A DNA stretch of 64,000 nucleotides from positions 682,001 through 746,000 of the forward strand of contig NZ_CWKH01000003.1 of the NCBI RefSeq assembly GCF_001245615.1. The letters are read 5' to 3'. Position numbers and translations under genes: made by a program. Below, piece by piece: positions 1-64,000 of the stretch; within the stretch, counting starts at the first letter, position 1; each line of letters opens with the position of its first letter. Under the pieces are notes generated by a model, which worked only from the letters and a program-made list of their open reading frames with translations, was not told where the DNA came from and ran no database searches. This stretch comes from Mycolicibacterium neworleansense (lineage in GTDB: Bacteria > Actinomycetota > Actinomycetes > Mycobacteriales > Mycobacteriaceae).

Positions 1-1467
<1,467 letters not shown>

Positions 1468-1477
1468 AGGAACCCGA

Positions 1478-2142
1478 ATGCTCATCCAAGATCTGCCGGC
1501 ACTCGACTACAGGACGATGGTGACCGACTCGATGCCGGCGAAGTCCGCATGCTGGCGTTCAGCATCCTGCTGGCGGGCACCGACACCACCCGTACCCAGC
1601 TGGGCGCGTCGATGCAGGTGCTGTGTGACCATCCGGAGCAGTGGGCATTGCTGCGCGACCGCCCCGAACTCGCAATGAACGCCGTGCACGAGACCATGCG
1701 CCATTCACCCTCGATGTGCAGCACGCTTCGCAGTGTCACCGAGGATGCCACGGTCGGCGAATACACCTTCCCGGCCGGCACTTTCATCATCGTGAACACC
1801 TATGCAGCCAATCGGGATCCGGCGATCTACGACGACCCGACTCGGTTCGACATCACCCGCGACGATCCACCACCCATCCTGACGTTCGGTGGCGGAGCCC
1901 ACTATTGTCTGGGCGCGAGCCTGGCCAGACGTGAGCTGTCCGAAGCGCTCAAGATTCTCTCCCACCGCATGCTCAACCCACGTCGCACCGGACCCTCGCC
2001 ATGGCGACCGCTGCTGGGCATGAGTGGGCCCCCCGGTGAGCAGACAAAGAATCGCACTTTCACCAGTGGTTTCGTGCGATTCTGTGTCTGCTCGCGGGAG
2101 TTACTACGACGGCGCGTAGAGCGCCTTGAACTTGTTCAGTGA
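1478..2142 (+). pseudogene. Second cytochrome P450, internally deleted remnant
   Basis: ATG 1478 has AAGGA upstream and begins 'MLIQDLPALDYR', a typical P450 N-terminus, but in frame 2. From about 1510 the P450 similarity continues in frame 1: 'DDGDRLDAGEVR', the I-helix 'LLAGTDTT', E-x-x-R in 'HETMRH', then F-G-G-G-A-H-Y-C-L-G with the Cys codon at 1906-1908. Roughly 200 residues (helices A to H) are missing and the two parts are out of frame, so this looks like an out-of-frame internal deletion. At the 3' end the frame reads through a strong hairpin to a stop at 2140-2142 and overlaps the convergent gene, so the original stop has probably also been lost. It follows the first damaged P450 by 10 bp; the two were likely one operon. 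Confidence 0.7.
2038..2093. terminator. Strong 20-bp-arm hairpin between convergent genes
   Basis: Left arm 2038-2057 (GAGCAGACAAAG...) pairs with right arm 2074-2093 (...TGTGTCTGCTC) with one mismatch in 20 and a 16-base loop. It lies between the end of the P450 remnant and the end of the minus-strand SRPBCC gene. It fits a bidirectional, mycobacterial-style terminator without a T-run; an interspersed palindromic repeat is the other reading. Confidence 0.6.
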
Positions 2143-2553
2143 CTGCTGGATATCGCCCTTGAGCGCGGCGGCGACCACCATGCCGATCGGCCCGAACAGT
2201 GCAGGCCCACCGAGGTGCACGTCGAAGGACACTTTCGCGCCCTCTCCCCCATCCACCTGGGCCGGCGCGATCTTTCCGATCAGCTTGACCTTGACCCCGC
2301 CACGGCCATCGCCGTTGAGGGTCAAAGACTGCGGTGGCTTGTAGTTCACCAGCGTCCACTTGACGCGGTTCAGCATGCCCTTGACCTCGACGATCGAGTC
2401 GATGACCGTGCCCTTTTCCAGGGTCTCGGGCAACTTCGACCGCCAGGCGCGGTGGATGCTGAGCCACTCGTCATACCGGGACAGATCAGAGGCGTACTCC
2501 CACGCCTTCTCCGGCGGCAACGGGACATCGACGGAGACAGACAACTTGGCCAT
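2104..2553 (-). CDS. SRPBCC-fold protein, toxin of a Rv0909-Rv0910-like pair
   Basis: The 149-residue protein has the START/SRPBCC layout: 'VDVPLPPEKAWEYASDLSRY' at the N-terminus, central beta strands and a C-terminal helix 'GDIQQSLNKFKALY'. The fold makes a deep hydrophobic ligand cavity. Length and sequence match what I recall of M. tuberculosis Rv0910, reported as the toxin of a toxin-antitoxin pair with Rv0909. The small gene just upstream is a clear Rv0909 match, and the two are 3 bp apart, so they are co-transcribed and probably translationally coupled. The molecular target of the toxin is not known to me. Cytoplasmic; no signal peptide. Confidence 0.75.
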   Translation of the reverse strand: MAKLSVSVDVPLPPEKAWEYASDLSRYDEWLSIHRAWRSKLPETLEKGTVIDSIVEVKGMLNRVKWTLVNYKPPQSLTLNGDGRGGVKVKLIGKIAPAQVDGGEGAKVSFDVHLGGPALFGPIGMVVAAALKGDIQQSLNKFKALYAPS

Positions 2554-2556
2554 GAG

Positions 2557-2736
2557 CTACTGCTGCGGTTCTTCCTTGTTGATGGCGTTCTTCGCGGCTT
2601 CCTGCGCCTTGTCGACCGCGCCGGAGTACTTGCCCTGAGTCTTCTCGTCGACGATGTCGCCGGCCTTGTCGATGGCCTGTTCGACCTTGTCCGCGTTCTG
2701 CGACAGAAGGTCCTTGGCCTTGTCCAGGAATCCCAT
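2557..2736 (-). CDS. 59-residue antitoxin-like protein (Rv0909 type)
   Basis: ATG at 2736, TAG at 2557-2559. The protein begins 'MGFLDKAKDLLSQNADKVE' and contains 'DEKTQGKYS'. It is Lys- and Asp-rich, helical and soluble, and nearly identical in layout to what I recall of M. tuberculosis Rv0909 (also 59 residues), reported as the antitoxin of Rv0910. The SRPBCC partner starts 3 bp after its stop. It lies 60 bp downstream of ctpE on the same strand, the order I recall in M. tuberculosis. The MGxxDK...KAKDLLSQN pattern is that of the MT0933-like antitoxin family. Confidence 0.8.
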   Translation of the reverse strand: MGFLDKAKDLLSQNADKVEQAIDKAGDIVDEKTQGKYSGAVDKAQEAAKNAINKEEPQQ

Positions 2737-2795
2737 CAGCCCACCCTATCTTTCTCGATTCTCAACCGAACGCCCGATATTCTTCCCGCTGCCAG

Positions 2796-5171
2796 CTATC
2801 TCCACAACCGGCGCTTCTCCCCCAGCACCATGCCCTGCGCCCACCACAACACCTCGATCAACGCGGCCCCGACCAGGCCGATACCCAGCGCAATGCCGGT
2901 GACCTTGAGATTCGACGGATCCAGCATGAACAGGCGCTGAGCCAGTGGCAAACAGAAGATCAGCACATACGCCAGCCCCGACCCCGCGACCAGCGCCACG
3001 CGCCACCACTCATACGGCCGGGCCACCACCGACAACACCCACAGCGAGGACACCAGCAATGTGATCAGCGCCGCCGTCGAGGCCTGCGTCTGCTCCAACG
3101 GCGTCGCGGCCCGGCCCTGATACGCCACCAAGTAGGACACGAACGTGGCGGTGCCCACCACCAGACCCGAGGGCAGCGCTGCCGTCATCACCCGCCGCAC
3201 GAATCCGGTGTGCGCCCGCTCGTTGTTCGGGGCCAGCGACAGGATGAACGCCGGGATGCCGATCGTGAACCAGGCCGCGATCGTGACGTGGATCGGCTGG
3301 AACGGGAACAGCAGCGGATCGGTGTCGAACCACTCCGCCGACAACCCGGCCAACCCCACGAGAACGGCCAGCAGCACCGAGTACACGGTCTTGGTGAGGA
3401 ACAGGTTCGAGACCCGCTCGATGTTGCCGATCACCCGCCTGCCCTCACCCACCACATAGGGCAGGGTGGCGAACTTGTTGTCCAGCAACACGATCTGCGC
3501 CACCGCACGCGACGCCGAACTGCCCGACCCCATCGCCACGCCGATGTCGGCGTCCTTGAGCGCCAGCACGTCGTTGACGCCGTCCCCGGTCATCGCCACC
3601 GTGTGGCCACGCGACTGCAGCGCATGCACCATGGCCCGCTTCTGATCCGGGCGCACCCGGCCGAAGGTGGTGTACTGCTCCAGCGTGTCCGCCAGCTGCT
3701 CGGGCTCGTGGGGCAGCTGCCGGGCATCCATCGTCTCACCGTGCAGGCCCAGCTTGCCCGCCACCGCACCCACCGACACAGCATTGTCGCCGGAGATCAC
3801 CTTCACCGAAACATGTTGGGAAGCAAAGTAATCGAGGGTGTCACCGGCGTCGGGGCGGATCCGCTGCTCCAACACCACCAGCGCGACCGGGGTTACGGTG
3901 CCCGGGGCCCGCGGGTGGTCGACGGCCAGATCCGAGGACCCGACCAGCAGCACCCGCAGCCCTTGGGCCCCGATCTGCTCGGCCTGCTCGGCCACCGGCG
4001 AGCCGGAATCCAACAGCACGTCCGGCGCGCCGATCACCCAGTTGCCGTGCTCGCCGTATGACGCGCCACTCCACTTGGTGGCCGACTTGAACGGGGCCGA
4101 CGCGGTCGCAGTCCATCCCGGCGGCATCTTATAGGCCTCGGCGATGGCCAACATGCTGGCGTTGGGCCGGGCGTCGTCGGCGGCCAGCTGCGCCAATACC
4201 TCGCCGACATCATCCTTGGTGAACGACGTGAGATCGCTTACCCGCATGCCGTTTTCGGTCAGCGTGCCGGTCTTGTCGGCACACACTACGTCGACGCGGG
4301 CCAAACCCTCGATCGCGGGCAGCTCGTTGACCAGACACTGACGCCGGCCCAGCCGCACCACCCCGACCGCGAATGCGATCGACGTCATCAACACCAGACC
4401 TTCGGGCACCATCGGCACCAGCGCACCCACCATGCGCAACACGGCGTCCTGCCAGTCGGCGCGGGTGGTGAACAACTGGGTGTAGATCGTGAGCAGCCCG
4501 GCAGGCACCAGCAGATACGTGATGAACTGCAGGATCTTGTTGATGCCGTTGCGCAGTTCGGATTTCACCAGGGTGAACTTGGAGGCCTCCTCGGCTAGCT
4601 TGGCGGCATAGGCCTCGCGCCCCACCTTGGTCGCCCGGTACGCGCCGGAGCCCGCGACCACGAAACTGCCCGACATCACCGCGTCGCCGGCGTCTTTGGC
4701 GATCGGATCGGCCTCACCGGTCAGCAGCGACTCGTCGACCTCAAGGTTGGATTCCTCGATGATCTCGCCGTCCACCACGATCTGATCGCCGGGACCGAGT
4801 TCGATGACGTCGTCGAGCACCACCTCACTGGGCAGCACCGCGCGAACACCCGATGCCCGGCGCACCGTGGGTTTGGCCTGCCCGACGATGGCGAGCTTGT
4901 CCAGCGTCTGCTTGGCGCGGATCTCCTGGATGATGCCGATCGCACTGTTGGCGATGATCAGCAGCCCGAACGCGCCGTTGATCAACGAACCGGTGGACAA
5001 CACGATCAAAAACAGCACACCGAGGATCGCGTTGATCCGGGTGAACACGTTGCCGCGGACGATCTCCGAGATGCTGCGCGCGGCACGCGTCGGGACATCG
5101 TTGCTCTTACCCTCGGCAACTCGCTGGGCCACCTCGGCTTCGGTGAGACCGGTGACATTGATCGTCGTCAT
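2796..5171 (-). CDS. ctpE: Cation-transporting P-type ATPase CtpE (Ca2+ uptake)
   Basis: The 791-residue protein has the P-type ATPase order: actuator motif T-G-E (residues 151-153), membrane motif P-E-G-L (256-259) in the fourth helix, phosphorylation site D-K-T-G-T with Asp299, and the hinge T-G-D-G-V-N-D. About ten membrane helices are visible, with a cluster near residues 640-780. The short N-terminus has no heavy-metal-binding domain. Position next to the Rv0906-like gene and the Rv0909/0910 pair identifies it as the CtpE orthologue (Rv0908), which in M. smegmatis has been linked to calcium uptake and surface integrity. ATG at 5171. Confidence 0.93.
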
Positions 5172-5237
5172 ACGCGCAGAGTCCTCGTCCCGTCTCCCGT
5201 CGTGGTGCTCAGACGACAGTTTGCCATCCGGGGGCGC

Positions 5238-6344
5238 TCAAAACTCCCACCACGGATCGAGCGCCGCAGATTCGGCGTCCACCCGTTGCCCGGGCCGCGG
5301 CACCGCGATTTGCACACCGGCCGGGTCGGCCGCCGTCAGCAACCGCCGCACCGGCTCGGCCCACGGGTGCGGGGCCAACCGGAACGTCGCCCAGTGCACC
5401 GGCACCAGCAAGCCGGAATCGGTGACGTCCAGGTGGGCGCGCACCGCTTCCTCCGGATTCATGTGAATGTCCGGCCAACTCGGGTGATACGCCCCGACCG
5501 GAAGCAGGGTGAGGTCGAAAGGACCGTACTCCGAACCGATTTCGGCGAAACTCTTCGTGTAACCGGTATCACCGCCGAAGAACGCGCGGTGCCGCGGCCC
5601 GATGAAAGCCCACGAAGCCCACAGCGTGGTGTTGCGCTCGAACAACCGGCCCGAGAAGTGCCGGGCCGGCGTGCACACCAGGGTCAGCTCGCCGATCCGG
5701 TGGCTCTCGTTCCAGTCCAGCTCGACGATCCGCTCTTCGGGTATCCGCCACTTACGCAGATGCGCCCCGATCCCCAACGGCACCACGAACGGCGCTCGCT
5801 GAGTGCGGGCCAACCCCAGCACGGTCTCGATATCGAGGTGGTCGTAGTGATCGTGGCTGATCACCACGGCGTCAACGGCCGGCAGCGCCTCCAGCGGCAG
5901 CGGCGGCTCATGCAACCGCTGCGGGCCGACCACCCGCGAGGGCGAACAACGTCGGCTCCAGATCGGGTCGGTCAGCACCCGGTATCCGTCGATCTCGACC
6001 AGCGCGGCCGAATGCCCGTACCAGGACACCGCGCAGGCCGCGGCTTCCCCGTCGGCAGGCTCGGCCAGCGGGATCGGCCCAGGCGGCCTGCTGGCCGAGC
6101 GTGGACCGAACATCTCGGCGATCAGCATCCGCCACTCCTCGCGGCTCATGCTGATCCCGGGCGAGGCCGGTTCGATGTTGACGAACACCCCGTCGGCGTA
6201 CTGCAGGGACCGCTGCGCTGCCGGGCGGATATCGCGGGGCAGGGCACCCACCGAGGCGTAGGTGCCGTTCAGCGCGCGGAACAACCACCCGCCGGCCAGC
6301 AGTGACGCCGACCTGGCCCCCAACCGCAGCGCAGCGCGCAGCAC
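5238..6344 (-). CDS. MBL-fold metallohydrolase (NAPE-PLD-like, Rv0906 type)
   Basis: The 368-residue product carries the metal-binding motif H-D-H-Y-D-H ('VISHDHYDHLD') and a later 'FGGDTGYTKSF' metal-binding loop, as in NAPE-phospholipase-D/UlaG-like lactamase-fold hydrolases. The N-terminal region 'GVFVNIEPASPG' is typical of that subgroup and the first 20 or so residues are hydrophobic. I chose GTG 6344 because it begins one base after the echA6 stop and gives nearly the length I recall for Rv0906 (372). Longer frames only extend into echA6. It is in an operon with echA6 upstream; ctpE follows 66 bp downstream. The likely substrate is a phospholipid or phosphodiester, not proven. Confidence 0.85.
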   Translation of the reverse strand: MLRAALRLGARSASLLAGGWLFRALNGTYASVGALPRDIRPAAQRSLQYADGVFVNIEPASPGISMSREEWRMLIAEMFGPRSASRPPGPIPLAEPADGEAAACAVSWYGHSAALVEIDGYRVLTDPIWSRRCSPSRVVGPQRLHEPPLPLEALPAVDAVVISHDHYDHLDIETVLGLARTQRAPFVVPLGIGAHLRKWRIPEERIVELDWNESHRIGELTLVCTPARHFSGRLFERNTTLWASWAFIGPRHRAFFGGDTGYTKSFAEIGSEYGPFDLTLLPVGAYHPSWPDIHMNPEEAVRAHLDVTDSGLLVPVHWATFRLAPHPWAEPVRRLLTAADPAGVQIAVPRPGQRVDAESAALDPWWEF

Positions 6345-6345
6345 G

Positions 6346-7080
6346 TCAGGCCCCGATGAAGTTCGGCGGCCGCTTCTCGATCCGCGCCACCTGCGCCTCG
6401 ATGACGTCCTTGGACGCCCACGCCTTGTCGAACAGCTCCTTGTGCGCCGGCCACGACTCCTCGTACGCACCGTCGTCGTTGAGGACACGCTTGGCGTGCT
6501 GAAGCGCCAGCGGCGCGAACCCGGCCAGCTCGGCCGCCCACTTCTGCGCGTCGGCCAGCGTGCCGATGCGGTTGGCCATCCCGGTCTGCAAGGCGGTCTC
6601 GGCCGTGAGCTTCTCGGCACCGAGCAGCATGCCGCGCGCCCGGCCGTAGCCGACCAGCGAGGTCAGCCGCCGAATGCTCCAGTTGTCCAAGGCCAGGCCG
6701 TACTTCGCCACCGGGAACTGGAAGTAGGCATCGGGGGCGACGACCCGCAGATCACAGATCATCGACAGGATCACGCCCGCCCCGATCGCCGGACCGTTGA
6801 TCGCGCCGATCACCGGAACCGGGGCCTTGTCGATCGCCAGGTTCAGCGCCAGCGCCTTGTCAGGAAGCTTCTCGGCCATCCCCGCGGCGTCACTGAGGTC
6901 AGCACCCGAACTGAACACCGGACCGGCTCCGGTCAGCACGATGGCCCGGATGTCCTGCTCGGCGGCATGCTCGACCGCCTCCCGCAGGGAGTCGACAAGC
7001 TCGCAGTTCAGCGCGTTGCGCCGCTCCTCGCGTTGCAGTTCCAGGGTCAGGACACTGCCGTCTCTGGTCACACCAATCAT
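6346..7080 (-). CDS. echA6: Enoyl-CoA hydratase-like protein EchA6
   Basis: The 244-residue crotonase-fold protein has the oxyanion-hole strands 'FSSGADLSD' and 'GPAIGAGV'. Length, sequence and neighbours match EchA6 (Rv0905), which has been reported to bind acyl-CoA and pass it to the FAS-II system for mycolic acid synthesis without hydratase activity, and to be the target of the THPP inhibitors. The usual catalytic Glu positions look substituted ('GPAIGAGV' where hydratases have a conserved acid), in line with a binding role. It is divergent from accD3 (26 bp between the starts) and co-transcribed with the MBL hydrolase. Confidence 0.88.
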
Positions 7081-7106
7081 GTGGCCAGCCTATATAGGCT
7101 CGGGGC

Positions 7107-8579
7107 GTGAGTCGGATCGGCGCCCGCGCGCTTCGTGATGCAGTGCTCGACGAAGGCTCGTTCCACAGCTGGGACGCCCCGCCCCTGGAGGTCGCCCGTT
7201 CCGAGGATTACCAGCGCGAACTGGCCGAGGCGAAGGCGTTGACGGGGCTCGACGAATCCGTGCTGACCGGCGAAGGGACCATCTTCGGCCGCCGCGTGGC
7301 CGTGGTGGCCTGCGAGTTCGACTTCCTGGCCGGGTCGATCGGGGTGGCCGCCGCCGAGCGGATCACCGCCGCAGTGACCAGAGCCACAGCCGAGGGGCTG
7401 CCGCTGCTGGCCTCACCGAGCTCCGGCGGCACGCGAATGCAGGAAGGCACCGTGGCGTTCCTGCAGATGGTCAAGATCGCCGCCGCCGTCGAACTGCACA
7501 AGAAGGCCCATCTGCCTTATCTGGTGTACCTGCGCCATCCGACCACCGGCGGTGTGTTCGCCTCCTGGGGTTCGCTCGGCCATGTCACCGCCGCCGAACC
7601 CGGCGCGCTGGTCGGCTTCCTCGGCCCGCGGGTGTACGAGCACCTGTACGGCGAACCGTTCCCCTCCGGTGTGCAGACCGCCGAGAACCTGCACGCCCAC
7701 GGCGTCATCGACGGAGTGGTGCCGCTGGCGCTGCTGCGCGACACCCTGGACCGCACGCTGCGGGTGGTCGTGGACACTCCGGTTCCGCCGACCGCAGCCG
7801 CGGCGCCCGAACCGCTGCCCGACGTACCGGCCTGGGAATCGGTGCTGGCGTCGCGACGGCCCGACCGCCCCGGCGTGGGCTATCTGCTGCGGCACGGCGC
7901 CACCGACCGGGTGCTGCTCTCCGGGACCGAACGGGGCGAGGCCGCCACCATGCTGCTGGCCCTGGCCCGGTTCGGTGGGCAGCCCGCGGTGGTGCTCGGC
8001 CAGCGCCGCAGCGAGGGCGGACTGGTCGGCCCCGGCGCGCTGCGTGAGGCCCGGCGCGGCATGGCGTTGGCGGCCGGACTGCAACTGCCGCTGGTCCTGG
8101 TGATCGACACCCCGGGACCGGCCCTGTCGATCGAGGCCGAGCAGGGCGGGCTGGCCGGTGAGATCGCCCGCTGCCTGGCTGAACTGGTCACGCTGGACAC
8201 GCCCACGGTGTCGGTGCTGATGGGCCAGGGCAGCGGCGGGCCCGCGCTGGCGATGGTGCCCGCCGACCGGGTGCTGGCCGCCGCGAACGGCTGGCTGGCC
8301 CCACTGCCACCCGAGGGAGCCAGCGCGATCGTGTATCGCGACACCGCACACGCCGCGGAACTGGCTGCGGCGCAAGGGGTTCGCTCGACAGACCTGCTGC
8401 GGACCGGCATCGTCGACGCGATCGTGCCCGAGCGTCCCGACGCCGCCGACGAACCACGCGCCTTCACCGAGCGATTGTCGGCCGCCATCGCCGGCGAGCT
8501 CGCGGCGTTGCGTGCGGTGCCCGGCGAGCAGCGACTACAGACGCGGTTGGAGCGTTACCGGCGCATCGGGCTGGGCTGA
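7107..8579 (+). CDS. accD3: Acetyl/propionyl-CoA carboxylase carboxyltransferase subunit AccD3
   Basis: GTG at 7107; 490 residues with two tandem crotonase-like halves. The N-terminal half has 'SGGTRMQEGTVAFLQM' and 'GGVFASWGSLGHV'; the C-terminal half has 'GQGSGGPALAMVPADRV' and 'LPPEGASAI'. These are the AccA/AccD oxyanion loops for the acyl-CoA and carboxybiotin sites. Unlike E. coli AccD there is no zinc-finger N-terminus. The size is close to Rv0904c (495). It supplies malonyl-type extender units for fatty acid synthesis and sits divergently from echA6, which serves the same lipid pathway. In M. tuberculosis the next gene is prrA; here about 22.7 kb intervene. Confidence 0.9.
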   Translation: MSRIGARALRDAVLDEGSFHSWDAPPLEVARSEDYQRELAEAKALTGLDESVLTGEGTIFGRRVAVVACEFDFLAGSIGVAAAERITAAVTRATAEGLPLLASPSSGGTRMQEGTVAFLQMVKIAAAVELHKKAHLPYLVYLRHPTTGGVFASWGSLGHVTAAEPGALVGFLGPRVYEHLYGEPFPSGVQTAENLHAHGVIDGVVPLALLRDTLDRTLRVVVDTPVPPTAAAAPEPLPDVPAWESVLASRRPDRPGVGYLLRHGATDRVLLSGTERGEAATMLLALARFGGQPAVVLGQRRSEGGLVGPGALREARRGMALAAGLQLPLVLVIDTPGPALSIEAEQGGLAGEIARCLAELVTLDTPTVSVLMGQGSGGPALAMVPADRVLAAANGWLAPLPPEGASAIVYRDTAHAAELAAAQGVRSTDLLRTGIVDAIVPERPDAADEPRAFTERLSAAIAGELAALRAVPGEQRLQTRLERYRRIGLG

Positions 8580-8585
8580 GATCCT

Positions 8586-8641
8586 CGTGCGTAACGCCAC
8601 GGCGAAAATCAGGCGGATATTTCGCCGTGGCGTTACGCACG
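8586..8641. repeat. Perfect 22-bp-arm palindrome after accD3
   Basis: The arms 8586-8607 and 8620-8641 are perfect reverse complements around a 12-base loop, and carry the core CGTAACGCCACG. It starts 7 bp after the accD3 stop, so it may end accD3 transcripts. The same 12-base core returns at 9508-9519, at the end of the next gene, which suggests an interspersed repeat or cassette boundary. Confidence 0.8.
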
Positions 8642-8675
8642 CGAACCTGTCGGTGGCGCTCGGCACACTTCGGCC

Positions 8676-9512
8676 GTGGGGGAACCATTCATCGGCAGCG
8701 AAGTGCTGGCAGCGGGCCGACTGACCCGCTACGAGTTGCGGAGCCGGTTCGTCGCGGTGCATCACGACGTGTACGTCGCGAAAGGCACCTTGCCGACCGC
8801 GGTTCTGCGGGCCAAGGCCTGCTGGTTGCGGTCCAGGCGTCGTGGCGTGCTGGCAGGTTTCTCGGCGTCCGCTCTTCACGGTGCACGATGGATCGATGCC
8901 AACCGGCCCGCATACATCATCGACAGCAATCGTCGGCCCGCACGCGGAATCGTCGCGTGGGCAGACGCGATCGACGACGACGAGATCTGCCTCATCGGCG
9001 GAATGCGGGTGACCACGCCAGTGCGTACCGCCGTCGATCTGGCATGCAAGTTTCCGGAGGACACCGCGGTAGCCGCAATCGACGCCTTGGCCAGAGCAGC
9101 GCGACTGAAGGCCGCTGATATCGCCCTGGCCGCCGAGCGCCACGTCGGACGTAGGGGTATCAGGCAGGCGCTGACCAGCATTGCACTAGTTGATCCGGGC
9201 TCGGAATCCCCGCGCGAAACCTGGTTGCGGCTGTTGGTCGTTCGCGCCGACTACCCTCCCCCACAGACTCAGTGCCCCATCTACAACGAATACGGCGCAC
9301 TGATCGGTGAGGCCGATATGGCGTGGCCGGAGCTGAAGATCGCGCTGGAATACGAGGGGCGCCACCACACCGACCCTGACCAGTTCCGGAAGGACATCGC
9401 CCGGGTCGACGCGATGATCGATGCAGGCTGGATCGTGATCAGAGTTACCTCACGTGACGGCGAGGCCTCAGTTCTCGGCAAGCTCCGAAAAGCCTGGGCA
9501 TCGCGTACGTAA
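8676..9512 (+). CDS. DUF559/Vsr-like endonuclease-fold protein with AbiEi-like N-terminus
   Basis: GTG at 8676; 278 residues. The N-terminal 100 residues ('LTRYELRSRFVAVHHDVYV') resemble the winged-helix AbiEi antitoxin-type domain. The C-terminal part has 'GEADMAWPELKIALEYEGRHH' followed by 'RKDIARVDAMIDAGWIVIRVT', the E-x-D...E-x-E pattern of DUF559, a PD-(D/E)xK nuclease relative of Vsr. Such genes are common solitary accessory genes in mycobacteria; the true function is not known. It stands alone between accD3 and a convergent membrane gene. A palindrome lies upstream and the palindrome core CGTAACGCCACG overlaps its TAA stop, so it may have moved as a cassette. Confidence 0.75.
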   Translation: MGEPFIGSEVLAAGRLTRYELRSRFVAVHHDVYVAKGTLPTAVLRAKACWLRSRRRGVLAGFSASALHGARWIDANRPAYIIDSNRRPARGIVAWADAIDDDEICLIGGMRVTTPVRTAVDLACKFPEDTAVAAIDALARAARLKAADIALAAERHVGRRGIRQALTSIALVDPGSESPRETWLRLLVVRADYPPPQTQCPIYNEYGALIGEADMAWPELKIALEYEGRHHTDPDQFRKDIARVDAMIDAGWIVIRVTSRDGEASVLGKLRKAWASRT

Positions 9513-9519
9513 CGCCACG
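9508..9519 (+). repeat. Second copy of the CGTAACGCCACG repeat core
   Basis: The 12-base core CGTAACGCCACG matches the left arm of the palindrome at 8590-8601 in the same orientation and contains the TAA stop of the DUF559 gene. The inverted partner arm is missing here, so this is a half-copy. The two copies flank the gene as direct repeats. Confidence 0.6.
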
Positions 9520-9525
9520 CGCCCG

Positions 9526-11532
9526 TCATACCTCGATCGGCGGGTGCAGCCTGTCCATGGTGTATTGCCGGTCTCTTCGCGCGGCCCACGAACTGGCCGC
9601 CAGCGAAACCACCAGCACACCGGCCAGCACCGCGATCGCGATCCACAACCGCGAATCGATCCCGCCGACGATCAACTGGCGAAGGCCGTTGACCGCGTAG
9701 GTCATCGGGTCCACCGGGTGCAGGATCTGGAACGGTTTGGCCGTGGTCTCCACCGGGTAGATGCCGCCGGCCGAGACCAGTTGCAGCATCAGAAAAGCCA
9801 GCGTGACCACCCGGCCCACCGACACCCCGAACAGCGCGTTGAACGCCTGGATCAGGGCCAGGAAGGTGCCCGCGACCAGCAGCAGGAACGCCACGGTGGC
9901 CATCGGGTACTTGGCCTGCAGCCCCACCCCGAAATGCACCACCACGTACATCACCACGACCTGGCAGACCACGATCAGCAGGGCGGGCCAATAGGAGGCC
10001 AGCACCACCCGCAGCGCGCCCAGCCCGTTGACCACCGGGCGGGACTGCAACGGCTTCAACAACATCCAGATGATGAGCGCGCCGATGAACAGCGCCAGCG
10101 GCAGGAAAAACGGCGCAAAACCGGTGCCGAAGGTGGCAGCCGGGTTGTGCGTCTCGATGTCCAGCGCCACCGGTGCGGCCAGGGTGCGCGCCACCTCGGT
10201 GCGCTGTTGCGGAGTCCAGGACGGGACCTGGGTGGAGCCTTCTTTGAGCGCGGTGGCCAGTTGCTGATTGCCGGCCTGCAGCTTTTCCGTTCCCGCGGCG
10301 AGTTCGCCCGCCCCGCTGGACAGTTGGCGCCCACCGTTGGCCAGTTGCACCAGGCCGCTGTTGAGCCGCTGGGCGCCGTCGTTGAGTTGGTGCGCACCGT
10401 CGCGCAATTTGACGACGTCGGAGCGCAACCCGCCGGTGACCGCCTTGGTGATGAACACCCGCAGCTTGCTGTTCGGATCGCCCAGCTCGCTCTCCAGTTG
10501 GGTGGCGTTGTCGCGCAACCGGATCAGACCCTCGTCCGTGGTGGGGTCCAGCCCGCGAGCCTGCAACAGCCGCTGCGCACCGGCCAGGAACTCCCCGGTG
10601 TCGCGCACCGTGGGATCGGGGCTGTTGCGCAGGATGCCGACCGCTTGATCGACGATCGCTGCGGCCTGGGCCTGATCGATGTTCAGCGCCGCAATCCGGT
10701 CGGTGGTCGAGCGCACCGCACCGGACAACCGCTGCGCGGCCATGCCAACCTCATTGGGGTCCAAGCCAAGTCCGCTGACCCGGTCGAGCACAGTCAGCAA
10801 CGGATCGGTTGCCTTGTCGACCGCCGTCGACAACTGCCTGGTGCCCGCGGCCAACTGCGAAGACCCGTCCCGCGCGGTGACCAGACCTGCGGTCAGGGCG
10901 TCGGCGCCGGCGGACAACCGGTGCGCACCGTCATTGGCCGCCGCGCTGCCGGTGGCCAACTGCTGCGCACCGTCGGCCGCCTTGACCAGACCGGCCCCGG
11001 CGTCGGTCAATCCGGTCAGCACGGTGCCGACGGTGCGTTCGCCGATGTTGGCGTTGATCTGGTTGATCACCTCACGAGCGGCGTTCTGGCCGATGATCGA
11101 ACCCAGGTAGTTGTTGGCGTCGTTGAACGTGAAGCGGACATTGGCCTGATGCGGCGAGCCACCGGACGGGGAGGTGATGCTGGTGCTGAAATCCTCGGGC
11201 AGCGTGATCGAGAAGTAGTACTTGCCGCTGGCCACCCCGTCGGCCGCCTCATGTGCCGAAACCCGGTGCAGCTGAAGTTGACCCGAATCCACCAGCGCAT
11301 CGGAGACCTCGTCACCGGCCTTGATCTGCTGCCCCTCCGCGACTGTGCCACGGTCCTCGTTGACCAGCGCCACCGGAACCTTGTCCACCTCGCCGAACGG
11401 GTTCCAGAACGCCCACAGATACATCGCGCCGTACAGCAGCGGCAGCAGGATCACCGTCACGAGCGCGATCCGCGGCATCGTGCCGCGTGAGAAGCGTTTG
11501 AGGTCGGTGCCCAACGACATTCCGGCTAGCAC
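9526..11532 (-). CDS. YhgE/Pip-family membrane protein
   Basis: About 668 residues. One N-terminal membrane helix ('VTVILLPLLYGAMYLWAF') is followed by a large extracytoplasmic region with heptad-like repeats ('RLSAGADALTAGLVTARDG', 'LNDGAQRLNSGLVQLANGG'). Five or six membrane helices fill the last 200 residues. This is the YhgE/Pip (phage infection protein-like) architecture, which overlaps ABC-2 permeases in its C-terminal part and links to secretion or envelope functions. GTG 11532 begins 2 bp after the upstream gene's stop, with AAAGGTGG ahead; ATG 11520 is an alternative. The pairing with the ABC-like protein upstream implies one complex. A substrate cannot be named. Confidence 0.8.
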   Translation of the reverse strand: MLAGMSLGTDLKRFSRGTMPRIALVTVILLPLLYGAMYLWAFWNPFGEVDKVPVALVNEDRGTVAEGQQIKAGDEVSDALVDSGQLQLHRVSAHEAADGVASGKYYFSITLPEDFSTSITSPSGGSPHQANVRFTFNDANNYLGSIIGQNAAREVINQINANIGERTVGTVLTGLTDAGAGLVKAADGAQQLATGSAAANDGAHRLSAGADALTAGLVTARDGSSQLAAGTRQLSTAVDKATDPLLTVLDRVSGLGLDPNEVGMAAQRLSGAVRSTTDRIAALNIDQAQAAAIVDQAVGILRNSPDPTVRDTGEFLAGAQRLLQARGLDPTTDEGLIRLRDNATQLESELGDPNSKLRVFITKAVTGGLRSDVVKLRDGAHQLNDGAQRLNSGLVQLANGGRQLSSGAGELAAGTEKLQAGNQQLATALKEGSTQVPSWTPQQRTEVARTLAAPVALDIETHNPAATFGTGFAPFFLPLALFIGALIIWMLLKPLQSRPVVNGLGALRVVLASYWPALLIVVCQVVVMYVVVHFGVGLQAKYPMATVAFLLLVAGTFLALIQAFNALFGVSVGRVVTLAFLMLQLVSAGGIYPVETTAKPFQILHPVDPMTYAVNGLRQLIVGGIDSRLWIAIAVLAGVLVVSLAASSWAARRDRQYTMDRLHPPIEV

Positions 11533-11534
11533 GG

Positions 11535-12275
11535 CTACTCGCCACCTTTCTGCGAACCGGCCAGTTCGGCCACGGTCGTGTTCGGTACGGTCACCTGCGC
11601 CCGCATGGCCGAGGCCAGATGGCCGGGCACACCGTTGACGGTCGCGGTGATCACCGTCTGCTTCTCCCCCAGCGCGATCAGCCGGCCCAGCAGAATGTCC
11701 CGGTTGCGGTCGTCGGTGAGGTGGTCGAGGTTGCCGACCACCAGCAGCCGCGGGGTCGAGGTGTTGGCCAGCGCGATGCGCAGCAGGATCTGATCGAGCT
11801 CGGTGAGCCCGTCGAAATACGACGTCAGCGACGGCAACGGCAGCTCGCCGAACACCGGCGCACACATGGCCGCCAGGTCATCCTGGTCGGCCCGGCCCAC
11901 CAGGGTGTACCAGGGTGCATCCCAGCGCCGCTGCTCGGTCACCAGGTCGCGGACCGTCACCGACTCCGACACCGTGTCGAGCTCATCGATCCCGGCCAGC
12001 GCCGCGGTGCGGAAGATGTCGGACGCCCGGGTGCGCCCGAACACGGTCAGCTGACCGCCCGCCGGCTTCATCCGTCCGGCCAGTGTCATCAGCAGCGCGG
12101 TGCGACCGGTGCCCGCCGGGGCGACCAGCACGGTGACGCCACCGTCGGCGATGTCGAGGTCGATGGGCCCGTACACCGGGCCCCACGGGCCACGCATCGT
12201 GATGCCGCGCGCAGTGAGGACCGGTGGCTTTTGCTCGTCCTCGCCGGTGTCAGGCTCGAGACTTTGCTCAGGCAT
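11535..12275 (-). CDS. ABC-type ATP-binding protein with degenerate motifs, partner of YhgE/Pip
   Basis: About 246 residues from ATG 12275 (GTG 12281 is possible). The fold order is that of an ABC nucleotide-binding domain, but the motifs are altered. Walker A reads A-P-A-G-T-G-R-T, with Arg in place of the invariant Lys. The signature region is 'GLTELDQILLRIALA' rather than LSGGQ. Walker B is 'LLVVGNLDHL', without the D-E pair. It may therefore bind nucleotide weakly, or regulate without hydrolysis. The stop lies 2 bp before the YhgE/Pip gene, so the two are coupled. The longer frame upstream to 12470 lacks similarity and crosses the M-box promoter region. Confidence 0.75.
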   Translation of the reverse strand: MPEQSLEPDTGEDEQKPPVLTARGITMRGPWGPVYGPIDLDIADGGVTVLVAPAGTGRTALLMTLAGRMKPAGGQLTVFGRTRASDIFRTAALAGIDELDTVSESVTVRDLVTEQRRWDAPWYTLVGRADQDDLAAMCAPVFGELPLPSLTSYFDGLTELDQILLRIALANTSTPRLLVVGNLDHLTDDRNRDILLGRLIALGEKQTVITATVNGVPGHLASAMRAQVTVPNTTVAELAGSQKGGE

Positions 12276-12463
12276 AGGCACATCACAACACATCGGGCGG
12301 GTGCGCACAGGCAACCACAAACCCCGGACACCCGCCGATTCTCGGGTGAAGGCAGCGCAAACGCTGGGCGGCTTGCGGTGACGGCGATCACGATCAAGGC
12401 GTGATGTGCCATACCCGAACAGGCACAACCGATTTGGCGTCGCAGACCTGACAGGCAACCGTG

Positions 12464-12493
12464 TTGACAATTTCGCGGTGTAGGGTTTCTAAT
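12464..12493 (+). promoter_or_regulatory. SigA-type promoter ahead of the M-box
   Basis: TTGACA at 12464-12469 and TCTAAT at 12488-12493 are 18 bp apart. The transcript would start about 12500, just where the riboswitch sequence begins. The remaining stretch 12282-12463, between this promoter and the divergent ABC-like gene, shows no gene or other clear signal. Confidence 0.6.
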
Positions 12494-12502
12494 GAAAACC
12501 GC

Positions 12503-12664
12503 GCTTCGTTAGGTGAGGCTCCTACACGAACACAGGCCACTGATCCGACGACGTCGAGAGACGCCCAGGGTTAGGACAGGTCTTCCCGGCCTAAGGGATG
12601 ACCCGAAGTGGCTTCCCACCTGCGGTGGGACACGTCGTGTAGTGCCAAAGCTCTGATGAGGAAG
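12503..12664 (+). ncRNA. M-box (ykoK leader) magnesium riboswitch
   Basis: The sequence follows the M-box consensus closely: TCGTTAGGTGAGGCTCCTAC near 12506, ACAGGCCACTGATCC, a GTCGAGAGACGCC turn, CCAGGGTTAGGACAGGTCTT, CCCGGCCTAAGGGATGACC, and GTGCCAAAGCTCTGATGAGG at the end. M-box RNAs fold on binding Mg2+ and shut off magnesium transporter genes. Just downstream, GAGGAAGT (12658-12665) can pair with ACTTCCTC (12702-12709) around a GGCCATATGGCC hairpin (about 12687-12698), a candidate expression platform with no T-run. The first large gene downstream is a magnesium P-type ATPase, which fits the role. Confidence 0.9.
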
Positions 12665-12784
12665 TGCTCGCGCCTCCCGGCGCGTCTGGCCATATGGCCG
12701 AACTTCCTCTTCAGCGCGTTCGCATCTGACGATTGCGTCAGGACCAGCGCCCTGTGCGCCCGACAGCGAGGAGGTGACGACGAC

Positions 12785-12868
12785 ATGACGTCAAGTGACA
12801 GTCCGTATCCCAGTCCGATTCGAAAACGTCTGTCCATAAGCACCTTTCCGCTGTCGATGACTGCCTAG
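12785..12868 (+). CDS. Possible 27-residue leader peptide between M-box and mgtA
   Basis: ATG 12785 follows a near-perfect ribosome binding site, AGGAGGTGA at about 12770-12777. The peptide begins 'MTSSDSPYPSPIRKRL' and ends 'PLSMTA' before TAG. The S-P-Y-P-S-P run is of note because proline-rich leader peptides sense low Mg2+ through slowed translation ahead of enterobacterial mgtA and mgtCBR. Whether that applies here is inference. No homologue is recognised, and the peptide could simply be spurious translation of the 5' UTR. Confidence 0.4.
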   Translation: MTSSDSPYPSPIRKRLSISTFPLSMTA

Positions 12869-12949
12869 ACCCACCCCGCACACCCCGCGGTGGGCGGTTG
12901 CCGCACGCCATTCGACGCGGAGAGCTCCGATTCAACTGGAGATGATCCG

Positions 12950-13123
12950 ATGCAGCGCAACACTTTTCTTCGTCATGCTCACGGCTTGATCACCGGCCCG
13001 ATCGCGTGGATCCACACCCGCGCGTCGCTGACCCCGCAGGAGCGGCACAACCTGAGGATGAGCAACACCCCGGTGGCGGTCCTGACCGCATCGCTGGGCG
13101 GTGGCTCACATACCCCTCGTTGA
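12950..13123 (+). CDS. Small protein of 57 residues upstream of mgtA, unknown
   Basis: ATG 12950 has GGAG eight bases upstream. The product starts 'MQRNTFLRHAHGLITGPIAW' and contains 'SLTPQERHNLRMSN'. It is basic with one weakly hydrophobic stretch (residues 12-21), with no clear signal peptide or membrane helix. I recognise no family. It sits 82 bp after the leader peptide and 132 bp before mgtA on the same transcript, so it would be under M-box control. It could be a small regulatory subunit of the transporter or a non-functional frame. Confidence 0.35.
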   Translation: MQRNTFLRHAHGLITGPIAWIHTRASLTPQERHNLRMSNTPVAVLTASLGGGSHTPR

Positions 13124-13255
13124 GCGAGTAGCCCAAATCAATTCGATCCGAACCCCTTTCATTCCGCGCACCACCTCAAGTCCACCGAATCGGTCCTCCC
13201 CCAGGCGGTTCGGTGTGACTTGTGGTGCGCGCTCACCACCGACTGGAGCCCACAG

Positions 13256-15943
13256 ATGAACGCCGCTGTCGAGCAAACCGCCCTGACGCCCACCAAGCAC
13301 GACGACCGCCGTCTGCCGCTGCGTGCGGCCGAGGAAGCTCACAACGATGTGGACGTCACGCTGGCCAACGTGAGGGCCCACCTCGACGGCCTGACCATCG
13401 AAGACGCCGCCCAACGCCTCGCCTGCGACGGCCCGAATGAAGTCGCCCACGACAAGGCGCCGCCCGCGCTGCTCCAGTTCCTGGAGGCCTTCAAGAACCC
13501 GTTCATCGCGGTACTCGTGGCGCTGGCCGCCATCAGCTCCGTCACCGACATCTACCTTCCCCTCCGCGCCGGGCAGGACGCGGACTACACCGGCGTCTTG
13601 ATCATCGTGATCATGGTCGGGCTCAGCGCCCTGCTGCGGTTCTGGCAGGAGTACCGCTCGGGCAAGGCGGCCGAGACACTCAAGGCGATGGTGCGGACAA
13701 CCGCGACAGTGCGGCGCCGGGCCAGCCCACATGCCACACCCGAACTCATCGAGATCCCGATGGCGCAGATCGTCACCGGTGACATCGTCCAACTGTCGGC
13801 CGGCGACATGATTCCGGCCGACCTCCGCCTGATCGATTCTCGCGACCTGTTCGTCAGCCAGGCAGCGCTGACGGGCGAGGCCCTGCCGGTGGAGAAGTAC
13901 GACACCTGCGGCGCCGACGACGAAGCCGACCCGCTCGACCTGCCCAGCATCTGCTTCATGGGCACCAACGTCGTCAGCGGCACGGCCACCGCGGTCGTCG
14001 TATCAACCGGCGTACACACCTATTTCGGCTCGCTGGCCAAGGCGGTCGTGGGCTCTCGTGCCGAAACGGCCTTCGACCGCGGCGTCAACAGCGTCAGCTG
14101 GCTGCTGATCAGGTTCATGTCGGTGATGGTGCCGATCGTGTTGTTCATCAACGGTTTCACCAAAGGCGACTGGCCCGAGGCGTTCCTGTTCGCACTCGCC
14201 GTCGCGGTCGGCCTCACCCCCGAGATGCTGCCGATGATCGTGTCGTCCAACCTGGCCAAAGGTGCCGTCGCATTGTCGCGTCGCAAGGTCGTGGTCAAGC
14301 GACTCAACGCGATCCAGAACTTCGGCGCGATGGACGTGCTGTGCACCGACAAGACCGGCACGCTCACCCAGGACCGGATCATCCTCGAGCATCACACAAA
14401 CGTCCGGGGCGATCGGGACGACAACGTGCTGGCCCTGGCCTGGCTCAACAGCTTTCATCAGAGCGGCGTCAAGAATCTGATGGATCGCGCTGTCCTGCAC
14501 TTCGCCGAAGGTATGCCCGAAGCGCTGCTCGCCGCGTCGTCGGCCTACCGCAAGGTTGATGAACTTCCGTTCGACTTCGAGCGCCGCCGGCTGTCCGTCG
14601 TCGTATCCGACGCCGACCGTGATCACCTACTGATCTGCAAGGGAGCGGTCGAGGAGATGCTCGCCGTGTCGACCCAGGTGTGGGACGGCGCAGCGGCCCG
14701 GGCCCTCACCGATGCCGACCGCGAGGCGCTTTCCGCAACAGCCCGCGACTACAACCGCGAGGGGTTCCGGGTGCTGCTGGTGGCCACCCGGGAGATCCCG
14801 CGCATCGAGTGCACCCACCGATACCGAGTCGAGGACGAGCGCGACCTCGTCATCCACGGCTTCCTGACCTTCCTCGATCCACCGAAGGAGACGGCCGCAC
14901 CGGCCATCACTGCACTGGCCGAACACGGAGTCACCGTGAAGGTCCTCACCGGTGACAACGAGGTGGTCAGCGCCAAGATCTGCCACGACGTGGGTCTCGA
15001 TCCCGGACAACCCGTTCTCGGCCCCGAGATCGATGCACTCGACGACGACGAACTGCGAGGCGTCGTCGACGAGACCACCGTGTTCGCGAAGCTCACGCCC
15101 CTGCAGAAGTCGCGCGTGCTGCGGGCACTGCAGGCCAACGGACACACCGTCGGATTCCTGGGCGACGGCATCAACGACGCACCGGCACTGCGTGACGCGG
15201 ATGTGGGCATCTCGGTCGACACCGGCACCGACATCGCCAAGGAATCGGCCGACATCATCCTGCTCGAAAAGAGCCTGATGGTGCTCGAGGAGGGCGTGAT
15301 CAAGGGCCGCGAGACGTTCGGCAACATCATCAAATACCTGAACATGACCGCCAGCTCGAACTTCGGCAACGTGTTCTCGGTATTGGTGGCCAGCGCCTTC
15401 ATCCCGTTCCTGCCCATGCTGGCGATCCACCTGCTGATCCAGAACCTGCTGTACGACATCTCGCAGCTGGCGCTGCCGTGGGACCGCATGGACAAGGAGT
15501 TCCTACTCAAGCCGCGCAAGTGGGACGCCAGGAACATCGGCCGGTTCATGATCTGGATGGGACCGACGTCCTCCATCTTCGACATCACCACCTTCGCGGT
15601 GATGTGGTACGTGTTCGCGGCCAACTCTCCTGAGATGCAATCGCTGTTCCAGTCCGGCTGGTTCATCGAAAGCCTGCTGTCGCAGACACTGGTCGTGCAC
15701 ATGCTGCGCACCCAGAAGATTCCGTTCATCCAGAGCACCGCGGCGCTGCCGGTACTGCTGACGACCGGGGCGGTATGCGTGCTCGGGATCCTCATCCCGT
15801 TCTCGCCGCTGGGGGCCGCCGTCGGATTGCAGCCCCTGCCGTGGGGGTACTTCGGATGGCTCGTCGCGACGCTGGTGTCCTACTGCGTCGTCGCTCAGAC
15901 CGTCAAGACCATCTACATCCGCAGGTTCGGTCAATGGTTCTGA
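13256..15943 (+). CDS. mgtA: Magnesium-translocating P-type ATPase, MgtA/MgtB type
   Basis: About 895 residues. Motifs in order: T-G-E-A-L-P-V-E-K in the actuator domain, the fourth-helix motif 'VGLTPEMLPMIV', phosphorylation site D-K-T-G-T-L-T with Asp365, 'KVLTGDNE' and 'GDGINDAPALRDADVGISV', then six C-terminal helices. The 'LTPEMLPMIVSSNLAKGA' stretch is characteristic of type IIIB Mg2+-ATPases (MgtA/B) rather than Ca2+ or K+ pumps. ATG 13256 has GGAG upstream; a longer start at 13220 lacks one. The M-box riboswitch about 600 bp upstream supports Mg2+ import as its role. Inner membrane. Confidence 0.9.
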   Translation: MNAAVEQTALTPTKHDDRRLPLRAAEEAHNDVDVTLANVRAHLDGLTIEDAAQRLACDGPNEVAHDKAPPALLQFLEAFKNPFIAVLVALAAISSVTDIYLPLRAGQDADYTGVLIIVIMVGLSALLRFWQEYRSGKAAETLKAMVRTTATVRRRASPHATPELIEIPMAQIVTGDIVQLSAGDMIPADLRLIDSRDLFVSQAALTGEALPVEKYDTCGADDEADPLDLPSICFMGTNVVSGTATAVVVSTGVHTYFGSLAKAVVGSRAETAFDRGVNSVSWLLIRFMSVMVPIVLFINGFTKGDWPEAFLFALAVAVGLTPEMLPMIVSSNLAKGAVALSRRKVVVKRLNAIQNFGAMDVLCTDKTGTLTQDRIILEHHTNVRGDRDDNVLALAWLNSFHQSGVKNLMDRAVLHFAEGMPEALLAASSAYRKVDELPFDFERRRLSVVVSDADRDHLLICKGAVEEMLAVSTQVWDGAAARALTDADREALSATARDYNREGFRVLLVATREIPRIECTHRYRVEDERDLVIHGFLTFLDPPKETAAPAITALAEHGVTVKVLTGDNEVVSAKICHDVGLDPGQPVLGPEIDALDDDELRGVVDETTVFAKLTPLQKSRVLRALQANGHTVGFLGDGINDAPALRDADVGISVDTGTDIAKESADIILLEKSLMVLEEGVIKGRETFGNIIKYLNMTASSNFGNVFSVLVASAFIPFLPMLAIHLLIQNLLYDISQLALPWDRMDKEFLLKPRKWDARNIGRFMIWMGPTSSIFDITTFAVMWYVFAANSPEMQSLFQSGWFIESLLSQTLVVHMLRTQKIPFIQSTAALPVLLTTGAVCVLGILIPFSPLGAAVGLQPLPWGYFGWLVATLVSYCVVAQTVKTIYIRRFGQWF

Positions 15944-15969
15944 GCGGCACTCGGTGGCATTGTGTCCAC

Positions 15970-16893
15970 ATGACCGTGTCAAGGACCTACCCGTCCGGTG
16001 TGCCCTGCTGGGTCGACACCGACCAGCAGGATGTGGCTGCCGCCCAACACTTTTACGGGCGGCTGTTCGGCTGGACGCTCGAGAACGTGCTGCCCGACGA
16101 CGCCGAGGATTCCTACCTGATCGCCACGCTGGACGGTCATGACGTGGCCGCGATCGCGTCTGCGCAGTCCGGGGACGAGATCGCCTGGAACACCTATGTG
16201 GCGGTGGACGACGCCGAGACGACGGCCACCGCGGTGACGGCTGCCGCCGGAACCGTGACGAGCGGGCCGGTCGACGCCGGGCCGGGCGGGCGGCAGGCCG
16301 GTTGCGTCGATCCCCGCGGCGCGCACTTCAAACTGTGGCAGCCGCGGCGACGCCTCGGCGCCCAGCTGGTCAATGTGCCCGGCACCTGGAATTTCAGCAA
16401 CCTGCAGACCAGCGATCCGCAGGCGGCCGCCACCTTCTACGGGCCGCTGTTCGGCTGGGAGTTCGACAACGCCGGGTTCGCGACGATGATCCGCCGCCCG
16501 GGTTACGCCGACCACCTCGCCGCGACCGTCGACCCCGACATCTTGGACCGCCACGCCGCCACCGGCACGCCGCCCGGGTTCTCCGACGCGGTGGGCTGGA
16601 TCGGGCAGCTCGCCGACGAGCAACAGCCCGAGCACTGGCAGGTGGCGTTCGCCGTGGCGAACCGCGACGATTCCGCAGCGCTGGCCGAAAAGCTCGGCGC
16701 CGCAGTAATTTCCAGCGACGACGCCGAATGGACGAAATCCGCCCTGATCCAGGACCCGCAGGGCGCCCGGCTGGTGCTGAGCCAGTTCAGCCCGCCGGAA
16801 GGCCGGTCACCATGCGGTTGCGCGTGCGGTAGAACAGCACCGCAGCACCGATCACCACCTCCGCCAGCGCCAGGCACATCGTCAAGCTCATGA
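15970..16893 (+). CDS. Two-domain VOC (glyoxalase-like) protein
   Basis: ATG 15970 gives 307 residues, with two tandem VOC units. Unit one spans about residues 1-125 ('FYGRLFGWTLENV' ... 'DPRGAHFKLWQP'); unit two about 135-265 ('FYGPLFGWEFDN' ... 'DPQGARLVLSQF'). This layout is shared with mycobacterial proteins of the LppY/CFP30-like VOC group, whose enzymatic role is largely unknown. The last 40 or so residues after 'LSQFSPPEG' are Cys/Pro/Ser-rich, unlike the family, and overlap the convergent membrane gene by 107 bp. This hints that the natural stop may have been lost by mutation. Confidence 0.75.
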   Translation: MTVSRTYPSGVPCWVDTDQQDVAAAQHFYGRLFGWTLENVLPDDAEDSYLIATLDGHDVAAIASAQSGDEIAWNTYVAVDDAETTATAVTAAAGTVTSGPVDAGPGGRQAGCVDPRGAHFKLWQPRRRLGAQLVNVPGTWNFSNLQTSDPQAAATFYGPLFGWEFDNAGFATMIRRPGYADHLAATVDPDILDRHAATGTPPGFSDAVGWIGQLADEQQPEHWQVAFAVANRDDSAALAEKLGAAVISSDDAEWTKSALIQDPQGARLVLSQFSPPEGRSPCGCACGRTAPQHRSPPPPAPGTSSSS

Positions 16894-17191
16894 GCGTCGA
16901 CTGTGCGGGCATCGTTGCGGCACCGGCCCCGTGATGGTGGCTCGGCATGGGCGTGTGCACGGCGATCATCGCCAGGTTCATCAGCGCGACCGTGCACCAC
17001 ACGCTCGGTGTGCCCCGCTGCCACAGATCACGCGCGCAGTACAGGCAGCCGATGATCATCGTGACCAGTAGTCCCCCGACGACAGCGTTGCCGGCGTGAC
17101 CGAGCATCAGCACGTGCAGCAGTGCCGAACTCGCGGCGAGCAGCGCACACGCCCGCCGTCCGAGGACGGCGGACGTGTGAACAGCGGACAT
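16787..17191 (-). CDS. Small four-helix membrane protein, unknown function
   Basis: The 134-residue protein shows four hydrophobic segments at about residues 11-30, 36-50, 64-78 and 100-120. A His-rich loop 'MPSHHHGAG' lies between the third and fourth and could bind a metal. The sequence resembles the DUF5134-like small membrane proteins of actinobacteria, but I am not sure of the family. It overlaps the convergent VOC gene by 107 bp at its 3' end. The upstream region to the asparaginase gene (17192-17372, divergent) may hold promoters for both. Confidence 0.6.
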   Translation of the reverse strand: MSAVHTSAVLGRRACALLAASSALLHVLMLGHAGNAVVGGLLVTMIIGCLYCARDLWQRGTPSVWCTVALMNLAMIAVHTPMPSHHHGAGAATMPAQSTLMSLTMCLALAEVVIGAAVLFYRTRNRMVTGLPAG

Positions 17192-17372
17192 GGCCTAATC
17201 CTCGCAGCAATGCGAGTCCGGTGCGGCGGGAACGTGGCGTGCACACCGGCCGAACGTCGGCTTGTGTGCCAGAAATCGGCCGAATCTCGACCACAAGGCA
17301 ACATTCGGCACCGCAACTCATGCGCTGGCGAAAGCCCGGTGCGTGTTCACATATCGCCGTAGCGTCTGCCCT

Positions 17373-18452
17373 ATGACGAACTTCGCAGCCCGCCGGTCCC
17401 GGTCGCGTCTGGCGATGGGGACAGTCCTTCTCGCCGCCGCGCTCACGGCCGCCTGTTCGACCAACACGACCTCGACCGACACCACGACGAACACACCTGG
17501 AGCCAAGGGTGACTCGGCACCGGGCCGGGTTGTGGTGATCACCACCGGGGGCACCATCGCGACGAGCACCGACGCCAACGGCGTGCGCCGCCCGACGGTC
17601 AGCGGCGCCGACCTGGCGGCCGGACTCGACGTCCAGGTCATGGACGTGATGAAGAAGGACAGTTCACAGCTGACCCCGGCCGACTGGGACGTGATCGGAG
17701 CGGCCGCCAAGAAGGCGGTGGCCGACGGCGCTTCCGGCGTGGTCATCACCCACGGCACCGACACCATGGAAGACACCGCCATGTGGTTGGACGTCACGTA
17801 CAACGGGCCGGCACCGATCGTGCTGACCGGGGCCCAGCGCAGCTCCGACGCCCCCGATGCCGACGGACCGACGAACCTGCGCGACGCGCTGACCGTGGCG
17901 TCCAGCCCTGCCGCCCGCGACCAGGGCGTGATGATCATGTTCGCCGGTGACGTCTTTCAAGCCCTGGGGACCCACAAGGTGAACACCCAGGACATCCACG
18001 CATTCGGCGGCACACCACCGATCGGATCCGTCGCCGACAACACCTTCACGCTGGACCACCCCGCACAGCGGCCCTTCCTCGGGGAGGTACCGGCGGTCAG
18101 CGCGCCGCGGGTCAACGTCGTCGCGGCCTACCCTGGCGACGGCGCCGGCCCGGTCGATGCCGCGGTGGCCGCGGGAGCGCGCGGAATCATCCTGGAAGCA
18201 CTGGGATCCGGCAACGCCGGTGACGGCGTGGTGGATGCGGTGCGCCGACACGCTCCGGCCGGGGTGGCCTTCGGAATCTCCAGCCGCGTCCCGACCGGGG
18301 AGGTCGTCGCCGAATACGGTCCCGGCGACGACATGGTCAAGGCCGGCGCGGTGATGGTTCCGCACCTGCGGCCCAGCCAGGCGCGAGTGCTGATGATGGC
18401 CGCGCTGGCCACCGGCAAGCCGGTGGTCGACACGATGAAACGCTGGGGCTAA
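17373..18452 (+). CDS. Lipoprotein type-II L-asparaginase
   Basis: ATG 17373 gives 359 residues. The signal peptide has a basic start, a hydrophobic core and a lipobox L-T-A-A-C with Cys28, followed by a Ser/Thr-rich linker. The catalytic domain carries both asparaginase signatures: T-T-G-G-T-I-A (57-63) with the nucleophile Thr, and '[13 protein letters not shown]' with the second Thr-Asp pair. It should hydrolyse asparagine to aspartate and ammonia outside the membrane, allowing nitrogen capture and local pH control. The usual length is about 330 residues, so this one is full length. It stands alone, convergent with the acyl-CoA synthetase gene downstream (4-bp overlap of the stops). Confidence 0.9.
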
Positions 18453-20065
18453 TCGTCACTGAGCCCGAGCAGCTTGACGCTTTCGTGGCGCATGTCGACC
18501 TTGCGGATCTTTCCGGTGACCGTCATCGGAAACTCCTCCACGACAAGCACATACCGCGGGATCTTGTAGTGCGCCAGCTTTCCGGTGGCAAAGTCGCGCA
18601 ACGCCGCGGCATCCAGCGGCGCGCGGCCCGGCTTCATCCGCACCCACGCGCAGATCTCCTCGCCGTACTTCGCGTCCGGCACACCGATCACCTGGGCGTC
18701 GTCGATGTCGGGGTGCGTGTATAGAAATTCCTCGATCTCCCGGGGATAGACGTTCTCGCCGCCGCGGATCACCATGTCCTTGATCCGGCCGACAACTGTG
18801 CAGTACCCGTCCTCTCGCATCACCGCGAGATCCCCGGTGTGCATCCAGCCGTCGCCGTCGATCGCCTCGGCGGTTTTCGTCGGCTCATCCCAATAGCCCA
18901 GCATCACCGAGTAACCGCGGGTGCAGAATTCGCCGGGCTGCCCGCGCTCGACCGTCTCACCGGTGTCCGGGTCCACGATCTTGACCTCGATGTGCGGATG
19001 GGCCCGTCCGATGGTGGCGGTGCGGCGCTCCAGGTCGTCGTCGACCAGCGTCTGGCACGACACCGGTGATGTCTCGGTCATGCCGTAACAGATCGCCACC
19101 TCCGCCATGTGCATGTCGGCCACCACCCGTTTCATCACCTCGACCGGGCACACCGAGCCCGCCATGATCCCGGTGCGCAGCGAGGACAGGTCGAACTGGG
19201 CGAAATCGGGATGTCCCAACATGGCGATGAACATCGTGGGTACCCCGTACAGCGCGGTGCAGCGCTCGGATTCGACTGCGGCCAAGGTGATGCCGGGATC
19301 GAACCCCGGTGCCGGGATCACGATCGCCGCACCGTGGGTCAGCGCACCGAGATTGCCCATCACCATGCCGAAGCAGTGGTAGAACGGCACCGGGACACAC
19401 ACCCGGTCGCCGCGGCCGAAATTGATCAAACCGCCGACGAAGAAGCCGTTGTTGAGGATGTTGCGATGGCTGAGCGTGGCCCCCTTGGGGAATCCCGTTG
19501 TCCCCGAGGTGTACTGGATGTTGATCGGCTCGGTGTTGGACAGCTGGGCCATCCGGGCACGCAACTGCTCCTCACCGACCTGGTGGGTGTGCAAGCGGTC
19601 CCAGTCCAGCGTCCCGAGAAAGATCACATCCTTGAGCTCCGGGCAGTCCACCTGCACCTCGGCCACCATCGTCACATAGTCCGACGACTTGAACGCCGTG
19701 GCCGACACCAGGGTCCGGATGCCGGATTGCCGGAGCACATAAGCGAGTTCGTGGGTGCGGTAGGCCGGGTTGATGTTGACCAGGATCGCGCCGATCTTGG
19801 CCGTGGCCAGCTGCAGCATCACCCATTCGGCACAGTTGGGCGCCCAGATGCCGACGCGATCACCCTGCTGGACACCGGAGGCCATGAGACCCCGGGCCAC
19901 CGCGTCGACTTCATCATTGAGCTGGGCATAACTCCAGCGTCGCCCGGTCTCCACCTCCACCAGCGCGTCGACATCCGGCCCGGCCGCCACCATGCGCTCG
20001 AAGTTCGCCCCGATGGTCTCCTCGAGGACAGGTACATCGGTCGGACCCGCGTCGTAGGACTTCAT
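18449..20065 (-). CDS. Fatty-acyl-CoA synthetase, FadD35-like
   Basis: The 538-residue AMP-forming enzyme shows the P-loop '[16 protein letters not shown]', 'GMTETSP', the '[22 protein letters not shown]' region, '[18 protein letters not shown]' and the C-terminal catalytic Lys in '[11 protein letters not shown]'. This is a medium-chain acyl-CoA synthetase pattern, closest in my memory to FadD35 (Rv2505c). It activates a carboxylic acid to acyl-AMP, then acyl-CoA. The ATG overlaps the stop of the synthetase gene upstream by 4 bp, so the two are translationally coupled and may act on related acids. Confidence 0.85.
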
Positions 20066-21759
20066 CCCAGTAAATCCTCATATCGGTATTCGGTGGAAAT
20101 CGGTTCGCCCGCTTCATGAGCCGCGTCCTCACGCTTACGCAACTCGACGCGGCGGATCTTGCCCGAGATGGTCTTGGGCAGGTCGAAGAACTCGACGCGC
20201 CGCACCTTGAGGTAGGGCGCGAGATGGTCACGGGCATAGGCCATGACGTCTTTGGCGGTGTCGGCGTTGGCTTCCCAGCCGTCGGCCAGCGCGACATAGG
20301 CCTTGGGCACCGACAGCCGGGTGTCGTCGGGTTGCGGTACCACCGCGGCCTCGACCACGGCCGGATGCTCGATCAGTACGCTTTCCAACTCGAACGGCGA
20401 CACCTTGTAGTCACTGGATTTGAACACGTCGTCGGTGCGGCCGATGTAGGTGATGTAGCCGTCCTCGTCACGGCAGGCGACATCGCCGGTGTGGTAATAC
20501 CCGCCGGCCATCACGGCCTCATTGCGTTGGGGGTCACCGAGATAACCGGTCATCAGGTTGCGCGGGTGCGCCGCCAGATCCAGGCAGATCTCCCCCTCGT
20601 CGGCGGGCGTCGAGGTGATCGGATCCACCAGTACCACCGGCACACCCGGCATCGGACGGCCCATCGATCCGGCCTTCACCGGCTGTCCCGGGGTGTTGCC
20701 GACCAGCAGCGAGGTCTCGGTCTGGCCGAACCCGTCACGGATCGTCAGCCCCCAGGCCTTCTCGACCTGTGCGATCACATCGGGATTCAGCGGTTCACCG
20801 GCACCCAGGATCTCGCGCAGCCCCTCGGGCCGCTCACCCAGATCGGCCTGGATCAACATGCGCCACACCGTGGGCGGAGCGCAGAACGTGTTGACCCGAG
20901 CGCGTCGCAACTGATCCATCAGCGCCGCCGCGTCGAAGCGCGCGTAGTTGTAGACGAAGATCGTCGCCTCGGCGATCCACGGGGCGAAGAAACAGCTCCA
21001 GGCATGTTTGGCCCACCCCGGCGAACTGATCGCCAGGTGCACGTCGCCGGGCCGTACCCCGATCCAGGCCATCGTGGTCAGATGCCCGACCGGGTAGGAG
21101 ACCTGGGAATGCTCGACCAGCTTCGGCTTGCTCGTGGTGCCTGAGGTGAAGTAGATCAGCATCGGGTCGTCGACCGTGGTGCACGCCTCGAAGCGCCGCG
21201 GCGCCACCTCGTGCGCGTCGGCGTAGCGGTGCCAGCCGGAGGGCGCGGCGCCGACCGCGATGCGGGTGTAGTCCCCCGGCACCTCGGCGAACTTGGCCGC
21301 ATCGGCGGTGTTGGCGACGACGAACCGAGCCCCGCCACGGGCGATGCGATCCGACAGGTCCGCCGGCCCCAGCGCCCCGGTGGTCGGCATGATGACCGCG
21401 CCCAGCTTGGCGATGGCCAGCATGGCCTCCCACAACTCGACCTGGTTGCCCAGCATCAGCAGGACCCGGTCCCCCTTGCCGACCCCGAGCCCCTCCAACC
21501 AGGTGGCGACGCGGTCGGAGCGCTGCGCCATCTCGGCAAAGGTGACCTGCTGTTCGGAACCGTCCTCCTCGACGATCCACAGCGCGGTGCGGCGGTTGTC
21601 CCTGGCGATGACGTCGAACCAGTCGACTGACCAGTTGAAGGTGCCGCTGATCTGCGGCCAGGCGAACTCCTCGACGGCCAGCGCGTAGTCGGCAATGGTG
21701 GCGACCAGCTGGTCACGGGCCCTGCGGTAGCGGTCTGTGTTGCTCGCGGCGGAATCCAT
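20062..21759 (-). CDS. Acyl-CoA synthetase, acetyl/medium-chain type
   Basis: The 565-residue AMP-binding protein has '[19 protein letters not shown]', '[13 protein letters not shown]', '[35 protein letters not shown]' split motifs, and '[14 protein letters not shown]' with the catalytic Lys near the C-terminus. The Y-x-F-T-S-G-T-T-x-x-P-K form and '[10 protein letters not shown]' fit the MACS/acetyl-CoA synthetase-like branch. It is the first gene of the minus-strand pair with the FadD35-like gene and is divergent from the damaged GAF-LuxR regulator (59 bp between the starts), which may have controlled it. Confidence 0.83.
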
Positions 21760-21818
21760 GACAGTTATGCTCTACGTCACACTTGCCCGCCCGCTACCCC
21801 CGAAAGTGTGTACCTGCG

Positions 21819-22654
21819 ATGCGCCCCTCGTTACTGCGACCGCGTGACGCCGACGCGGTGCGCGCCGAGCTGCGCCGCATGGCCACCGAAACCGGGCTTC
21901 CGCTGGCGTTCGGCGGCCAGGTGCACGAGGACACGCTCCTGCTGAGTGAGTTCTTCGGCACCCGCACCGCCGCCATGCGTGGGCTCGCGGTACTGCCCCG
22001 CGCCGGGCTGGGCGGGGCCAGCGTGGTGTCGCGCCGCCCCATCTCGGTACCCGACTACCGGCGCGCCTCGACCATCACGCACGACTACGACGAGCCGGTG
22101 CTGACCGAGGGCATCCGCTCGATCCTGGCCGTGCCGGTGGTCGTCGACGGCACGGCCCGGGCCGTGCTGTACGGGGCGCACCGCACCAGTGCCCCGATCG
22201 GCGGCCGCACCGTCGCGGCGATGGTGGCCTCGGCGCAGCGGTTGAGCGAAGAGCTGCGGGTCCGCGACGAGGTGGACCGGCGGATGCGGATGCGTGAGGC
22301 CGCGCTGACCCACTTCACCGATCAGCCGGCCGATACCGAGCAGATCCGCGAGGTGCACGCCGACCTGCGCCGGCTCGCGGCCGACACCCCGGACCCGGGC
22401 CGCTCCGCGAGCTGGCCGACCGGCTGGCCGTGGCACTGCGCGGTGACCCGCCGGCCAGCGCCCCACTGACCACCCGTGAGGTCGACGTGCTCGCGCAGGT
22501 CGCGCTCGGTTGCACCAACGCCGAAGCCGCCCAGCGGCTTTCACTGAAACCCGAAACCGTGAAAAGTTACCTGCGCAGCGCGGCGGCCAAACTCGGGGCG
22601 CGCAACCGGCACGAGGCGGTGTCCAAGGCCCGGCGCCTGCGCCAGATTCCCTGA
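21819..22654 (+). pseudogene. GAF-LuxR transcriptional regulator, frameshifted
   Basis: From ATG 21819 a GAF-like sensor part runs about 190 residues ('TETGLPLAFGGQVHEDTL', 'GIRSILAVPVVVDG'). The frame then loses sense near 22396-22404. In the next frame the sequence reads 'LRELADRLAVALRGD' and a complete LuxR helix-turn-helix ('PLTTREVDVLAQVALG', 'LSLKPETVKSYLRSA'), ending at 22654. Adding one C in CCCGGGCC would join the two, giving about 278 residues. Either the gene is dead or the assembly has a single-base error. It is divergent from the acyl-CoA synthetase operon and was probably its regulator. Confidence 0.75.
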
Positions 22655-22686
22655 CCTTCCGAGCTCCCTCTGGCAGATTGGGAGCC

Positions 22687-23793
22687 ATGGCTCAGATCCG
22701 CCCATTCCGCATCGCAGTTCCCGACGCCGATCTCGACGACCTCAAGGCCCGGCTGAACCGGACCCGTTGGCCCGAGGCCGAATGCGTCGACGACTGGACC
22801 CAGGGCATCCCACTCGACTACACCAAGGAACTGGCCGACTACTGGGCCAACGAGTACGACTGGCGTACCCGTGAGGCCGCGCTGAACCGGTTCGACCACT
22901 TCACCACCGAGATCGACGGCCTCGACATCCACTTCATCCACCAGCGCTCTGGACGTGAAGACGCGTTCCCGCTACTGATCACCCACGGCTGGCCGGGGTC
23001 GATCGTCGAATTCCACAAGGTGATCGAGCCGCTGACCGAGGCCGGGTTCGACGTCGTCTGCCCGTCGCTGCCCGGCTACGGGTTCTCCGGCAAGCCGACC
23101 ACCTCGGGCTGGGGTATCGGGAAGATCGCCGCGGCCTGGGAGGAGTTGATGACGCGCCTGGGCTACGACCGCTACGGCGCCCAGGGCGGCGACTGGGGTT
23201 CGGCGGTGACGACACAGATCGGCCGCAACGTGGGCTCGTGCGTGGCCATTCACGTCAACATGCCGATCGCGCAACCGCCGGCCGAGGGCATCGGTGAGAT
23301 GACCGAAGACCTGCAGAAGGCCCTGGCCCGGATCGACTACTACCGCAAGTGGGATTCGGGCTACATGAAGCAGCAGTCCACCCGGCCGCAGACCGTCGGG
23401 TACGGGCTGGTGGACTCCCCGGTCGGGCAGCTGGCCTGGATCGTGGAGAAGTTCTGGTCGTGGATGGACTGCGACGGAAACCCCGAGAACGTGGTGTCCA
23501 AAGACGAGATGCTCGACAACGTCATGCTGTACTGGCTCACCGCATCGGCGGCCTCATCGGCCCGGCTGTACTGGGAGAGTCACAGCACCTGGGGCGGCGG
23601 CGAATACGTCAGCCTGCCCACCGGTATCGCGTCGTTCCCGATGGAGATCCTGCGGGCCCCGCGCAGCTGGTGCGAGACCGGTTACAACGTCACCCACTAC
23701 ACCACGATGCCGCGCGGCGGCCACTTCGCGGCCTTCGAACAGCCGGAACTGTTCGTCGAGGATGTCAAGACATTCTTCGACACGGTGCGCTGA
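22687..23793 (+). CDS. Epoxide hydrolase, alpha/beta-hydrolase with EHN domain
   Basis: ATG 22687, 368 residues. The N-terminal EHN domain starts 'IRPFRIAVPDADLDDLKARL'. The alpha/beta-hydrolase core has the oxyanion motif H-G-W-P-G-S, the nucleophile elbow G-G-D-W-G-S with the Asp nucleophile, and the C-terminal 'PRGGHFAAFEQPE' with the catalytic His. This matches microsomal-type epoxide hydrolases (juvenile-hormone EH-like). It opens epoxides to diols, for example from lipid or terpenoid metabolism. The DUF1254 gene follows 12 bp later and a small YtkA-like gene 8 bp after that, so the three are one operon. Confidence 0.88.
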   Translation: MAQIRPFRIAVPDADLDDLKARLNRTRWPEAECVDDWTQGIPLDYTKELADYWANEYDWRTREAALNRFDHFTTEIDGLDIHFIHQRSGREDAFPLLITHGWPGSIVEFHKVIEPLTEAGFDVVCPSLPGYGFSGKPTTSGWGIGKIAAAWEELMTRLGYDRYGAQGGDWGSAVTTQIGRNVGSCVAIHVNMPIAQPPAEGIGEMTEDLQKALARIDYYRKWDSGYMKQQSTRPQTVGYGLVDSPVGQLAWIVEKFWSWMDCDGNPENVVSKDEMLDNVMLYWLTASAASSARLYWESHSTWGGGEYVSLPTGIASFPMEILRAPRSWCETGYNVTHYTTMPRGGHFAAFEQPELFVEDVKTFFDTVR

Positions 23794-23805
23794 GGTATTA
23801 GCGTC

Positions 23806-25119
23806 GTGAGCATGGACCCGTTGGTGCGTTCCCGTGCTGTGCAGGCCGTGATCTGGGGGATGCCCGCCGTCAACTTCGAGCTGTTGCGGCAGGCAGCGGC
23901 CAGAGCCGGGGCGGGCGACAACCAGGTGGTGTACTGGTCGAAGCTGCCGGACTGGAAGAACCAGACACTGACCCCCAACCCCGACACGCTGTACTTCTTT
24001 CCGTTCTACAACACCCAGGCCGGACCGGTGGTGCTCGAAATCCCGCCTGCCGAGGGCGGATCCATCACCGGATCGATCGACAACGCCTGGCAGGAGGCGC
24101 TGGAGGACGTCGGACCCGCCGGCCTCGACAAGGGCGCAGGTGGCAGATACCTGATCCTGCCGCCGGATTTCGACGGCGAGGTTCCGGACGGTTACCTCCC
24201 GCTGCGCTCGGTGACGTACACGGGGTTCGGGGCACTGCGCGCGAACATCGCATCCAGTGCCGACGCGGACGTCGCCGCGGCGGCCGACTACGGAAGCCGT
24301 ATCAAGTGCTACCCACTGTCCGGACCGGAAAACACCGGTTTCGTCGACGCCGCTGACACGTTGTACGACAGCACAATTCCCTACGACATCCGATTCTTCG
24401 AACTGCTCGATCAGTTTGTGCAACGTGAGCCGTGGCTCCAGCGGGACCGGGTGATGATCTCGGTGCTCGCCGCCATCGGCATCGAACAGGGCAAACTGTT
24501 CGAACCGGACAACGAGTTGAAGGCGGTGCTCGACGCGGCCGCAGCCGAGGCGCACGACTGGCTCGAGGCCAACTATCCACGGTTCTTCACTCCGCCGTAT
24601 TTCGACGGGACCCACTGGGCCGTCCCCGCCTCTCCCGAGGTCGTGCAGGGCATGCAGAGCGGATTCGCCGATGTGGCCAGTTATCCCGTCGACGATCGCG
24701 GCCTGCTGTACTCATTCATCTACTTCAGCGCCAAACACCTTGGGCAGGGCCAGTTCTACGTCATGACGATCGCCGACCAGCAGGGCGAGCCGTTCGACGG
24801 AGCTGCCACCTATCGGCTGCGAGTGCCGGCCGACCCGCCGGTCTCGCTCTACTGGTCAGCGACGGTGTACGACCGGGCCACCCATGCGCTCATCCGGGAC
24901 CTGCCATGGGGCAGCCGGTCATCGCACCGACCCGACCTGGTGACGAACCCGGACGGATCCGTCGACGTCTACTTCGGACCGTCCGCACCGGAAGGCAAGG
25001 AGTCCAACTGGATCCCCACCAAATCCGGTGGCCGGTTCGAGGTCCTGTTCCGGTTCTACGGACCAAAGCCGGCACTGTTCGACAAGACCTGGGCGCTTCC
25101 CGACATCGAGAAGATCTAG
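23806..25119 (+). CDS. DUF1254/DUF1214 protein
   Basis: GTG 23806 or ATG 23812; about 437 residues. The N-terminal half has 'VIWGMPAVNFELL' and 'LTPNPDTLYFFPFYNTQAGP', marks of DUF1254. The C-terminal half has 'VSLYWSATVYDRATHALI', 'GSVDVYFGPSAPEGKESNW' and 'GGRFEVLFRFYGPKPALFDK', marks of DUF1214. No signal peptide is evident, unlike many family members that are secreted or lipoproteins. The function of this pair of domains is unknown. Co-transcription with the epoxide hydrolase suggests a role in the same, possibly hydrophobic-substrate, pathway. Confidence 0.85.
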   Translation: MSMDPLVRSRAVQAVIWGMPAVNFELLRQAAARAGAGDNQVVYWSKLPDWKNQTLTPNPDTLYFFPFYNTQAGPVVLEIPPAEGGSITGSIDNAWQEALEDVGPAGLDKGAGGRYLILPPDFDGEVPDGYLPLRSVTYTGFGALRANIASSADADVAAAADYGSRIKCYPLSGPENTGFVDAADTLYDSTIPYDIRFFELLDQFVQREPWLQRDRVMISVLAAIGIEQGKLFEPDNELKAVLDAAAAEAHDWLEANYPRFFTPPYFDGTHWAVPASPEVVQGMQSGFADVASYPVDDRGLLYSFIYFSAKHLGQGQFYVMTIADQQGEPFDGAATYRLRVPADPPVSLYWSATVYDRATHALIRDLPWGSRSSHRPDLVTNPDGSVDVYFGPSAPEGKESNWIPTKSGGRFEVLFRFYGPKPALFDKTWALPDIEKI

Positions 25120-25127
25120 CCGGCGCC

Positions 25128-25535
25128 ATGAAACGCCTGAGCTGGCTGGGCATCATCATGATCGTCGTCGCGGTGGGCGGCGGCATGCTGTGGCTGCTGT
25201 GGCCCAAACAGCAGCCACCGATCGCTGCCGAAGCCACCGCAGGGCCGTACCTGGTGCGGCTGAAAGGCGATCCGCCCAAGGTCGGGGTCAGCCCACTGGC
25301 CGTCGAGATCTTGGGAAGCGCAGGCGAGACCCCGACACCGGATTCGGTGCGCTTCGAAGCCGCCATGCCACAGATCGGCCTTGCCGCGCCGCCCGTCGAG
25401 GCCAAGGCCACAGACCTGGACGACTACCGCGCCGACGTCAACCTGTCCACGCCTGGCAAGTGGGAGATCACCGTCCGCATCGGAGCGGGGACAGAGAGCT
25501 ATGCCGCCGTCCTCACCGTCACCGCCCGGCGCTAG
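25128..25535 (+). CDS. Membrane-anchored YtkA/FixH-like protein
   Basis: ATG 25128, 135 residues. An N-terminal membrane anchor ('LGIIMIVVAVGGGMLWLLW', residues 6-24) is followed by an extracytoplasmic Ig-like domain with 'FEAAMPQIGLAAPPVEA' and 'TPGKWEITVRIGAG', the M-P and G-K-W-E pattern of YtkA-like domains. Such domains are found in copper-handling and oxidase-related proteins, but this copy lacks the usual Met/His metal ligands around the M-P motif, so binding is doubtful. It ends the epoxide hydrolase-DUF1254 operon. Confidence 0.65.
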   Translation: MKRLSWLGIIMIVVAVGGGMLWLLWPKQQPPIAAEATAGPYLVRLKGDPPKVGVSPLAVEILGSAGETPTPDSVRFEAAMPQIGLAAPPVEAKATDLDDYRADVNLSTPGKWEITVRIGAGTESYAAVLTVTARR

Positions 25536-25564
25536 CACGTGCGCGGAGGAAAGATCCGCCCCGC

Positions 25565-27409
25565 TCAGGCCAGGGAGTCCACCCAGGCTCGGTGCAACGC
25601 CGCATAGGCGCCGTCGGTCCGGCCGATCAAATCCGCCGGCGCCCCGTCCTCGATGATGCGGCCGTGCTCGAGCACCAGCACGCGGTCAGCGATCTGCACT
25701 GTGGAGAGCCGGTGCGCGATCACCAGCGCGGTGCGGTCGGCCAGCACGGTTTCCAACGCGCGCTGCACCATTCGTTCACTCGGGATGTCCAGTGACGACG
25801 TCGCCTCGTCCAGGATCAGCACCGCCGGGTCCGCGAGGAACGCCCGGGCGAACGCCACCAACTGACGCTGCCCGGCCGACAGCCGCCCGCCGCGCTTGGC
25901 GACATCGGTGTCATATCCGTCGGGCAACGCCTCGATGAAACGGTCCGCACCGACCGCCGCAGCCGCCGCCCGCACCTGCGCGTCGGTGGCGTCGGGCCGT
26001 CCGAACCGGATGTTGTCGGCGACCGTCCCGGAGAACATGAAGTTCTCCTGGGTCACCATCACGACATGACGCCTCAGCTCGGACTGGGCCAGCTGACGTA
26101 GATCCGCACCGTCCAGCGTCACCGTTCCGGCCGTGGGGTCGTAGAACCGGGCGATCAGCTTGGCGATCGTGGTCTTGCCCGCGCCGGTGGTGCCCACCAG
26201 CGCCACGGTCTGACCGGCCGGCACCGAGAGCTCAAGCCCGGGCAACACCGGGCGGCCCGGCGTGTACTCGAACCGCACATCGTGGAACGCGATGTCGCCC
26301 TTGGGGTCCGGCAACGGGACGGGAACCTCCGGGTCGGCGATGGCCGGCCGCTGGGCCAGCACGCCGGCCAGCTTCTCCAGTGCCGAGGACGCCGACTGGA
26401 AGGTGTTGAAGAACTGCGAGATCTCCTGCATCGGTTCGAAGAACATCCGCAGGTAGAGCAGGAACGCGGCCAGGGTGCCGATCGTCATCTCGCCGTGCAG
26501 CACCCGGTAACCGCCGTACAGCAGCACCACGCCCGTGGTGAGGTTGCCGACCAGCTTGACCCCGGGCATGAAGATGGCCAGCAGCTTGAACGTCTTCTCG
26601 TTGATCGCCCGGTAGCCGTCGGCGACGTCGTCGAAGATCTCCTGATTGCGCGGCTCCCGCCGATAGGCCTGCACGGCCTTGATGCCGGTCATGGTCTCGA
26701 CGAACTGCACGATCACCAGCGCCGCGCTCTCACGCACCAACCGGTAGGTCTTGCCCGACTCGTTGCGGAACCACCACACCAGGCCCACCAGGACCGGGAA
26801 CGCCGCGAGGCACATCAGGCCCAGCCGCCAGTCCAGCGCCACCAGCAGGATCGCGGTGCCGAACAACGTCAGCACCGCGGTGATCAGGCTGTCGAAGCCG
26901 GTCTCCAGCATGTCCTGGATGGCCTCGACGTCATTGGTGGACCGGCTGACCACCCGGCCCGAGGTGTAACGGTCGTGGAAGGCCACATCGAGCCGGCCGA
27001 AATGCCGGAACACCCGGCGGCGCAACTCCAGCAGCACCCGCTGACCGACCCGCCCGGAGCGGCGCAGGAAGAACATCCGGCTGACCGCCTGCACGATCAC
27101 CACCACGCACAGCGTGCCGACGATGAGCATCAGCTCCCGGGCCGGGCCACCCTCGAGGATCGGTGGGATGCCGCGGTCGATGCCGCGCTGCACCAGGATC
27201 GGAACCGAGAGCCGGGCAACGTTTTCCACGATGACCACCAGGGCCAGCACCGCGACGGTCCAGCGGTACGGCCGCAGCAACGAACCGAGCAACGCCCGGG
27301 CCTCACGGCGCCGGGGCAGGCTCTCGTCGATCGGGAGTGCGGAGTCGGCGGCTTTGCCGCTGTCCGTCTCGTCGTCCGTGACCTGCCCGCGCCAATCTGT
27401 CAGGGTCAT
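25565..27409 (-). CDS. ABC exporter half-transporter with canonical NBD
   Basis: The 614-residue protein has a six-helix membrane domain (about residues 45-330) then a nucleotide-binding domain: Walker A 'VGTTGAGKTTIA', signature 'GGRLSAGQRQ', Walker B 'AVLILDEATSSLD' with the catalytic Glu, and the switch His in 'VIAHRLSTV'. It overlaps the upstream half-transporter by 4 bp (ATGA), so the two should form a heterodimer; this one supplies the intact catalytic Glu. The layout resembles mycobacterial Rv1272c/Rv1273c-type multidrug or lipid exporters. The substrate cannot be deduced. Confidence 0.87.
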   Translation of the reverse strand: MTLTDWRGQVTDDETDSGKAADSALPIDESLPRRREARALLGSLLRPYRWTVAVLALVVIVENVARLSVPILVQRGIDRGIPPILEGGPARELMLIVGTLCVVVIVQAVSRMFFLRRSGRVGQRVLLELRRRVFRHFGRLDVAFHDRYTSGRVVSRSTNDVEAIQDMLETGFDSLITAVLTLFGTAILLVALDWRLGLMCLAAFPVLVGLVWWFRNESGKTYRLVRESAALVIVQFVETMTGIKAVQAYRREPRNQEIFDDVADGYRAINEKTFKLLAIFMPGVKLVGNLTTGVVLLYGGYRVLHGEMTIGTLAAFLLYLRMFFEPMQEISQFFNTFQSASSALEKLAGVLAQRPAIADPEVPVPLPDPKGDIAFHDVRFEYTPGRPVLPGLELSVPAGQTVALVGTTGAGKTTIAKLIARFYDPTAGTVTLDGADLRQLAQSELRRHVVMVTQENFMFSGTVADNIRFGRPDATDAQVRAAAAAVGADRFIEALPDGYDTDVAKRGGRLSAGQRQLVAFARAFLADPAVLILDEATSSLDIPSERMVQRALETVLADRTALVIAHRLSTVQIADRVLVLEHGRIIEDGAPADLIGRTDGAYAALHRAWVDSLA

Positions 27410-29304
27410 CGGCGCTGCACCTCCGCACCGAAACGCGGCGGCTCACCCACGTCATCGATGGCCGTGCGTTCGTCATGGCCGCGCTGCAACCGGCCCAACT
27501 CCTCGTCGTCCTCCCAGTCGCAGCTGCGCTCACAGGCGTCGTCGAGCTGGTCGTCGGCGGCCAGCAGGTAGCGATATTGCGGTACCTGCGCGAGCAATTG
27601 GGCGTGGGTACCGATGTGGGTGATGGTGCCCTCCTGCAGCAGCGCCACCTTGTCGGCCAACAGCACCGTCGACGCGCGGTGCGCCACGATGATGCCCGTC
27701 ACGCCGCGCAGGACACGGCCAAGGGCCTCGGTCACGATGGCCTCGGTGTGCACGTCCAGCGCCGAGAGCGTGTCGTCGAGCACCAGGATCTTGGGGGCGG
27801 CCAGGATGGCGCGGGCCAGCGAAAGGCGTTGGCGCTGCCCGCCGGACAGGCTCATGCCCTGCTCGCCGATGCGGGTGTCCAGCCCGAACGGCAGATCGTA
27901 GACGAACTGTGCGGCCGCGATCGCGATGGCCTGGCCCATCTCCTCGTCTGTGGCATCCGCCCGGCCCAGCCGCAGGTTCTCGGCCACCGACATCGAGAAC
28001 AGCGTCGGATCCTCGAATGCGGTGGCCACCGTCTGCCGCAACGCCGGCAGGCTCAGCTCCCGGATATCGCCGCCGTCGATCAGGATCTGACCTTCGGTGA
28101 CGTCGTAGAGCCGCGAGAACAACGCCGCCAGAACCGATTTACCCGATCCCGTGGCGCCGACGAGCGCCAGCGTCTGCCCCGGCTCCACCACCACGTCGAC
28201 GTGGCGCAGGGCCCACTCGCCGTCGCCGTCGGGGAACTTGAAGCCCACATCGCGCAGCTCCAGCCGGCCGCCGCGCGGCGGCTCGGACACCGGGCCGTCC
28301 TCGATTTCGACAGGTGCATCGAAGATCTCGGCGATGCGGTTGGCGGCGGTGAACGACTCCTGGGTCATCGACAGCAGAAAGCCCAACGAGGCGATCGGCC
28401 ACACCAGCGACAGCATCATGGTGATGAAGGCGACGAGGGTGCCCATCGTGACGTGGCCGTGGCCGGCCGCATACGCACCGAACCCCAGCACCACGATCAG
28501 CGTGAGGTTCGGGATGACCTCCAGCAGCGTCCAGAACTTCGCCGACACGCTGACCCTGGCGAACTGGGTGTCGTAGAGCTGCGTGGCCTGCTCGTCGAAC
28601 CGGTCGAACACATAGTCCTCACGGCCGAACGCCTTGACCACCCGCAGGCCAAGCGCGGCCTCCTCGACATGCGTTGCCACATGGCCGGTCTGGTCCTGTG
28701 CCAGCCGCGACAACCGCGTGTACTCCCGCTCGAAATGCAGCACGGTCAGCGTGATCGGCACGATCGACACCAGCACCACCACGCCCAGCGGCCAGTACAT
28801 GGCCAGCAGGATCGAGGCCACCACCACGATCTGCAGGGTGTTGAGGATCAGGAACACCAACCCGAAGGACAGGAACCGGCGGATCGTGGACAGATCGTTC
28901 ATCACCCGCGACAGCAACTGACCGGACTGCCAGCGACCGTGAAAGCTCATCGGCAGGATCTGCAGCCGCGCGTAGAGGTCCTTGCGGATGTCGGCCTCTA
29001 CGCCCATGGTGGCCCGCGCCACCAGCCAGCGCCTGATGAACCACAGCACCGCCTCGGTGATACCGACGGCCACCGCGGCCGAACCCAGGACCCACAGCCC
29101 GTGCTGATCCTGGTGGCGCACCGGACCGTCGATGACGGCCTTGGTCATCAGCGGAATCGCCACCGTGGCGGCCAGGCTGACCACCGCGACCACGACCATC
29201 ACGATCCAGCGGGCCCGGTACGGCAACAGATAAGGCAACAGCCGCCGCAGATCTGAACTCGTCCGGATCCGCTTCGGAGATGGGGCGATCGCGGGTTGAC
29301 TCAC
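27406..29304 (-). CDS. ABC exporter half-transporter with degenerate catalytic site
   Basis: 632 residues with a membrane domain (about 25-330) and an NBD with Walker A 'GATGSGKSVLAAL', signature 'MSLSGGQRQRLSLAR' and the switch His 'IVAHRAST'. Walker B reads 'KILVLDDTLSALD', where Asp replaces the catalytic Glu. This is the usual mark of the inactive site in heterodimeric exporters such as TM287/288 and BmrCD. The partner encoded next has the intact Glu. The gene order and 4-bp overlap fit a heterodimer with one hydrolysing site. It follows a third exporter gene by 36 bp. Confidence 0.87.
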   Translation of the reverse strand: MSQPAIAPSPKRIRTSSDLRRLLPYLLPYRARWIVMVVVAVVSLAATVAIPLMTKAVIDGPVRHQDQHGLWVLGSAAVAVGITEAVLWFIRRWLVARATMGVEADIRKDLYARLQILPMSFHGRWQSGQLLSRVMNDLSTIRRFLSFGLVFLILNTLQIVVVASILLAMYWPLGVVVLVSIVPITLTVLHFEREYTRLSRLAQDQTGHVATHVEEAALGLRVVKAFGREDYVFDRFDEQATQLYDTQFARVSVSAKFWTLLEVIPNLTLIVVLGFGAYAAGHGHVTMGTLVAFITMMLSLVWPIASLGFLLSMTQESFTAANRIAEIFDAPVEIEDGPVSEPPRGGRLELRDVGFKFPDGDGEWALRHVDVVVEPGQTLALVGATGSGKSVLAALFSRLYDVTEGQILIDGGDIRELSLPALRQTVATAFEDPTLFSMSVAENLRLGRADATDEEMGQAIAIAAAQFVYDLPFGLDTRIGEQGMSLSGGQRQRLSLARAILAAPKILVLDDTLSALDVHTEAIVTEALGRVLRGVTGIIVAHRASTVLLADKVALLQEGTITHIGTHAQLLAQVPQYRYLLAADDQLDDACERSCDWEDDEELGRLQRGHDERTAIDDVGEPPRFGAEVQRR

Positions 29305-29340
29305 TGGTCCAATCTTCCCATCAGGGGCAAACGATTAACC

Positions 29341-31230
29341 TCACGCCGCCGGAACCTCCTCGGAGAACTGCGTGTCGTACAGCTCGGCATACCGGCCGCC
29401 GCGGGCCAGCAGGTCGCGGTGGGTACCGCGTTCGACGATGCGCCCGTCCTCCACGACGAGGATGAGATCGGCGGCACGGACCGTGGACAACCGGTGGGCG
29501 ATGACGATCGACGTCCGCCCGTCCAGAGCCTCGGCGAGCGCCTGCTGCACGGCGGCCTCCGAGGCCGAGTCCAGCGACGCCGTCGCCTCATCGAGCACCA
29601 CCACCCGCGATCGTCCCAACAGCAGGCGCGCGATGGTCAACCGCTGCCGCTGTCCTCCCGAAAGACGGTATCCGCGCTCACCGACAACCGTGTCCAAGCC
29701 GTCGGGCATCGCCGCGACCACGTCGTCGAGCCGGGCCCGGCGCAGTGCGTCCCACAGCTGCTCCTCGCCGGCTTCCGGTGCGGCCAGCAGCAAGTTCGAG
29801 CGGATCGACTCGTGGAACAGGTGCCCGTCCTGGGTCACCATGCCGACCGTGTCCTTGAGCGACGCGAACGTGACGTCCCGCACGTCGGCGCCGTTGAGCC
29901 TGATGGAACCGGAGTCGACGTCGTAGAGCCGGGCCAGCAATGACGCGATGGTCGACTTGCCCGCACCCGAGGATCCGACCAGCGCGACCATCTGCCCGGG
30001 CCGGGCGGTGAACGAGATGCCGTGCAGCACCTCGTCGCCACCACGATCGTCCAATGTCGCCACCTCCTCCAGCGACGCGAGCGACACCTTGTCCGCCGAG
30101 GGGTAGGAGAACCGCACGTCGTCGAACTCGATCCGGACTGCGCCCGGAGGCACGTCGACGGCTTCCGGCTTCTCGGCGATCAGCGGCACCAGGTCCAGCA
30201 CCTCGAAAACCCGCTCGAACGACACCAGCGCGCTGGCGATCTCGACCCGCGCATTGGCCAGCGCGGTCAGCGGCGCATACAGCCGGGTCAGCAGCAACGC
30301 CAACGACACCACGGCACCCGCCTGCAACTGCCCGCCGATCGCCAGCACGCCGCCCAGCCCGTAGACCAGGGCCAGGGCCAGTGCAGACATCAGCGTCAGC
30401 GAGTTCATGAACGTCGACTGCAGCATCGCCGTGCGCACCCCGATGTCACGCACCCGGTCGGCACGGACCGCGAACTCGCCGGACTCCCGCTCCGGGCTGC
30501 CGAACAACTTGACCAGGGTGGCGCCGGGCGCCGAGAAGCGTTCGGTCATCTGGGTGTTCATCGTGGCGTTGTGGGCCGCCGCCTCCCGCGACAGCCCGGC
30601 CATCCGGGTACCGATACGACGGGCCGGCAACACGAACAACGGCAGCAGCGCCAGCGACAACAGGGTGATCTGCCACGAGATGCTGAGCATCACCACCAGC
30701 GTCAACGACAGGGTCACCAGGTTGGCGACGATGCCCGACAGCGTGTCCGAGAACGCCCGCTGCGCCCCGATCACGTCGTTACCCAGGCGGCTCACCAAGG
30801 CGCCGGTCCGGGTCCGGGTGAAGAAAGCCACCGGCATGCGCTGCACATGATCGAACACCGCCGTGCGCAGATCCAGGATCAGGCCCTCGCCGATGTTGGA
30901 CGACAACCACCTGGTCAACAGGGCCACGGCCGCCTCCGCCAACGCCACCGCGGCGATGACCGCGGCCAGCAGCACCACCGTCGACGCCGGCCCGCCCTGG
31001 GTGATCGCGTCGACCACCCGGCCGGCGAGCACCGGCGTCGTCACCGTCAGCAGCGCGGTGACCACGCTGATCGCGACGAACCAGCCGAGCCTGCGATGGT
31101 GGCGCGCGGAGAACCGCCAGATCCGCGACAACAGCCGCCGGTCGGCCAGCGCGCGCAGGTCTCCGTCGCGCGCGTGCGTCTGCCGGTACAGCGACTGCCG
31201 GGCCACTGTTTCCATACTCATGAGCATCAC
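29341..31230 (-). CDS. ABC exporter, probably homodimeric
   Basis: 629 residues, with a membrane domain (about residues 45-320) and an NBD with Walker A 'VGSSGAGKSTIASLL', signature 'YRLSGGQRQRLTIAR', Walker B 'VVVLDEATASLD' with the catalytic Glu, and the switch His 'VIAHRLSTV'. All catalytic elements are intact, so it can act as a homodimer, unlike the next pair. The start is uncertain: GTG 31230, ATG 31227, ATG 31221 or ATG 31215. It is divergent from prrA (75 bp between the starts) and probably leads a three-gene ABC operon. Substrate unknown; drugs or lipids are likely. Confidence 0.85.
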   Translation of the reverse strand: MMLMSMETVARQSLYRQTHARDGDLRALADRRLLSRIWRFSARHHRRLGWFVAISVVTALLTVTTPVLAGRVVDAITQGGPASTVVLLAAVIAAVALAEAAVALLTRWLSSNIGEGLILDLRTAVFDHVQRMPVAFFTRTRTGALVSRLGNDVIGAQRAFSDTLSGIVANLVTLSLTLVVMLSISWQITLLSLALLPLFVLPARRIGTRMAGLSREAAAHNATMNTQMTERFSAPGATLVKLFGSPERESGEFAVRADRVRDIGVRTAMLQSTFMNSLTLMSALALALVYGLGGVLAIGGQLQAGAVVSLALLLTRLYAPLTALANARVEIASALVSFERVFEVLDLVPLIAEKPEAVDVPPGAVRIEFDDVRFSYPSADKVSLASLEEVATLDDRGGDEVLHGISFTARPGQMVALVGSSGAGKSTIASLLARLYDVDSGSIRLNGADVRDVTFASLKDTVGMVTQDGHLFHESIRSNLLLAAPEAGEEQLWDALRRARLDDVVAAMPDGLDTVVGERGYRLSGGQRQRLTIARLLLGRSRVVVLDEATASLDSASEAAVQQALAEALDGRTSIVIAHRLSTVRAADLILVVEDGRIVERGTHRDLLARGGRYAELYDTQFSEEVPAA

Positions 31231-31305
31231 CGTAAAACCTGAACAATTATTGAGGTCAAAGACTTCCCGGGTGCCTACGCGATTCGCTGTTGTTCATCGG
31301 GCAAG

Positions 31306-32025
31306 ATGGCGGTTATGGATACCGCTACCGGTGGCATGGCCTCGCCCCGGGTCCTCGTCGTAGACGACGACCCCGACGTGCTCGCCTCGCTGGAACGGGG
31401 GCTGCGGCTGTCCGGGTTCACCGTCTCGACGGCCGTGGACGGGGCTGAAGCGCTGCGCAGCGCCACCGAGACCCGCCCGGACGCGATCGTGCTCGACATC
31501 AACATGCCCGTGCTCGACGGCGTGAGCGTGGTGACCGCGCTGCGCGCGATGGACAACGACGTGCCGGTCTGTGTGCTCTCGGCCCGCAGCAGCGTCGACG
31601 ACCGCGTGGCCGGCCTGGAAGCCGGCGCCGACGACTACCTGGTCAAACCCTTCGTGCTGCAGGAGCTGGTGGCCCGGGTCAAGGCCCTGCTGCGGCGCCG
31701 CGGCGCATCGGCCACCTTCTCCTCCGAGACGATCCAGGTCGGCCCGCTCGAGGTCGACATCCCGGGCCGCCGCGCCCGGGTCAACGGTGTCGACGTGGAC
31801 CTGACCAAGCGCGAGTTCGACCTGCTGGCCGTCCTGGCCGAGCACAAGACCGCGGTGCTGTCCCGGGCACAGTTGCTGGAACTGGTCTGGGGCTACGACT
31901 TCGCCGCCGACACCAACGTGGTGGACGTGTTCATCGGGTATCTGCGCCGCAAACTCGAAGCCGGCGGCGCACCGCGCCTGCTGCACACCGTCCGCGGGGT
32001 CGGATTCGTCCTGAGGACCCAATAG
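31306..32025 (+). CDS. prrA: Two-component response regulator PrrA
   Basis: 239 residues, with an N-terminal receiver domain (acidic pair 'VVDDDPDV', phosphorylation site Asp64 in '[13 protein letters not shown]', Lys in 'DYLVKPF') and a C-terminal OmpR-type winged helix ('[18 protein letters not shown]', '[13 protein letters not shown]'). The sequence is almost the same as I recall for M. tuberculosis PrrA (Rv0903c, 236 residues), an essential regulator of nitrogen, respiration and early intracellular growth genes. ATG 31306 is favoured; ATG 31315 is possible. prrB starts 4 bp after its stop. Confidence 0.95.
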
Positions 32026-32029
32026 CGAC

Positions 32030-33370
32030 ATGAGACCGCTGACCCGGATCTTCCGCCGCACCCCCTCGCTGCGGACCCGGGTCGCGTTCGCCACCGCTAT
32101 CGGCGCCGCGATCGTCGTCGTCATCGTCGGAACCATCGTCTGGGTCGGCATCACCAACGACCGCAAGGAACGACTGGACCGCCGCCTCGACGAGGCCGCC
32201 GGATTCGCCATCCCGTTCCTGCCGCGCGGCCTCGGCGAGATCCCCCGCTCCCCCAGCGATCAAGACGCGGTGATCACCGTCCGCCAGGCCGGCGACATCT
32301 CGTCCAACTCGAACGTGATCCTGCCCGAGCTGCCCGACGGCTACGCCGACACCTACATCGACGGTGAACGCTGGCGGGTGCGCACCGTGCAGATCCCGGC
32401 CCCCGGACCGATGTGGGTGGCCGTCGGGGCGACCTATGACGCCACCATCGCCGACACCAACAACCTGCACCGCCGGGTGATCATCATCTGCGTGTTCGCC
32501 GTCGGCGCGGCCACCGTGCTGGGTTGGGTCCTGGCCGCGTTCGCGGTGCGCCCGCTCAAACGGCTGGCCCAGCAGACCCGGCAGATCGAGGCGGGCGACG
32601 AGGCTCCCGACGTCCAGGTGCGCGGAGCCAGCGAAGCCGTCGAGATCGCCGACGCGGTCAACGGCATGCTGAAGCGCATCTGGAAAGAGCAGGACCGCAC
32701 CAAAGCCGCGCTGGCCTCGGCCCGCGACTTCGCCTCGGTGTCCGCCCATGAACTGCGCACGCCGCTCACTGCGATGCGGACCAACCTGGAGGTGTTGTCC
32801 ACCCTCGATCTGCCCGATGACCAACGCAAGGAAGTGGTCAGCGACGTCATCCGCACCCAGTCCCGGATCGAGGCCACCCTCGGGGCGCTGGAGCGCCTCG
32901 CCCAGGGCGAGCTCACCACCACCGACGACCACGTCACCGTCGACATCACCGAACTGCTCGACCGCGCCGCCCATGACGCCATGCGCGTCTACCCCGATCT
33001 CGAAGTCTCCCTGGCTCCTTCACCGACCGTGATCATCATCGGGCTACCGACCGGACTGCGGCTGGCCGTGGACAACGCGATCGCCAACGCCGTGAAGCAC
33101 GGCGGCGCCACCCGGGTACAGCTGTCGGCGGTCAGCTCCCGCGAGGGCGTGGAGATCGCGGTCGACGACGACGGGGTGGGCGTGCCCGAGGAAGAACGCG
33201 TGATGGTGTTCGACCGCTTCTCCCGGGGGTCGACGGCGTCGAGGTCGGGTTCCGGGCTGGGCCTGGCACTGGTGGCGCAGCAGGCCGAATTGCACGGCGG
33301 CACAGCCACTCTGGAAGCCAGCCCGCTGGGCGGAGCGCGCCTGCTGCTGCGCCTGCCCGGCCCGCACTGA
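32030..33370 (+). CDS. prrB: Sensor histidine kinase PrrB
   Basis: 446 residues: membrane helix one (about 19-41), an extracytoplasmic sensor region of about 100 residues, helix two (about 145-167), HAMP, then HisKA with the phosphorylated His240 in 'SVSAHELRTPLTAMR', and a HATPase domain with N-box 'AVDNAIANAVKHGG', G1 'VDDDGVGVPEEE' and G2 'SGSGLGLALV'. It phosphorylates PrrA, encoded 4 bp upstream. The size matches Rv0902c (446). A strong terminator (33389-33417) follows and separates it from the convergent arfABC operon. Confidence 0.95.
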   Translation: MRPLTRIFRRTPSLRTRVAFATAIGAAIVVVIVGTIVWVGITNDRKERLDRRLDEAAGFAIPFLPRGLGEIPRSPSDQDAVITVRQAGDISSNSNVILPELPDGYADTYIDGERWRVRTVQIPAPGPMWVAVGATYDATIADTNNLHRRVIIICVFAVGAATVLGWVLAAFAVRPLKRLAQQTRQIEAGDEAPDVQVRGASEAVEIADAVNGMLKRIWKEQDRTKAALASARDFASVSAHELRTPLTAMRTNLEVLSTLDLPDDQRKEVVSDVIRTQSRIEATLGALERLAQGELTTTDDHVTVDITELLDRAAHDAMRVYPDLEVSLAPSPTVIIIGLPTGLRLAVDNAIANAVKHGGATRVQLSAVSSREGVEIAVDDDGVGVPEEERVMVFDRFSRGSTASRSGSGLGLALVAQQAELHGGTATLEASPLGGARLLLRLPGPH

Positions 33371-33388
33371 CATGCCCCGGACACAAAA

Positions 33389-33417
33389 TCGCCCGCCCCC
33401 AGTGCGGAGGCGGGCGA
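33389..33417. terminator. Bidirectional terminator between prrB and arfC
   Basis: TCGCCCGCC (33389-33397) pairs perfectly with GGCGGGCGA (33409-33417) around an 11-base loop. An A-rich run (ACAAAA, left side) becomes a T-run for minus-strand transcripts, so it is best placed to end arfABC, and also ends prrAB. Confidence 0.75.
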
Positions 33418-33429
33418 CTGCGTTTGCCG

Positions 33430-34032
33430 CTACTTCTTCTCGCGCTGGGACTTACCGCTGTCCCACCGGTTGAACCCGGCCTTCTCGGCGGATTCGACGT
33501 CGGCGAACCAGATCTCGGCGACGGTCACCGAGTACGACGGGCTCTCCGGCGAGTGATAGAGCATCGAATCCTCGTTGCCCTTGATCAGATAACCCGCCGG
33601 GGTGCCCGCACCCGAGACCCGCACCGAGCCTGCACCGTACGGCGTCTCCTCGACGACTTTGACGTCGTCATCGGCGGCCTCATGTGCGCCCCCGCCGGAG
33701 GCGAACTTGGCCGCCCCGGCCGCTCCGGCGGCAGCCGCGCCCGCCGCCGCGGCACCCGCGCTGGTCACCTTGGGCAACTGGGTGGTGGGCTCGTCACCGG
33801 CACTCACCTTGGGCAGCTTCGTCGTGGCGTCGTCCGCGACAGCCGTTGTGCCGGCCGCAGTTCCGCCGACGGCGGCGGCCGTACCGCCGGACCCGGCGGC
33901 AGCGTCGGGACGACGGCCCAGGGCGCCGTAGACCGGCACCTCCCGCTTCACCCGGCGCAGGGTCAGCGCCAGCGTCAACACCAGCCCGAGCACGAACGCC
34001 AGGGCCATCAACCACCAGTTCACATCGCTCAT
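33430..34032 (-). CDS. arfC: ArfC, membrane protein with C-terminal sunset domain
   Basis: 200 residues. An N-terminal membrane helix 'WWLMALAFVLGLVLTLALTL' is followed by an Ala/Gly-rich linker (about 45-120, low complexity) and a C-terminal 'GYLIKGNEDSMLYHSPESPS' ... 'IWFADVESAEKAGFNRW', which is the sunset-type domain found in many mycobacterial envelope proteins. Third gene of arfABC (Rv0901 in M. tuberculosis, about 175 residues); this copy is longer because of the linker. In M. tuberculosis the operon is tied to ammonia release and growth at acid pH. The start overlaps the arfB stop (ATGA). Confidence 0.85.
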   Translation of the reverse strand: MSDVNWWLMALAFVLGLVLTLALTLRRVKREVPVYGALGRRPDAAAGSGGTAAAVGGTAAGTTAVADDATTKLPKVSAGDEPTTQLPKVTSAGAAAAGAAAAGAAGAAKFASGGGAHEAADDDVKVVEETPYGAGSVRVSGAGTPAGYLIKGNEDSMLYHSPESPSYSVTVAEIWFADVESAEKAGFNRWDSGKSQREKK

Positions 34033-34184
34033 CGTCGTGCTCCAATCTCACGCGAGCCGGGCAGTTCGGCGAACGCCTCTTCCTCACTGGTGGGCTTGAC
34101 GGTCACCACTGAGATCAGCCAGGCCACCAGCGACCCCACCACGAACGCGAGCAGATACCACAACCATTGGATTACGAAGTCCAT
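34029..34184 (-). CDS. arfB: ArfB, small single-helix membrane protein
   Basis: 51 residues from ATG 34184, with GGGAGA upstream. The first 30 residues form one membrane helix ('IQWLWYLLAFVVGSLVAWLI') and the tail is polar ('KPTSEEEAFAELPG'). It corresponds to Rv0900 (about 50 residues) between arfA and arfC. The 4-bp overlap with arfC and the 11-bp gap from arfA confirm a tightly coupled operon. Its molecular role is unknown; it is thought to act with ArfA in the cell envelope. Confidence 0.88.
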   Translation of the reverse strand: MDFVIQWLWYLLAFVVGSLVAWLISVVTVKPTSEEEAFAELPGSREIGARR

Positions 34185-34195
34185 GTCGAATCTCC

Positions 34196-35251
34196 CTAAT
34201 TGACCGTGATCTCGACACGGCGGTTCTGCGCCTTGCCTTCGGGGGTGTCATTGCTGGCGATCGGATTCGCCGAACCCGCACCGGACGACCTCACGTGATC
34301 AGCCGGAAGTCCCTGCGAAACCAGGTAATCGGCAACGGCTTTGGCGCGGTTGCCGCTCAGCGGGACGTTGATCGCGTCATTGCCCGAGCTGTCGGTGTAA
34401 CCGGTGACGGCCACCTGCGCACCCGCACAGGACTTCAGCTTGTCGGCCACCTGCGACAACAACTGCTGCGACGCCGGGGCCAGAACGAACCCGTCGGTGC
34501 TGAAGTTGATCGGAGTGCGCAACAGTGCACTCACATCACCCTGCAGCGCGGCGCACGGCCCGGGCGTACCACCGGGTGCACCCGGCGCACCGGGAGCCGC
34601 AGGCGCCGGCGGTGCCGGAGCAGCCGGGGCGGCTGCGACCTGAATGTTGTTGACCAGCTTGACGTTCGGCCACGCTTGTTTGGCAGCCGCCTCGACCGAG
34701 TCGCGCACCTCTGCCGACGGTGCGGTACCGGTCAGCGTCAATGTGTCACCGTCGATGCTGAAATTGAAATCCGGGATCCCATCGGCCGCGGCGTCGAACA
34801 CCTTGCCCAGGGCCGACACATCGGGGGTGCTCACACCCGGACGCAGATTCAGGTTGTCGACCAGATTCACGTCCGCACCGAACTTTCCGCGCAGCCAATC
34901 CAGCAGCGAGGCCTTGGCAGCCGCGTCGGGAAGATCACCGGTGAGGGTGAAATCGTTGCCGTTACGCGCAATCGACAACGGCGCGAACGACAGGTTCGGC
35001 AAATTGACGTTGGGGGCATTCACATCCGGTGCATTCACATCCGGAGCGGTCAATGTCGCAGTGGGATTGACATCGGGAAGCGTGAGATCACCGTTCTTGT
35101 CCGAGCGGTCGAGCCCGCCCCATCCGATCAGCCCCAGCAACAACGGAACTACCGCCAGCGCCAACAACCAACCCAAACCTGGTGGTCGTCGATATAATTT
35201 GGAGGCTGTTTGCCAGCCTGTGATTGTCCGAGATTCGTCCGAACCCGACAT
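34196..35251 (-). CDS. arfA: ArfA (OmpATb), peptidoglycan-binding envelope protein
   Basis: 351 residues from ATG 35251, with CAGGAG upstream. One membrane helix (about 26-45) is followed by a D-V-N-A-P repeat tract (about 60-85), two BON-like units (about 88-210; 'LTGDLPDAAAKASLLDWL' and 'LTGTAPSAEVRDSVEAAAK'), a Pro/Ala linker, and a C-terminal OmpA-like domain ('VTGYTDSSGNDAIN', 'LSGNRAKAVADYL', 'KAQNRRVEITV') that should bind peptidoglycan. M. tuberculosis ArfA (Rv0899) has 326 residues and supports ammonia secretion and acid adaptation. The extra length here is mainly the D-V-N repeats and the linker. Confidence 0.92.
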   Translation of the reverse strand: MSGSDESRTITGWQTASKLYRRPPGLGWLLALAVVPLLLGLIGWGGLDRSDKNGDLTLPDVNPTATLTAPDVNAPDVNAPNVNLPNLSFAPLSIARNGNDFTLTGDLPDAAAKASLLDWLRGKFGADVNLVDNLNLRPGVSTPDVSALGKVFDAAADGIPDFNFSIDGDTLTLTGTAPSAEVRDSVEAAAKQAWPNVKLVNNIQVAAAPAAPAPPAPAAPGAPGAPGGTPGPCAALQGDVSALLRTPINFSTDGFVLAPASQQLLSQVADKLKSCAGAQVAVTGYTDSSGNDAINVPLSGNRAKAVADYLVSQGLPADHVRSSGAGSANPIASNDTPEGKAQNRRVEITVN

Positions 35252-35367
35252 TTGGGCACTCCTGAAGTCGACGAACAGTTATCGATTGCAACCAAACAGG
35301 TTGACGTTAGCAGCAAATGGAAATTGACGGTTAGGTTCGGCCAATACTTACCGAACCCACGGCGACG

Positions 35368-35730
35368 TCAACGAGTGGCGAGCAGATCGATCACGAAGAT
35401 CAGCGTCTTACCCGAAAGCCGATGCCCCGAACCCGCCGGTCCGTACGCCTGTGCCGGCGGAATGACGAGCTGCCGACGACCGCCGACCCGCATCCCCGGA
35501 ATTCCGTCCTGCCAGCCCTGAATCAGGCCCCGCAACGGAAATTCAATAGATTCTCCTCGATTCCACGAGCTGTCGAACTCCTCGCCGGAGTCATATTCGA
35601 CGCCGACGTAGTGCACCTCGACAGTGCCACCGGGCACTGCCTCGGGACCGTCTCCGACCACCAGGTCGGTAATGACCAATTCGGTCGGGGCGGGTACGTC
35701 CGGAAACTCGATGTCAGGTTTTGTACTCAC
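35368..35730 (-). CDS. FKBP-type peptidyl-prolyl isomerase
   Basis: GTG 35730, 120 residues. It carries the compact FKBP fold with the usual active-site elements: 'VEVHYVGVEYDSGEEFDSSW', 'SIEFPLRGLIQGWQDGIPGM', 'RRQLVIPPAQAYG' and 'LIFVIDLLA'. It speeds cis-trans isomerisation of prolyl bonds and is single-domain and cytoplasmic (no signal). Longer frames extend into the opposite DUF2630 gene. It lies 116 bp upstream of arfA on the same strand and is divergent from the DUF2630 gene. As I recall, M. tuberculosis has no FKBP at this site, so this is a local insertion or loss. Confidence 0.9.
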   Translation of the reverse strand: MSTKPDIEFPDVPAPTELVITDLVVGDGPEAVPGGTVEVHYVGVEYDSGEEFDSSWNRGESIEFPLRGLIQGWQDGIPGMRVGGRRQLVIPPAQAYGPAGSGHRLSGKTLIFVIDLLATR

Positions 35731-35761
35731 CGGATCAACGGTAGTCCGGCAGACTGGTTGT

Positions 35762-36010
35762 GTGGCCAAAGATCAGGACATCCTCGCCGAAGTTCACCGG
35801 CTCGTTGCCGAAGAGCAGGAGCTGCGGACCAAACTGCAGCGCCGGGAAATCGATGAGACCGAAGAGCAACAACGACTGAGATCGCTGGAAGTCGCCCTCG
35901 ACCAGTGTTGGGACCTGTTGCGGCAGCGCCGTGCGCTGCGTGACACCGGACAGGACCCGGGCCTGGCCCAGACGCGACCTGCCGACGAAGTCGAAGGCTA
36001 TCGAGGCTGA
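35762..36010 (+). CDS. DUF2630 small coiled protein (Rv0898c type)
   Basis: GTG 35762, 82 residues beginning 'MAKDQDILAEVHRLVAEEQE'. It is rich in Glu, Arg and Gln with heptads over residues 5-60 ('LRTKLQRREIDETEEQQRL'), so it is probably a helical hairpin. The sequence belongs to DUF2630, with M. tuberculosis homologue Rv0898c (87 residues). It has no known function. The oxidoreductase gene begins 14 bp downstream, in the order known from M. tuberculosis, and the two are probably co-transcribed. Confidence 0.82.
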   Translation: MAKDQDILAEVHRLVAEEQELRTKLQRREIDETEEQQRLRSLEVALDQCWDLLRQRRALRDTGQDPGLAQTRPADEVEGYRG

Positions 36011-36023
36011 CCGGACGGGCAAG

Positions 36024-37580
36024 GTGACAGATAAGGCGTTGGACGCCGTCATCATCGGCGGCGGGCACAACGGCCTGGTAGCCGCTGCCTACCTGGCGCG
36101 GGCGGGACGCCGGGTCCAGGTGCTCGAACGGCTCGACCACGTCGGCGGCGCAGCGGTTTCGGCACACGCCTTCGAAGGGGTGGACGCCCGGTTGTCGCGG
36201 TACTCCTACCTGGTCAGCCTGCTGCCCGAACGCATCGTCAACGACCTGGGCGCCCGAATCCGGCTGTCACGCCGCCGAATCTCGTCCTACACGCCCGATC
36301 CGGTCACCGGTGGCGCCACCGGGCTGCTGGTCGGCCCGAACCCGACATTCGACGCGATCGGCGCCGGCGACGACGCGGCCGGGTTCGACGACTTCTACCG
36401 TCGGTGCCGACTGATCACCACCCGGATCTGGCCGACCCTGCTGCAGCCGCTGCGCACCAGGGCCCAGATGCGACGTGACGTCCTCAGCGGAGCTGACACC
36501 GAGACCGCGGCGGCCTGGGAAGCGTTGATCGAGCGGCCCATCGGCGAGGCGATCACCACCGCGGTATCGCATGACCTGGTCCGCGGCGTGATGGCCACCG
36601 ACGCCCTGATCGGCACTTTCGCCGGCGTCGACGATCCGTCACTGATTCAGAACGTGTGCTTTCTCTACCACCTGATCGGCGGCGGAACCGGCGACTGGGA
36701 TGTCCCGGTCGGCGGTATGGGCGCGGTGAGCGGCGCCCTGGCCGCCGCCGCCAGCGGCTATGGCGCCGAAATCACCACCGGTGCAGATGTTTACGCGATC
36801 ACCCCGGATGGTGAAGTGTTGTTTCGGCATCGTGGGTCGGCGCGACGCGTGGACGCCGAGTGCGTGCTGGCCAACGTCACCCCGGCGGCGCTGGCCGAGC
36901 TGCTCGGCGAACCGGCCCCCGAAACCGCCCCTGGCGCGCAGGTGAAGGTCAACCTGATGCTGCGTCGACTCCCCCGCCTGCGCGACGAACATGTCACCCC
37001 CGAGCAGGCATTCGGCGGCACGTTCCACATCAACGAGACCTTCAGCCAACTGGCCGGCGCCTACGACACCGCCGCCGCCGGGCGGGTTCCCGATCCGCTC
37101 CCGTGCGAAATCTACTGTCACTCCTTGACCGACCCCAGCATCCTGTCCGAAGATCTGCGTGCCTCCGGCGCCCAGACTCTGACCGTGTTCGGTCTGCACA
37201 CCCCGCACTCGCTGGCCGTGGGCGATCCCGACCGGATGCGCGACCGGCTGACATCGGCGGTGCTGAACTCACTCAATTCGGTTCTGGCCGAGCCGATCCA
37301 GGACGTGCTCATGGAGGACGGCGCCGGTCGGCTGTGCATCGAGTCCAAAACGACGGCCGATCTGGAGCAGTCCCTGGGGATGACCGCGGGCAACATCTTC
37401 CACGGCGCCTTGCGGTGGCCGTTCGCCGAGGACGACGCTGCGCTGGAAACGTCGGCCCAGCGATGGGGTGTGGCGACGGCTCACGACCGGATCCTGTTGT
37501 GCGGCTCGGGCTCGGTGCGCGGCGGCGCGGTTTCGGGCATCGGCGGGCACAACGCGGCGATGGCGGTACTCGAGGTCTGA
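36024..37580 (+). CDS. FAD-dependent phytoene-desaturase-like oxidoreductase (Rv0897c type)
   Basis: GTG 36024, 518 residues. It opens with the dinucleotide motif 'DAVIIGGGHNGLVAAAYLARAG' (split here as G-G-G-H-N-G) and an Arg-rich 'VLERLDHVGGAAVS', and closes with 'GSVRGGAVSGIGGHNAAMAV', the C-terminal FAD-binding motif of the CrtI-like amine-oxidase family. The substrate is unknown; the family includes carotenoid and retinol desaturases. The M. tuberculosis homologue Rv0897c has 535 residues. There are no carotenoid genes nearby, so assignment to pigment synthesis is not supported. It is convergent with a TetR gene. Confidence 0.88.
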   Translation: MTDKALDAVIIGGGHNGLVAAAYLARAGRRVQVLERLDHVGGAAVSAHAFEGVDARLSRYSYLVSLLPERIVNDLGARIRLSRRRISSYTPDPVTGGATGLLVGPNPTFDAIGAGDDAAGFDDFYRRCRLITTRIWPTLLQPLRTRAQMRRDVLSGADTETAAAWEALIERPIGEAITTAVSHDLVRGVMATDALIGTFAGVDDPSLIQNVCFLYHLIGGGTGDWDVPVGGMGAVSGALAAAASGYGAEITTGADVYAITPDGEVLFRHRGSARRVDAECVLANVTPAALAELLGEPAPETAPGAQVKVNLMLRRLPRLRDEHVTPEQAFGGTFHINETFSQLAGAYDTAAAGRVPDPLPCEIYCHSLTDPSILSEDLRASGAQTLTVFGLHTPHSLAVGDPDRMRDRLTSAVLNSLNSVLAEPIQDVLMEDGAGRLCIESKTTADLEQSLGMTAGNIFHGALRWPFAEDDAALETSAQRWGVATAHDRILLCGSGSVRGGAVSGIGGHNAAMAVLEV

Positions 37581-37590
37581 GCCGACCGGA

Positions 37591-38367
37591 TCAGTGGGTG
37601 TCGATCAGCTCGGCGAACCCGTCGAGCACGCGCGCCAATCCGAACTCATAGGCGTGCCCGGCGCTGTAGGCCGCGTCGAACGCCTGGCCGGCCGCCGTCC
37701 CTACCCGTGAGGCCAACGGATACCTGTCGGCGTCGAGGACCCGCTCCAACAGCGGCCCGACACGTTCCCACCACTGTCCGTCGTCCACGCCGCTGTCGGC
37801 CGCGGCCCGGCGCGAGTCGATGGCGATCCGAGCCACCGAGTTCACGAAACCCAGCACGTATGTCAGGGCGCAATCCATGTCGAGATCGCTGAGCCCGAGT
37901 GAATCGAACGCACTCAGCTCATGGTCGTACTTGGCGATCATCCCGGGGCCCAGGGGCGGACGGGTGGTGGGCAGATAGGTGAGCCAGGGGTGCTGATCGA
38001 ACATCGCCAGGTTCTCCTCGGCGACGATGGAAACCTTTTCCCGCCAAGGCTTTCCGGAGAAGTCGCGGCGCGGCATCCGCCGGTAGACGGTATCGACCAT
38101 CAGGTCCAGCAGTTCGGCCTTGCCCGGCACATAGGTGTAGGTGGCCATCGGCGTCACGCCCAGTTGCACGGCGACCGCCCGCATCGTGAGCGCGTCCAGA
38201 CCGTCCGCGTCGGCGATCCGGATGGCCGCGTCCACCACCGCGTCCACCGTGGTGCGCTGCTTCGGGCCGCGAGTACGAGTGCCCTGACCCGGCTCACGCC
38301 ACAGCAGCTCGAGGGTGCGGACCGGATCGCCGGCACTGCTGCGGTCCGCACCTGCGCGTTCTCTCAC
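37591..38367 (-). CDS. TetR-family repressor
   Basis: GTG 38367 (GAGGTGA ahead) gives 258 residues; GTG 38376 is less likely as its binding site is too close. The N-terminal HTH is 'DAAIRIADADGLDALTMRAVAVQLGVTPMATYTYV' in two blocks, followed by an all-helical C-terminal ligand domain of the TetR_C_1 type ('TYLPTTRPPLGPGMIAKY'). It is divergent from the SnoaL-like gene at 38434. A 23-bp near-perfect palindrome lies in the 66-bp interval, 16 bp upstream of this start, so it most likely represses itself and the SnoaL-like gene. Ligand unknown. Confidence 0.87.
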   Translation of the reverse strand: MRERAGADRSSAGDPVRTLELLWREPGQGTRTRGPKQRTTVDAVVDAAIRIADADGLDALTMRAVAVQLGVTPMATYTYVPGKAELLDLMVDTVYRRMPRRDFSGKPWREKVSIVAEENLAMFDQHPWLTYLPTTRPPLGPGMIAKYDHELSAFDSLGLSDLDMDCALTYVLGFVNSVARIAIDSRRAAADSGVDDGQWWERVGPLLERVLDADRYPLASRVGTAAGQAFDAAYSAGHAYEFGLARVLDGFAELIDTH

Positions 38368-38383
38368 GCCACTCACCTCTCTA

Positions 38384-38406
38384 TACGATGTACAGTGTAC
38401 GTCGTA
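38384..38406. promoter_or_regulatory. Palindromic operator of the TetR repressor
   Basis: The site reads TACGA-T-GTACA-G-TGTAC-G-TCGTA. The four five-base blocks are symmetrical and only the single spacer bases differ. It lies between the divergent TetR and SnoaL-like genes, where a TetR dimer could block both promoters. Confidence 0.75.
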
Positions 38407-38433
38407 CAGGATAATCCACCGTCGAGGAGAATC

Positions 38434-38844
38434 ATGGTCAACATGCCGCAGGCCTGCGAATTCAGCCCCACCCAAGCCGACGTCGACTCGGTACTGGCCT
38501 GGTTCGCCCGCTATGACGCGCTGGCGTTGAACAAGGACGTCGAAGGCATGGCGGATCAGGCCATGTTCCCGCTCAACGAAGTCACCGACGGCAGCGCCGA
38601 GGCCGTCGACCGCCCCGGCTTCGTCGCGCAGATGACCGAACAGTTGGGTCCGAACACCGATTTCGCGATGGAGTCCACCCGCACACCGCACTTCATCAAC
38701 GAGAACCTGGTATTCGTCATCACCGCCGCAACCTTCACCGCCGACGGGTTCAGCCAGCGGGTCCGCTACGGCGATCTGCTCGTCAAGTGCGACGGCGACT
38801 GGAAGTTCCAGACCATGGTGCAGGGCGGGTGGGGTCAGAGCTGA
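38434..38844 (+). CDS. SnoaL/NTF2-like protein
   Basis: ATG 38434, with GAGGAGA upstream; 136 residues. The NTF2-like pattern is seen in 'VLAWFARYDALALNKDVEGMADQAMFP' (two blocks, helix then strand), 'TPHFINENLVFVITAATFTADG' and 'GDLLVKCDGDWKFQTMVQGG'. Such cone-shaped domains serve as isomerases, hydratases or ligand pockets; the catalytic residues here are not diagnostic. It is divergent from the TetR gene and probably repressed by it, so it may help to process the TetR ligand. Confidence 0.75.
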   Translation: MVNMPQACEFSPTQADVDSVLAWFARYDALALNKDVEGMADQAMFPLNEVTDGSAEAVDRPGFVAQMTEQLGPNTDFAMESTRTPHFINENLVFVITAATFTADGFSQRVRYGDLLVKCDGDWKFQTMVQGGWGQS

Positions 38845-38858
38845 CCCGATCGGTCCGG

Positions 38859-39287
38859 CTAGGGCGCGGTGGCCTTGCGCAGGATCGCCTGTAGCGCTTC
38901 GAGGTCCCCGGCGTCGAGCGCCGCGAGCACATCCGGCGCCGGGTCCTCGACCCGGTCGATGCGCGCCAGCAGGGCGCGCCCGGCAGCGGTGAGCGAGACC
39001 AGCTTGCTGCGACGGTTGGCCGGGTCGATCGCGCGCACCACCAGCCCGCGCTCCTCGAGGTCGTTGACCGCGACCGTGGCGGCCGGGGCATCGACCGTCG
39101 CCGCGTGGGCCACCTGCTTGACCGTCATGGGTGCCCGCTCCAGGCGGCGCAGGATCCGGATCCGGCTGAACGGCAGGCCACTCTCCTCGATCACCGCGCG
39201 CTTCCAGCTGTCGCGATGGTCGAACACCAACCGGGTCAACGCCCGCCATACCTCGTCGGCCAATTCGGATTGCCGCTCACCGGACAT
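38859..39287 (-). CDS. MarR-family regulator of the EmrB-type exporter
   Basis: 142 residues with a winged-helix core: 'LPFSRIRILRRLERAPMTVKQVA', 'AATVAVNDLEERGLVVRAIDPANRRSKLVSLT' (recognition helix and wing). It is the second gene of the minus-strand pair: its start overlaps the exporter gene by 11 bp. MarR proteins encoded with an efflux pump usually repress their own operon. The probable operator is the ACAACTAT inverted repeat at 40718-40739 over the exporter start. Confidence 0.87.
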   Translation of the reverse strand: MSGERQSELADEVWRALTRLVFDHRDSWKRAVIEESGLPFSRIRILRRLERAPMTVKQVAHAATVDAPAATVAVNDLEERGLVVRAIDPANRRSKLVSLTAAGRALLARIDRVEDPAPDVLAALDAGDLEALQAILRKATAP

Positions 39288-40731
39288 GGGTCACCTCCGG
39301 AACGTGGTGCTGGCCGATCAGGGGCGCCAACTTCTGCGCGGAGCGCAGCGCCCACGGCGTGGTGGAGACCACGCCCAGCGTGAAGATCACCAAACCCAGT
39401 GCGGCACAGACGAACCACAGTGGACGGGCCGCCACGGCGAAATCCGTTCCGGCCCCGGCCAGCGCCGCGCCGGCCACCGAACCACACAGTGCCACACCGA
39501 TACTCACACCGACCTGCCGGCTGGTGGAGGCCACCGCCGAGGCCGCACCCGCTCGGTCCAGCGGCATACCACTGACCGCCGTGGTGGTGATCGGCGCGTT
39601 CACCATCGAGAAGCCGATGCCGAACACCGCGAACATGACGAGCAGCTGCCACACCGGGGTGTCAGCGGTCAGCCGGGTCAGCAGGATGGTGGCCACGGTG
39701 ATCGTGGCGCCGGCCACCAGCAAGGACGGCCGGCTGCCGTACCGGCCGACCAGCCGGCCCGACAGCGGCGAGAAGACCAGCGCGCCCACCGCGACCGGTA
39801 GGTAGATCAGGCCGGTGTGCATCGCCGAGTAACCCCGCTCGGTCTGCAGGTACAGCGACATCATGAACAGGAACGCCCCGTAGGCGGCGAACGCGCAGAC
39901 CGCGATCAGGGTGGCCGAGGCGAACGGCACGCTGCGGAAGAACCTCAGATCGATGAACGGGTCCGTGCGACGCGATTCGTAGCGCAGGAACGCCACCAGG
40001 GCCACGAAAGCGACCGCTGCGACGGCGAGGGTGCGCGGGTCGGTCCAGCCGAATCCCGGGCCCTCGATGAGCACGAAGACCACACCGAACAGGAACCCCA
40101 CGCCGAGGACCTGGCCGACCGGGTCGAGATCCCGCATGGTCGCCGACTTGGATTCGGGCACGAAGATCGCGGTGAGCACGACAGCCAGCGCACAGATCGG
40201 CAGGTTGATCCAGAACACCGCGCGCCAGTCCACGTACTGGATCAGCGCCCCGCCCACGATCGGGCCGAGGGCCATCGAGATGCCGACCACCCCGCCCCAG
40301 ACGCCGATCGCACGGGCGCGCTCGACCCGGCCGGTGAACACCTGGGTGATGATCGACATCGCCACCGGATTGAGCATCGAACCACCGATGGCCTGCAGAA
40401 ACCGAGCCGCTATGAGGGTTTCGATGTTGGGCGCCAGACTGCACAGCAGCGAGGCCACCGCGAAGATCGTCAACCCCAGCTGAAAGGTCCGCCTCCGGCC
40501 GAACCGGTCACCGGTGGCACCGGCCAACAACAACAGCGAGGCGAGCACCAGCGTGTAGACGTCGACGATCCACTGCAACTGCGACGGCGAGGCGGCCAGA
40601 TCGTCGCGGATGCTCGGGAGCGCGACGTTGACGATGGTGGCGTCCATCGACACGATCAGCAGGCTGAGGCAGCACGAGACGAGGATGATCGCCTTGCGCC
40701 GTGCGCTGAGCGGGCCGATAGTTGTATTCAC
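39277..40731 (-). CDS. DHA2-family (EmrB/QacA-like) drug:H+ antiporter
   Basis: GTG 40731, 484 residues with about 14 hydrophobic helices. The first has the conserved 'VSMDATIVNVALPSIRDDL' (motif D1), followed by 'LLLAGATGDRFGRRR' (motif A) and 'GGSMLNPVAMSIITQVF' (motif C). This is a drug-proton antiporter of the 14-helix DHA2 group. It is the first gene of an operon with the MarR gene. The probable operator overlaps its start codon. Inner membrane; substrates are likely hydrophobic cations or other drugs. Confidence 0.88.
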   Translation of the reverse strand: MNTTIGPLSARRKAIILVSCCLSLLIVSMDATIVNVALPSIRDDLAASPSQLQWIVDVYTLVLASLLLLAGATGDRFGRRRTFQLGLTIFAVASLLCSLAPNIETLIAARFLQAIGGSMLNPVAMSIITQVFTGRVERARAIGVWGGVVGISMALGPIVGGALIQYVDWRAVFWINLPICALAVVLTAIFVPESKSATMRDLDPVGQVLGVGFLFGVVFVLIEGPGFGWTDPRTLAVAAVAFVALVAFLRYESRRTDPFIDLRFFRSVPFASATLIAVCAFAAYGAFLFMMSLYLQTERGYSAMHTGLIYLPVAVGALVFSPLSGRLVGRYGSRPSLLVAGATITVATILLTRLTADTPVWQLLVMFAVFGIGFSMVNAPITTTAVSGMPLDRAGAASAVASTSRQVGVSIGVALCGSVAGAALAGAGTDFAVAARPLWFVCAALGLVIFTLGVVSTTPWALRSAQKLAPLIGQHHVPEVTHVR

Positions 40732-40756
40732 ACAACTATTGTGGAACTACAACTAT
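40718..40756. promoter_or_regulatory. MarR-type operator: inverted repeat plus extra half-site
   Basis: ATAGTTGT (40718-40725) and ACAACTAT (40732-40739) form an inverted repeat with a 6-bp spacer. A third ACAACTAT lies at 40749-40756. The repeat covers the start codon of the EmrB-type gene (40731). The MarR protein encoded in the same operon is the likely binder. Confidence 0.7.
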
Positions 40757-40800
40757 CTTTGAAGCAAGCCGAACACCTACCCCGGGAGACAATCGTCGCC

Positions 40801-41265
40801 GTGAATGAACGGAACTCCCTCGTCGCCGCCGCAGTGGCCGCCGCCGGAATCGAACCGGCCATCAAGATCCTCGACGCCGACGCCAAGACCGCCGCCGCGG
40901 CCGCCGAGCAACTCGGCTGCGAGGTCGGGGCGATCGCCAACAGCCTGGTGTTCGACTGCGACGGTGAGCCGCTGCTCGTCATGGCCAGCGGTGCGGCCCG
41001 CGTCGACACCGGCGTCGTCGCCGGACATCTCGGCGCCTCCGTCATCCGCAAGGCCGACCCGAAACTCGTCCGCAGCGCGACCGGACAGGTCATCGGCGGG
41101 GGGGCCCCCACCGGACATCCGGCGCCGCTGCGCACCATCGTCGACCAGACGCTGGAGTCCTACCCGGTGATCTGGACCGCGGCGGGCACCGCCGATTCCG
41201 TCATGCCCCTGACCTACGCACAACTGCTGGCGCTCACCGGCGGTGTCGCGCTCGCGGTGCGCTGA
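40801..41265 (+). CDS. YbaK/EbsC-type aminoacyl-tRNA deacylase
   Basis: GTG 40801 gives 154 residues; GTG 40741 would extend it but lies on the MarR operator, 9 bp from the opposite start, so I prefer 40801. The pattern 'AEQLGCEVGAIANSLVFDCDGEPLLVMASG' (in two parts) and 'GHPAPLRTIVDQTL' marks the YbaK/ProX fold, though the usual IAKSL/I Lys is Asn here ('IANSL'). Enzymes of this family remove misacylated amino acids from tRNA-Pro or tRNA-Cys. The Lys to Asn change could alter the activity. It ends at a strong terminator. Confidence 0.78.
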   Translation: MNERNSLVAAAVAAAGIEPAIKILDADAKTAAAAAEQLGCEVGAIANSLVFDCDGEPLLVMASGAARVDTGVVAGHLGASVIRKADPKLVRSATGQVIGGGAPTGHPAPLRTIVDQTLESYPVIWTAAGTADSVMPLTYAQLLALTGGVALAVR

Positions 41266-41275
41266 TCCGGCATGG

Positions 41276-41310
41276 CGAAAGCCCGGGAGCACAGTGCCCC
41301 CGGGCTTTCG
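41276..41310. terminator. Bidirectional terminator between ybaK-like gene and gltA2
   Basis: CGAAAGCCCGGG (41276-41287) pairs perfectly with CCCGGGCTTTCG (41299-41310) around an 11-base loop. It lies between the convergent gene ends. No long T-run follows, as is usual in mycobacteria. Confidence 0.8.
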
Positions 41311-41320
41311 TCAGATGATC

Positions 41321-42625
41321 TCAGCGCTTGTTGATGTCCACGTAGCCGCGCTCGGTGTAGCCGGTGTAGATCTGGCGCGGGCGGCCGATCTTGTTGGGCT
41401 CCGAGTGCATCTCACGCCAGTGCGCGATCCATCCCGGCAACCGGCCCAGCGCGAACAGCACGGTGAACATGCGGGTCGGGAAGCCCATCGCCCGATAGAT
41501 CACGCCGGTGTAGTAGTCGACGTTCGGGTACAGCTTGCGCTCGACGAAGAAGTCATCGGTCAACGCGATCTCTTCGAGCTGCTTGGCGATGTCCAGCAGC
41601 TCGTCGTCGCCACCGAGCTTGCCCAGGATCTTGTCGGCCTGCTCCTTGACGATGCGCGCCCGCGGGTCGTAGTTCTTGTACACCCGGTGACCGAAGCCCA
41701 TCAGCTTCACACCGTCTTCGCGGTTCTTGACCTTCTTGACGAAGGTCTGCACATCGTCGTCGCCGGTGCGGATCTTCTCCAGCATCTCCAGCACCGCCTG
41801 GTTGGCACCACCGTGCAGCGGGCCCCACAGCGCGTTGATGCCACCGGAGATCGAGGTGAACAGGTTGGCCTGCGACGAGCCGACCAGGCGCACCGTCGAG
41901 GTCGAACAGTTCTGCTCGTGATCGGCGTGCAGGATCAGCAGCATGTCCAGCGCCCGGACGATCTCGGGATCCACCTCATACGGCTCGGCCGGGAAACCGA
42001 ACGTCATCCGCAGGAAGTTCTCCACCAGGGTCAGCGAGTTGTCCGGGTACAGGAACGGCTGCCCCTCGGACTTCTTGTAGGCATAGGCCGCGATCGTCGG
42101 CAGCTTGGCCAGCAAACGGATCGTCGACAGCTCGACCTGCTTGTTGTCCAGCGGGTCCAGCGAGTCCTGGTAGTAGGCGCTCAGCGCATTGACCGCACTG
42201 GAGAGCACCGGCATCGGATGCGCGTTGCGCGGGAAGCCGTCGAAGAAGCGCTTGAGATCCTCGTGCAGCAGGGTGTGCCGCTGGATCTGGGTGGTGAACG
42301 CCTCCAACTGCTCGGCCGTGGGCAGCTCACCGTAGATCAGCAGGTAGCTGACCTCGATGAACGTCGAATTCTCGGCCAGCTGCTCGATCGGGATACCCCG
42401 GTACCGCAGGATGCCGGCATCACCGTCGATGTAGGTGATCGCCGATTTGGTGGAAGCGGTGTTGACGAACCCACCGTCAAAGGTGGTGTAGCCGGTCTTG
42501 GCCAGCAACGGACCAAGCGCGATGCCGTCACTGCCCTCGGTGGCATGGACGATATCGAGATCAATCTCGCCACCGGGGTACTTGAGAGTGGCAAGCTCCT
42601 GCCCACTCGACGGGTTTTCGGCCAC
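41321..42625 (-). CDS. gltA2: Citrate synthase I
   Basis: GTG 42625, with AAGGG upstream; 434 residues (M. tuberculosis GltA2, Rv0896, has 431). Catalytic positions are visible: 'LILHADHEQNCSTS' with His and '[15 protein letters not shown]' with the second His, and the catalytic Asp near 'PNVDYYTG'. It condenses oxaloacetate with acetyl-CoA as the first TCA step. The longer N-terminus of about 14 residues ahead of 'YPGGEIDL' is variable in the genus. The promoter should lie in 42626-42716, before the TetR gene end. This is the main citrate synthase; citA nearby is the second. Confidence 0.95.
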   Translation of the reverse strand: MAENPSSGQELATLKYPGGEIDLDIVHATEGSDGIALGPLLAKTGYTTFDGGFVNTASTKSAITYIDGDAGILRYRGIPIEQLAENSTFIEVSYLLIYGELPTAEQLEAFTTQIQRHTLLHEDLKRFFDGFPRNAHPMPVLSSAVNALSAYYQDSLDPLDNKQVELSTIRLLAKLPTIAAYAYKKSEGQPFLYPDNSLTLVENFLRMTFGFPAEPYEVDPEIVRALDMLLILHADHEQNCSTSTVRLVGSSQANLFTSISGGINALWGPLHGGANQAVLEMLEKIRTGDDDVQTFVKKVKNREDGVKLMGFGHRVYKNYDPRARIVKEQADKILGKLGGDDELLDIAKQLEEIALTDDFFVERKLYPNVDYYTGVIYRAMGFPTRMFTVLFALGRLPGWIAHWREMHSEPNKIGRPRQIYTGYTERGYVDINKR

Positions 42626-42716
42626 GGGAATCCCTTCATCGTCCTGGGAACCGACAACTGCTCTACAAAAGGTAGTCGCAATCGATCGGCGCTGCCCGCG
42701 GGGGGTTACCAATGAG

Positions 42717-43388
42717 TCAGGAAAGGTGGCTCAGCCCTCGGTCGGAGCGCTGCTCCACACCCCCGACGACCTCCAGAAAATCGGCATAGGTGGCGTCGAT
42801 CCGGGCGACGATGTCGTCCACGGTCAAGGAATCCCACTTTCCCTGAGATCCCAGCTCAGCGATGGCGGTCATGAGGATCGAACCCCATACGACGGCGGTC
42901 AGCTTGAGCCGGCGGTCGTCGCCGGCTACGCCCATCCGTCGCGCGAGCGCCGAGTTGACCGCGTCCACCCGGAACTCCGAAGCCGACTGCATCAACGCCG
43001 GCGACGAGGTGATGATGCGCGCCGAGGCCAACAACCGGTCGGAGGTGAGCTGAGGCGGGGGCGCGGTCTTGGTCTTGAGGAACGCCTGCACATGCGCGCG
43101 GTACAGCGCCTCGATGTCAGGGATCCCGGCCGGTTGCTCCGTGAGCTCGACCGCGACGATGTCGATCACCTCATCGACGAACGCCAGGACGACGGCGTCC
43201 TTGGTGGCGAAGTAGCGGCTGAACGTACGCGGGGACACGTCGGCCACCGCGGCGATCTGCTCGACGGTGGTCTGTTCGAAACCCTGACGGTCACACAGAT
43301 CGATGGCGGCCTCGATCAGCATCGTCCGGGTGCGTTGTTTCTTCCGCTCACGCAAACCTGTCTCAGCCTGTCGCACAACGTCAACCAC
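42717..43388 (-). CDS. TetR-family regulator
   Basis: 223 residues; GTG 43388. The HTH is 'EAAIDLCDRQGFEQTTVEQIAAVADVSPRTFSRYF' (in two parts), a strong TetR match. The C-terminal region ('ALMQSASEFRVDAVNSALARR', 'LTAVVWGSILMTAI') is helical, as in Actinobacterial TetR proteins that sense acyl or drug ligands. The stop is 91 bp upstream of gltA2 on the same strand. Its targets are not evident; the MFS gene further upstream on the same strand is a candidate. Confidence 0.87.
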   Translation of the reverse strand: MVDVVRQAETGLRERKKQRTRTMLIEAAIDLCDRQGFEQTTVEQIAAVADVSPRTFSRYFATKDAVVLAFVDEVIDIVAVELTEQPAGIPDIEALYRAHVQAFLKTKTAPPPQLTSDRLLASARIITSSPALMQSASEFRVDAVNSALARRMGVAGDDRRLKLTAVVWGSILMTAIAELGSQGKWDSLTVDDIVARIDATYADFLEVVGGVEQRSDRGLSHLS

Positions 43389-43519
43389 GAGATCGGATGC
43401 TAGCCCCCAAAGGCCTGCTTTTCGGTCCTTTTCGGCAACTAGGTGGCGTGCAGTGCCATTCGCCGGTGGTCATACTTTGTCAGGCTCGGACTGTTCCTGC
43501 TGCACGCTCACACCGGTTG

Positions 43520-44770
43520 TCACGCGGTAACGCACGAAGGCCGGCACCGCCAGGGCCGCGACCACCACCCCGACGACCACCAGCGCACCGCCGCCGCGAC
43601 CGTCGTGCCCACCGCTGCCGCGGCCGCCCCGTGCAAGGTGTCGGCCAGCCGCGGGCCACCGGCCACCACCACCGTGAACACGCCCTGCAGCCGGCCGCGC
43701 AGCTCATCGGAGGCCGCCTGCTGCAGGATCGTCGAGCGGAACGCGGCCGACACCATGTCGGCCGCACCACCAATCGCCAAGAACGCCAACGCAATCCACA
43801 ACACCATCCCGGCCTGGCCGTGCCCCGCCCCGCCGGCGATGCCGAACCCGACCATCGCCACGCCCCACACCACGATCGCCAGCACCACCGCCAGCCCCTG
43901 CCTGCGGATCCGCGGCAGCCAACCCGAGAACACACCGCCGGCCACCGCACCCGCCGACATCGCCGCCGCCAGCAAGGCCATCGCCGTACCGCCCTCGACC
44001 GGGCCGCCGAAACTCTCGTGCGCCATCTGGGGGAACAACGCCCGCGGCATCCCGAAGATCATGGCCACCAGATCGACGACGAACGACATCAGCACCACTT
44101 GATTGCCCGCCAGATAGCGGAAGCCGTCCAGCACCGCCGTCAGGCCCCATCGCGAGGCGCCCGTCTCGGTGCTCGCCGGCGGCATCGGCGCCAGCCGGAA
44201 GGTCGCCCAGATCGGTGCCAGACAGGTCACGGCGTCGATCAGATACAGCGTCGACAGGTCCACCCAGGTCAGCAGTAACCCGGCCATCAGCGGGCCGACG
44301 ATCGCGCCGAACTGCATGACCGTCATGTTCAGCGAGTTGGCCGCGGGCAACTGCTCGCCCGGCAGCATCCGCGGGATGGCCGCCGAGCGCGTCGGGCTGT
44401 TGATCGCATAGAACGCCTGCTGCACACCCAGCAGACACAGCACCACCCACACGTTGTTCACCGACAGCGCGGCCTGCAGCCACAGCAGCACCGAGGATCC
44501 GGCCAGTCCGATCGAGGCGATGATGAGCAGCAGCCTGCGATCCATGGCGTCGGCCCAGGCTCCGCCCCACAGCCCGAAAACCACCAGCGGCACCAGCGCG
44601 AACAGCCCGGACAACCCGACGTACCAGGAGTTCTCGGTGAGCACGTACAGCTGCACCGGCACCGCGAAGATGGTCAGGTTGGCGCCGATGACGGTCGGGA
44701 TCCCGGCCAACCACAGCCGCCGGAAATCCGGGGTGCGCAGCGGGGTGGTGTCGGCGAAGAACTTCCGCAC
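43520..44770 (-). CDS. MFS exporter, C-terminus probably frameshifted
   Basis: 416 residues as read. About eleven membrane helices, with 'GGAWADAMDRRLLL' (motif A form) after helix two and 'SLNMTVMQFGAIVGPLMAGL' in helix five. It resembles the MFS_3/enterobactin exporter-like group. The tail after 'GTTVAAA' becomes Trp/Arg-rich ('VRWWSSGWWSRPWRC'). One base shift in the GCGGCGGCGG run near 43585-43590 restores 'GALVVVGVVVAALAVPAFVRY', a proper last helix, ending at TGA 43470-43472. So the last helix is lost or the assembly has a 1-bp error. The GTG start shares a base with the pdxH stop. Confidence 0.75.
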   Translation of the reverse strand: MRKFFADTTPLRTPDFRRLWLAGIPTVIGANLTIFAVPVQLYVLTENSWYVGLSGLFALVPLVVFGLWGGAWADAMDRRLLLIIASIGLAGSSVLLWLQAALSVNNVWVVLCLLGVQQAFYAINSPTRSAAIPRMLPGEQLPAANSLNMTVMQFGAIVGPLMAGLLLTWVDLSTLYLIDAVTCLAPIWATFRLAPMPPASTETGASRWGLTAVLDGFRYLAGNQVVLMSFVVDLVAMIFGMPRALFPQMAHESFGGPVEGGTAMALLAAAMSAGAVAGGVFSGWLPRIRRQGLAVVLAIVVWGVAMVGFGIAGGAGHGQAGMVLWIALAFLAIGGAADMVSAAFRSTILQQAASDELRGRLQGVFTVVVAGGPRLADTLHGAAAAAVGTTVAAAVRWWSSGWWSRPWRCRPSCVTA

Positions 44771-45447
44771 TACGGCTGGAGGCGCTCGGCGTGGTTGCCG
44801 CTGAGCCGAATTCGGTTGTGTACCCGGTTCTCCCGGCCCTGCCAGAACTCCACGCTCTCCGGTGCGATCAGGTATCCGCCCCAGTTCGGCGGGACCGGAA
44901 CCGTTTCGAGGTCGGCGAACCGCTCGGTCACCTCGGCCAGCTGGGCCAGCAACGCCGCACGCGACGCGATCGGGCCGGACTGCCGCGAAGCCCAGGCACC
45001 CAGCTGTGAGCCGCGGGGGCGCTTGGACCAGTACTCGGCGGTGTCCTCACGGCTCACTTTGGTCACCGGACCGCGCACGTGCACCTGGCGTCCCAGCTGG
45101 TACCAGGGGAACGTCGCCGAGGCGTACGGATTCGCGGCCAGCTGCGCCCCCTTGGCGGAGTCATAGTTGGTGTAGAACGTGATACCCGTCTCGTCCATGC
45201 TTTTGCACAACACCGTTCGGGTGACGGGTCTTCCCTTGTCGTCGGTCGTGGCCACCACCATGGCGTTGGGCTCGGCCACCCCGGCGCGGTGCGCGTCGGA
45301 CAGCCAGGTGCGCAGCAGCGTCAGCCACCCGGTGGCCGGGTCCTCACCCAGCCAATCGACGTCCAGGTCGCCGCAGCCGTCCTTCTCCACGTAGTCGACG
45401 CGCATGGCAGCGAGATCGTGTTCGTGATGTTCGAGGGGTTTGGCCAC
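44770..45447 (-). CDS. pdxH: Pyridoxamine 5'-phosphate oxidase
   Basis: GTG 45447, 225 residues. FMN- and substrate-binding marks are '[20 protein letters not shown]', '[17 protein letters not shown]', '[13 protein letters not shown]', '[10 protein letters not shown]' and the C-terminal 'RENRVHNRI', all typical of PdxH. It oxidises pyridoxamine or pyridoxine 5'-phosphate to pyridoxal 5'-phosphate with FMN and O2. The length matches M. tuberculosis Rv2607 (224), which as I recall lies elsewhere on that chromosome. It is divergent from citA (41 bp), and the MFS gene downstream starts on the last base of its stop. Confidence 0.93.
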
Positions 45448-45488
45448 CGCGGTAACGCTACGCCTGGGCTTGGTGCAAGAATCTGGCC

Positions 45489-46607
45489 ATGCCAGCTGTA
45501 CCGGAGGACTTCGTTGCCGGCCTCGAAGGCGTCGTCGCCTTCACCACCGAGATCGCCGAGCCGGACAAGGACGGCGGCGCACTGCGCTACCGCGGCGTGG
45601 ACATCGAGGAACTCGTCAGCCGCCGGGTCACCTTTTCAGACGTGTGGGGACTGCTGGTCGACGGCAGCTTCGGCACGGGGCTGCCACCGGCCGAGCCGTT
45701 CCCGCTGCCCATCCACAGCGGTGATGTGCGGGTCGACGTCCAGGCCGGGCTGGCGATGCTGGCGCCGATCTGGGGCTACGCCCCGCTGCTGGACATCGAC
45801 GAGACCACCGCGCGTGACCAGCTGGCCCGCGCCTCGGTGATGGCGCTGTCCTACGTCGCCCAATCCGCCCGCGGCATCTACCAGCCCGCAGTGCCACAAC
45901 GCACGATCGACGAATGTGACACGGTCACAGCACGTTTCATGACCCGCTGGCAGGGCGACCCAGATCCCAGGCACGTCGAGGCGATCGACGCCTACTGGGT
46001 GACCGCCGCCGAGCACGGAATGAACGCGTCGACGTTCACCGCCCGGGTGATCGCCTCCACCGGCGCCGATGTGGCGGCCTCGCTGTCGGGTGCGGTGGGC
46101 GCGATGAGCGGACCGCTGCACGGCGGCGCCCCGGCCCGCGTGCTCCCCATGATCGAAGAGGTCGAGAAGACCGGAGACGCCCGCGCGGTGGTCAAGGGGA
46201 TCCTGGATCGCGGCGACAAGCTCATGGGCTTCGGACACCGCGTGTACCGGGCCGAGGATCCCCGGGCGCGGGTGCTGCGGGCCACCGCCAAACGCCTCGA
46301 GGCGCCCCGCTATGAGGTGGCCGCGGCCCTGGAGCAGGCCGCGCTGGCCGAGCTTCGGGAGCGCCGCCCGGACCGGGCCATCGAGACCAACGTCGAGTTC
46401 TGGGCCGCGGTGATCCTGGACTTCGCCCAGGTGCCCGCATCGATGATGCCCGCGATGTTCACCTGTGGACGCACCGCCGGCTGGTGCGCGCACATCCTGG
46501 AACAGAAGCGTCTCGGCAAGCTGGTGCGTCCGGCCGCCATCTACGTCGGCCCCGAGCCACGCAGCGTGGAGTCTGTCGCCGGATGGGACAAGATCGCCAC
46601 GTCATGA
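45489..46607 (+). CDS. citA: Citrate synthase II
   Basis: 372 residues (M. tuberculosis CitA, Rv0889c, 373). The family motifs are '[13 protein letters not shown]', '[19 protein letters not shown]' and '[19 protein letters not shown]', with '[14 protein letters not shown]' near the end. It belongs to the branch that includes 2-methylcitrate synthase-like enzymes, so it may accept propionyl-CoA as well as acetyl-CoA; that is inference. It is the second citrate synthase within 3 kb of gltA2. The next gene overlaps its stop by 4 bp (ATGA), so they are coupled. Confidence 0.93.
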
Positions 46608-47218
46608 TCGGCGGTCGCGACGTATTCGCCTCGGCGGCACACGCTTTCGCCCGCCTGGTGCAGGTGCTGCCGGCGGAATCGTTTGACGGGCCGGGCCTTG
46701 GCGAATGGGATCTGCGCGCCCTGGTGGGCCACACGTCGCGCTCACTGGTCACCGTCAGCACGTACCTGCAGCAACCGGCGTCGACGGCCGACCTGGCCGG
46801 CCCGGTGGAGTACTACGCCGCCATGCGGAGTTTCATGACCGACACCGGCGCCGAGTCCATCATCGAACGCGGCAGGCAGGCCGGGCGCGACCTGGGCTCC
46901 GACCCGGCCGCCGCGGTGGATGCGCTGGCCAGCCGGGCCCTGGACGATATCGACGATGCGGGCGACCCGTTGATCACCGTCATCGGCGGGTTCGGCATCC
47001 GGCTGAGCCATTACCTGCCGACCCGCGTCTTCGAGCTGGCCGTGCACAGCCTCGACATCGCCCGGGCCACAGGACTTTCGGCGGACCTGCCGAACGAGGT
47101 ACTCGAGTCGGCCGGCGTGCTGGCCACCCAGATCGCGGTGGAGCTCGGCGAGGGCGAGACTGTCCTGATGGCGCTGACCGGGCGTGCCGAGCTGCCGCGG
47201 ACGTTCTCCGTCACCTGA
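46604..47218 (+). CDS. Mycothiol-dependent maleylpyruvate isomerase-like (DinB-fold) protein
   Basis: ATG 46604, 204 residues. The N-terminal half 'DVFASAAHAFARLVQVLP', 'GEWDLRALVGHTSRSLVTV' and the later 'YLPTRVFELAVHSLDIARA' with its conserved His are the MDMPI/DinB four-helix pattern, where three His residues bind a metal. Mycothiol serves as co-substrate in known actinobacterial members. The precise reaction is unknown. It is translationally coupled to citA (ATGA). Confidence 0.75.
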   Translation: MIGGRDVFASAAHAFARLVQVLPAESFDGPGLGEWDLRALVGHTSRSLVTVSTYLQQPASTADLAGPVEYYAAMRSFMTDTGAESIIERGRQAGRDLGSDPAAAVDALASRALDDIDDAGDPLITVIGGFGIRLSHYLPTRVFELAVHSLDIARATGLSADLPNEVLESAGVLATQIAVELGEGETVLMALTGRAELPRTFSVT

Positions 47219-47337
47219 TATCCGGTCGCCGTTCCGGCACGTGTCAGACCCCGGTGGTTGCATGGGGGTGGTCCGGCGATGAGATCCGCCCGCCGCGCGG
47301 GTCTGCATTGAGTCCGCTCACGAATCAGGAGAAGAAC

Positions 47338-47790
47338 ATGGCGATCGAAGTAACTCCCGCAGTCACTCCGCATCTGGTTGTCGACGACGCCGCAGCGGCA
47401 ATCGACTTCTACGTCAAGGCGTTCGGCGCCACCGAGCTGGGCCGGGTGCCCGGGCCCGGCGGCAAGCTGGTGCACGCCGCGCTCACCATCAACGGGTCCA
47501 CGGTCATGCTCAACGATGACTTCCCCGACTTCAACGACGGCAAGTCGTCGACACCCACGGCCCTGGGCGGCACCCCGGTGACCATTCACCTCACCGTGAC
47601 CGATGTCGAGGAGAAATTCGCCCGTGCGGTCGAGGCAGGTGCCGAGGTGGTGGCGCCGCTGGAGGACCAGTTCTGGGGTGACCGGTACGGCGTCGTCCGC
47701 GACCCGTTCGGGCACCAGTGGTCTCTGGGGCAGCCGGTCCGCGAGGTCAGCATTGACGAGATCGAACAGGCGATGAAGTCCGGGCAGTAG
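47338..47790 (+). CDS. VOC family protein, PhnB-like (Rv0887c type)
   Basis: ATG 47338, with AGGAGAAG upstream; 150 residues. 'PHLVVDDAAAAIDFYVKAFGA', 'KLVHAALTINGSTVMLNDDFP', 'VTIHLTVTDVEEKFARAVEAG' and 'WGDRYGVVRDPFGHQWSL' are all typical of PhnB/glyoxalase-like proteins. The metal ligands include His in 'VHAALT' and Glu or His of the C-terminal 'DPFGHQW' region. The substrate is unknown. Its position near citA and ahead of fprB fits Rv0887c; the Rv0888 sphingomyelinase that I recall between them in M. tuberculosis is absent here. Confidence 0.82.
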   Translation: MAIEVTPAVTPHLVVDDAAAAIDFYVKAFGATELGRVPGPGGKLVHAALTINGSTVMLNDDFPDFNDGKSSTPTALGGTPVTIHLTVTDVEEKFARAVEAGAEVVAPLEDQFWGDRYGVVRDPFGHQWSLGQPVREVSIDEIEQAMKSGQ

Positions 47791-47854
47791 CCCGCTGCGC
47801 CGGCCGGGGTGCCACGGACAGACACGTGCGCTGTCAGGGTGGCATCCTGGGCCG

Positions 47855-48397
47855 GTGATCGACGTCCTGATCGCCGAACCCGGAGAACTCAGCCACGACG
47901 ACCTGAGGTCGGCTGAGGCGTTGGTCCGCGCCGCATTCGGGGACGGCTTCCGCCCGCATGACTGGCTCCACGGCGTCGAGGGCGTGCACGTGAGGATCAC
48001 CGAGGACCACGAGTTGCTGGCGCATGCGGCGGTGGTGCCCCGCACGCTGCGCCACATGGACGACGTCTTCGACACGGGCTACGTGGAAGCTGTCGCCGTC
48101 CGCGGCGACCAGCAGGGCCGCGGTTTGGGCCGGCGGCTGATGGAGCACACGGAAACCGTCATCCGTGCCCGGCACGACATCGGTGCGCTCAACGCCGTGG
48201 AGAGCGCCGCGGCGTTCTATGCCGGCCGCGGCTGGCGACCCTGGGACGGCCCGACCCGGGCCGACACCCCCGAGGGGCTGATCGACACCTACGACCCGAC
48301 CGACCGGATCTTCCTGTTCCCGACCGATCGCAGAGCCCTCGGCTTCACCGTGTCAGCACCGTTGATCTGTGATTGGCGCGTCGGCGACCTCTGGTAG
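47855..48397 (+). CDS. Aminoglycoside 2'-N-acetyltransferase-like GNAT protein
   Basis: GTG 47855, 180 residues. It contains 'GYVEAVAVRGDQQGRGLGRRLM', the acetyl-CoA pyrophosphate loop (R-G-D-Q-Q-G-R-G-L-G), followed by 'IGALNAVESAAAFYAGRGW' and 'DWRVGDLW' at the C-terminus. The order and the closing C-D-W-R-x-G-D-x-W are those of the mycobacterial AAC(2')-I enzymes (Rv0262c, AAC(2')-Ib/Id). It appears diverged from those I recall, so it is likely a paralogue. Aminoglycoside acetylation is a family activity; the natural substrate here is unknown. It lies upstream of the ECF operon on the same strand. Confidence 0.78.
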   Translation: MIDVLIAEPGELSHDDLRSAEALVRAAFGDGFRPHDWLHGVEGVHVRITEDHELLAHAAVVPRTLRHMDDVFDTGYVEAVAVRGDQQGRGLGRRLMEHTETVIRARHDIGALNAVESAAAFYAGRGWRPWDGPTRADTPEGLIDTYDPTDRIFLFPTDRRALGFTVSAPLICDWRVGDLW

Positions 48398-48473
48398 CCG
48401 CCTGAGTGCCGGCAACCGACCGGCTTCGCGCAGTCCATACTGATCTCCTCGCGACAGGCCACGAAGGAGACCG

Positions 48474-49091
48474 ATGAACCCCCAGCCCACCGACACCACG
48501 CCGGCTGCCCGGGCGCTGCGCTGGCGGGTCGTGGACATCGTCGTCGCCAGCGTGCTCGCAACGGCGGCGGGGCTCGTGTTCGTCGTGTGGAACATCGCGT
48601 CCAACCCGATCAGCGCACCGCTGAGTGCGCTGCTGCCCGGGCTGCAGGCACTGCTCGCCGGTGGCTGGCTGTTCGCCGGGGTGCTCACCGCCCTGGTGAT
48701 CCGCAAGCCGGGCGCTGCGTTGTACGGCGAGCTCGTCGCCGCGACGGTGTCGGCGCTGGTCGGCAATCAGTGGGGTGTGCTCACCCTCGAATCCGGACTG
48801 GTGCAAGGTGTCGGCGCCGAACTGGTCTTCGCAGTGTTCCTGTACCGCCGTTGGGGATTGCCCGTCGCGCTGCTCGCCGGGGCCGTCGCCGGATTGGCGC
48901 TGGCCGTCAACGATCTCATCCTGTGGTACCCCGGCTCGGCCACCACGTTCGCGGTGATCTACACGGTCGCGGCGATCGTGTCCGGCGCGCTCGTCGCCGG
49001 CCTGCTGTCCTGGTTCGCGGTCAGGGGTCTGGCCAAGACCGGAGCGCTGAGCCGGTTCGCCTCGGGCCGGATCGGCCCCGACGCTCGATGA
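48474..49091 (+). CDS. ECF transporter substrate-binding S component, YkoE-like
   Basis: 205 residues with about six hydrophobic helices; 'GGWLFAGVLTALVIRKPGAALYGELVAATVSALVGNQWG' in parts and 'VLTLESGLVQGVGAELVFAVF' fit the YkoE family, thought to capture thiamine or hydroxymethylpyrimidine. The ATPase, permease and a kinase-like gene follow with overlapping stops and starts. No TPP riboswitch (no CTGAG...GAAA-type core) was found in the 76-bp leader, so regulation by thiamine through RNA is not supported. Inner membrane. Confidence 0.82.
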   Translation: MNPQPTDTTPAARALRWRVVDIVVASVLATAAGLVFVVWNIASNPISAPLSALLPGLQALLAGGWLFAGVLTALVIRKPGAALYGELVAATVSALVGNQWGVLTLESGLVQGVGAELVFAVFLYRRWGLPVALLAGAVAGLALAVNDLILWYPGSATTFAVIYTVAAIVSGALVAGLLSWFAVRGLAKTGALSRFASGRIGPDAR

Positions 49092-50572
49092 GCTCTCCGC
49101 ACCGCACAGGTGCCACCGTCACGGCGCAGCACTGGGGCTGGTGCCATGCCGGACGCACCACCTGGGCCGTGCGGGATCTCGACCTGCGGATCGAACCCGG
49201 CGAGCGGGTGTTGCTGCTCGGTCCGTCCGGCGCCGGGAAATCGACTCTGCTGCACGGCATCGCCGGACTGCTGGGCGGCGCCGAGGAAGGCAGGCAGACG
49301 GGGACCCTGCAGGTCGACGGCGCCGGCCCGGCCGAGCAGCGCCACCGCATCGGCATGGTGCTGCAGGATCCCGATTCCCAGGTGATCCTGTCCCGGGTCG
49401 GTGACGACGTCGCCTTCGGCATGGAGAACTTCGGTGTCGAACGTGACCAGATCTGGCCCCGCGTCCGAGCCGCGCTCGGCGCTGTCGGGCTGAATCTCGC
49501 TTTGTCCCAATCTACTTCGGAGCTGTCCGGCGGGCAGAAACAACGCCTCGCGCTGGCCGGGGTGATCGCCATGGACCCCGGGCTCATCCTGCTCGACGAG
49601 CCCACGGCCAACCTCGATCCCGCGGGTGTCATCGAGGTACGCGACGCCGTTGCCGCGTCGGCCGCACGGACCGGCGCGACGCTCGTCGTCATCGAACACC
49701 GCACCGAGGTCTGGCTGCCGGTCATCGACCGGGTCATCGTGCTCGGCGCCGACGGTGCGGTGATCGCCGACGGAACGCCGGACCAGACCATCCGGCGCAA
49801 CCACGACTACCTCGTCCGGTCGGGGGTCTGGGTGCCCGAGACTCCGTTGCCTCAGATTGCCCGCCGCCGGTCCCGGGATGCCGAAACGTTGCTGTGTGCA
49901 GCAGATCTGGCGCTGGCGCACCCTGGCGACCCCCCGATGCACATCGGTTTGAATTTCGAGATCGAAGCCGGCCGGACAACGGTGATCACCGGCCCGAACG
50001 GGGCAGGCAAGTCGACGCTCGCGCTCACCATCGGCGGCCTGTTGCCCGCGCCCGCCGGCCGCTTCGAGGCACACCCCGACTTCGCGCCCTCCCCGTCGCG
50101 CCGCACACCCGTCAAGTGGCGGTCGAAAGAACTGCTCACCCGGATCGGCAGCGTGTTCCAGGATCCTGAACACCAGTTCCTCGCCGGCACGGTGCGCGAC
50201 GAACTCTCGCTGGGCCCCAAGGCAATCAAGCTCAAGACCGCCGAGATCACCGCCCGCACCGACGAACTCCTCGAACGCCTGCACCTGACCCACCTGGCCG
50301 GGGTGAATCCCTATACCCTCTCCGGCGGTGAGAAGCGCCGCCTGTCGGTGGCGACAATGCTGGCCACCGCACCCCGCGTGATCATCCTCGACGAGCCGAC
50401 CTTCGGGCAAGACCGCCGCACGTGGGAGGAACTGACCCGGCTACTGGCCGAGATCGCCGACGCCGGAACCGCCGTCGTCGCGGCCACCCACGACCTCGAC
50501 TTCGCCACCGTGCTCGCCGACGACCGCATCGCGTTACCGGACTGGGAACCCACACCGGAGACGGCGCCGTGA
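49088..50572 (+). CDS. ECF transporter ATPase, fused double NBD (YkoD-like)
   Basis: ATG 49088 overlaps the S-component stop by 4 bp; 494 residues with two complete NBDs. NBD1: Walker A 'GPSGAGKST', signature 'LSGGQKQRLAL', Walker B 'LILLDEPTANLD'. NBD2: Walker A 'GPNGAGKST', signature 'LSGGEKRRLSV', Walker B 'VIILDEPTFGQD'. It powers uptake through the EcfT permease encoded next (GTGA overlap). Both NBDs keep their catalytic residues, as in EcfA-EcfA' fusions. Confidence 0.9.
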   Translation: MSSPHRTGATVTAQHWGWCHAGRTTWAVRDLDLRIEPGERVLLLGPSGAGKSTLLHGIAGLLGGAEEGRQTGTLQVDGAGPAEQRHRIGMVLQDPDSQVILSRVGDDVAFGMENFGVERDQIWPRVRAALGAVGLNLALSQSTSELSGGQKQRLALAGVIAMDPGLILLDEPTANLDPAGVIEVRDAVAASAARTGATLVVIEHRTEVWLPVIDRVIVLGADGAVIADGTPDQTIRRNHDYLVRSGVWVPETPLPQIARRRSRDAETLLCAADLALAHPGDPPMHIGLNFEIEAGRTTVITGPNGAGKSTLALTIGGLLPAPAGRFEAHPDFAPSPSRRTPVKWRSKELLTRIGSVFQDPEHQFLAGTVRDELSLGPKAIKLKTAEITARTDELLERLHLTHLAGVNPYTLSGGEKRRLSVATMLATAPRVIILDEPTFGQDRRTWEELTRLLAEIADAGTAVVAATHDLDFATVLADDRIALPDWEPTPETAP

Positions 50573-51312
50573 TCAACCCGGTGGCACGACTGCTCACCGC
50601 CCTCATCATCGCGGCCGCCCTGGTGCTGTCGGTCGACTGGGTGTCGGCCCTGACCGCACTGGCCGGCGAGATCGTGCTGTTCGCCGTCATCGGTGTGAAG
50701 CTGCGCACGGCGCTGACCCGTGCCGCCGTGGTCGCCGTCGCGGCCGCACTGACCGCGGTCACCATCCTGCTCTACGGCCAGGTCAGCGGCACCGTGTACT
50801 GGCACTTCTTGCTCGTCACGATCAGCGACGGGTCGATCGCGCTCGCCGTGGCCACCTTCCTGCGGGTGCTGGCCATCGCGCTGCCCTCGGTAATTCTGTT
50901 CATCGACGTCGAATCCACCGAACTGGCAGACGGTTTGGGGCAGGTGCTGAGGCTGCCGGCCCGGTTCGTCCTCGGTGCGCTGGCCGGCCTGCGTCTGGTC
51001 GGACTGCTCGGACAGGACTGGCAGTACCTGGGTTACGCCCGCCGGGCCCGCGGCGTGGCCGACCACGCCAGGGTGCGGCGGATCGCCGGGCAGGCCTTCG
51101 CGCTGCTGGTGTTCGCGGTGCGCCGTGGATCGAAGCTTGCCACGGCGATGGAGGCCCGCGGGTTCGGCGCCTACCCGACCCGGACGTGGGCCCGCCCCTC
51201 CCCCTTCGGCGCCCGCGAATTCGCCCTGATCGCCGCGGGATTCGTCATCGCGGCGGCCGCGATCGCGGTGTCGCTGGCCGCCGGAACTTGGAACTTCATT
51301 GGCACTCGATGA
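50569..51312 (+). CDS. ECF transporter transmembrane T component
   Basis: GTG 50569 overlaps the ATPase stop; 247 residues. Six helices are visible, and the two A-R-G coupling motifs 'ARRARGV' and 'MEARGFG' that contact the NBDs are present, as in EcfT/CbiQ proteins. The gene completes the S-A-T set for vitamin uptake. The kinase-like gene starts at 51299, 14 bp before its stop. Confidence 0.88.
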   Translation: MINPVARLLTALIIAAALVLSVDWVSALTALAGEIVLFAVIGVKLRTALTRAAVVAVAAALTAVTILLYGQVSGTVYWHFLLVTISDGSIALAVATFLRVLAIALPSVILFIDVESTELADGLGQVLRLPARFVLGALAGLRLVGLLGQDWQYLGYARRARGVADHARVRRIAGQAFALLVFAVRRGSKLATAMEARGFGAYPTRTWARPSPFGAREFALIAAGFVIAAAAIAVSLAAGTWNFIGTR

Positions 51313-51850
51313 CATCCTGCGCCGGCTGGGCGCGGCGGCGACGACGGTGCTGATCGACGGTCGGTCCGGGTCGGGCAAGTCGACGCTGGCGATGGAGCTG
51401 CGCGACGAGTGGCCCAACAGTGTCGTCGTCCGGCTCGACGACATCTACCCGGGCTGGGACGGACTGCTCTGGGCCGCAGACCATTTGCAGCGATCGCTGC
51501 TCCAGCCGCGGGCCGCCGGACGCATCGGACGCTGGCGGCAATGGGACTGGGCAACCGCGGCGCCGAGCGGCTGGCACGACGTCGGACCCGGACAACGCCT
51601 CATCGTCGAGGGCATCGGCGCGCTCACCCCGGCCAGCCGGGCATGCGCCGATCTGGGCGTCTGGGTCGACGCCGACGACACCGAGCGCAAGCGCCGGGCA
51701 CTGGAACGCGACGGCGAGACCTACCGGCCCCACTGGGACCGGTGGGCCGCCCAAGAGGACGAGTTCATCGCCCGGTTCCAGCCGAGGGCGTGCGCCGATC
51801 TGATCGCGGTGCCCGCCGCCGGCGGATTCGAGTTCGCGGCGCCCGGTTAG
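51299..51850 (+). CDS. P-loop kinase-like protein coupled to the ECF operon
   Basis: TTG 51299, 183 residues, overlapping the EcfT end by 14 bp. The N-terminal Walker A is 'DGRSGSGKSTLA', followed by 'VVVRLDDIYPGW', as in uridine-kinase or (d)NTP/pantothenate-kinase-like P-loop enzymes. Other blocks are 'PGQRLIVEGIGALTPAS' and 'RDGETYRPHWDRWAAQE'. It probably phosphorylates a small molecule, possibly the imported vitamin precursor so that it is trapped; that is inference from position. The 4-bp overlap with fprB is convergent. Confidence 0.72.
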   Translation: MALDDILRRLGAAATTVLIDGRSGSGKSTLAMELRDEWPNSVVVRLDDIYPGWDGLLWAADHLQRSLLQPRAAGRIGRWRQWDWATAAPSGWHDVGPGQRLIVEGIGALTPASRACADLGVWVDADDTERKRRALERDGETYRPHWDRWAAQEDEFIARFQPRACADLIAVPAAGGFEFAAPG

Positions 51851-53505
51851 CGCAAGCCCGCCAGAACCCGCTGTCGCACGGTCGGTTTGGGCGCCGTCAC
51901 GGCGACCGCCACCATCTCGTCGACCGAGGTGAACTTGTCCCGCGGGCGATCCTGGCCACCACGGGCGATCTCGGCGGCGTCGATCGCCTGCCACCCGGCG
52001 GCATCGACCATGGCGGGCTGGCGGGTTCGCACCAGCTTCTCCAACGCGGCCTGCTTGTGCGCCGGATCGGTCAGCACGCCCGAGTTGTAATCGTCGACCA
52101 GCTGACCCACGGTCTGCGCCGCACACGACTTGTTGGTGCCGATGAACCCGGTGGGCCCGCGCTTGATCCAGCCGGCCACGTAGGCACCGGACGTGTCCCT
52201 GACGCGTCCACCGTCGTTGGGCACCACGCCGGCGGCGTCGTCGAACGGCAGATCGGCAATCGCCTTGCCGCGGTACCCGATCGAGGTCAGCACGAGCCCG
52301 GCATCGAGCGTGCGCACCTCGTCGGTCCCGGTCACCCCGAACTCGATGCCGGTCACCCGATCCGCACCCAGCACGCGCTGCGGGGTCAGTCGGTAGGCCA
52401 GCCGGATCCGCGGCCGGATCACCGGGGCGGACGAGTCACCGAGCTTGGCCAGGATCTCCAGCTTGTTGCGGGTCAGCGGATCGGTCTCCCGGGCCAGGTC
52501 CGCCAGCACCAGCTGATGGTCGGCCTCATCGAGCACGACGTCACAGCTCGCGGTCAGGCCGATCAGCTCGGGCAGCGTGAAGGCCGACTCGGCGGGGCCG
52601 CGGCGCGCCGCGATCACCACCTCGGAAACCTTCGAGGACCGCAGTGCGGCCAACGCGTGATCGGAGATGTCGGTGCGGGCCAACATGTCCGGATCGGTGG
52701 TGAGGATGCGGGCCACGTCGAATGCGACGTTGCCGTTGCCGACGACGACGACCCGCTCGTGGCTCAGGTCCACCGGCAGATCGGTGAACTCCGGGTGTCC
52801 GTTGATCCAGGCCACCATCTCGGTGGCGGTCCCGGTGCCGGGCAGGCCCATGCCCTCGATGTCGAGGCGACGGTCGTTGGGCGCACCCACCGCGTACAGC
52901 ACGGCGTGGTGATGCTCCAACAGGTCGGCGTGCGACAGGTGCTTGCCGACCTCGACGTTGAGGAAGAACTTGAACCCCGGCTGCTTACCGATGACGTCGA
53001 ACAGCCGGGTCACCCGCTTGGTGCTCTGGTGGTCCGGCGCCACACCGGCCCGCACCAGCCCGTAGGGCGTCGGCAGCTTCTCGAAGACATTGACCCGCAC
53101 ACCGCGCTGGGTCAGCAACTCGTCGGCCGCGTACATGGCGGCCGGGCCCGAGCCCACGATCGCCACCGTCAACGGCCCACCGGAACGGGCCGCCACCTTC
53201 GGTGCCGCGATCACCGGCGCCAGCTTGGACGTCGGCGGCAACTTGCCCTCGCGCTTCGGGTAGAAGGCGGCGTTGAGCTCGATGAACGGCAGCTGATTGT
53301 CGGTCAGCTTGGTATCGGCCGAGATCGCGCCGACCGGGCAGGCACTCACGCACGCGCCGCAGTCCACACACGCCTCGGGATCGATGTAGAGCATCTCGGC
53401 CGTCGCGAAGCCCGGCTCATCCGGTGACGGATGGATGCAGTTCACCGGACACGCGTAAACACAGGACCCGTCGCTGCAACACGACTGGGTGATCACATGG
53501 GGCAT
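51847..53505 (-). CDS. fprB: Ferredoxin/ferredoxin-NADP reductase FprB
   Basis: 552 residues. N-terminal ferredoxin domain (1-65): Cys9, 15, 19 and 23, then Cys46, 49, 52 and 56, the last set as C-x2-C-x2-C-x3-C-P. This indicates two iron-sulphur clusters. The C-terminal part is an adrenodoxin-reductase-like flavoprotein with 'VAIVGSGPAAMYAADELL', 'TPYGLVRAGVAPDH', 'VVVGNGNVAFDVARIL' and 'GWIKRGPTGFIGTNK'. It transfers electrons between NADPH and ferredoxin-type partners. The M. tuberculosis protein (Rv0886) has 575 residues. Downstream of a diiron oxygenase gene (38 bp). Confidence 0.94.
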   Translation of the reverse strand: MPHVITQSCCSDGSCVYACPVNCIHPSPDEPGFATAEMLYIDPEACVDCGACVSACPVGAISADTKLTDNQLPFIELNAAFYPKREGKLPPTSKLAPVIAAPKVAARSGGPLTVAIVGSGPAAMYAADELLTQRGVRVNVFEKLPTPYGLVRAGVAPDHQSTKRVTRLFDVIGKQPGFKFFLNVEVGKHLSHADLLEHHHAVLYAVGAPNDRRLDIEGMGLPGTGTATEMVAWINGHPEFTDLPVDLSHERVVVVGNGNVAFDVARILTTDPDMLARTDISDHALAALRSSKVSEVVIAARRGPAESAFTLPELIGLTASCDVVLDEADHQLVLADLARETDPLTRNKLEILAKLGDSSAPVIRPRIRLAYRLTPQRVLGADRVTGIEFGVTGTDEVRTLDAGLVLTSIGYRGKAIADLPFDDAAGVVPNDGGRVRDTSGAYVAGWIKRGPTGFIGTNKSCAAQTVGQLVDDYNSGVLTDPAHKQAALEKLVRTRQPAMVDAAGWQAIDAAEIARGGQDRPRDKFTSVDEMVAVAVTAPKPTVRQRVLAGLR

Positions 53506-53543
53506 CAGAACCTCTGCAGACCTTGCGGCTTCTCGGGCGAGCT

Positions 53544-54560
53544 TTAGGCGACAGAGACCAGGTGCTCGCGCTGTGGCTCGCTACGGTAGCGGCTGGGCTG
53601 ACCGTCGATCTTGCAGATCCGCCACATCAGCTTGGCGATCGGGTTCATCAGGCCGGTGTCGTGGCACAGCATGCGCACGTCGCCGAACATGTCCCGCAGC
53701 ATCTTGCGCGACTCCGGTGAGCGGAAGAACAGCTCCTTGCGCACCGAGCGCGGGATGTCGAACTCCTTCCAGAACGCGCGCGGCGGCACGATGATCGCCG
53801 AGCACAGGATGCGCATGGTCAGCGGCACGAACAGCGACAGGATCCAGCGCTGGCGGCGACGCAGGTTCGGCACCCGCTTGTGCAGGTACTGGTGCGCGAA
53901 CGAGATGTGACGGGCCTCCTCGGCGACGTGAATCGCCATGACCCGCTCCATGATCGGATGCAGGGCCTTACCCTCGCGCAGCACGTTCTTCTGCGTGTGG
54001 TCGATGGGCTCCTCGCCGGCGAGCACACCGAAGAAGAACGGAATCGGCAGCGGGCCGGCGGCCAGCGGGATCAGCGGCTGCAGCCACTTGAGCAGCCGCG
54101 GCATGCCCGGCACGTCCATGCCGATCCGGTTCACCATCTCCTGAAACATCAGGGTGTGGTTGCACTCCTCGACGGATTCGTGCAGGCAGTACCGGTACTC
54201 CGGCGAGCCGTTGGGCACCCAGAACGAGTACTCCATCAGGCCGCGGATCAGGATGTTCTCGAAGTGCAGGCCGACCTTGGCGACGTTGGCCTGGCGCCAC
54301 ATGCCGATCTCGATCTGCCGCTCGACGGGCTGGGCCTGGTACCACGCGTGCCCACCCATCGGGTCGGTCGCCGGCAGGATCCAGCGCGGATCGTTCGGGA
54401 TCACCGCGAACTCAGGCGAATCCCACTCGATGTCCTTGTACGGGTTGAAGTTGCGTCGCACCGAGCCCTCGGACAGTGTCGCGAGCATGTCGGTGTACTG
54501 AATGTCGTCGCTGACGTCCATGTTCTTGCGCCAGCGCCTGACCATCTTGGTCCGAGCCAT
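53544..54560 (-). CDS. AurF-like non-haem diiron oxygenase (Rv0885 type)
   Basis: 338 residues. Metal ligands are suggested by Glu101 in 'LHFENILIRG', the E-x-x-H in 'EECNHTLM' (Glu132, His135), a second E-x-x-H in 'EEARHISFAHQY', and adjacent Glu and His. This is the pattern of AurF-type p-aminobenzoate N-oxygenases and related diiron enzymes. The substrate is unknown. The fprB gene follows 38 bp downstream on the same strand, and this pair is conserved in M. tuberculosis (Rv0885-Rv0886), so FprB may be its electron source. Divergent from the map gene. Confidence 0.84.
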   Translation of the reverse strand: MARTKMVRRWRKNMDVSDDIQYTDMLATLSEGSVRRNFNPYKDIEWDSPEFAVIPNDPRWILPATDPMGGHAWYQAQPVERQIEIGMWRQANVAKVGLHFENILIRGLMEYSFWVPNGSPEYRYCLHESVEECNHTLMFQEMVNRIGMDVPGMPRLLKWLQPLIPLAAGPLPIPFFFGVLAGEEPIDHTQKNVLREGKALHPIMERVMAIHVAEEARHISFAHQYLHKRVPNLRRRQRWILSLFVPLTMRILCSAIIVPPRAFWKEFDIPRSVRKELFFRSPESRKMLRDMFGDVRMLCHDTGLMNPIAKLMWRICKIDGQPSRYRSEPQREHLVSVA

Positions 54561-54682
54561 GTTGCAGACCTCTCTATACTCGTCTGAGGTTTACATCTAC
54601 CCACTTGTTGTACAAACGGTACCGCAGGTATCGAGTAAAAGTCCATGCCCGATTCCCTAAGTTTGCCGACAGGTGGCCGCCC

Positions 54683-57597
<2,915 letters not shown>

Positions 57598-57689
57598 ACG
57601 AACCTCCATCTCCATCCCTCTCCCGCCCGCGTGTCAGCCCGGTAACGGGCTGATAACGCAGTAGGGTTCGCCCAGGAGGTCAGGTCGGT

Positions 57690-58505
57690 ATGCGAGAACT
57701 CAGAGTCGTTGGATTGAACGTCGACGGCAGACGCATCATCTGTGAATCCGACGACTCCGCCAAGGACATGTTCAGCTTGCGTGTCGATGACCGGCTCCGC
57801 GCTGCATTGCGCGGGGACAAGGTCGCCTCGAATCAGTCCGAGATCGATGTAGAGGTGCAGAACGTGCTGCGACCCAAGGAGATTCAGGCGAAGATTCGCG
57901 CCGGGGCGTCGGTGGAGCAGTTGGCCGCCGCGGCCGGGGTGCCTGTCGAACGGGTCGAGCGGTTCGCCCATCCGGTGCTGCTGGAGCGTGCCCGTGCGGC
58001 CGAACTGGCCGCCGCGGCGCATCCGGTCCTGGCCGACGGCCCCGCGGTGCTGACCCTGCTGGAAACCGTCACGAGCGCCCTGGTGGCCCGGGGACTCGAT
58101 CCCGACTCCATCGCCTGGGATGCCTGGCGCAACGAGGACAGCCGCTGGACCGTGCAGCTGGCCTGGAAAGCCGGCCGGTCGGACAATCTCGCGCATTTCC
58201 GATTCACCCCCGGCGCCCACGGCGGCACCGTCGCCGCATCCGACGATGCGGCCCGCCAGCTGATCGATCCCAATTTCGGCAGGCCGCTGCGCCCCGTCGC
58301 CGCGGTGCCGCACCTGTTCGACGATCACGACACCCACGAGGTCGCCCAGACGCCGGCCGCGGTTCCCGATGAGTTCAGCCGGCCCGCCGAGCCCGCGCCC
58401 GCGCCTGCTCCCCCGGCCGCCAAGCGCAGCCGCAAGGCGCGTCCGGCGGTTCCGGCCTGGGAGGACGTCCTGCTGGGCGTGCGTTCGTCGGGCACCCAGC
58501 CCTGA
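57690..58505 (+). CDS. sepH: Septation protein SepH
   Basis: 271 residues. The N-terminal DUF3071 part 'ELRVVGLNVDGRRIICE' and the helix-turn-helix-like 'IRAGASVEQLAAAAGVPVERVERF' match SepH, which binds and stimulates FtsZ assembly in actinobacteria. A Pro/Ala-rich linker (about 215-245) leads to a basic tail 'KRSRKARPAVPAW'. The homologue Rv0883c (253 residues) follows serC in M. tuberculosis. Cytoplasmic, at the division site. Confidence 0.92.
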   Translation: MRELRVVGLNVDGRRIICESDDSAKDMFSLRVDDRLRAALRGDKVASNQSEIDVEVQNVLRPKEIQAKIRAGASVEQLAAAAGVPVERVERFAHPVLLERARAAELAAAAHPVLADGPAVLTLLETVTSALVARGLDPDSIAWDAWRNEDSRWTVQLAWKAGRSDNLAHFRFTPGAHGGTVAASDDAARQLIDPNFGRPLRPVAAVPHLFDDHDTHEVAQTPAAVPDEFSRPAEPAPAPAPPAAKRSRKARPAVPAWEDVLLGVRSSGTQP

Positions 58506-58745
58506 TCGCGTTCTAGGGGCCTACTCAGACGCCCACACGTCAGGCCGCCAGCCCGACGCCGCTCAATGCGGACTTCAGGCACAACGCCGTCGACGCTCTC
58601 CCCCAGCATCTCCACGACCAGACCACGTTCCGCGCACCTGCGGATAACTGCTTGCGCCCCCACTGTGGCGAAGGCGACCCTCCGTCATGCCCATGATTTA
58701 GTTATAGTGTCTAATAACTAGACTTGCTATACACCTGGAGGGGTC
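58506..58745. other. Intergenic stretch between sepH and the methyltransferase gene
   Basis: Holds the operator at 58699-58720. On the minus strand, 58548-58652 reads 'QAVIRRCAERGLVVEMLGE', which faintly resembles the end of a STAS or similar domain, but it has no clear start or stop context, so it may be a decayed gene fragment or chance. Nothing else is seen. Confidence 0.3.
58699..58720. promoter_or_regulatory. MarR-like palindrome ahead of the methyltransferase
   Basis: TAGTTAT (58699-58705) and ATAACTA (58714-58720) form an inverted repeat with an 8-bp spacer, 26 bp before the ATG at 58746. AT-rich repeats of this form are typical of MarR operators. It resembles the EmrB operator (A-T-A-G-T-T-G-T half-site) at 40718-40739 and might be bound by the same or a related MarR protein. 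Confidence 0.5.
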
Positions 58746-59657
58746 ATGCCACGCACCGACAACGACACCTGGGACCTGGCCACCGGCGTCGGCGCCACCG
58801 CCACCGGCGTCGCCGCCTCCCGGGCACTGGCCTCCAGCGCCGCCGACCCGCTGATCTCCGACCCGTACGCCCGGCCCCTCGTCGACGCCGTCGGCGTGGA
58901 CTACTACGTCCGCCTGGCCCAGGGCGACCTGGTGGCCGACGGCTCCGCCGAACCGCTCGATCCCCACGTAATCGCCGACGGCATGGCCATCCGCACCCGC
59001 TACTTCGACGACTTCTTCCTGACTGCCGTCGAGGCGGGTATCCGCCAGGCCGTCATCCTGGCCTCGGGGCTGGACGCCCGTGCCTACCGGCTGCCCTGGC
59101 CGGCCGGCATGACGGTGTTCGAACTCGATCAGCCGGCCGTGATCGAGTTCAAGGGCCGAGCCCTCGCCGAACTCGGCGCCGCTCCGGCCGCCCAACTGCA
59201 TGCGATCGGCATCGACCTGCGCCAGGACTGGCCGGCCGCCCTGCGCGCCCGCGGCTTCGACCCGCAGGCTCCGACCGCCTGGATCGCCGAAGGGCTGCTC
59301 GGCTATCTGCCTCCCGACGCCCAGGACCGGCTGTTCGACAACATCACCGCGCTGAGCGCACCGGGCAGCCGCATCGCCACCGACTGGATGACCGAGCACA
59401 CCGAGCTGGCCGAGAGCCGGATACGGACACTGACCGACCACCAGCGCGAGCAGGGCCGGGAACTCGACGACCTGTCGGACCTGATCTTCTCGGGCGACCG
59501 CAACGGCGTCGCCGACTACCTGACCGCATCCGGATGGCAACCCGAAACCACCACGGCCGAAAGGATGTTCGCGGTCCACGGCCGGAAGTTCCGCCGCGAC
59601 GAGGCGGTCGCCGGACTGCTCGACGCCAGATACACCGCAGCCGAACTGGTGGCCTGA
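58746..59657 (+). CDS. SAM-dependent methyltransferase, TIGR00027/LCM family
   Basis: 303 residues; ATG 58746 with GGAGG upstream. 'GVAASRALASSAADPLISDPYA', 'DGMAIRTRYFDDFFLTAV', 'QAVILASGLDARAYRLPWP' (SAM-binding motif I variant), 'VFELDQPAVIEFK' and 'WIAEGLLGYLPPDAQDRL' are all typical of the large mycobacterial family of putative leucine-carboxyl-methyltransferase-like enzymes. Substrates are unknown. It is convergent with the DUF2537 gene. Confidence 0.87.
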   Translation: MPRTDNDTWDLATGVGATATGVAASRALASSAADPLISDPYARPLVDAVGVDYYVRLAQGDLVADGSAEPLDPHVIADGMAIRTRYFDDFFLTAVEAGIRQAVILASGLDARAYRLPWPAGMTVFELDQPAVIEFKGRALAELGAAPAAQLHAIGIDLRQDWPAALRARGFDPQAPTAWIAEGLLGYLPPDAQDRLFDNITALSAPGSRIATDWMTEHTELAESRIRTLTDHQREQGRELDDLSDLIFSGDRNGVADYLTASGWQPETTTAERMFAVHGRKFRRDEAVAGLLDARYTAAELVA

Positions 59658-59661
59658 GCGG

Positions 59662-59937
59662 TCAGCCCTGGGTCAGCCCGATCGCCAGCAGCGCCACCCA
59701 GCCGCACGCCACCCCGACTGCGGACCCCAGGACGAACCAGCGCCACACCGGCCGGTGCCGCCAACCCCAGACGGTGGGGGCCAAGCCGCCGACGGCCACC
59801 ATGTTCAGCCCGATCGCCAGCAGCGGGTGCACCCGCAGCAGCCCCACTCCGAGCACCACGATCGCCGCGCCCAGCACCACGGCCACGAAGGCCGATACCG
59901 TCAGGCCGGTACCCCATGGCGTGGAATCGTCGGTCAC
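59662..59937 (-). CDS. DUF2537 membrane protein (Rv0882 type)
   Basis: 91 residues with about three hydrophobic helices: 'VSAFVAVVLGAAIVVLGVGL', 'PLLAIGLNMVAVGGLAP' and 'FVLGSAVGVACGWVALLAI'. Size and context match Rv0882 (94 residues), next to the TrmH-type gene in M. tuberculosis. The function is unknown. It lies 20 bp downstream of the TrmH-type gene on the same strand. Confidence 0.82.
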   Translation of the reverse strand: MTDDSTPWGTGLTVSAFVAVVLGAAIVVLGVGLLRVHPLLAIGLNMVAVGGLAPTVWGWRHRPVWRWFVLGSAVGVACGWVALLAIGLTQG

Positions 59938-59957
59938 GGAGTCAATCTAACGCGATC

Positions 59958-60779
59958 TCAGCTGCCGAGCCTGGCCCGTTCATAGAACGCCAGCGCCGCC
60001 GCCGTGGCGACGTTGAGCGAATCGGTGCCGCGCGACATCGGGATGCGCACCCGCACATCGCTGGCCCGCATCGTGTGTTCGGTCAGCCCCGGCCCCTCGG
60101 CGCCGACGAGAACCGCCACCCGATCGCCCTCGAGCTGTGTCATCGCCTCGGACAGGGTTGCGGCCGCCGGGTCCGGCGTCATCGCCATGAGGCGGAACCC
60201 CTTGTCCCGCAAGAGTTGCAGATCACCGGGCCACGACGTGGCCCGGGCGAACGGAACCAGCAGCGCATGTCCCATCGACACCCGCACGGCCCGCCGGTAC
60301 AGCGGATCGGCACAGCCCGCGCCGAACACCACCGCGTCCACCGCCAGCCCGGCCGCGTTGCGGAAGATCGACCCGAGATTCTCGTGATCGTTGACGCCTT
60401 CGAGCACCGCCACGGTACGCGCCCCGGAGATCACCTCGGCCACCGACAATTCCGGCGCCCGCGAGGCCGAGGCCAGCACGCCGCGATTCAGGTGAAAACC
60501 CACCGCGGCCGCCATCACCTCAGCGCTGGTCCGGTAGAACGGCACGTCCACGCCGTCGAGATCGGCGGCCAGCTCCGTCAGCCGGCGGTCGGTGCCCAGC
60601 AGCGCCCGCGGGACGAACCGGGAGGCGAGCATTCGCTGAGCCACCAGCACGCCTTCGGCGATCACCAGGCCCTTGCCACTGGGCAGATCCGGCCGGCGGT
60701 CCACGCTGTTGAGATCGCGGAAGTCGTCCAACCGGGAATCGGCCGGATCGTCGATATCGATGACCTGCAGCAGACTCAC
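59958..60779 (-). CDS. TrmH/SpoU-family rRNA or tRNA 2'-O-methyltransferase (Rv0881 type)
   Basis: 273 residues of the SPOUT class. Motif 1 '[11 protein letters not shown]', motif 2 '[15 protein letters not shown]' and motif 3 '[23 protein letters not shown]' (in parts) form the knotted SAM-binding site; an N-terminal L30e-like substrate domain covers about residues 1-110. It methylates a ribose 2'-OH in RNA; the exact site is not known. Its start overlaps the MarR gene's stop by 4 bp, and the DUF2537 gene follows 20 bp downstream. Confidence 0.9.
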
Positions 60780-61207
60780 GCGCCTTCGAGAACCATGGCC
60801 GACATCAGGTCGGCGGCATTGACCAGGGTCTGGCGCTCATCGGGATCCAACCGCGACAACTGCGCCTTGAGCCACTCCTGGCTGGCCTTGCGCTCAGCCT
60901 CGACGAGGGTCATCCCGGCCGGGGAGGCAGACACCACGATCTGGCGTCCGTCCACCGGATGGGCGGCGCGGGCCACCAGACCCTGCTCGGCAAGTGAAGC
61001 GATCACGCGGGTCATCGACGGCGGACGCACCCGCTCCCGCAGCGCCAGGGCGCCCGGTGTCATCGCGCCTTCCTTGGCCAGCGTGGCCAGTGCCGAGAAC
61101 TGAGTCAACGAAACCGGGGATTCCGCACGCCGCGTACGCAATTGACGCGCGAGACGGACCACTGCCAGAGCCAGATCATTCGCGAGCCGCGCCTCCGGAT
61201 CCTTCAC
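60776..61207 (-). CDS. MarR-family regulator (Rv0880 type)
   Basis: GTG 61207 gives 143 residues, the same length I recall for Rv0880. '[21 protein letters not shown]' and '[26 protein letters not shown]' (two blocks), then '[13 protein letters not shown]', form the winged helix and wing. Rv0880 has been linked to lysosomal or acid stress response in M. tuberculosis; that role may carry over. The longer frame upstream runs through the divergent DUF2530 gene and is not real. It heads the MarR-TrmH-DUF2537 operon. Confidence 0.88.
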
Positions 61208-61292
61208 ATCGGAAATAGTACTGAGGCTGCGGGAGTAAAGGGCTAAAACCAAGACCAATGAATCCCCACCGCATCGGATACGTTGGTCACCG

Positions 61293-61556
61293 ATGACCGA
61301 GGACACCAACGGCGCGCCGGAGCCCCAGCCACCGGCCCTGCCCGCCGCGCTGCTGGAGCCGTGGCCGGTGATCGTGGTGATCGCCACGGGCTGGTTGATC
61401 GCCACCATCGTGTCGTTCACCGTCAGCGATCTGCAACACTGGCGCCCGTTCACGCTCGCCGGACTGGCGATCGGCGTTCTCGGCACGACTATCTTTCTGA
61501 TCCAGCGCCGCGCCGTGCGCCGCGGATCTCGCGGTGCGCAAAGCGGATTGACCTGA
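61293..61556 (+). CDS. DUF2530 membrane protein (Rv0879c type)
   Basis: 87 residues. A Pro-rich N-terminus ('[17 protein letters not shown]') leads to two membrane helices ('[19 protein letters not shown]', '[19 protein letters not shown]') and a basic tail ('[10 protein letters not shown]'). It matches DUF2530 and Rv0879c (91 residues). The function is unknown. It is divergent from the MarR gene (85 bp) and is followed by an SRPBCC gene 9 bp later. Confidence 0.85.
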
Positions 61557-61565
61557 GGAGACACC

Positions 61566-62018
61566 ATGGCCGCACCACTGCTGCAAGCCAGCATCGACAT
61601 CGACGCACCGGTCGAGAAAGTATGGGGGCTGATCTCGGACCTGAGCCGGATGCCGCAGTGGAGCCCGCAGTGCCGGTTCATGAAGACCCTCGGCCCGCTG
61701 CGCCCGGGAACCCGCACCTTCAACCTCAACCGCCGCAAGTTCGTTTTCTGGCCCACCACGTCACGCATCACCGAGGTCGTCGACAACAAGAGGCTGGCAT
61801 TCCTGGTGGAAGGCAACAACACCATCTGGAGCTACGAGCTGGAACCGACCGCGACCGGCACCCGGGTGACCGAATCCCGGCACGCCGAGAACGGCACCAC
61901 GGCGGTGTCCAACGCTCTGGTCGGCGCATTGTTCGGCGGAGTGCCCAGCTTCGAGGATGAACTCGTCGACGGGATGAATGCCTCGCTGGCGCGGATCAAG
62001 GCCGCCGCCGAGAATTGA
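61566..62018 (+). CDS. SRPBCC-family protein (polyketide cyclase/START-like)
   Basis: 150 residues; ATG 61566 with GGAG upstream. '[29 protein letters not shown]' (in parts) is the typical SRPBCC N-terminus and '[20 protein letters not shown]' the C-terminal helix. It probably binds a lipid or hydrophobic ligand. It is in an operon with DUF2530 and convergent with the DUF3027 gene. As I recall, M. tuberculosis carries PPE13 (Rv0878c) at this place. Confidence 0.82.
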
Positions 62019-62025
62019 GCGACGC

Positions 62026-62829
62026 TCACTCGGCGAGATCGAGCACACCGTCGTCGTACGGCTCGTACATCGGCGACCCGGTGCCCGGCGGTTGCGGGGT
62101 GTCCGAATGGGCCCCGCAGCCGTACTCGGCCTCCACCACATGCCCGTCGGCCGACAGGTCATTGGCGCACACACCGAACATCGTGCCCAGTGCGCCGCCG
62201 AGCGGCAGGTAGAAACCACAATCGCGGCAGACCCGGCGCGTCGAGCGGGCCATCGCCGAACCCGGCCCGTAATCGCCATCGTGCCAACGCTGCGCCGCCT
62301 GTGCCCGGCCCCACTCACTGAGCACCTGACGCCGGCCGAAGCCGAGGTCGAGGGGGGCGTCGTCGATCAGCGGATCGCCGGTGGCCACGTACCCCGGAAC
62401 CAGACGCGGATCGTTCGGCGGCGGCGCCAGCAGATCGCCCGGCCCGAGATCGCCGGGCCGGATCCGCTCCTGCCACGGCACCCACTGCGGCGCCAGCAGC
62501 GCCGTCGGGCCGGGAACGAGGACCAGCTCGCTGATCGTCGCGTGGTCGGCGCCCGGGTAGGCCGCCACCACGACAGCCCACTGCCACCCGCGGTAACCGG
62601 GCAGATCGGCCAGGAACCGGTGCGTGGCCGAGGCGGCATCCTCGATGCTCGCGCCGAGGTATTCGCCCACCGCGCTCTCGCCGCTGAACTCGATCAACGC
62701 CGCCCGGGCCTGCTCGGCGGCACCCAGAAGCACGGCCTCCTGCTCCGGCGACGGCGCCTCGGGGGCGGGCGTCGCGTCTGAGTCGGGAGTCTGCTCAGCA
62801 GATTCGGTCACGCTTTCCATCGCCTCCAT
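62026..62829 (-). CDS. DUF3027 protein with zinc-finger-like Cys motif (Rv0877 type)
   Basis: ATG 62829, 267 residues; ATG 62820 is possible. An acidic N-terminus precedes the DUF3027 core ('YLGASIEDAASATHRFLADLPGY' in parts, 'SELVLVPGPTALLAPQWVPW'). A Cys-rich stretch 'RRVCRDCGFYLP' ... 'FGVCANDL' ... 'YGCGAHSD' could bind zinc through four Cys/His. It corresponds to Rv0877 (262). The function is unknown; the domain is restricted to actinobacteria. Divergent from the MFS gene (78 bp). Confidence 0.85.
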   Translation of the reverse strand: MEAMESVTESAEQTPDSDATPAPEAPSPEQEAVLLGAAEQARAALIEFSGESAVGEYLGASIEDAASATHRFLADLPGYRGWQWAVVVAAYPGADHATISELVLVPGPTALLAPQWVPWQERIRPGDLGPGDLLAPPPNDPRLVPGYVATGDPLIDDAPLDLGFGRRQVLSEWGRAQAAQRWHDGDYGPGSAMARSTRRVCRDCGFYLPLGGALGTMFGVCANDLSADGHVVEAEYGCGAHSDTPQPPGTGSPMYEPYDDGVLDLAE

Positions 62830-62907
62830 AGTGCCTGATCGGGGCAACCGCGGGCCACACCGGTCGCCTGTCGGCCGTCCACGCGCCGCATAAGAGAGAA
62901 TCGTGGG

Positions 62908-64000
62908 GTGACCTACTACCCGCCGCGGCCGCCGGCCGATGACGGTGCGGAACATCCCGGAATGGCCAACTACCCCAGCGACGAGACGCCGCGCCGGCCA
63001 CGCAGGCAATCGGTGCCCAGCTCCAACCGCTGGCTGCCGCCGCTCGATGAGCAACACACCGCCGCGTACTCGGCCCCGCAGGACGCGCCCCGCTCTCACG
63101 GGGTCGGCTCAGCGGCCGGCGAAAGGGTCACCGTCACTCGGGCCGCCGCGGCGCGCAGCCGCGAAATGGGCTCGCGGATGTACGGATTCGTCCACCGCGC
63201 CGCCACCGCCGACGGCGCCGACAAATCCGGTCTGACCGCACTGACCTGGCCCGTGGTGGCGAACTTCGCCGTCGACGCGGCCATGGCCGTCGCGCTGGCC
63301 AACACGCTGTTCTTCGCCGCGGCCAGCGGTGAGTCAAAGAGCAAGGTCGCGCTGTACCTGCTGATCACCATCGCGCCGTTCGCGGTGATCGCACCACTGA
63401 TCGGCCCCGCGCTCGACCGCCTGCAGCACGGCCGCCGGATGGCGCTGGCCGCCTCGTTCGCGTTGCGCACCGTGCTGATCGTGGTGTTGATCGCCAACTA
63501 CGACGGCGCAACCGGAAGCTATCCGTCGTGGGTGCTCTACCCTTGCGCGCTCGGCATGATGGTGCTGTCCAAATCGTTCTCGGTGCTGCGCAGCGCGGTC
63601 ACCCCGCGCGTGCTGCCGCCGTCCATCGACCTGGTCCGGGTGAACTCCCGGCTGACCACCTTCGGCCTGCTCGGCGGCACCGTGGTCGGCGGCGGAATCG
63701 CCGCGGGCGCCGAATACCTGTTCAACGTGGCGCAGCTGCCCGGGGCGCTGTACGTGGTCGTCGCGGTCAGCGTCGCCGGCGCGGTGCTGGCCATGCGGAT
63801 CCCCAAGTGGGTCGAGGTCACCGAGGGCGAGGTGCCCACCACGTTGAGCTACCACGGCCAGTCCGACGGCGGCCACGAGATGCGCCGTCACCCCGGCAAG
63901 CCAAAGGCCGAACGGCAGCCGTTGGGCCGCAACACCATCACCGCGCTGTGGGGCAACTGCACCATCAAGGTGATGGTCGGATTCCTGTTCCTTTACCCCG
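62908..64000 (+). CDS. MFS-like integral membrane protein (Rv0876c type), 3' end missing
   Basis: GTG 62908; the frame is open to the right edge, giving 364 codons so far (the homologue Rv0876c has 548). A long polar N-terminus (about 1-105; 'RRPRRQSVPSSNRWLPPLDE') precedes membrane helices 'VVANFAVDAAMAVALANTLFF', 'LYLLITIAPFAVIAPLIGPAL' with a following 'DRLQHGRRMALAAS' (MFS loop 2-3-like), 'LRTVLIVVLIANY' and others. The substrate is unknown. Divergent from the DUF3027 gene. Confidence 0.85.
   Translation, partial: MTYYPPRPPADDGAEHPGMANYPSDETPRRPRRQSVPSSNRWLPPLDEQHTAAYSAPQDAPRSHGVGSAAGERVTVTRAAAARSREMGSRMYGFVHRAATADGADKSGLTALTWPVVANFAVDAAMAVALANTLFFAAASGESKSKVALYLLITIAPFAVIAPLIGPALDRLQHGRRMALAASFALRTVLIVVLIANYDGATGSYPSWVLYPCALGMMVLSKSFSVLRSAVTPRVLPPSIDLVRVNSRLTTFGLLGGTVVGGGIAAGAEYLFNVAQLPGALYVVVAVSVAGAVLAMRIPKWVEVTEGEVPTTLSYHGQSDGGHEMRRHPGKPKAERQPLGRNTITALWGNCTIKVMVGFLFLYP

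Follow-up and report, generated by a model that had tools for sequence, protein, structure and literature searches.

The window analyzed here (64,000 nucleotides of the Mycolicibacterium neworleansense genome) encodes an NBD-like protein that has lost the catalytic motifs of an ABC ATPase, keeps the predicted fold, and is paired with a YhgE/Pip membrane protein (Table 1). These NBD-like proteins are a family spread over the phylum and not a peculiarity of this locus. We lean slightly toward a reading in which the conserved pseudo-NBD assembles or couples YhgE without ATP hydrolysis, the two acting as one complex.

Table 1. Positions in the window of the paired genes and of the motif equivalents of the NBD-like protein.
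Feature	Position	Strand	Remarks
NBD-like (pseudo-ABC ATPase) gene, P0001	11535..12275	(-)	ATG at 12275, stop ends at 11535; 246 aa
Walker A equivalent, APAGTGRT	12099..12122	(-)	residues 52-59, Arg58 for Lys
Signature equivalent, LTELD for LSGGQ	11793..11807	(-)	residues 157-161
Walker B equivalent, LLVVGN for hhhhDE	11730..11747	(-)	residues 177-182 (Gly181-Asn182)
Asn214, H-loop region	11634..11636	(-)	identical in 45/45 aligned orthologues (loose alignment)
Gap between NBD-like and YhgE/Pip genes	11521..11534	(-)	14 nt; both genes on the same strand
YhgE/Pip membrane protein gene, P0002	9526..11520	(-)	664 aa, intact; ABC-2 membrane C-terminal part

The original prediction had placed in this protein an Arg for the Walker A Lys, a lost signature and a Walker B without D-E, and all three are confirmed with exact coordinates. 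The H-loop region (TVITATVN) carries Asn and not His, although the alignment is loose there: His was aligned in only two of five canonical controls, and the Asn of all 45 orthologues was read at this position. The protein barely passes as an ABC domain by profile (Pfam ABC_tran, PF00005: 25.9 bits, for a cut-off of 25). Its AlphaFold2 model (pLDDT 89) keeps the P-loop strand and helix, and was matched by Foldseek to ABC NBD structures with a probability of 1.00 and a TM on query of 0.56-0.68 among the 50 matches listed. As a base rate, 59 other ABC domains or loci of the same genome, which has 96 ABC_tran matches (some 35 of them outside this check), show Walker A in 58 cases and Walker B in 59. 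The 30 best-scoring loci have all three motifs, in order and in one frame (30/30); among 29 of the lowest-scoring domains, GxxxxGK[ST] is found in 28, Walker B D[EQ] in 29 and a loose signature pattern in 22.

Aligning orthologues, the check proposed with the original prediction, showed that the substitutions are conserved: the Walker A Lys position holds Arg in 43/45 and Lys in 0/45, the position of Thr59 holds Thr in 44/45, and Gly replaces the Walker B Asp in 42/45. Farther away, among 115 aligned YhgE-linked NBDs (with at least one duplicate, L018 and L098 being the same place), Lys is present in three, and neither the catalytic Glu nor SGGQ at the aligned signature site in any. Twenty further family-level NBDs have none of the three, so that the total for NBDs beside YhgE genes in Actinomycetota is 3/135 for Lys, 0/135 for Glu and 0/135 for SGGQ at the aligned site. 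The count left out L052 (a metagenome bin in which both genes are damaged) and L002 (the same place as L086), and L054, a short P-loop match, was not extracted. Loose string matches do occur in the 115 linked NBDs (nine LSGGQ-like, four hhhhDE), but we rejected them as true motifs, for they lie off the aligned sites; the exception is L137 (1/115), with VSAGQ three residues away from the aligned signature site. GxxxxGKT is retained by 3/135 members, all distant, and by the MMPL-fused L173. These few distant members still show an intermediate state, and the catalytic motifs were probably lost stepwise.

The NBD gene is nevertheless no relic. Its dN/dS is 0.12-0.25 (11 pairs), well below 1, and that of YhgE is 0.04-0.18 for the same pairs; none of 77 family-level NBD matches contains an internal stop. 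Selection and intact frames rule out a pseudogene, and the same residues in relatives, together with the low dN/dS, rule out sequencing error or chance. The idea of an NBD that is maintained, and that probably does not hydrolyze ATP, thus stands well on the sequence evidence.

Nucleotide binding by the pseudo-NBD is possible, with the Arg at Walker A conserved among the orthologues and a Walker B Asp-Asp in many relatives. This opens the way to a nucleotide-sensing switch, in which the subunit would bind ATP or ADP without hydrolysis and the occupied dimer would open or close YhgE according to the energy state of the cell, much as a degenerate site does in heterodimeric ABC exporters, here on both sides. 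The Arg58-Thr59 conserved among the orthologues, the retention of the P-loop strand and helix in the model, and a Walker B Asp kept in 53/115 linked and 16/20 further NBDs all speak for it. Yet the Lys position is occupied by V, H, I, Q, L, C, P or A in other lineages, and the orthologue set that conserves the Arg is also the one without the Walker B Asp, which would be odd if nucleotide binding were selected. We regard this switch as rather unlikely.

The partner, P0002, is a clear member of the YhgE/Pip family (TIGR03061/TIGR03062; phage infection protein, TC 9.B.74), scoring well over the cut-offs for the N-terminal domain (TIGR03061: 188.6 bits, cut-off 96.15) and the C-terminal one (TIGR03062: 226.9 bits, cut-off 102.2). 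Its middle region has xxxLxxG heptad repeats (TIGR03057, 76.6 bits, four stretches), and Pfam ABC2_membrane_3 gives 104 bits. The helices of its AlphaFold2 model, for which pLDDT is only 69, are compatible with six TM helices, the first of them followed by a large extracytoplasmic region. Foldseek returned no match at E 0.001 or better for this model; the weak ones, to ABCH, ABCG, KpsM, TarG and Wzm (best E 5e-3), are mixed with coiled-coil matches, and a PDB sequence search gave no match at E 0.01. The N-terminal part resembles EsaA/YueB of type VIIb secretion, but an identity as EsaA or a type VII secretion component was discarded, TIGR03929 scoring 54.8 bits for a cut-off of 122.

Canonical ABC-2/ABCG-type exporters likewise have an NBD fold encoded upstream of an ABC-2-type membrane gene, whereas the NBD of the window is without the Walker A Lys, the signature and the Walker B D-E. 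The system could still be ATP-driven after all, through unconventional residues, a canonical NBD acting in trans or a nearby canonical ABC exporter. ABC exporters are known to exist as heterodimers in which one half is degenerate, and their degenerate sites (TM287/288, TAP, CFTR) have lost the catalytic Glu and the signature, the Glu often being replaced by Asp. These exporters keep one canonical site, however, while no canonical stand-alone NBD is encoded alongside the window pair, and without the catalytic Glu and SGGQ the degenerate half would offer neither site half intact. Candidates in trans are plentiful, given the ABC_tran matches of the genome, and some lie close to the pair in other organisms: ten regions (L087-L096), all from one genus, have a full canonical ABC exporter behind the NBD, YhgE and TetR genes and on the same strand (the one scanned, L087, has ABC_membrane and two ABC_tran stretches), and canonical ABC frames are found farther off in L051, L107, L108 and L117 (same strand) and in L048, L134 and L159 (other strand). 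But the L087 and L051 exporters bring their own membrane domain (the L117 frame matches ABC_tran but has no such domain), and by profile scan most NBD-linked regions, as well as positions 4000-20000 of the window, hold no canonical ABC frame. An ATP-driven system is, in our judgment, quite unlikely.

Pairing of the two genes is nearly constant in the class of the window. The original prediction's claim of an intact gene tightly coupled to a membrane gene holds for frames, spacing and strand, and the same gap length recurs in 24 of the 47 loci measured, with YhgE/Pip downstream. An NBD-like ORF lies beside YhgE in 53/55 order-level regions (in the two exceptions the YhgE ORF is truncated at the end of a contig) and in 15/15 class-level regions. 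YhgE is present in 20/20 further regions, which were chosen by their NBD, so that there it was the presence of YhgE that was tested. Trees of the two proteins are congruent (Mantel r 0.88, n=105, after removal of ten near-identical or duplicate rows), although this may stem from shared descent. Both structure alignments omit L017, and the YhgE alignment omits L047 and L026 too; neither was built with L010-L012, L014-L016, L029 or L052. Outside the class the picture changes: none of seven Bacillota/Deinococcota YhgE plasmid loci has an NBD gene by annotation and profile, and in other classes of the phylum 15 regions have YhgE but no NBD (L155-L157, L160-L171). One listing of YhgE places is represented by 32 regions, a part of its total.

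A second association links the family to MMPL (RND) transporters. Directly upstream of YhgE, 12 genomes encode an MMPL protein extended at its C-terminus by a tail of 192-266 aa, and the NBD profile recognizes 10 of these 12 tails as NBDs of the window type. The search returned 20 MMPL loci, and the other 8 have neither the tail nor YhgE directly after. The NBD of the window is free-standing, with no MMPL fusion, and in 130/132 loci a profile search found no MMPL gene beside the NBD-YhgE pair, so that the fusions could be a local invention. In some of the tails, two NBD-profile matches skip the middle of the domain, which argues against the nucleotide-sensing switch. That YhgE works alone (as a surface scaffold, for example), with the NBD-like protein an assembly chaperone or a vestige on its way out, would agree with these shortened tails and with the YhgE loci that have no NBD, but seems improbable for a gene under purifying selection that stands beside nearly every YhgE sampled in the class.

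In the reading we favor, the two genes would yield one complex of YhgE/Pip and an NBD-fold subunit that does not hydrolyze ATP. YhgE/Pip would provide the ABC-2-type membrane domain, together with a long extracytoplasmic region made of helices, and the pseudo-NBD would be a cytosolic scaffold or coupling piece that dimerizes or docks on YhgE and holds or gates it. The substrate might be envelope lipids or other hydrophobic compounds, and the work would not be paid for by ATP of the pseudo-NBD. Energy, if needed, could come from a partner, for instance the proton-driven MMPL pump to which this kind of pseudo-NBD is fused in some Actinomycetes; an ATP-driven partner is conceivable too, given the canonical exporters close to some pairs. 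A bolder and doubtful extension is a hybrid class of Actinomycetes transporters, in which YhgE/Pip would have swapped ATP for another energy source and the dead NBD would be the adaptor between YhgE/Pip and a proton-driven MMPL (RND) lipid pump, fused to the pump in some families but acting in trans in mycobacteria.

We found no description of the pseudo-NBD paired with YhgE, or of its fusion to MMPL, in the open-access full-text literature. The original prediction of an undescribed system holds for the NBD-paired variant only: since YhgE/Pip is an already named and widely annotated family, and the seven outside loci are without an NBD, the system of the window is an undescribed variant and not wholly unknown. 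ABC membrane proteins are normally defined by their ATP-driven partners, and a pseudo-NBD family kept under selection is a natural experiment on an ABC machine working without hydrolysis. The pseudo-NBD and the MMPL fusion also give handles on the function of YhgE/Pip proteins, phage receptors among them. In earlier work, the YhgE/PIP domain 'lacks a known function' (PMC4999554, 2016) and putative ABC-2 superfamily transporters are listed among PIP homologues (PMC3924187). YhgE is further reported as upregulated in smoke-exposed pneumococci (PMC6200755) and mutated in compound-insensitive enterococci (PMC8754111, PMC9634178), both of which would fit a stress role. But Bacillus subtilis has less of it with 2-butanol than with 1-butanol (PMC11728337), and lauric acid lowers it in a methanogen (PMC5816558), so that these reports give no argument either way. 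In Saccharopolyspora hirsuta, YhgE and MMPL genes with neighboring locus numbers are reported to be both upregulated with cholesterol, which counts in favor of our reading; against it, the authors held such genes to be most likely not tied to sterol degradation (PMC9782250).

Among the neighbors, the carboxylase-like gene (7107-8579) was rejected as part of the unit, its 19/132 loci being all mycobacterial and reflecting shared synteny only. An attenuator before the NBD gene was rejected as well (folding z -1.6, with neither a terminator-like nor a promoter-like consensus site). An M-box riboswitch and an MgtA-like gene adjoin the window pair, in divergent orientation. A Mg2+ link to the NBD-YhgE unit was dismissed, MgtA being matched in 6/132 loci, all very close relatives. 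A TetR gene follows YhgE in 41 of the 75 sampled regions.

P0001, the NBD-like protein of the pair (NBD, ABC nucleotide-binding domain), lacks every ATPase motif that the original prediction reported as lost: Walker A carries Arg for Lys (APAGTGRT), the signature is absent (LTELD) and Walker B is without D-E (LLVVGN). Its H-loop region terminates in Asn. As a base rate, among 29 of the lowest-scoring ABC domains of the same genome Walker A was found in 28, Walker B D[EQ] in 29 and a loose signature pattern in 22, and at the best-scoring ABC loci all three motifs were present and in order in 30/30. P0001 barely reaches Pfam ABC_tran (25.9 bits vs a cut-off of 25), and its AlphaFold2 model (pLDDT 89) adopts an ABC NBD fold, with a Foldseek probability of 1.00 vs CbiO, FtsE, PhnK and similar proteins. 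Within its helical part, residues 114-123 make up an ExxRWxAxWY-like motif that is conserved, with E114, W118 and W122 invariant across 37 sequences; we know of no counterpart in canonical NBDs.

The gene directly after it on the same strand, 14 nt away, encodes P0002, a clear YhgE/Pip member, with TIGR03061 and TIGR03062 above cut-off, heptad repeats and an ABC2_membrane_3 match of 104 bits. Its AlphaFold2 model is only fair (pLDDT 69), and its top PDB hits are weak, with E above 0.001 throughout; they combine coiled coils with ABC-2/ABCG-type membrane domains, some from lipid transporters.

Features of the window and the second pair of the same genome
Feature	Coordinates	Strand	Length	Remark
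278-aa ORF	8676-9512	+	278 aa	between YhgE and carboxylase-like gene
YhgE/Pip gene	11520-9526	-	664 aa	P0002
NBD-like gene	12275-11535	-	246 aa	P0001
M-box magnesium riboswitch	12498-12670	+		RF00380, 140.8 bits
ORF, presumably an MgtA-like P-type ATPase	13220-15943	+		after M-box, divergent from NBD-YhgE pair
Probable ABC exporter cluster	about 25796-30027	-		three ABC_tran domains in three 625-650-aa frames
Second NBD-YhgE pair (L086 = L002)	C1:2881600-2892200			same genome, diverged from window pair

The substitutions are conserved in orthologues. A search for related loci gave 46, and at 45/45 loci L009-L053 the downstream same-strand sequence includes a YhgE relative; one of these loci (L052) has both genes damaged. 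In the alignment of these loci without L052 and with the window gene (n=45, including Gordonia and one Corynebacterium bin), the Lys position is R in 43 sequences (I and A in one each), the Walker B Asp position is G in 42, A in 2 and D in 1, and the catalytic Glu occurs in 0/45. Against 11 relatives, the NBD has a dN/dS of 0.12-0.25 and YhgE one of 0.04-0.18. The NBD-family profile matched 77 times in 66/151 genomes of the taxonomic family, with no internal stops in these 77 matches. The NBD of the second pair is also degenerate (Walker A site PGGWGQT) and is absent among the ABC_tran matches listed for its genome.

The association extends to the order, where TIGR03062 was above cut-off in 51/150 genomes. 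An NBD-like ORF was found in 53/55 fetched regions (L085-L139; a second YhgE of L136, cut at the stretch edge, was left out), 52 of the 53 by the orthologue-set profile alone and L123 by a broader one; in both regions without it (L093, L135) the YhgE ORF is truncated by the contig end. In the phylum sample 41/296 genomes were YhgE-positive, and 32 regions were fetched. All 15 fetched from the same class have the NBD; outside the class it lies beside YhgE in L158 and L159. No linked pseudo-NBD was detected at three single-YhgE loci (L155-L157), nor at twelve loci outside the class (L160-L171), 11 of which are tandem YhgE pairs, perhaps forming heterodimers; L165 has a canonical ABC exporter frame immediately after its tandem pair. 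On plasmids, 11 of 63 matching records were examined. An NBD-like gene without the Walker A Lys adjoins YhgE in Rhodococcus, Tsukamurella and two Arthrobacter; outside Actinomycetota, neither annotation nor the two NBD profiles revealed one in Deinococcus (2), Allomeiothermus, Roseburia, Enterococcus, Leuconostoc and Bacillus, and some of these NBD-less loci have TetR or MarR neighbours.

Across 115 aligned NBDs the Walker A Lys is present in 3 (L150, L158, L159), the Walker B Asp in 53, and the catalytic Glu and SGGQ at the aligned site in none. Twenty further NBDs from the family-level search have Asp in 16, no Lys and no Glu, with YhgE on the same strand in 20/20. From this distribution it is likely that signature and catalytic Glu were lost first, then the Lys, and finally, in the group around the window gene, the Walker B Asp. 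NBD and YhgE trees are correlated (Mantel r 0.88 at n=105, against at most 0.10 in 999 permutations), which shows partners staying together and is not proof of contact.

In some lineages the NBD is fused to an MMPL protein. In L150 a single open frame matches MMPL at 294.5 bits and ABC_tran at 56.9 bits, with YhgE next, and L154 resembles it, with a tail under Pfam detection; no MMPL gene was found by profile in the other 130/132 loci. The L150 protein was searched against 246 genomes of the class with few candidates scored per genome, so the number of fusions is a lower bound: among the 20 loci listed, MMPL is extended by a tail of 192-266 aa in 12, and in these same 12 a YhgE match starts 20-77 nt beyond the frame end (L172 and L180 duplicate L150 and L154). 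The 8 other listed loci have neither tail nor YhgE. An NBD profile built without any fusion sequence detected 10/12 tails (E 3e-10 to 2e-47; L182 and L184 missed), and Pfam ABC_tran 2/5 of those scanned; in several tails the matched parts skip the middle of the domain. In the fusion loci the YhgE gene is represented by its front part alone. Some of the YhgE proteins there are divergent, since in genome G399 the fusion-adjacent YhgE was absent among phylum-sample matches at E 1e-30.

A scaffold or coupling domain is the best reading of the pseudo-NBD. The main rival is that it may sense nucleotide, because the P-loop Arg and Thr are conserved in the orthologue set. Canonical ABC frames near some pairs leave room, in those lineages, for an ATP-driven partner: in L087-L096, all one genus, a long canonical exporter frame follows a TetR gene on the same strand in 10/10 regions (L087, the only one scanned, matches ABC_membrane once and ABC_tran in two stretches), possibly making NBD-YhgE-TetR-exporter a four-gene operon (NBD end cut off in L093), and more distant frames lie on the same strand in L051, L107, L108 and L117 and on the other in L048, L134 and L159. 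For the pseudo-NBD with YhgE, handling of lipids or hydrophobic compounds would be the likeliest guess, based on the weak ABC-2/ABCG-type matches, the MMPL fusions and the cholesterol response of Saccharopolyspora hirsuta, in which a YhgE gene and an MMPL gene whose locus numbers are neighbouring both rise under cholesterol, most such genes being considered unrelated to sterol degradation by the authors (PMC9782250). YhgE/Pip proteins and degenerate ABC sites are each already known, separately; in the open-access literature, with most subscription journals and preprints outside our scope, we found no description of a lineage-wide pseudo-NBD beside YhgE or of the MMPL fusion.

Across 75 YhgE regions (L085-L159, 5 without a linked NBD segment), a TetR-like gene lies directly downstream of YhgE on the same strand in 41, upstream on the same strand in 5, divergent in 6 (at the second pair, L086, it is divergent), convergent in 2 and is missing in 21. 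Ligand-induced expression is therefore likely at YhgE loci in many lineages, a likelihood that does not extend to the window pair: no TetR-like ORF was found by profile at window positions 4000-20000, and only 4/45 loci L009-L053 have one. The MgtA-like neighbour was matched in only 6/132 loci. The 278-aa ORF, matched in only 2/132, beside the same genes in L012 and upstream of the pair in L023, looks like a variable insertion.
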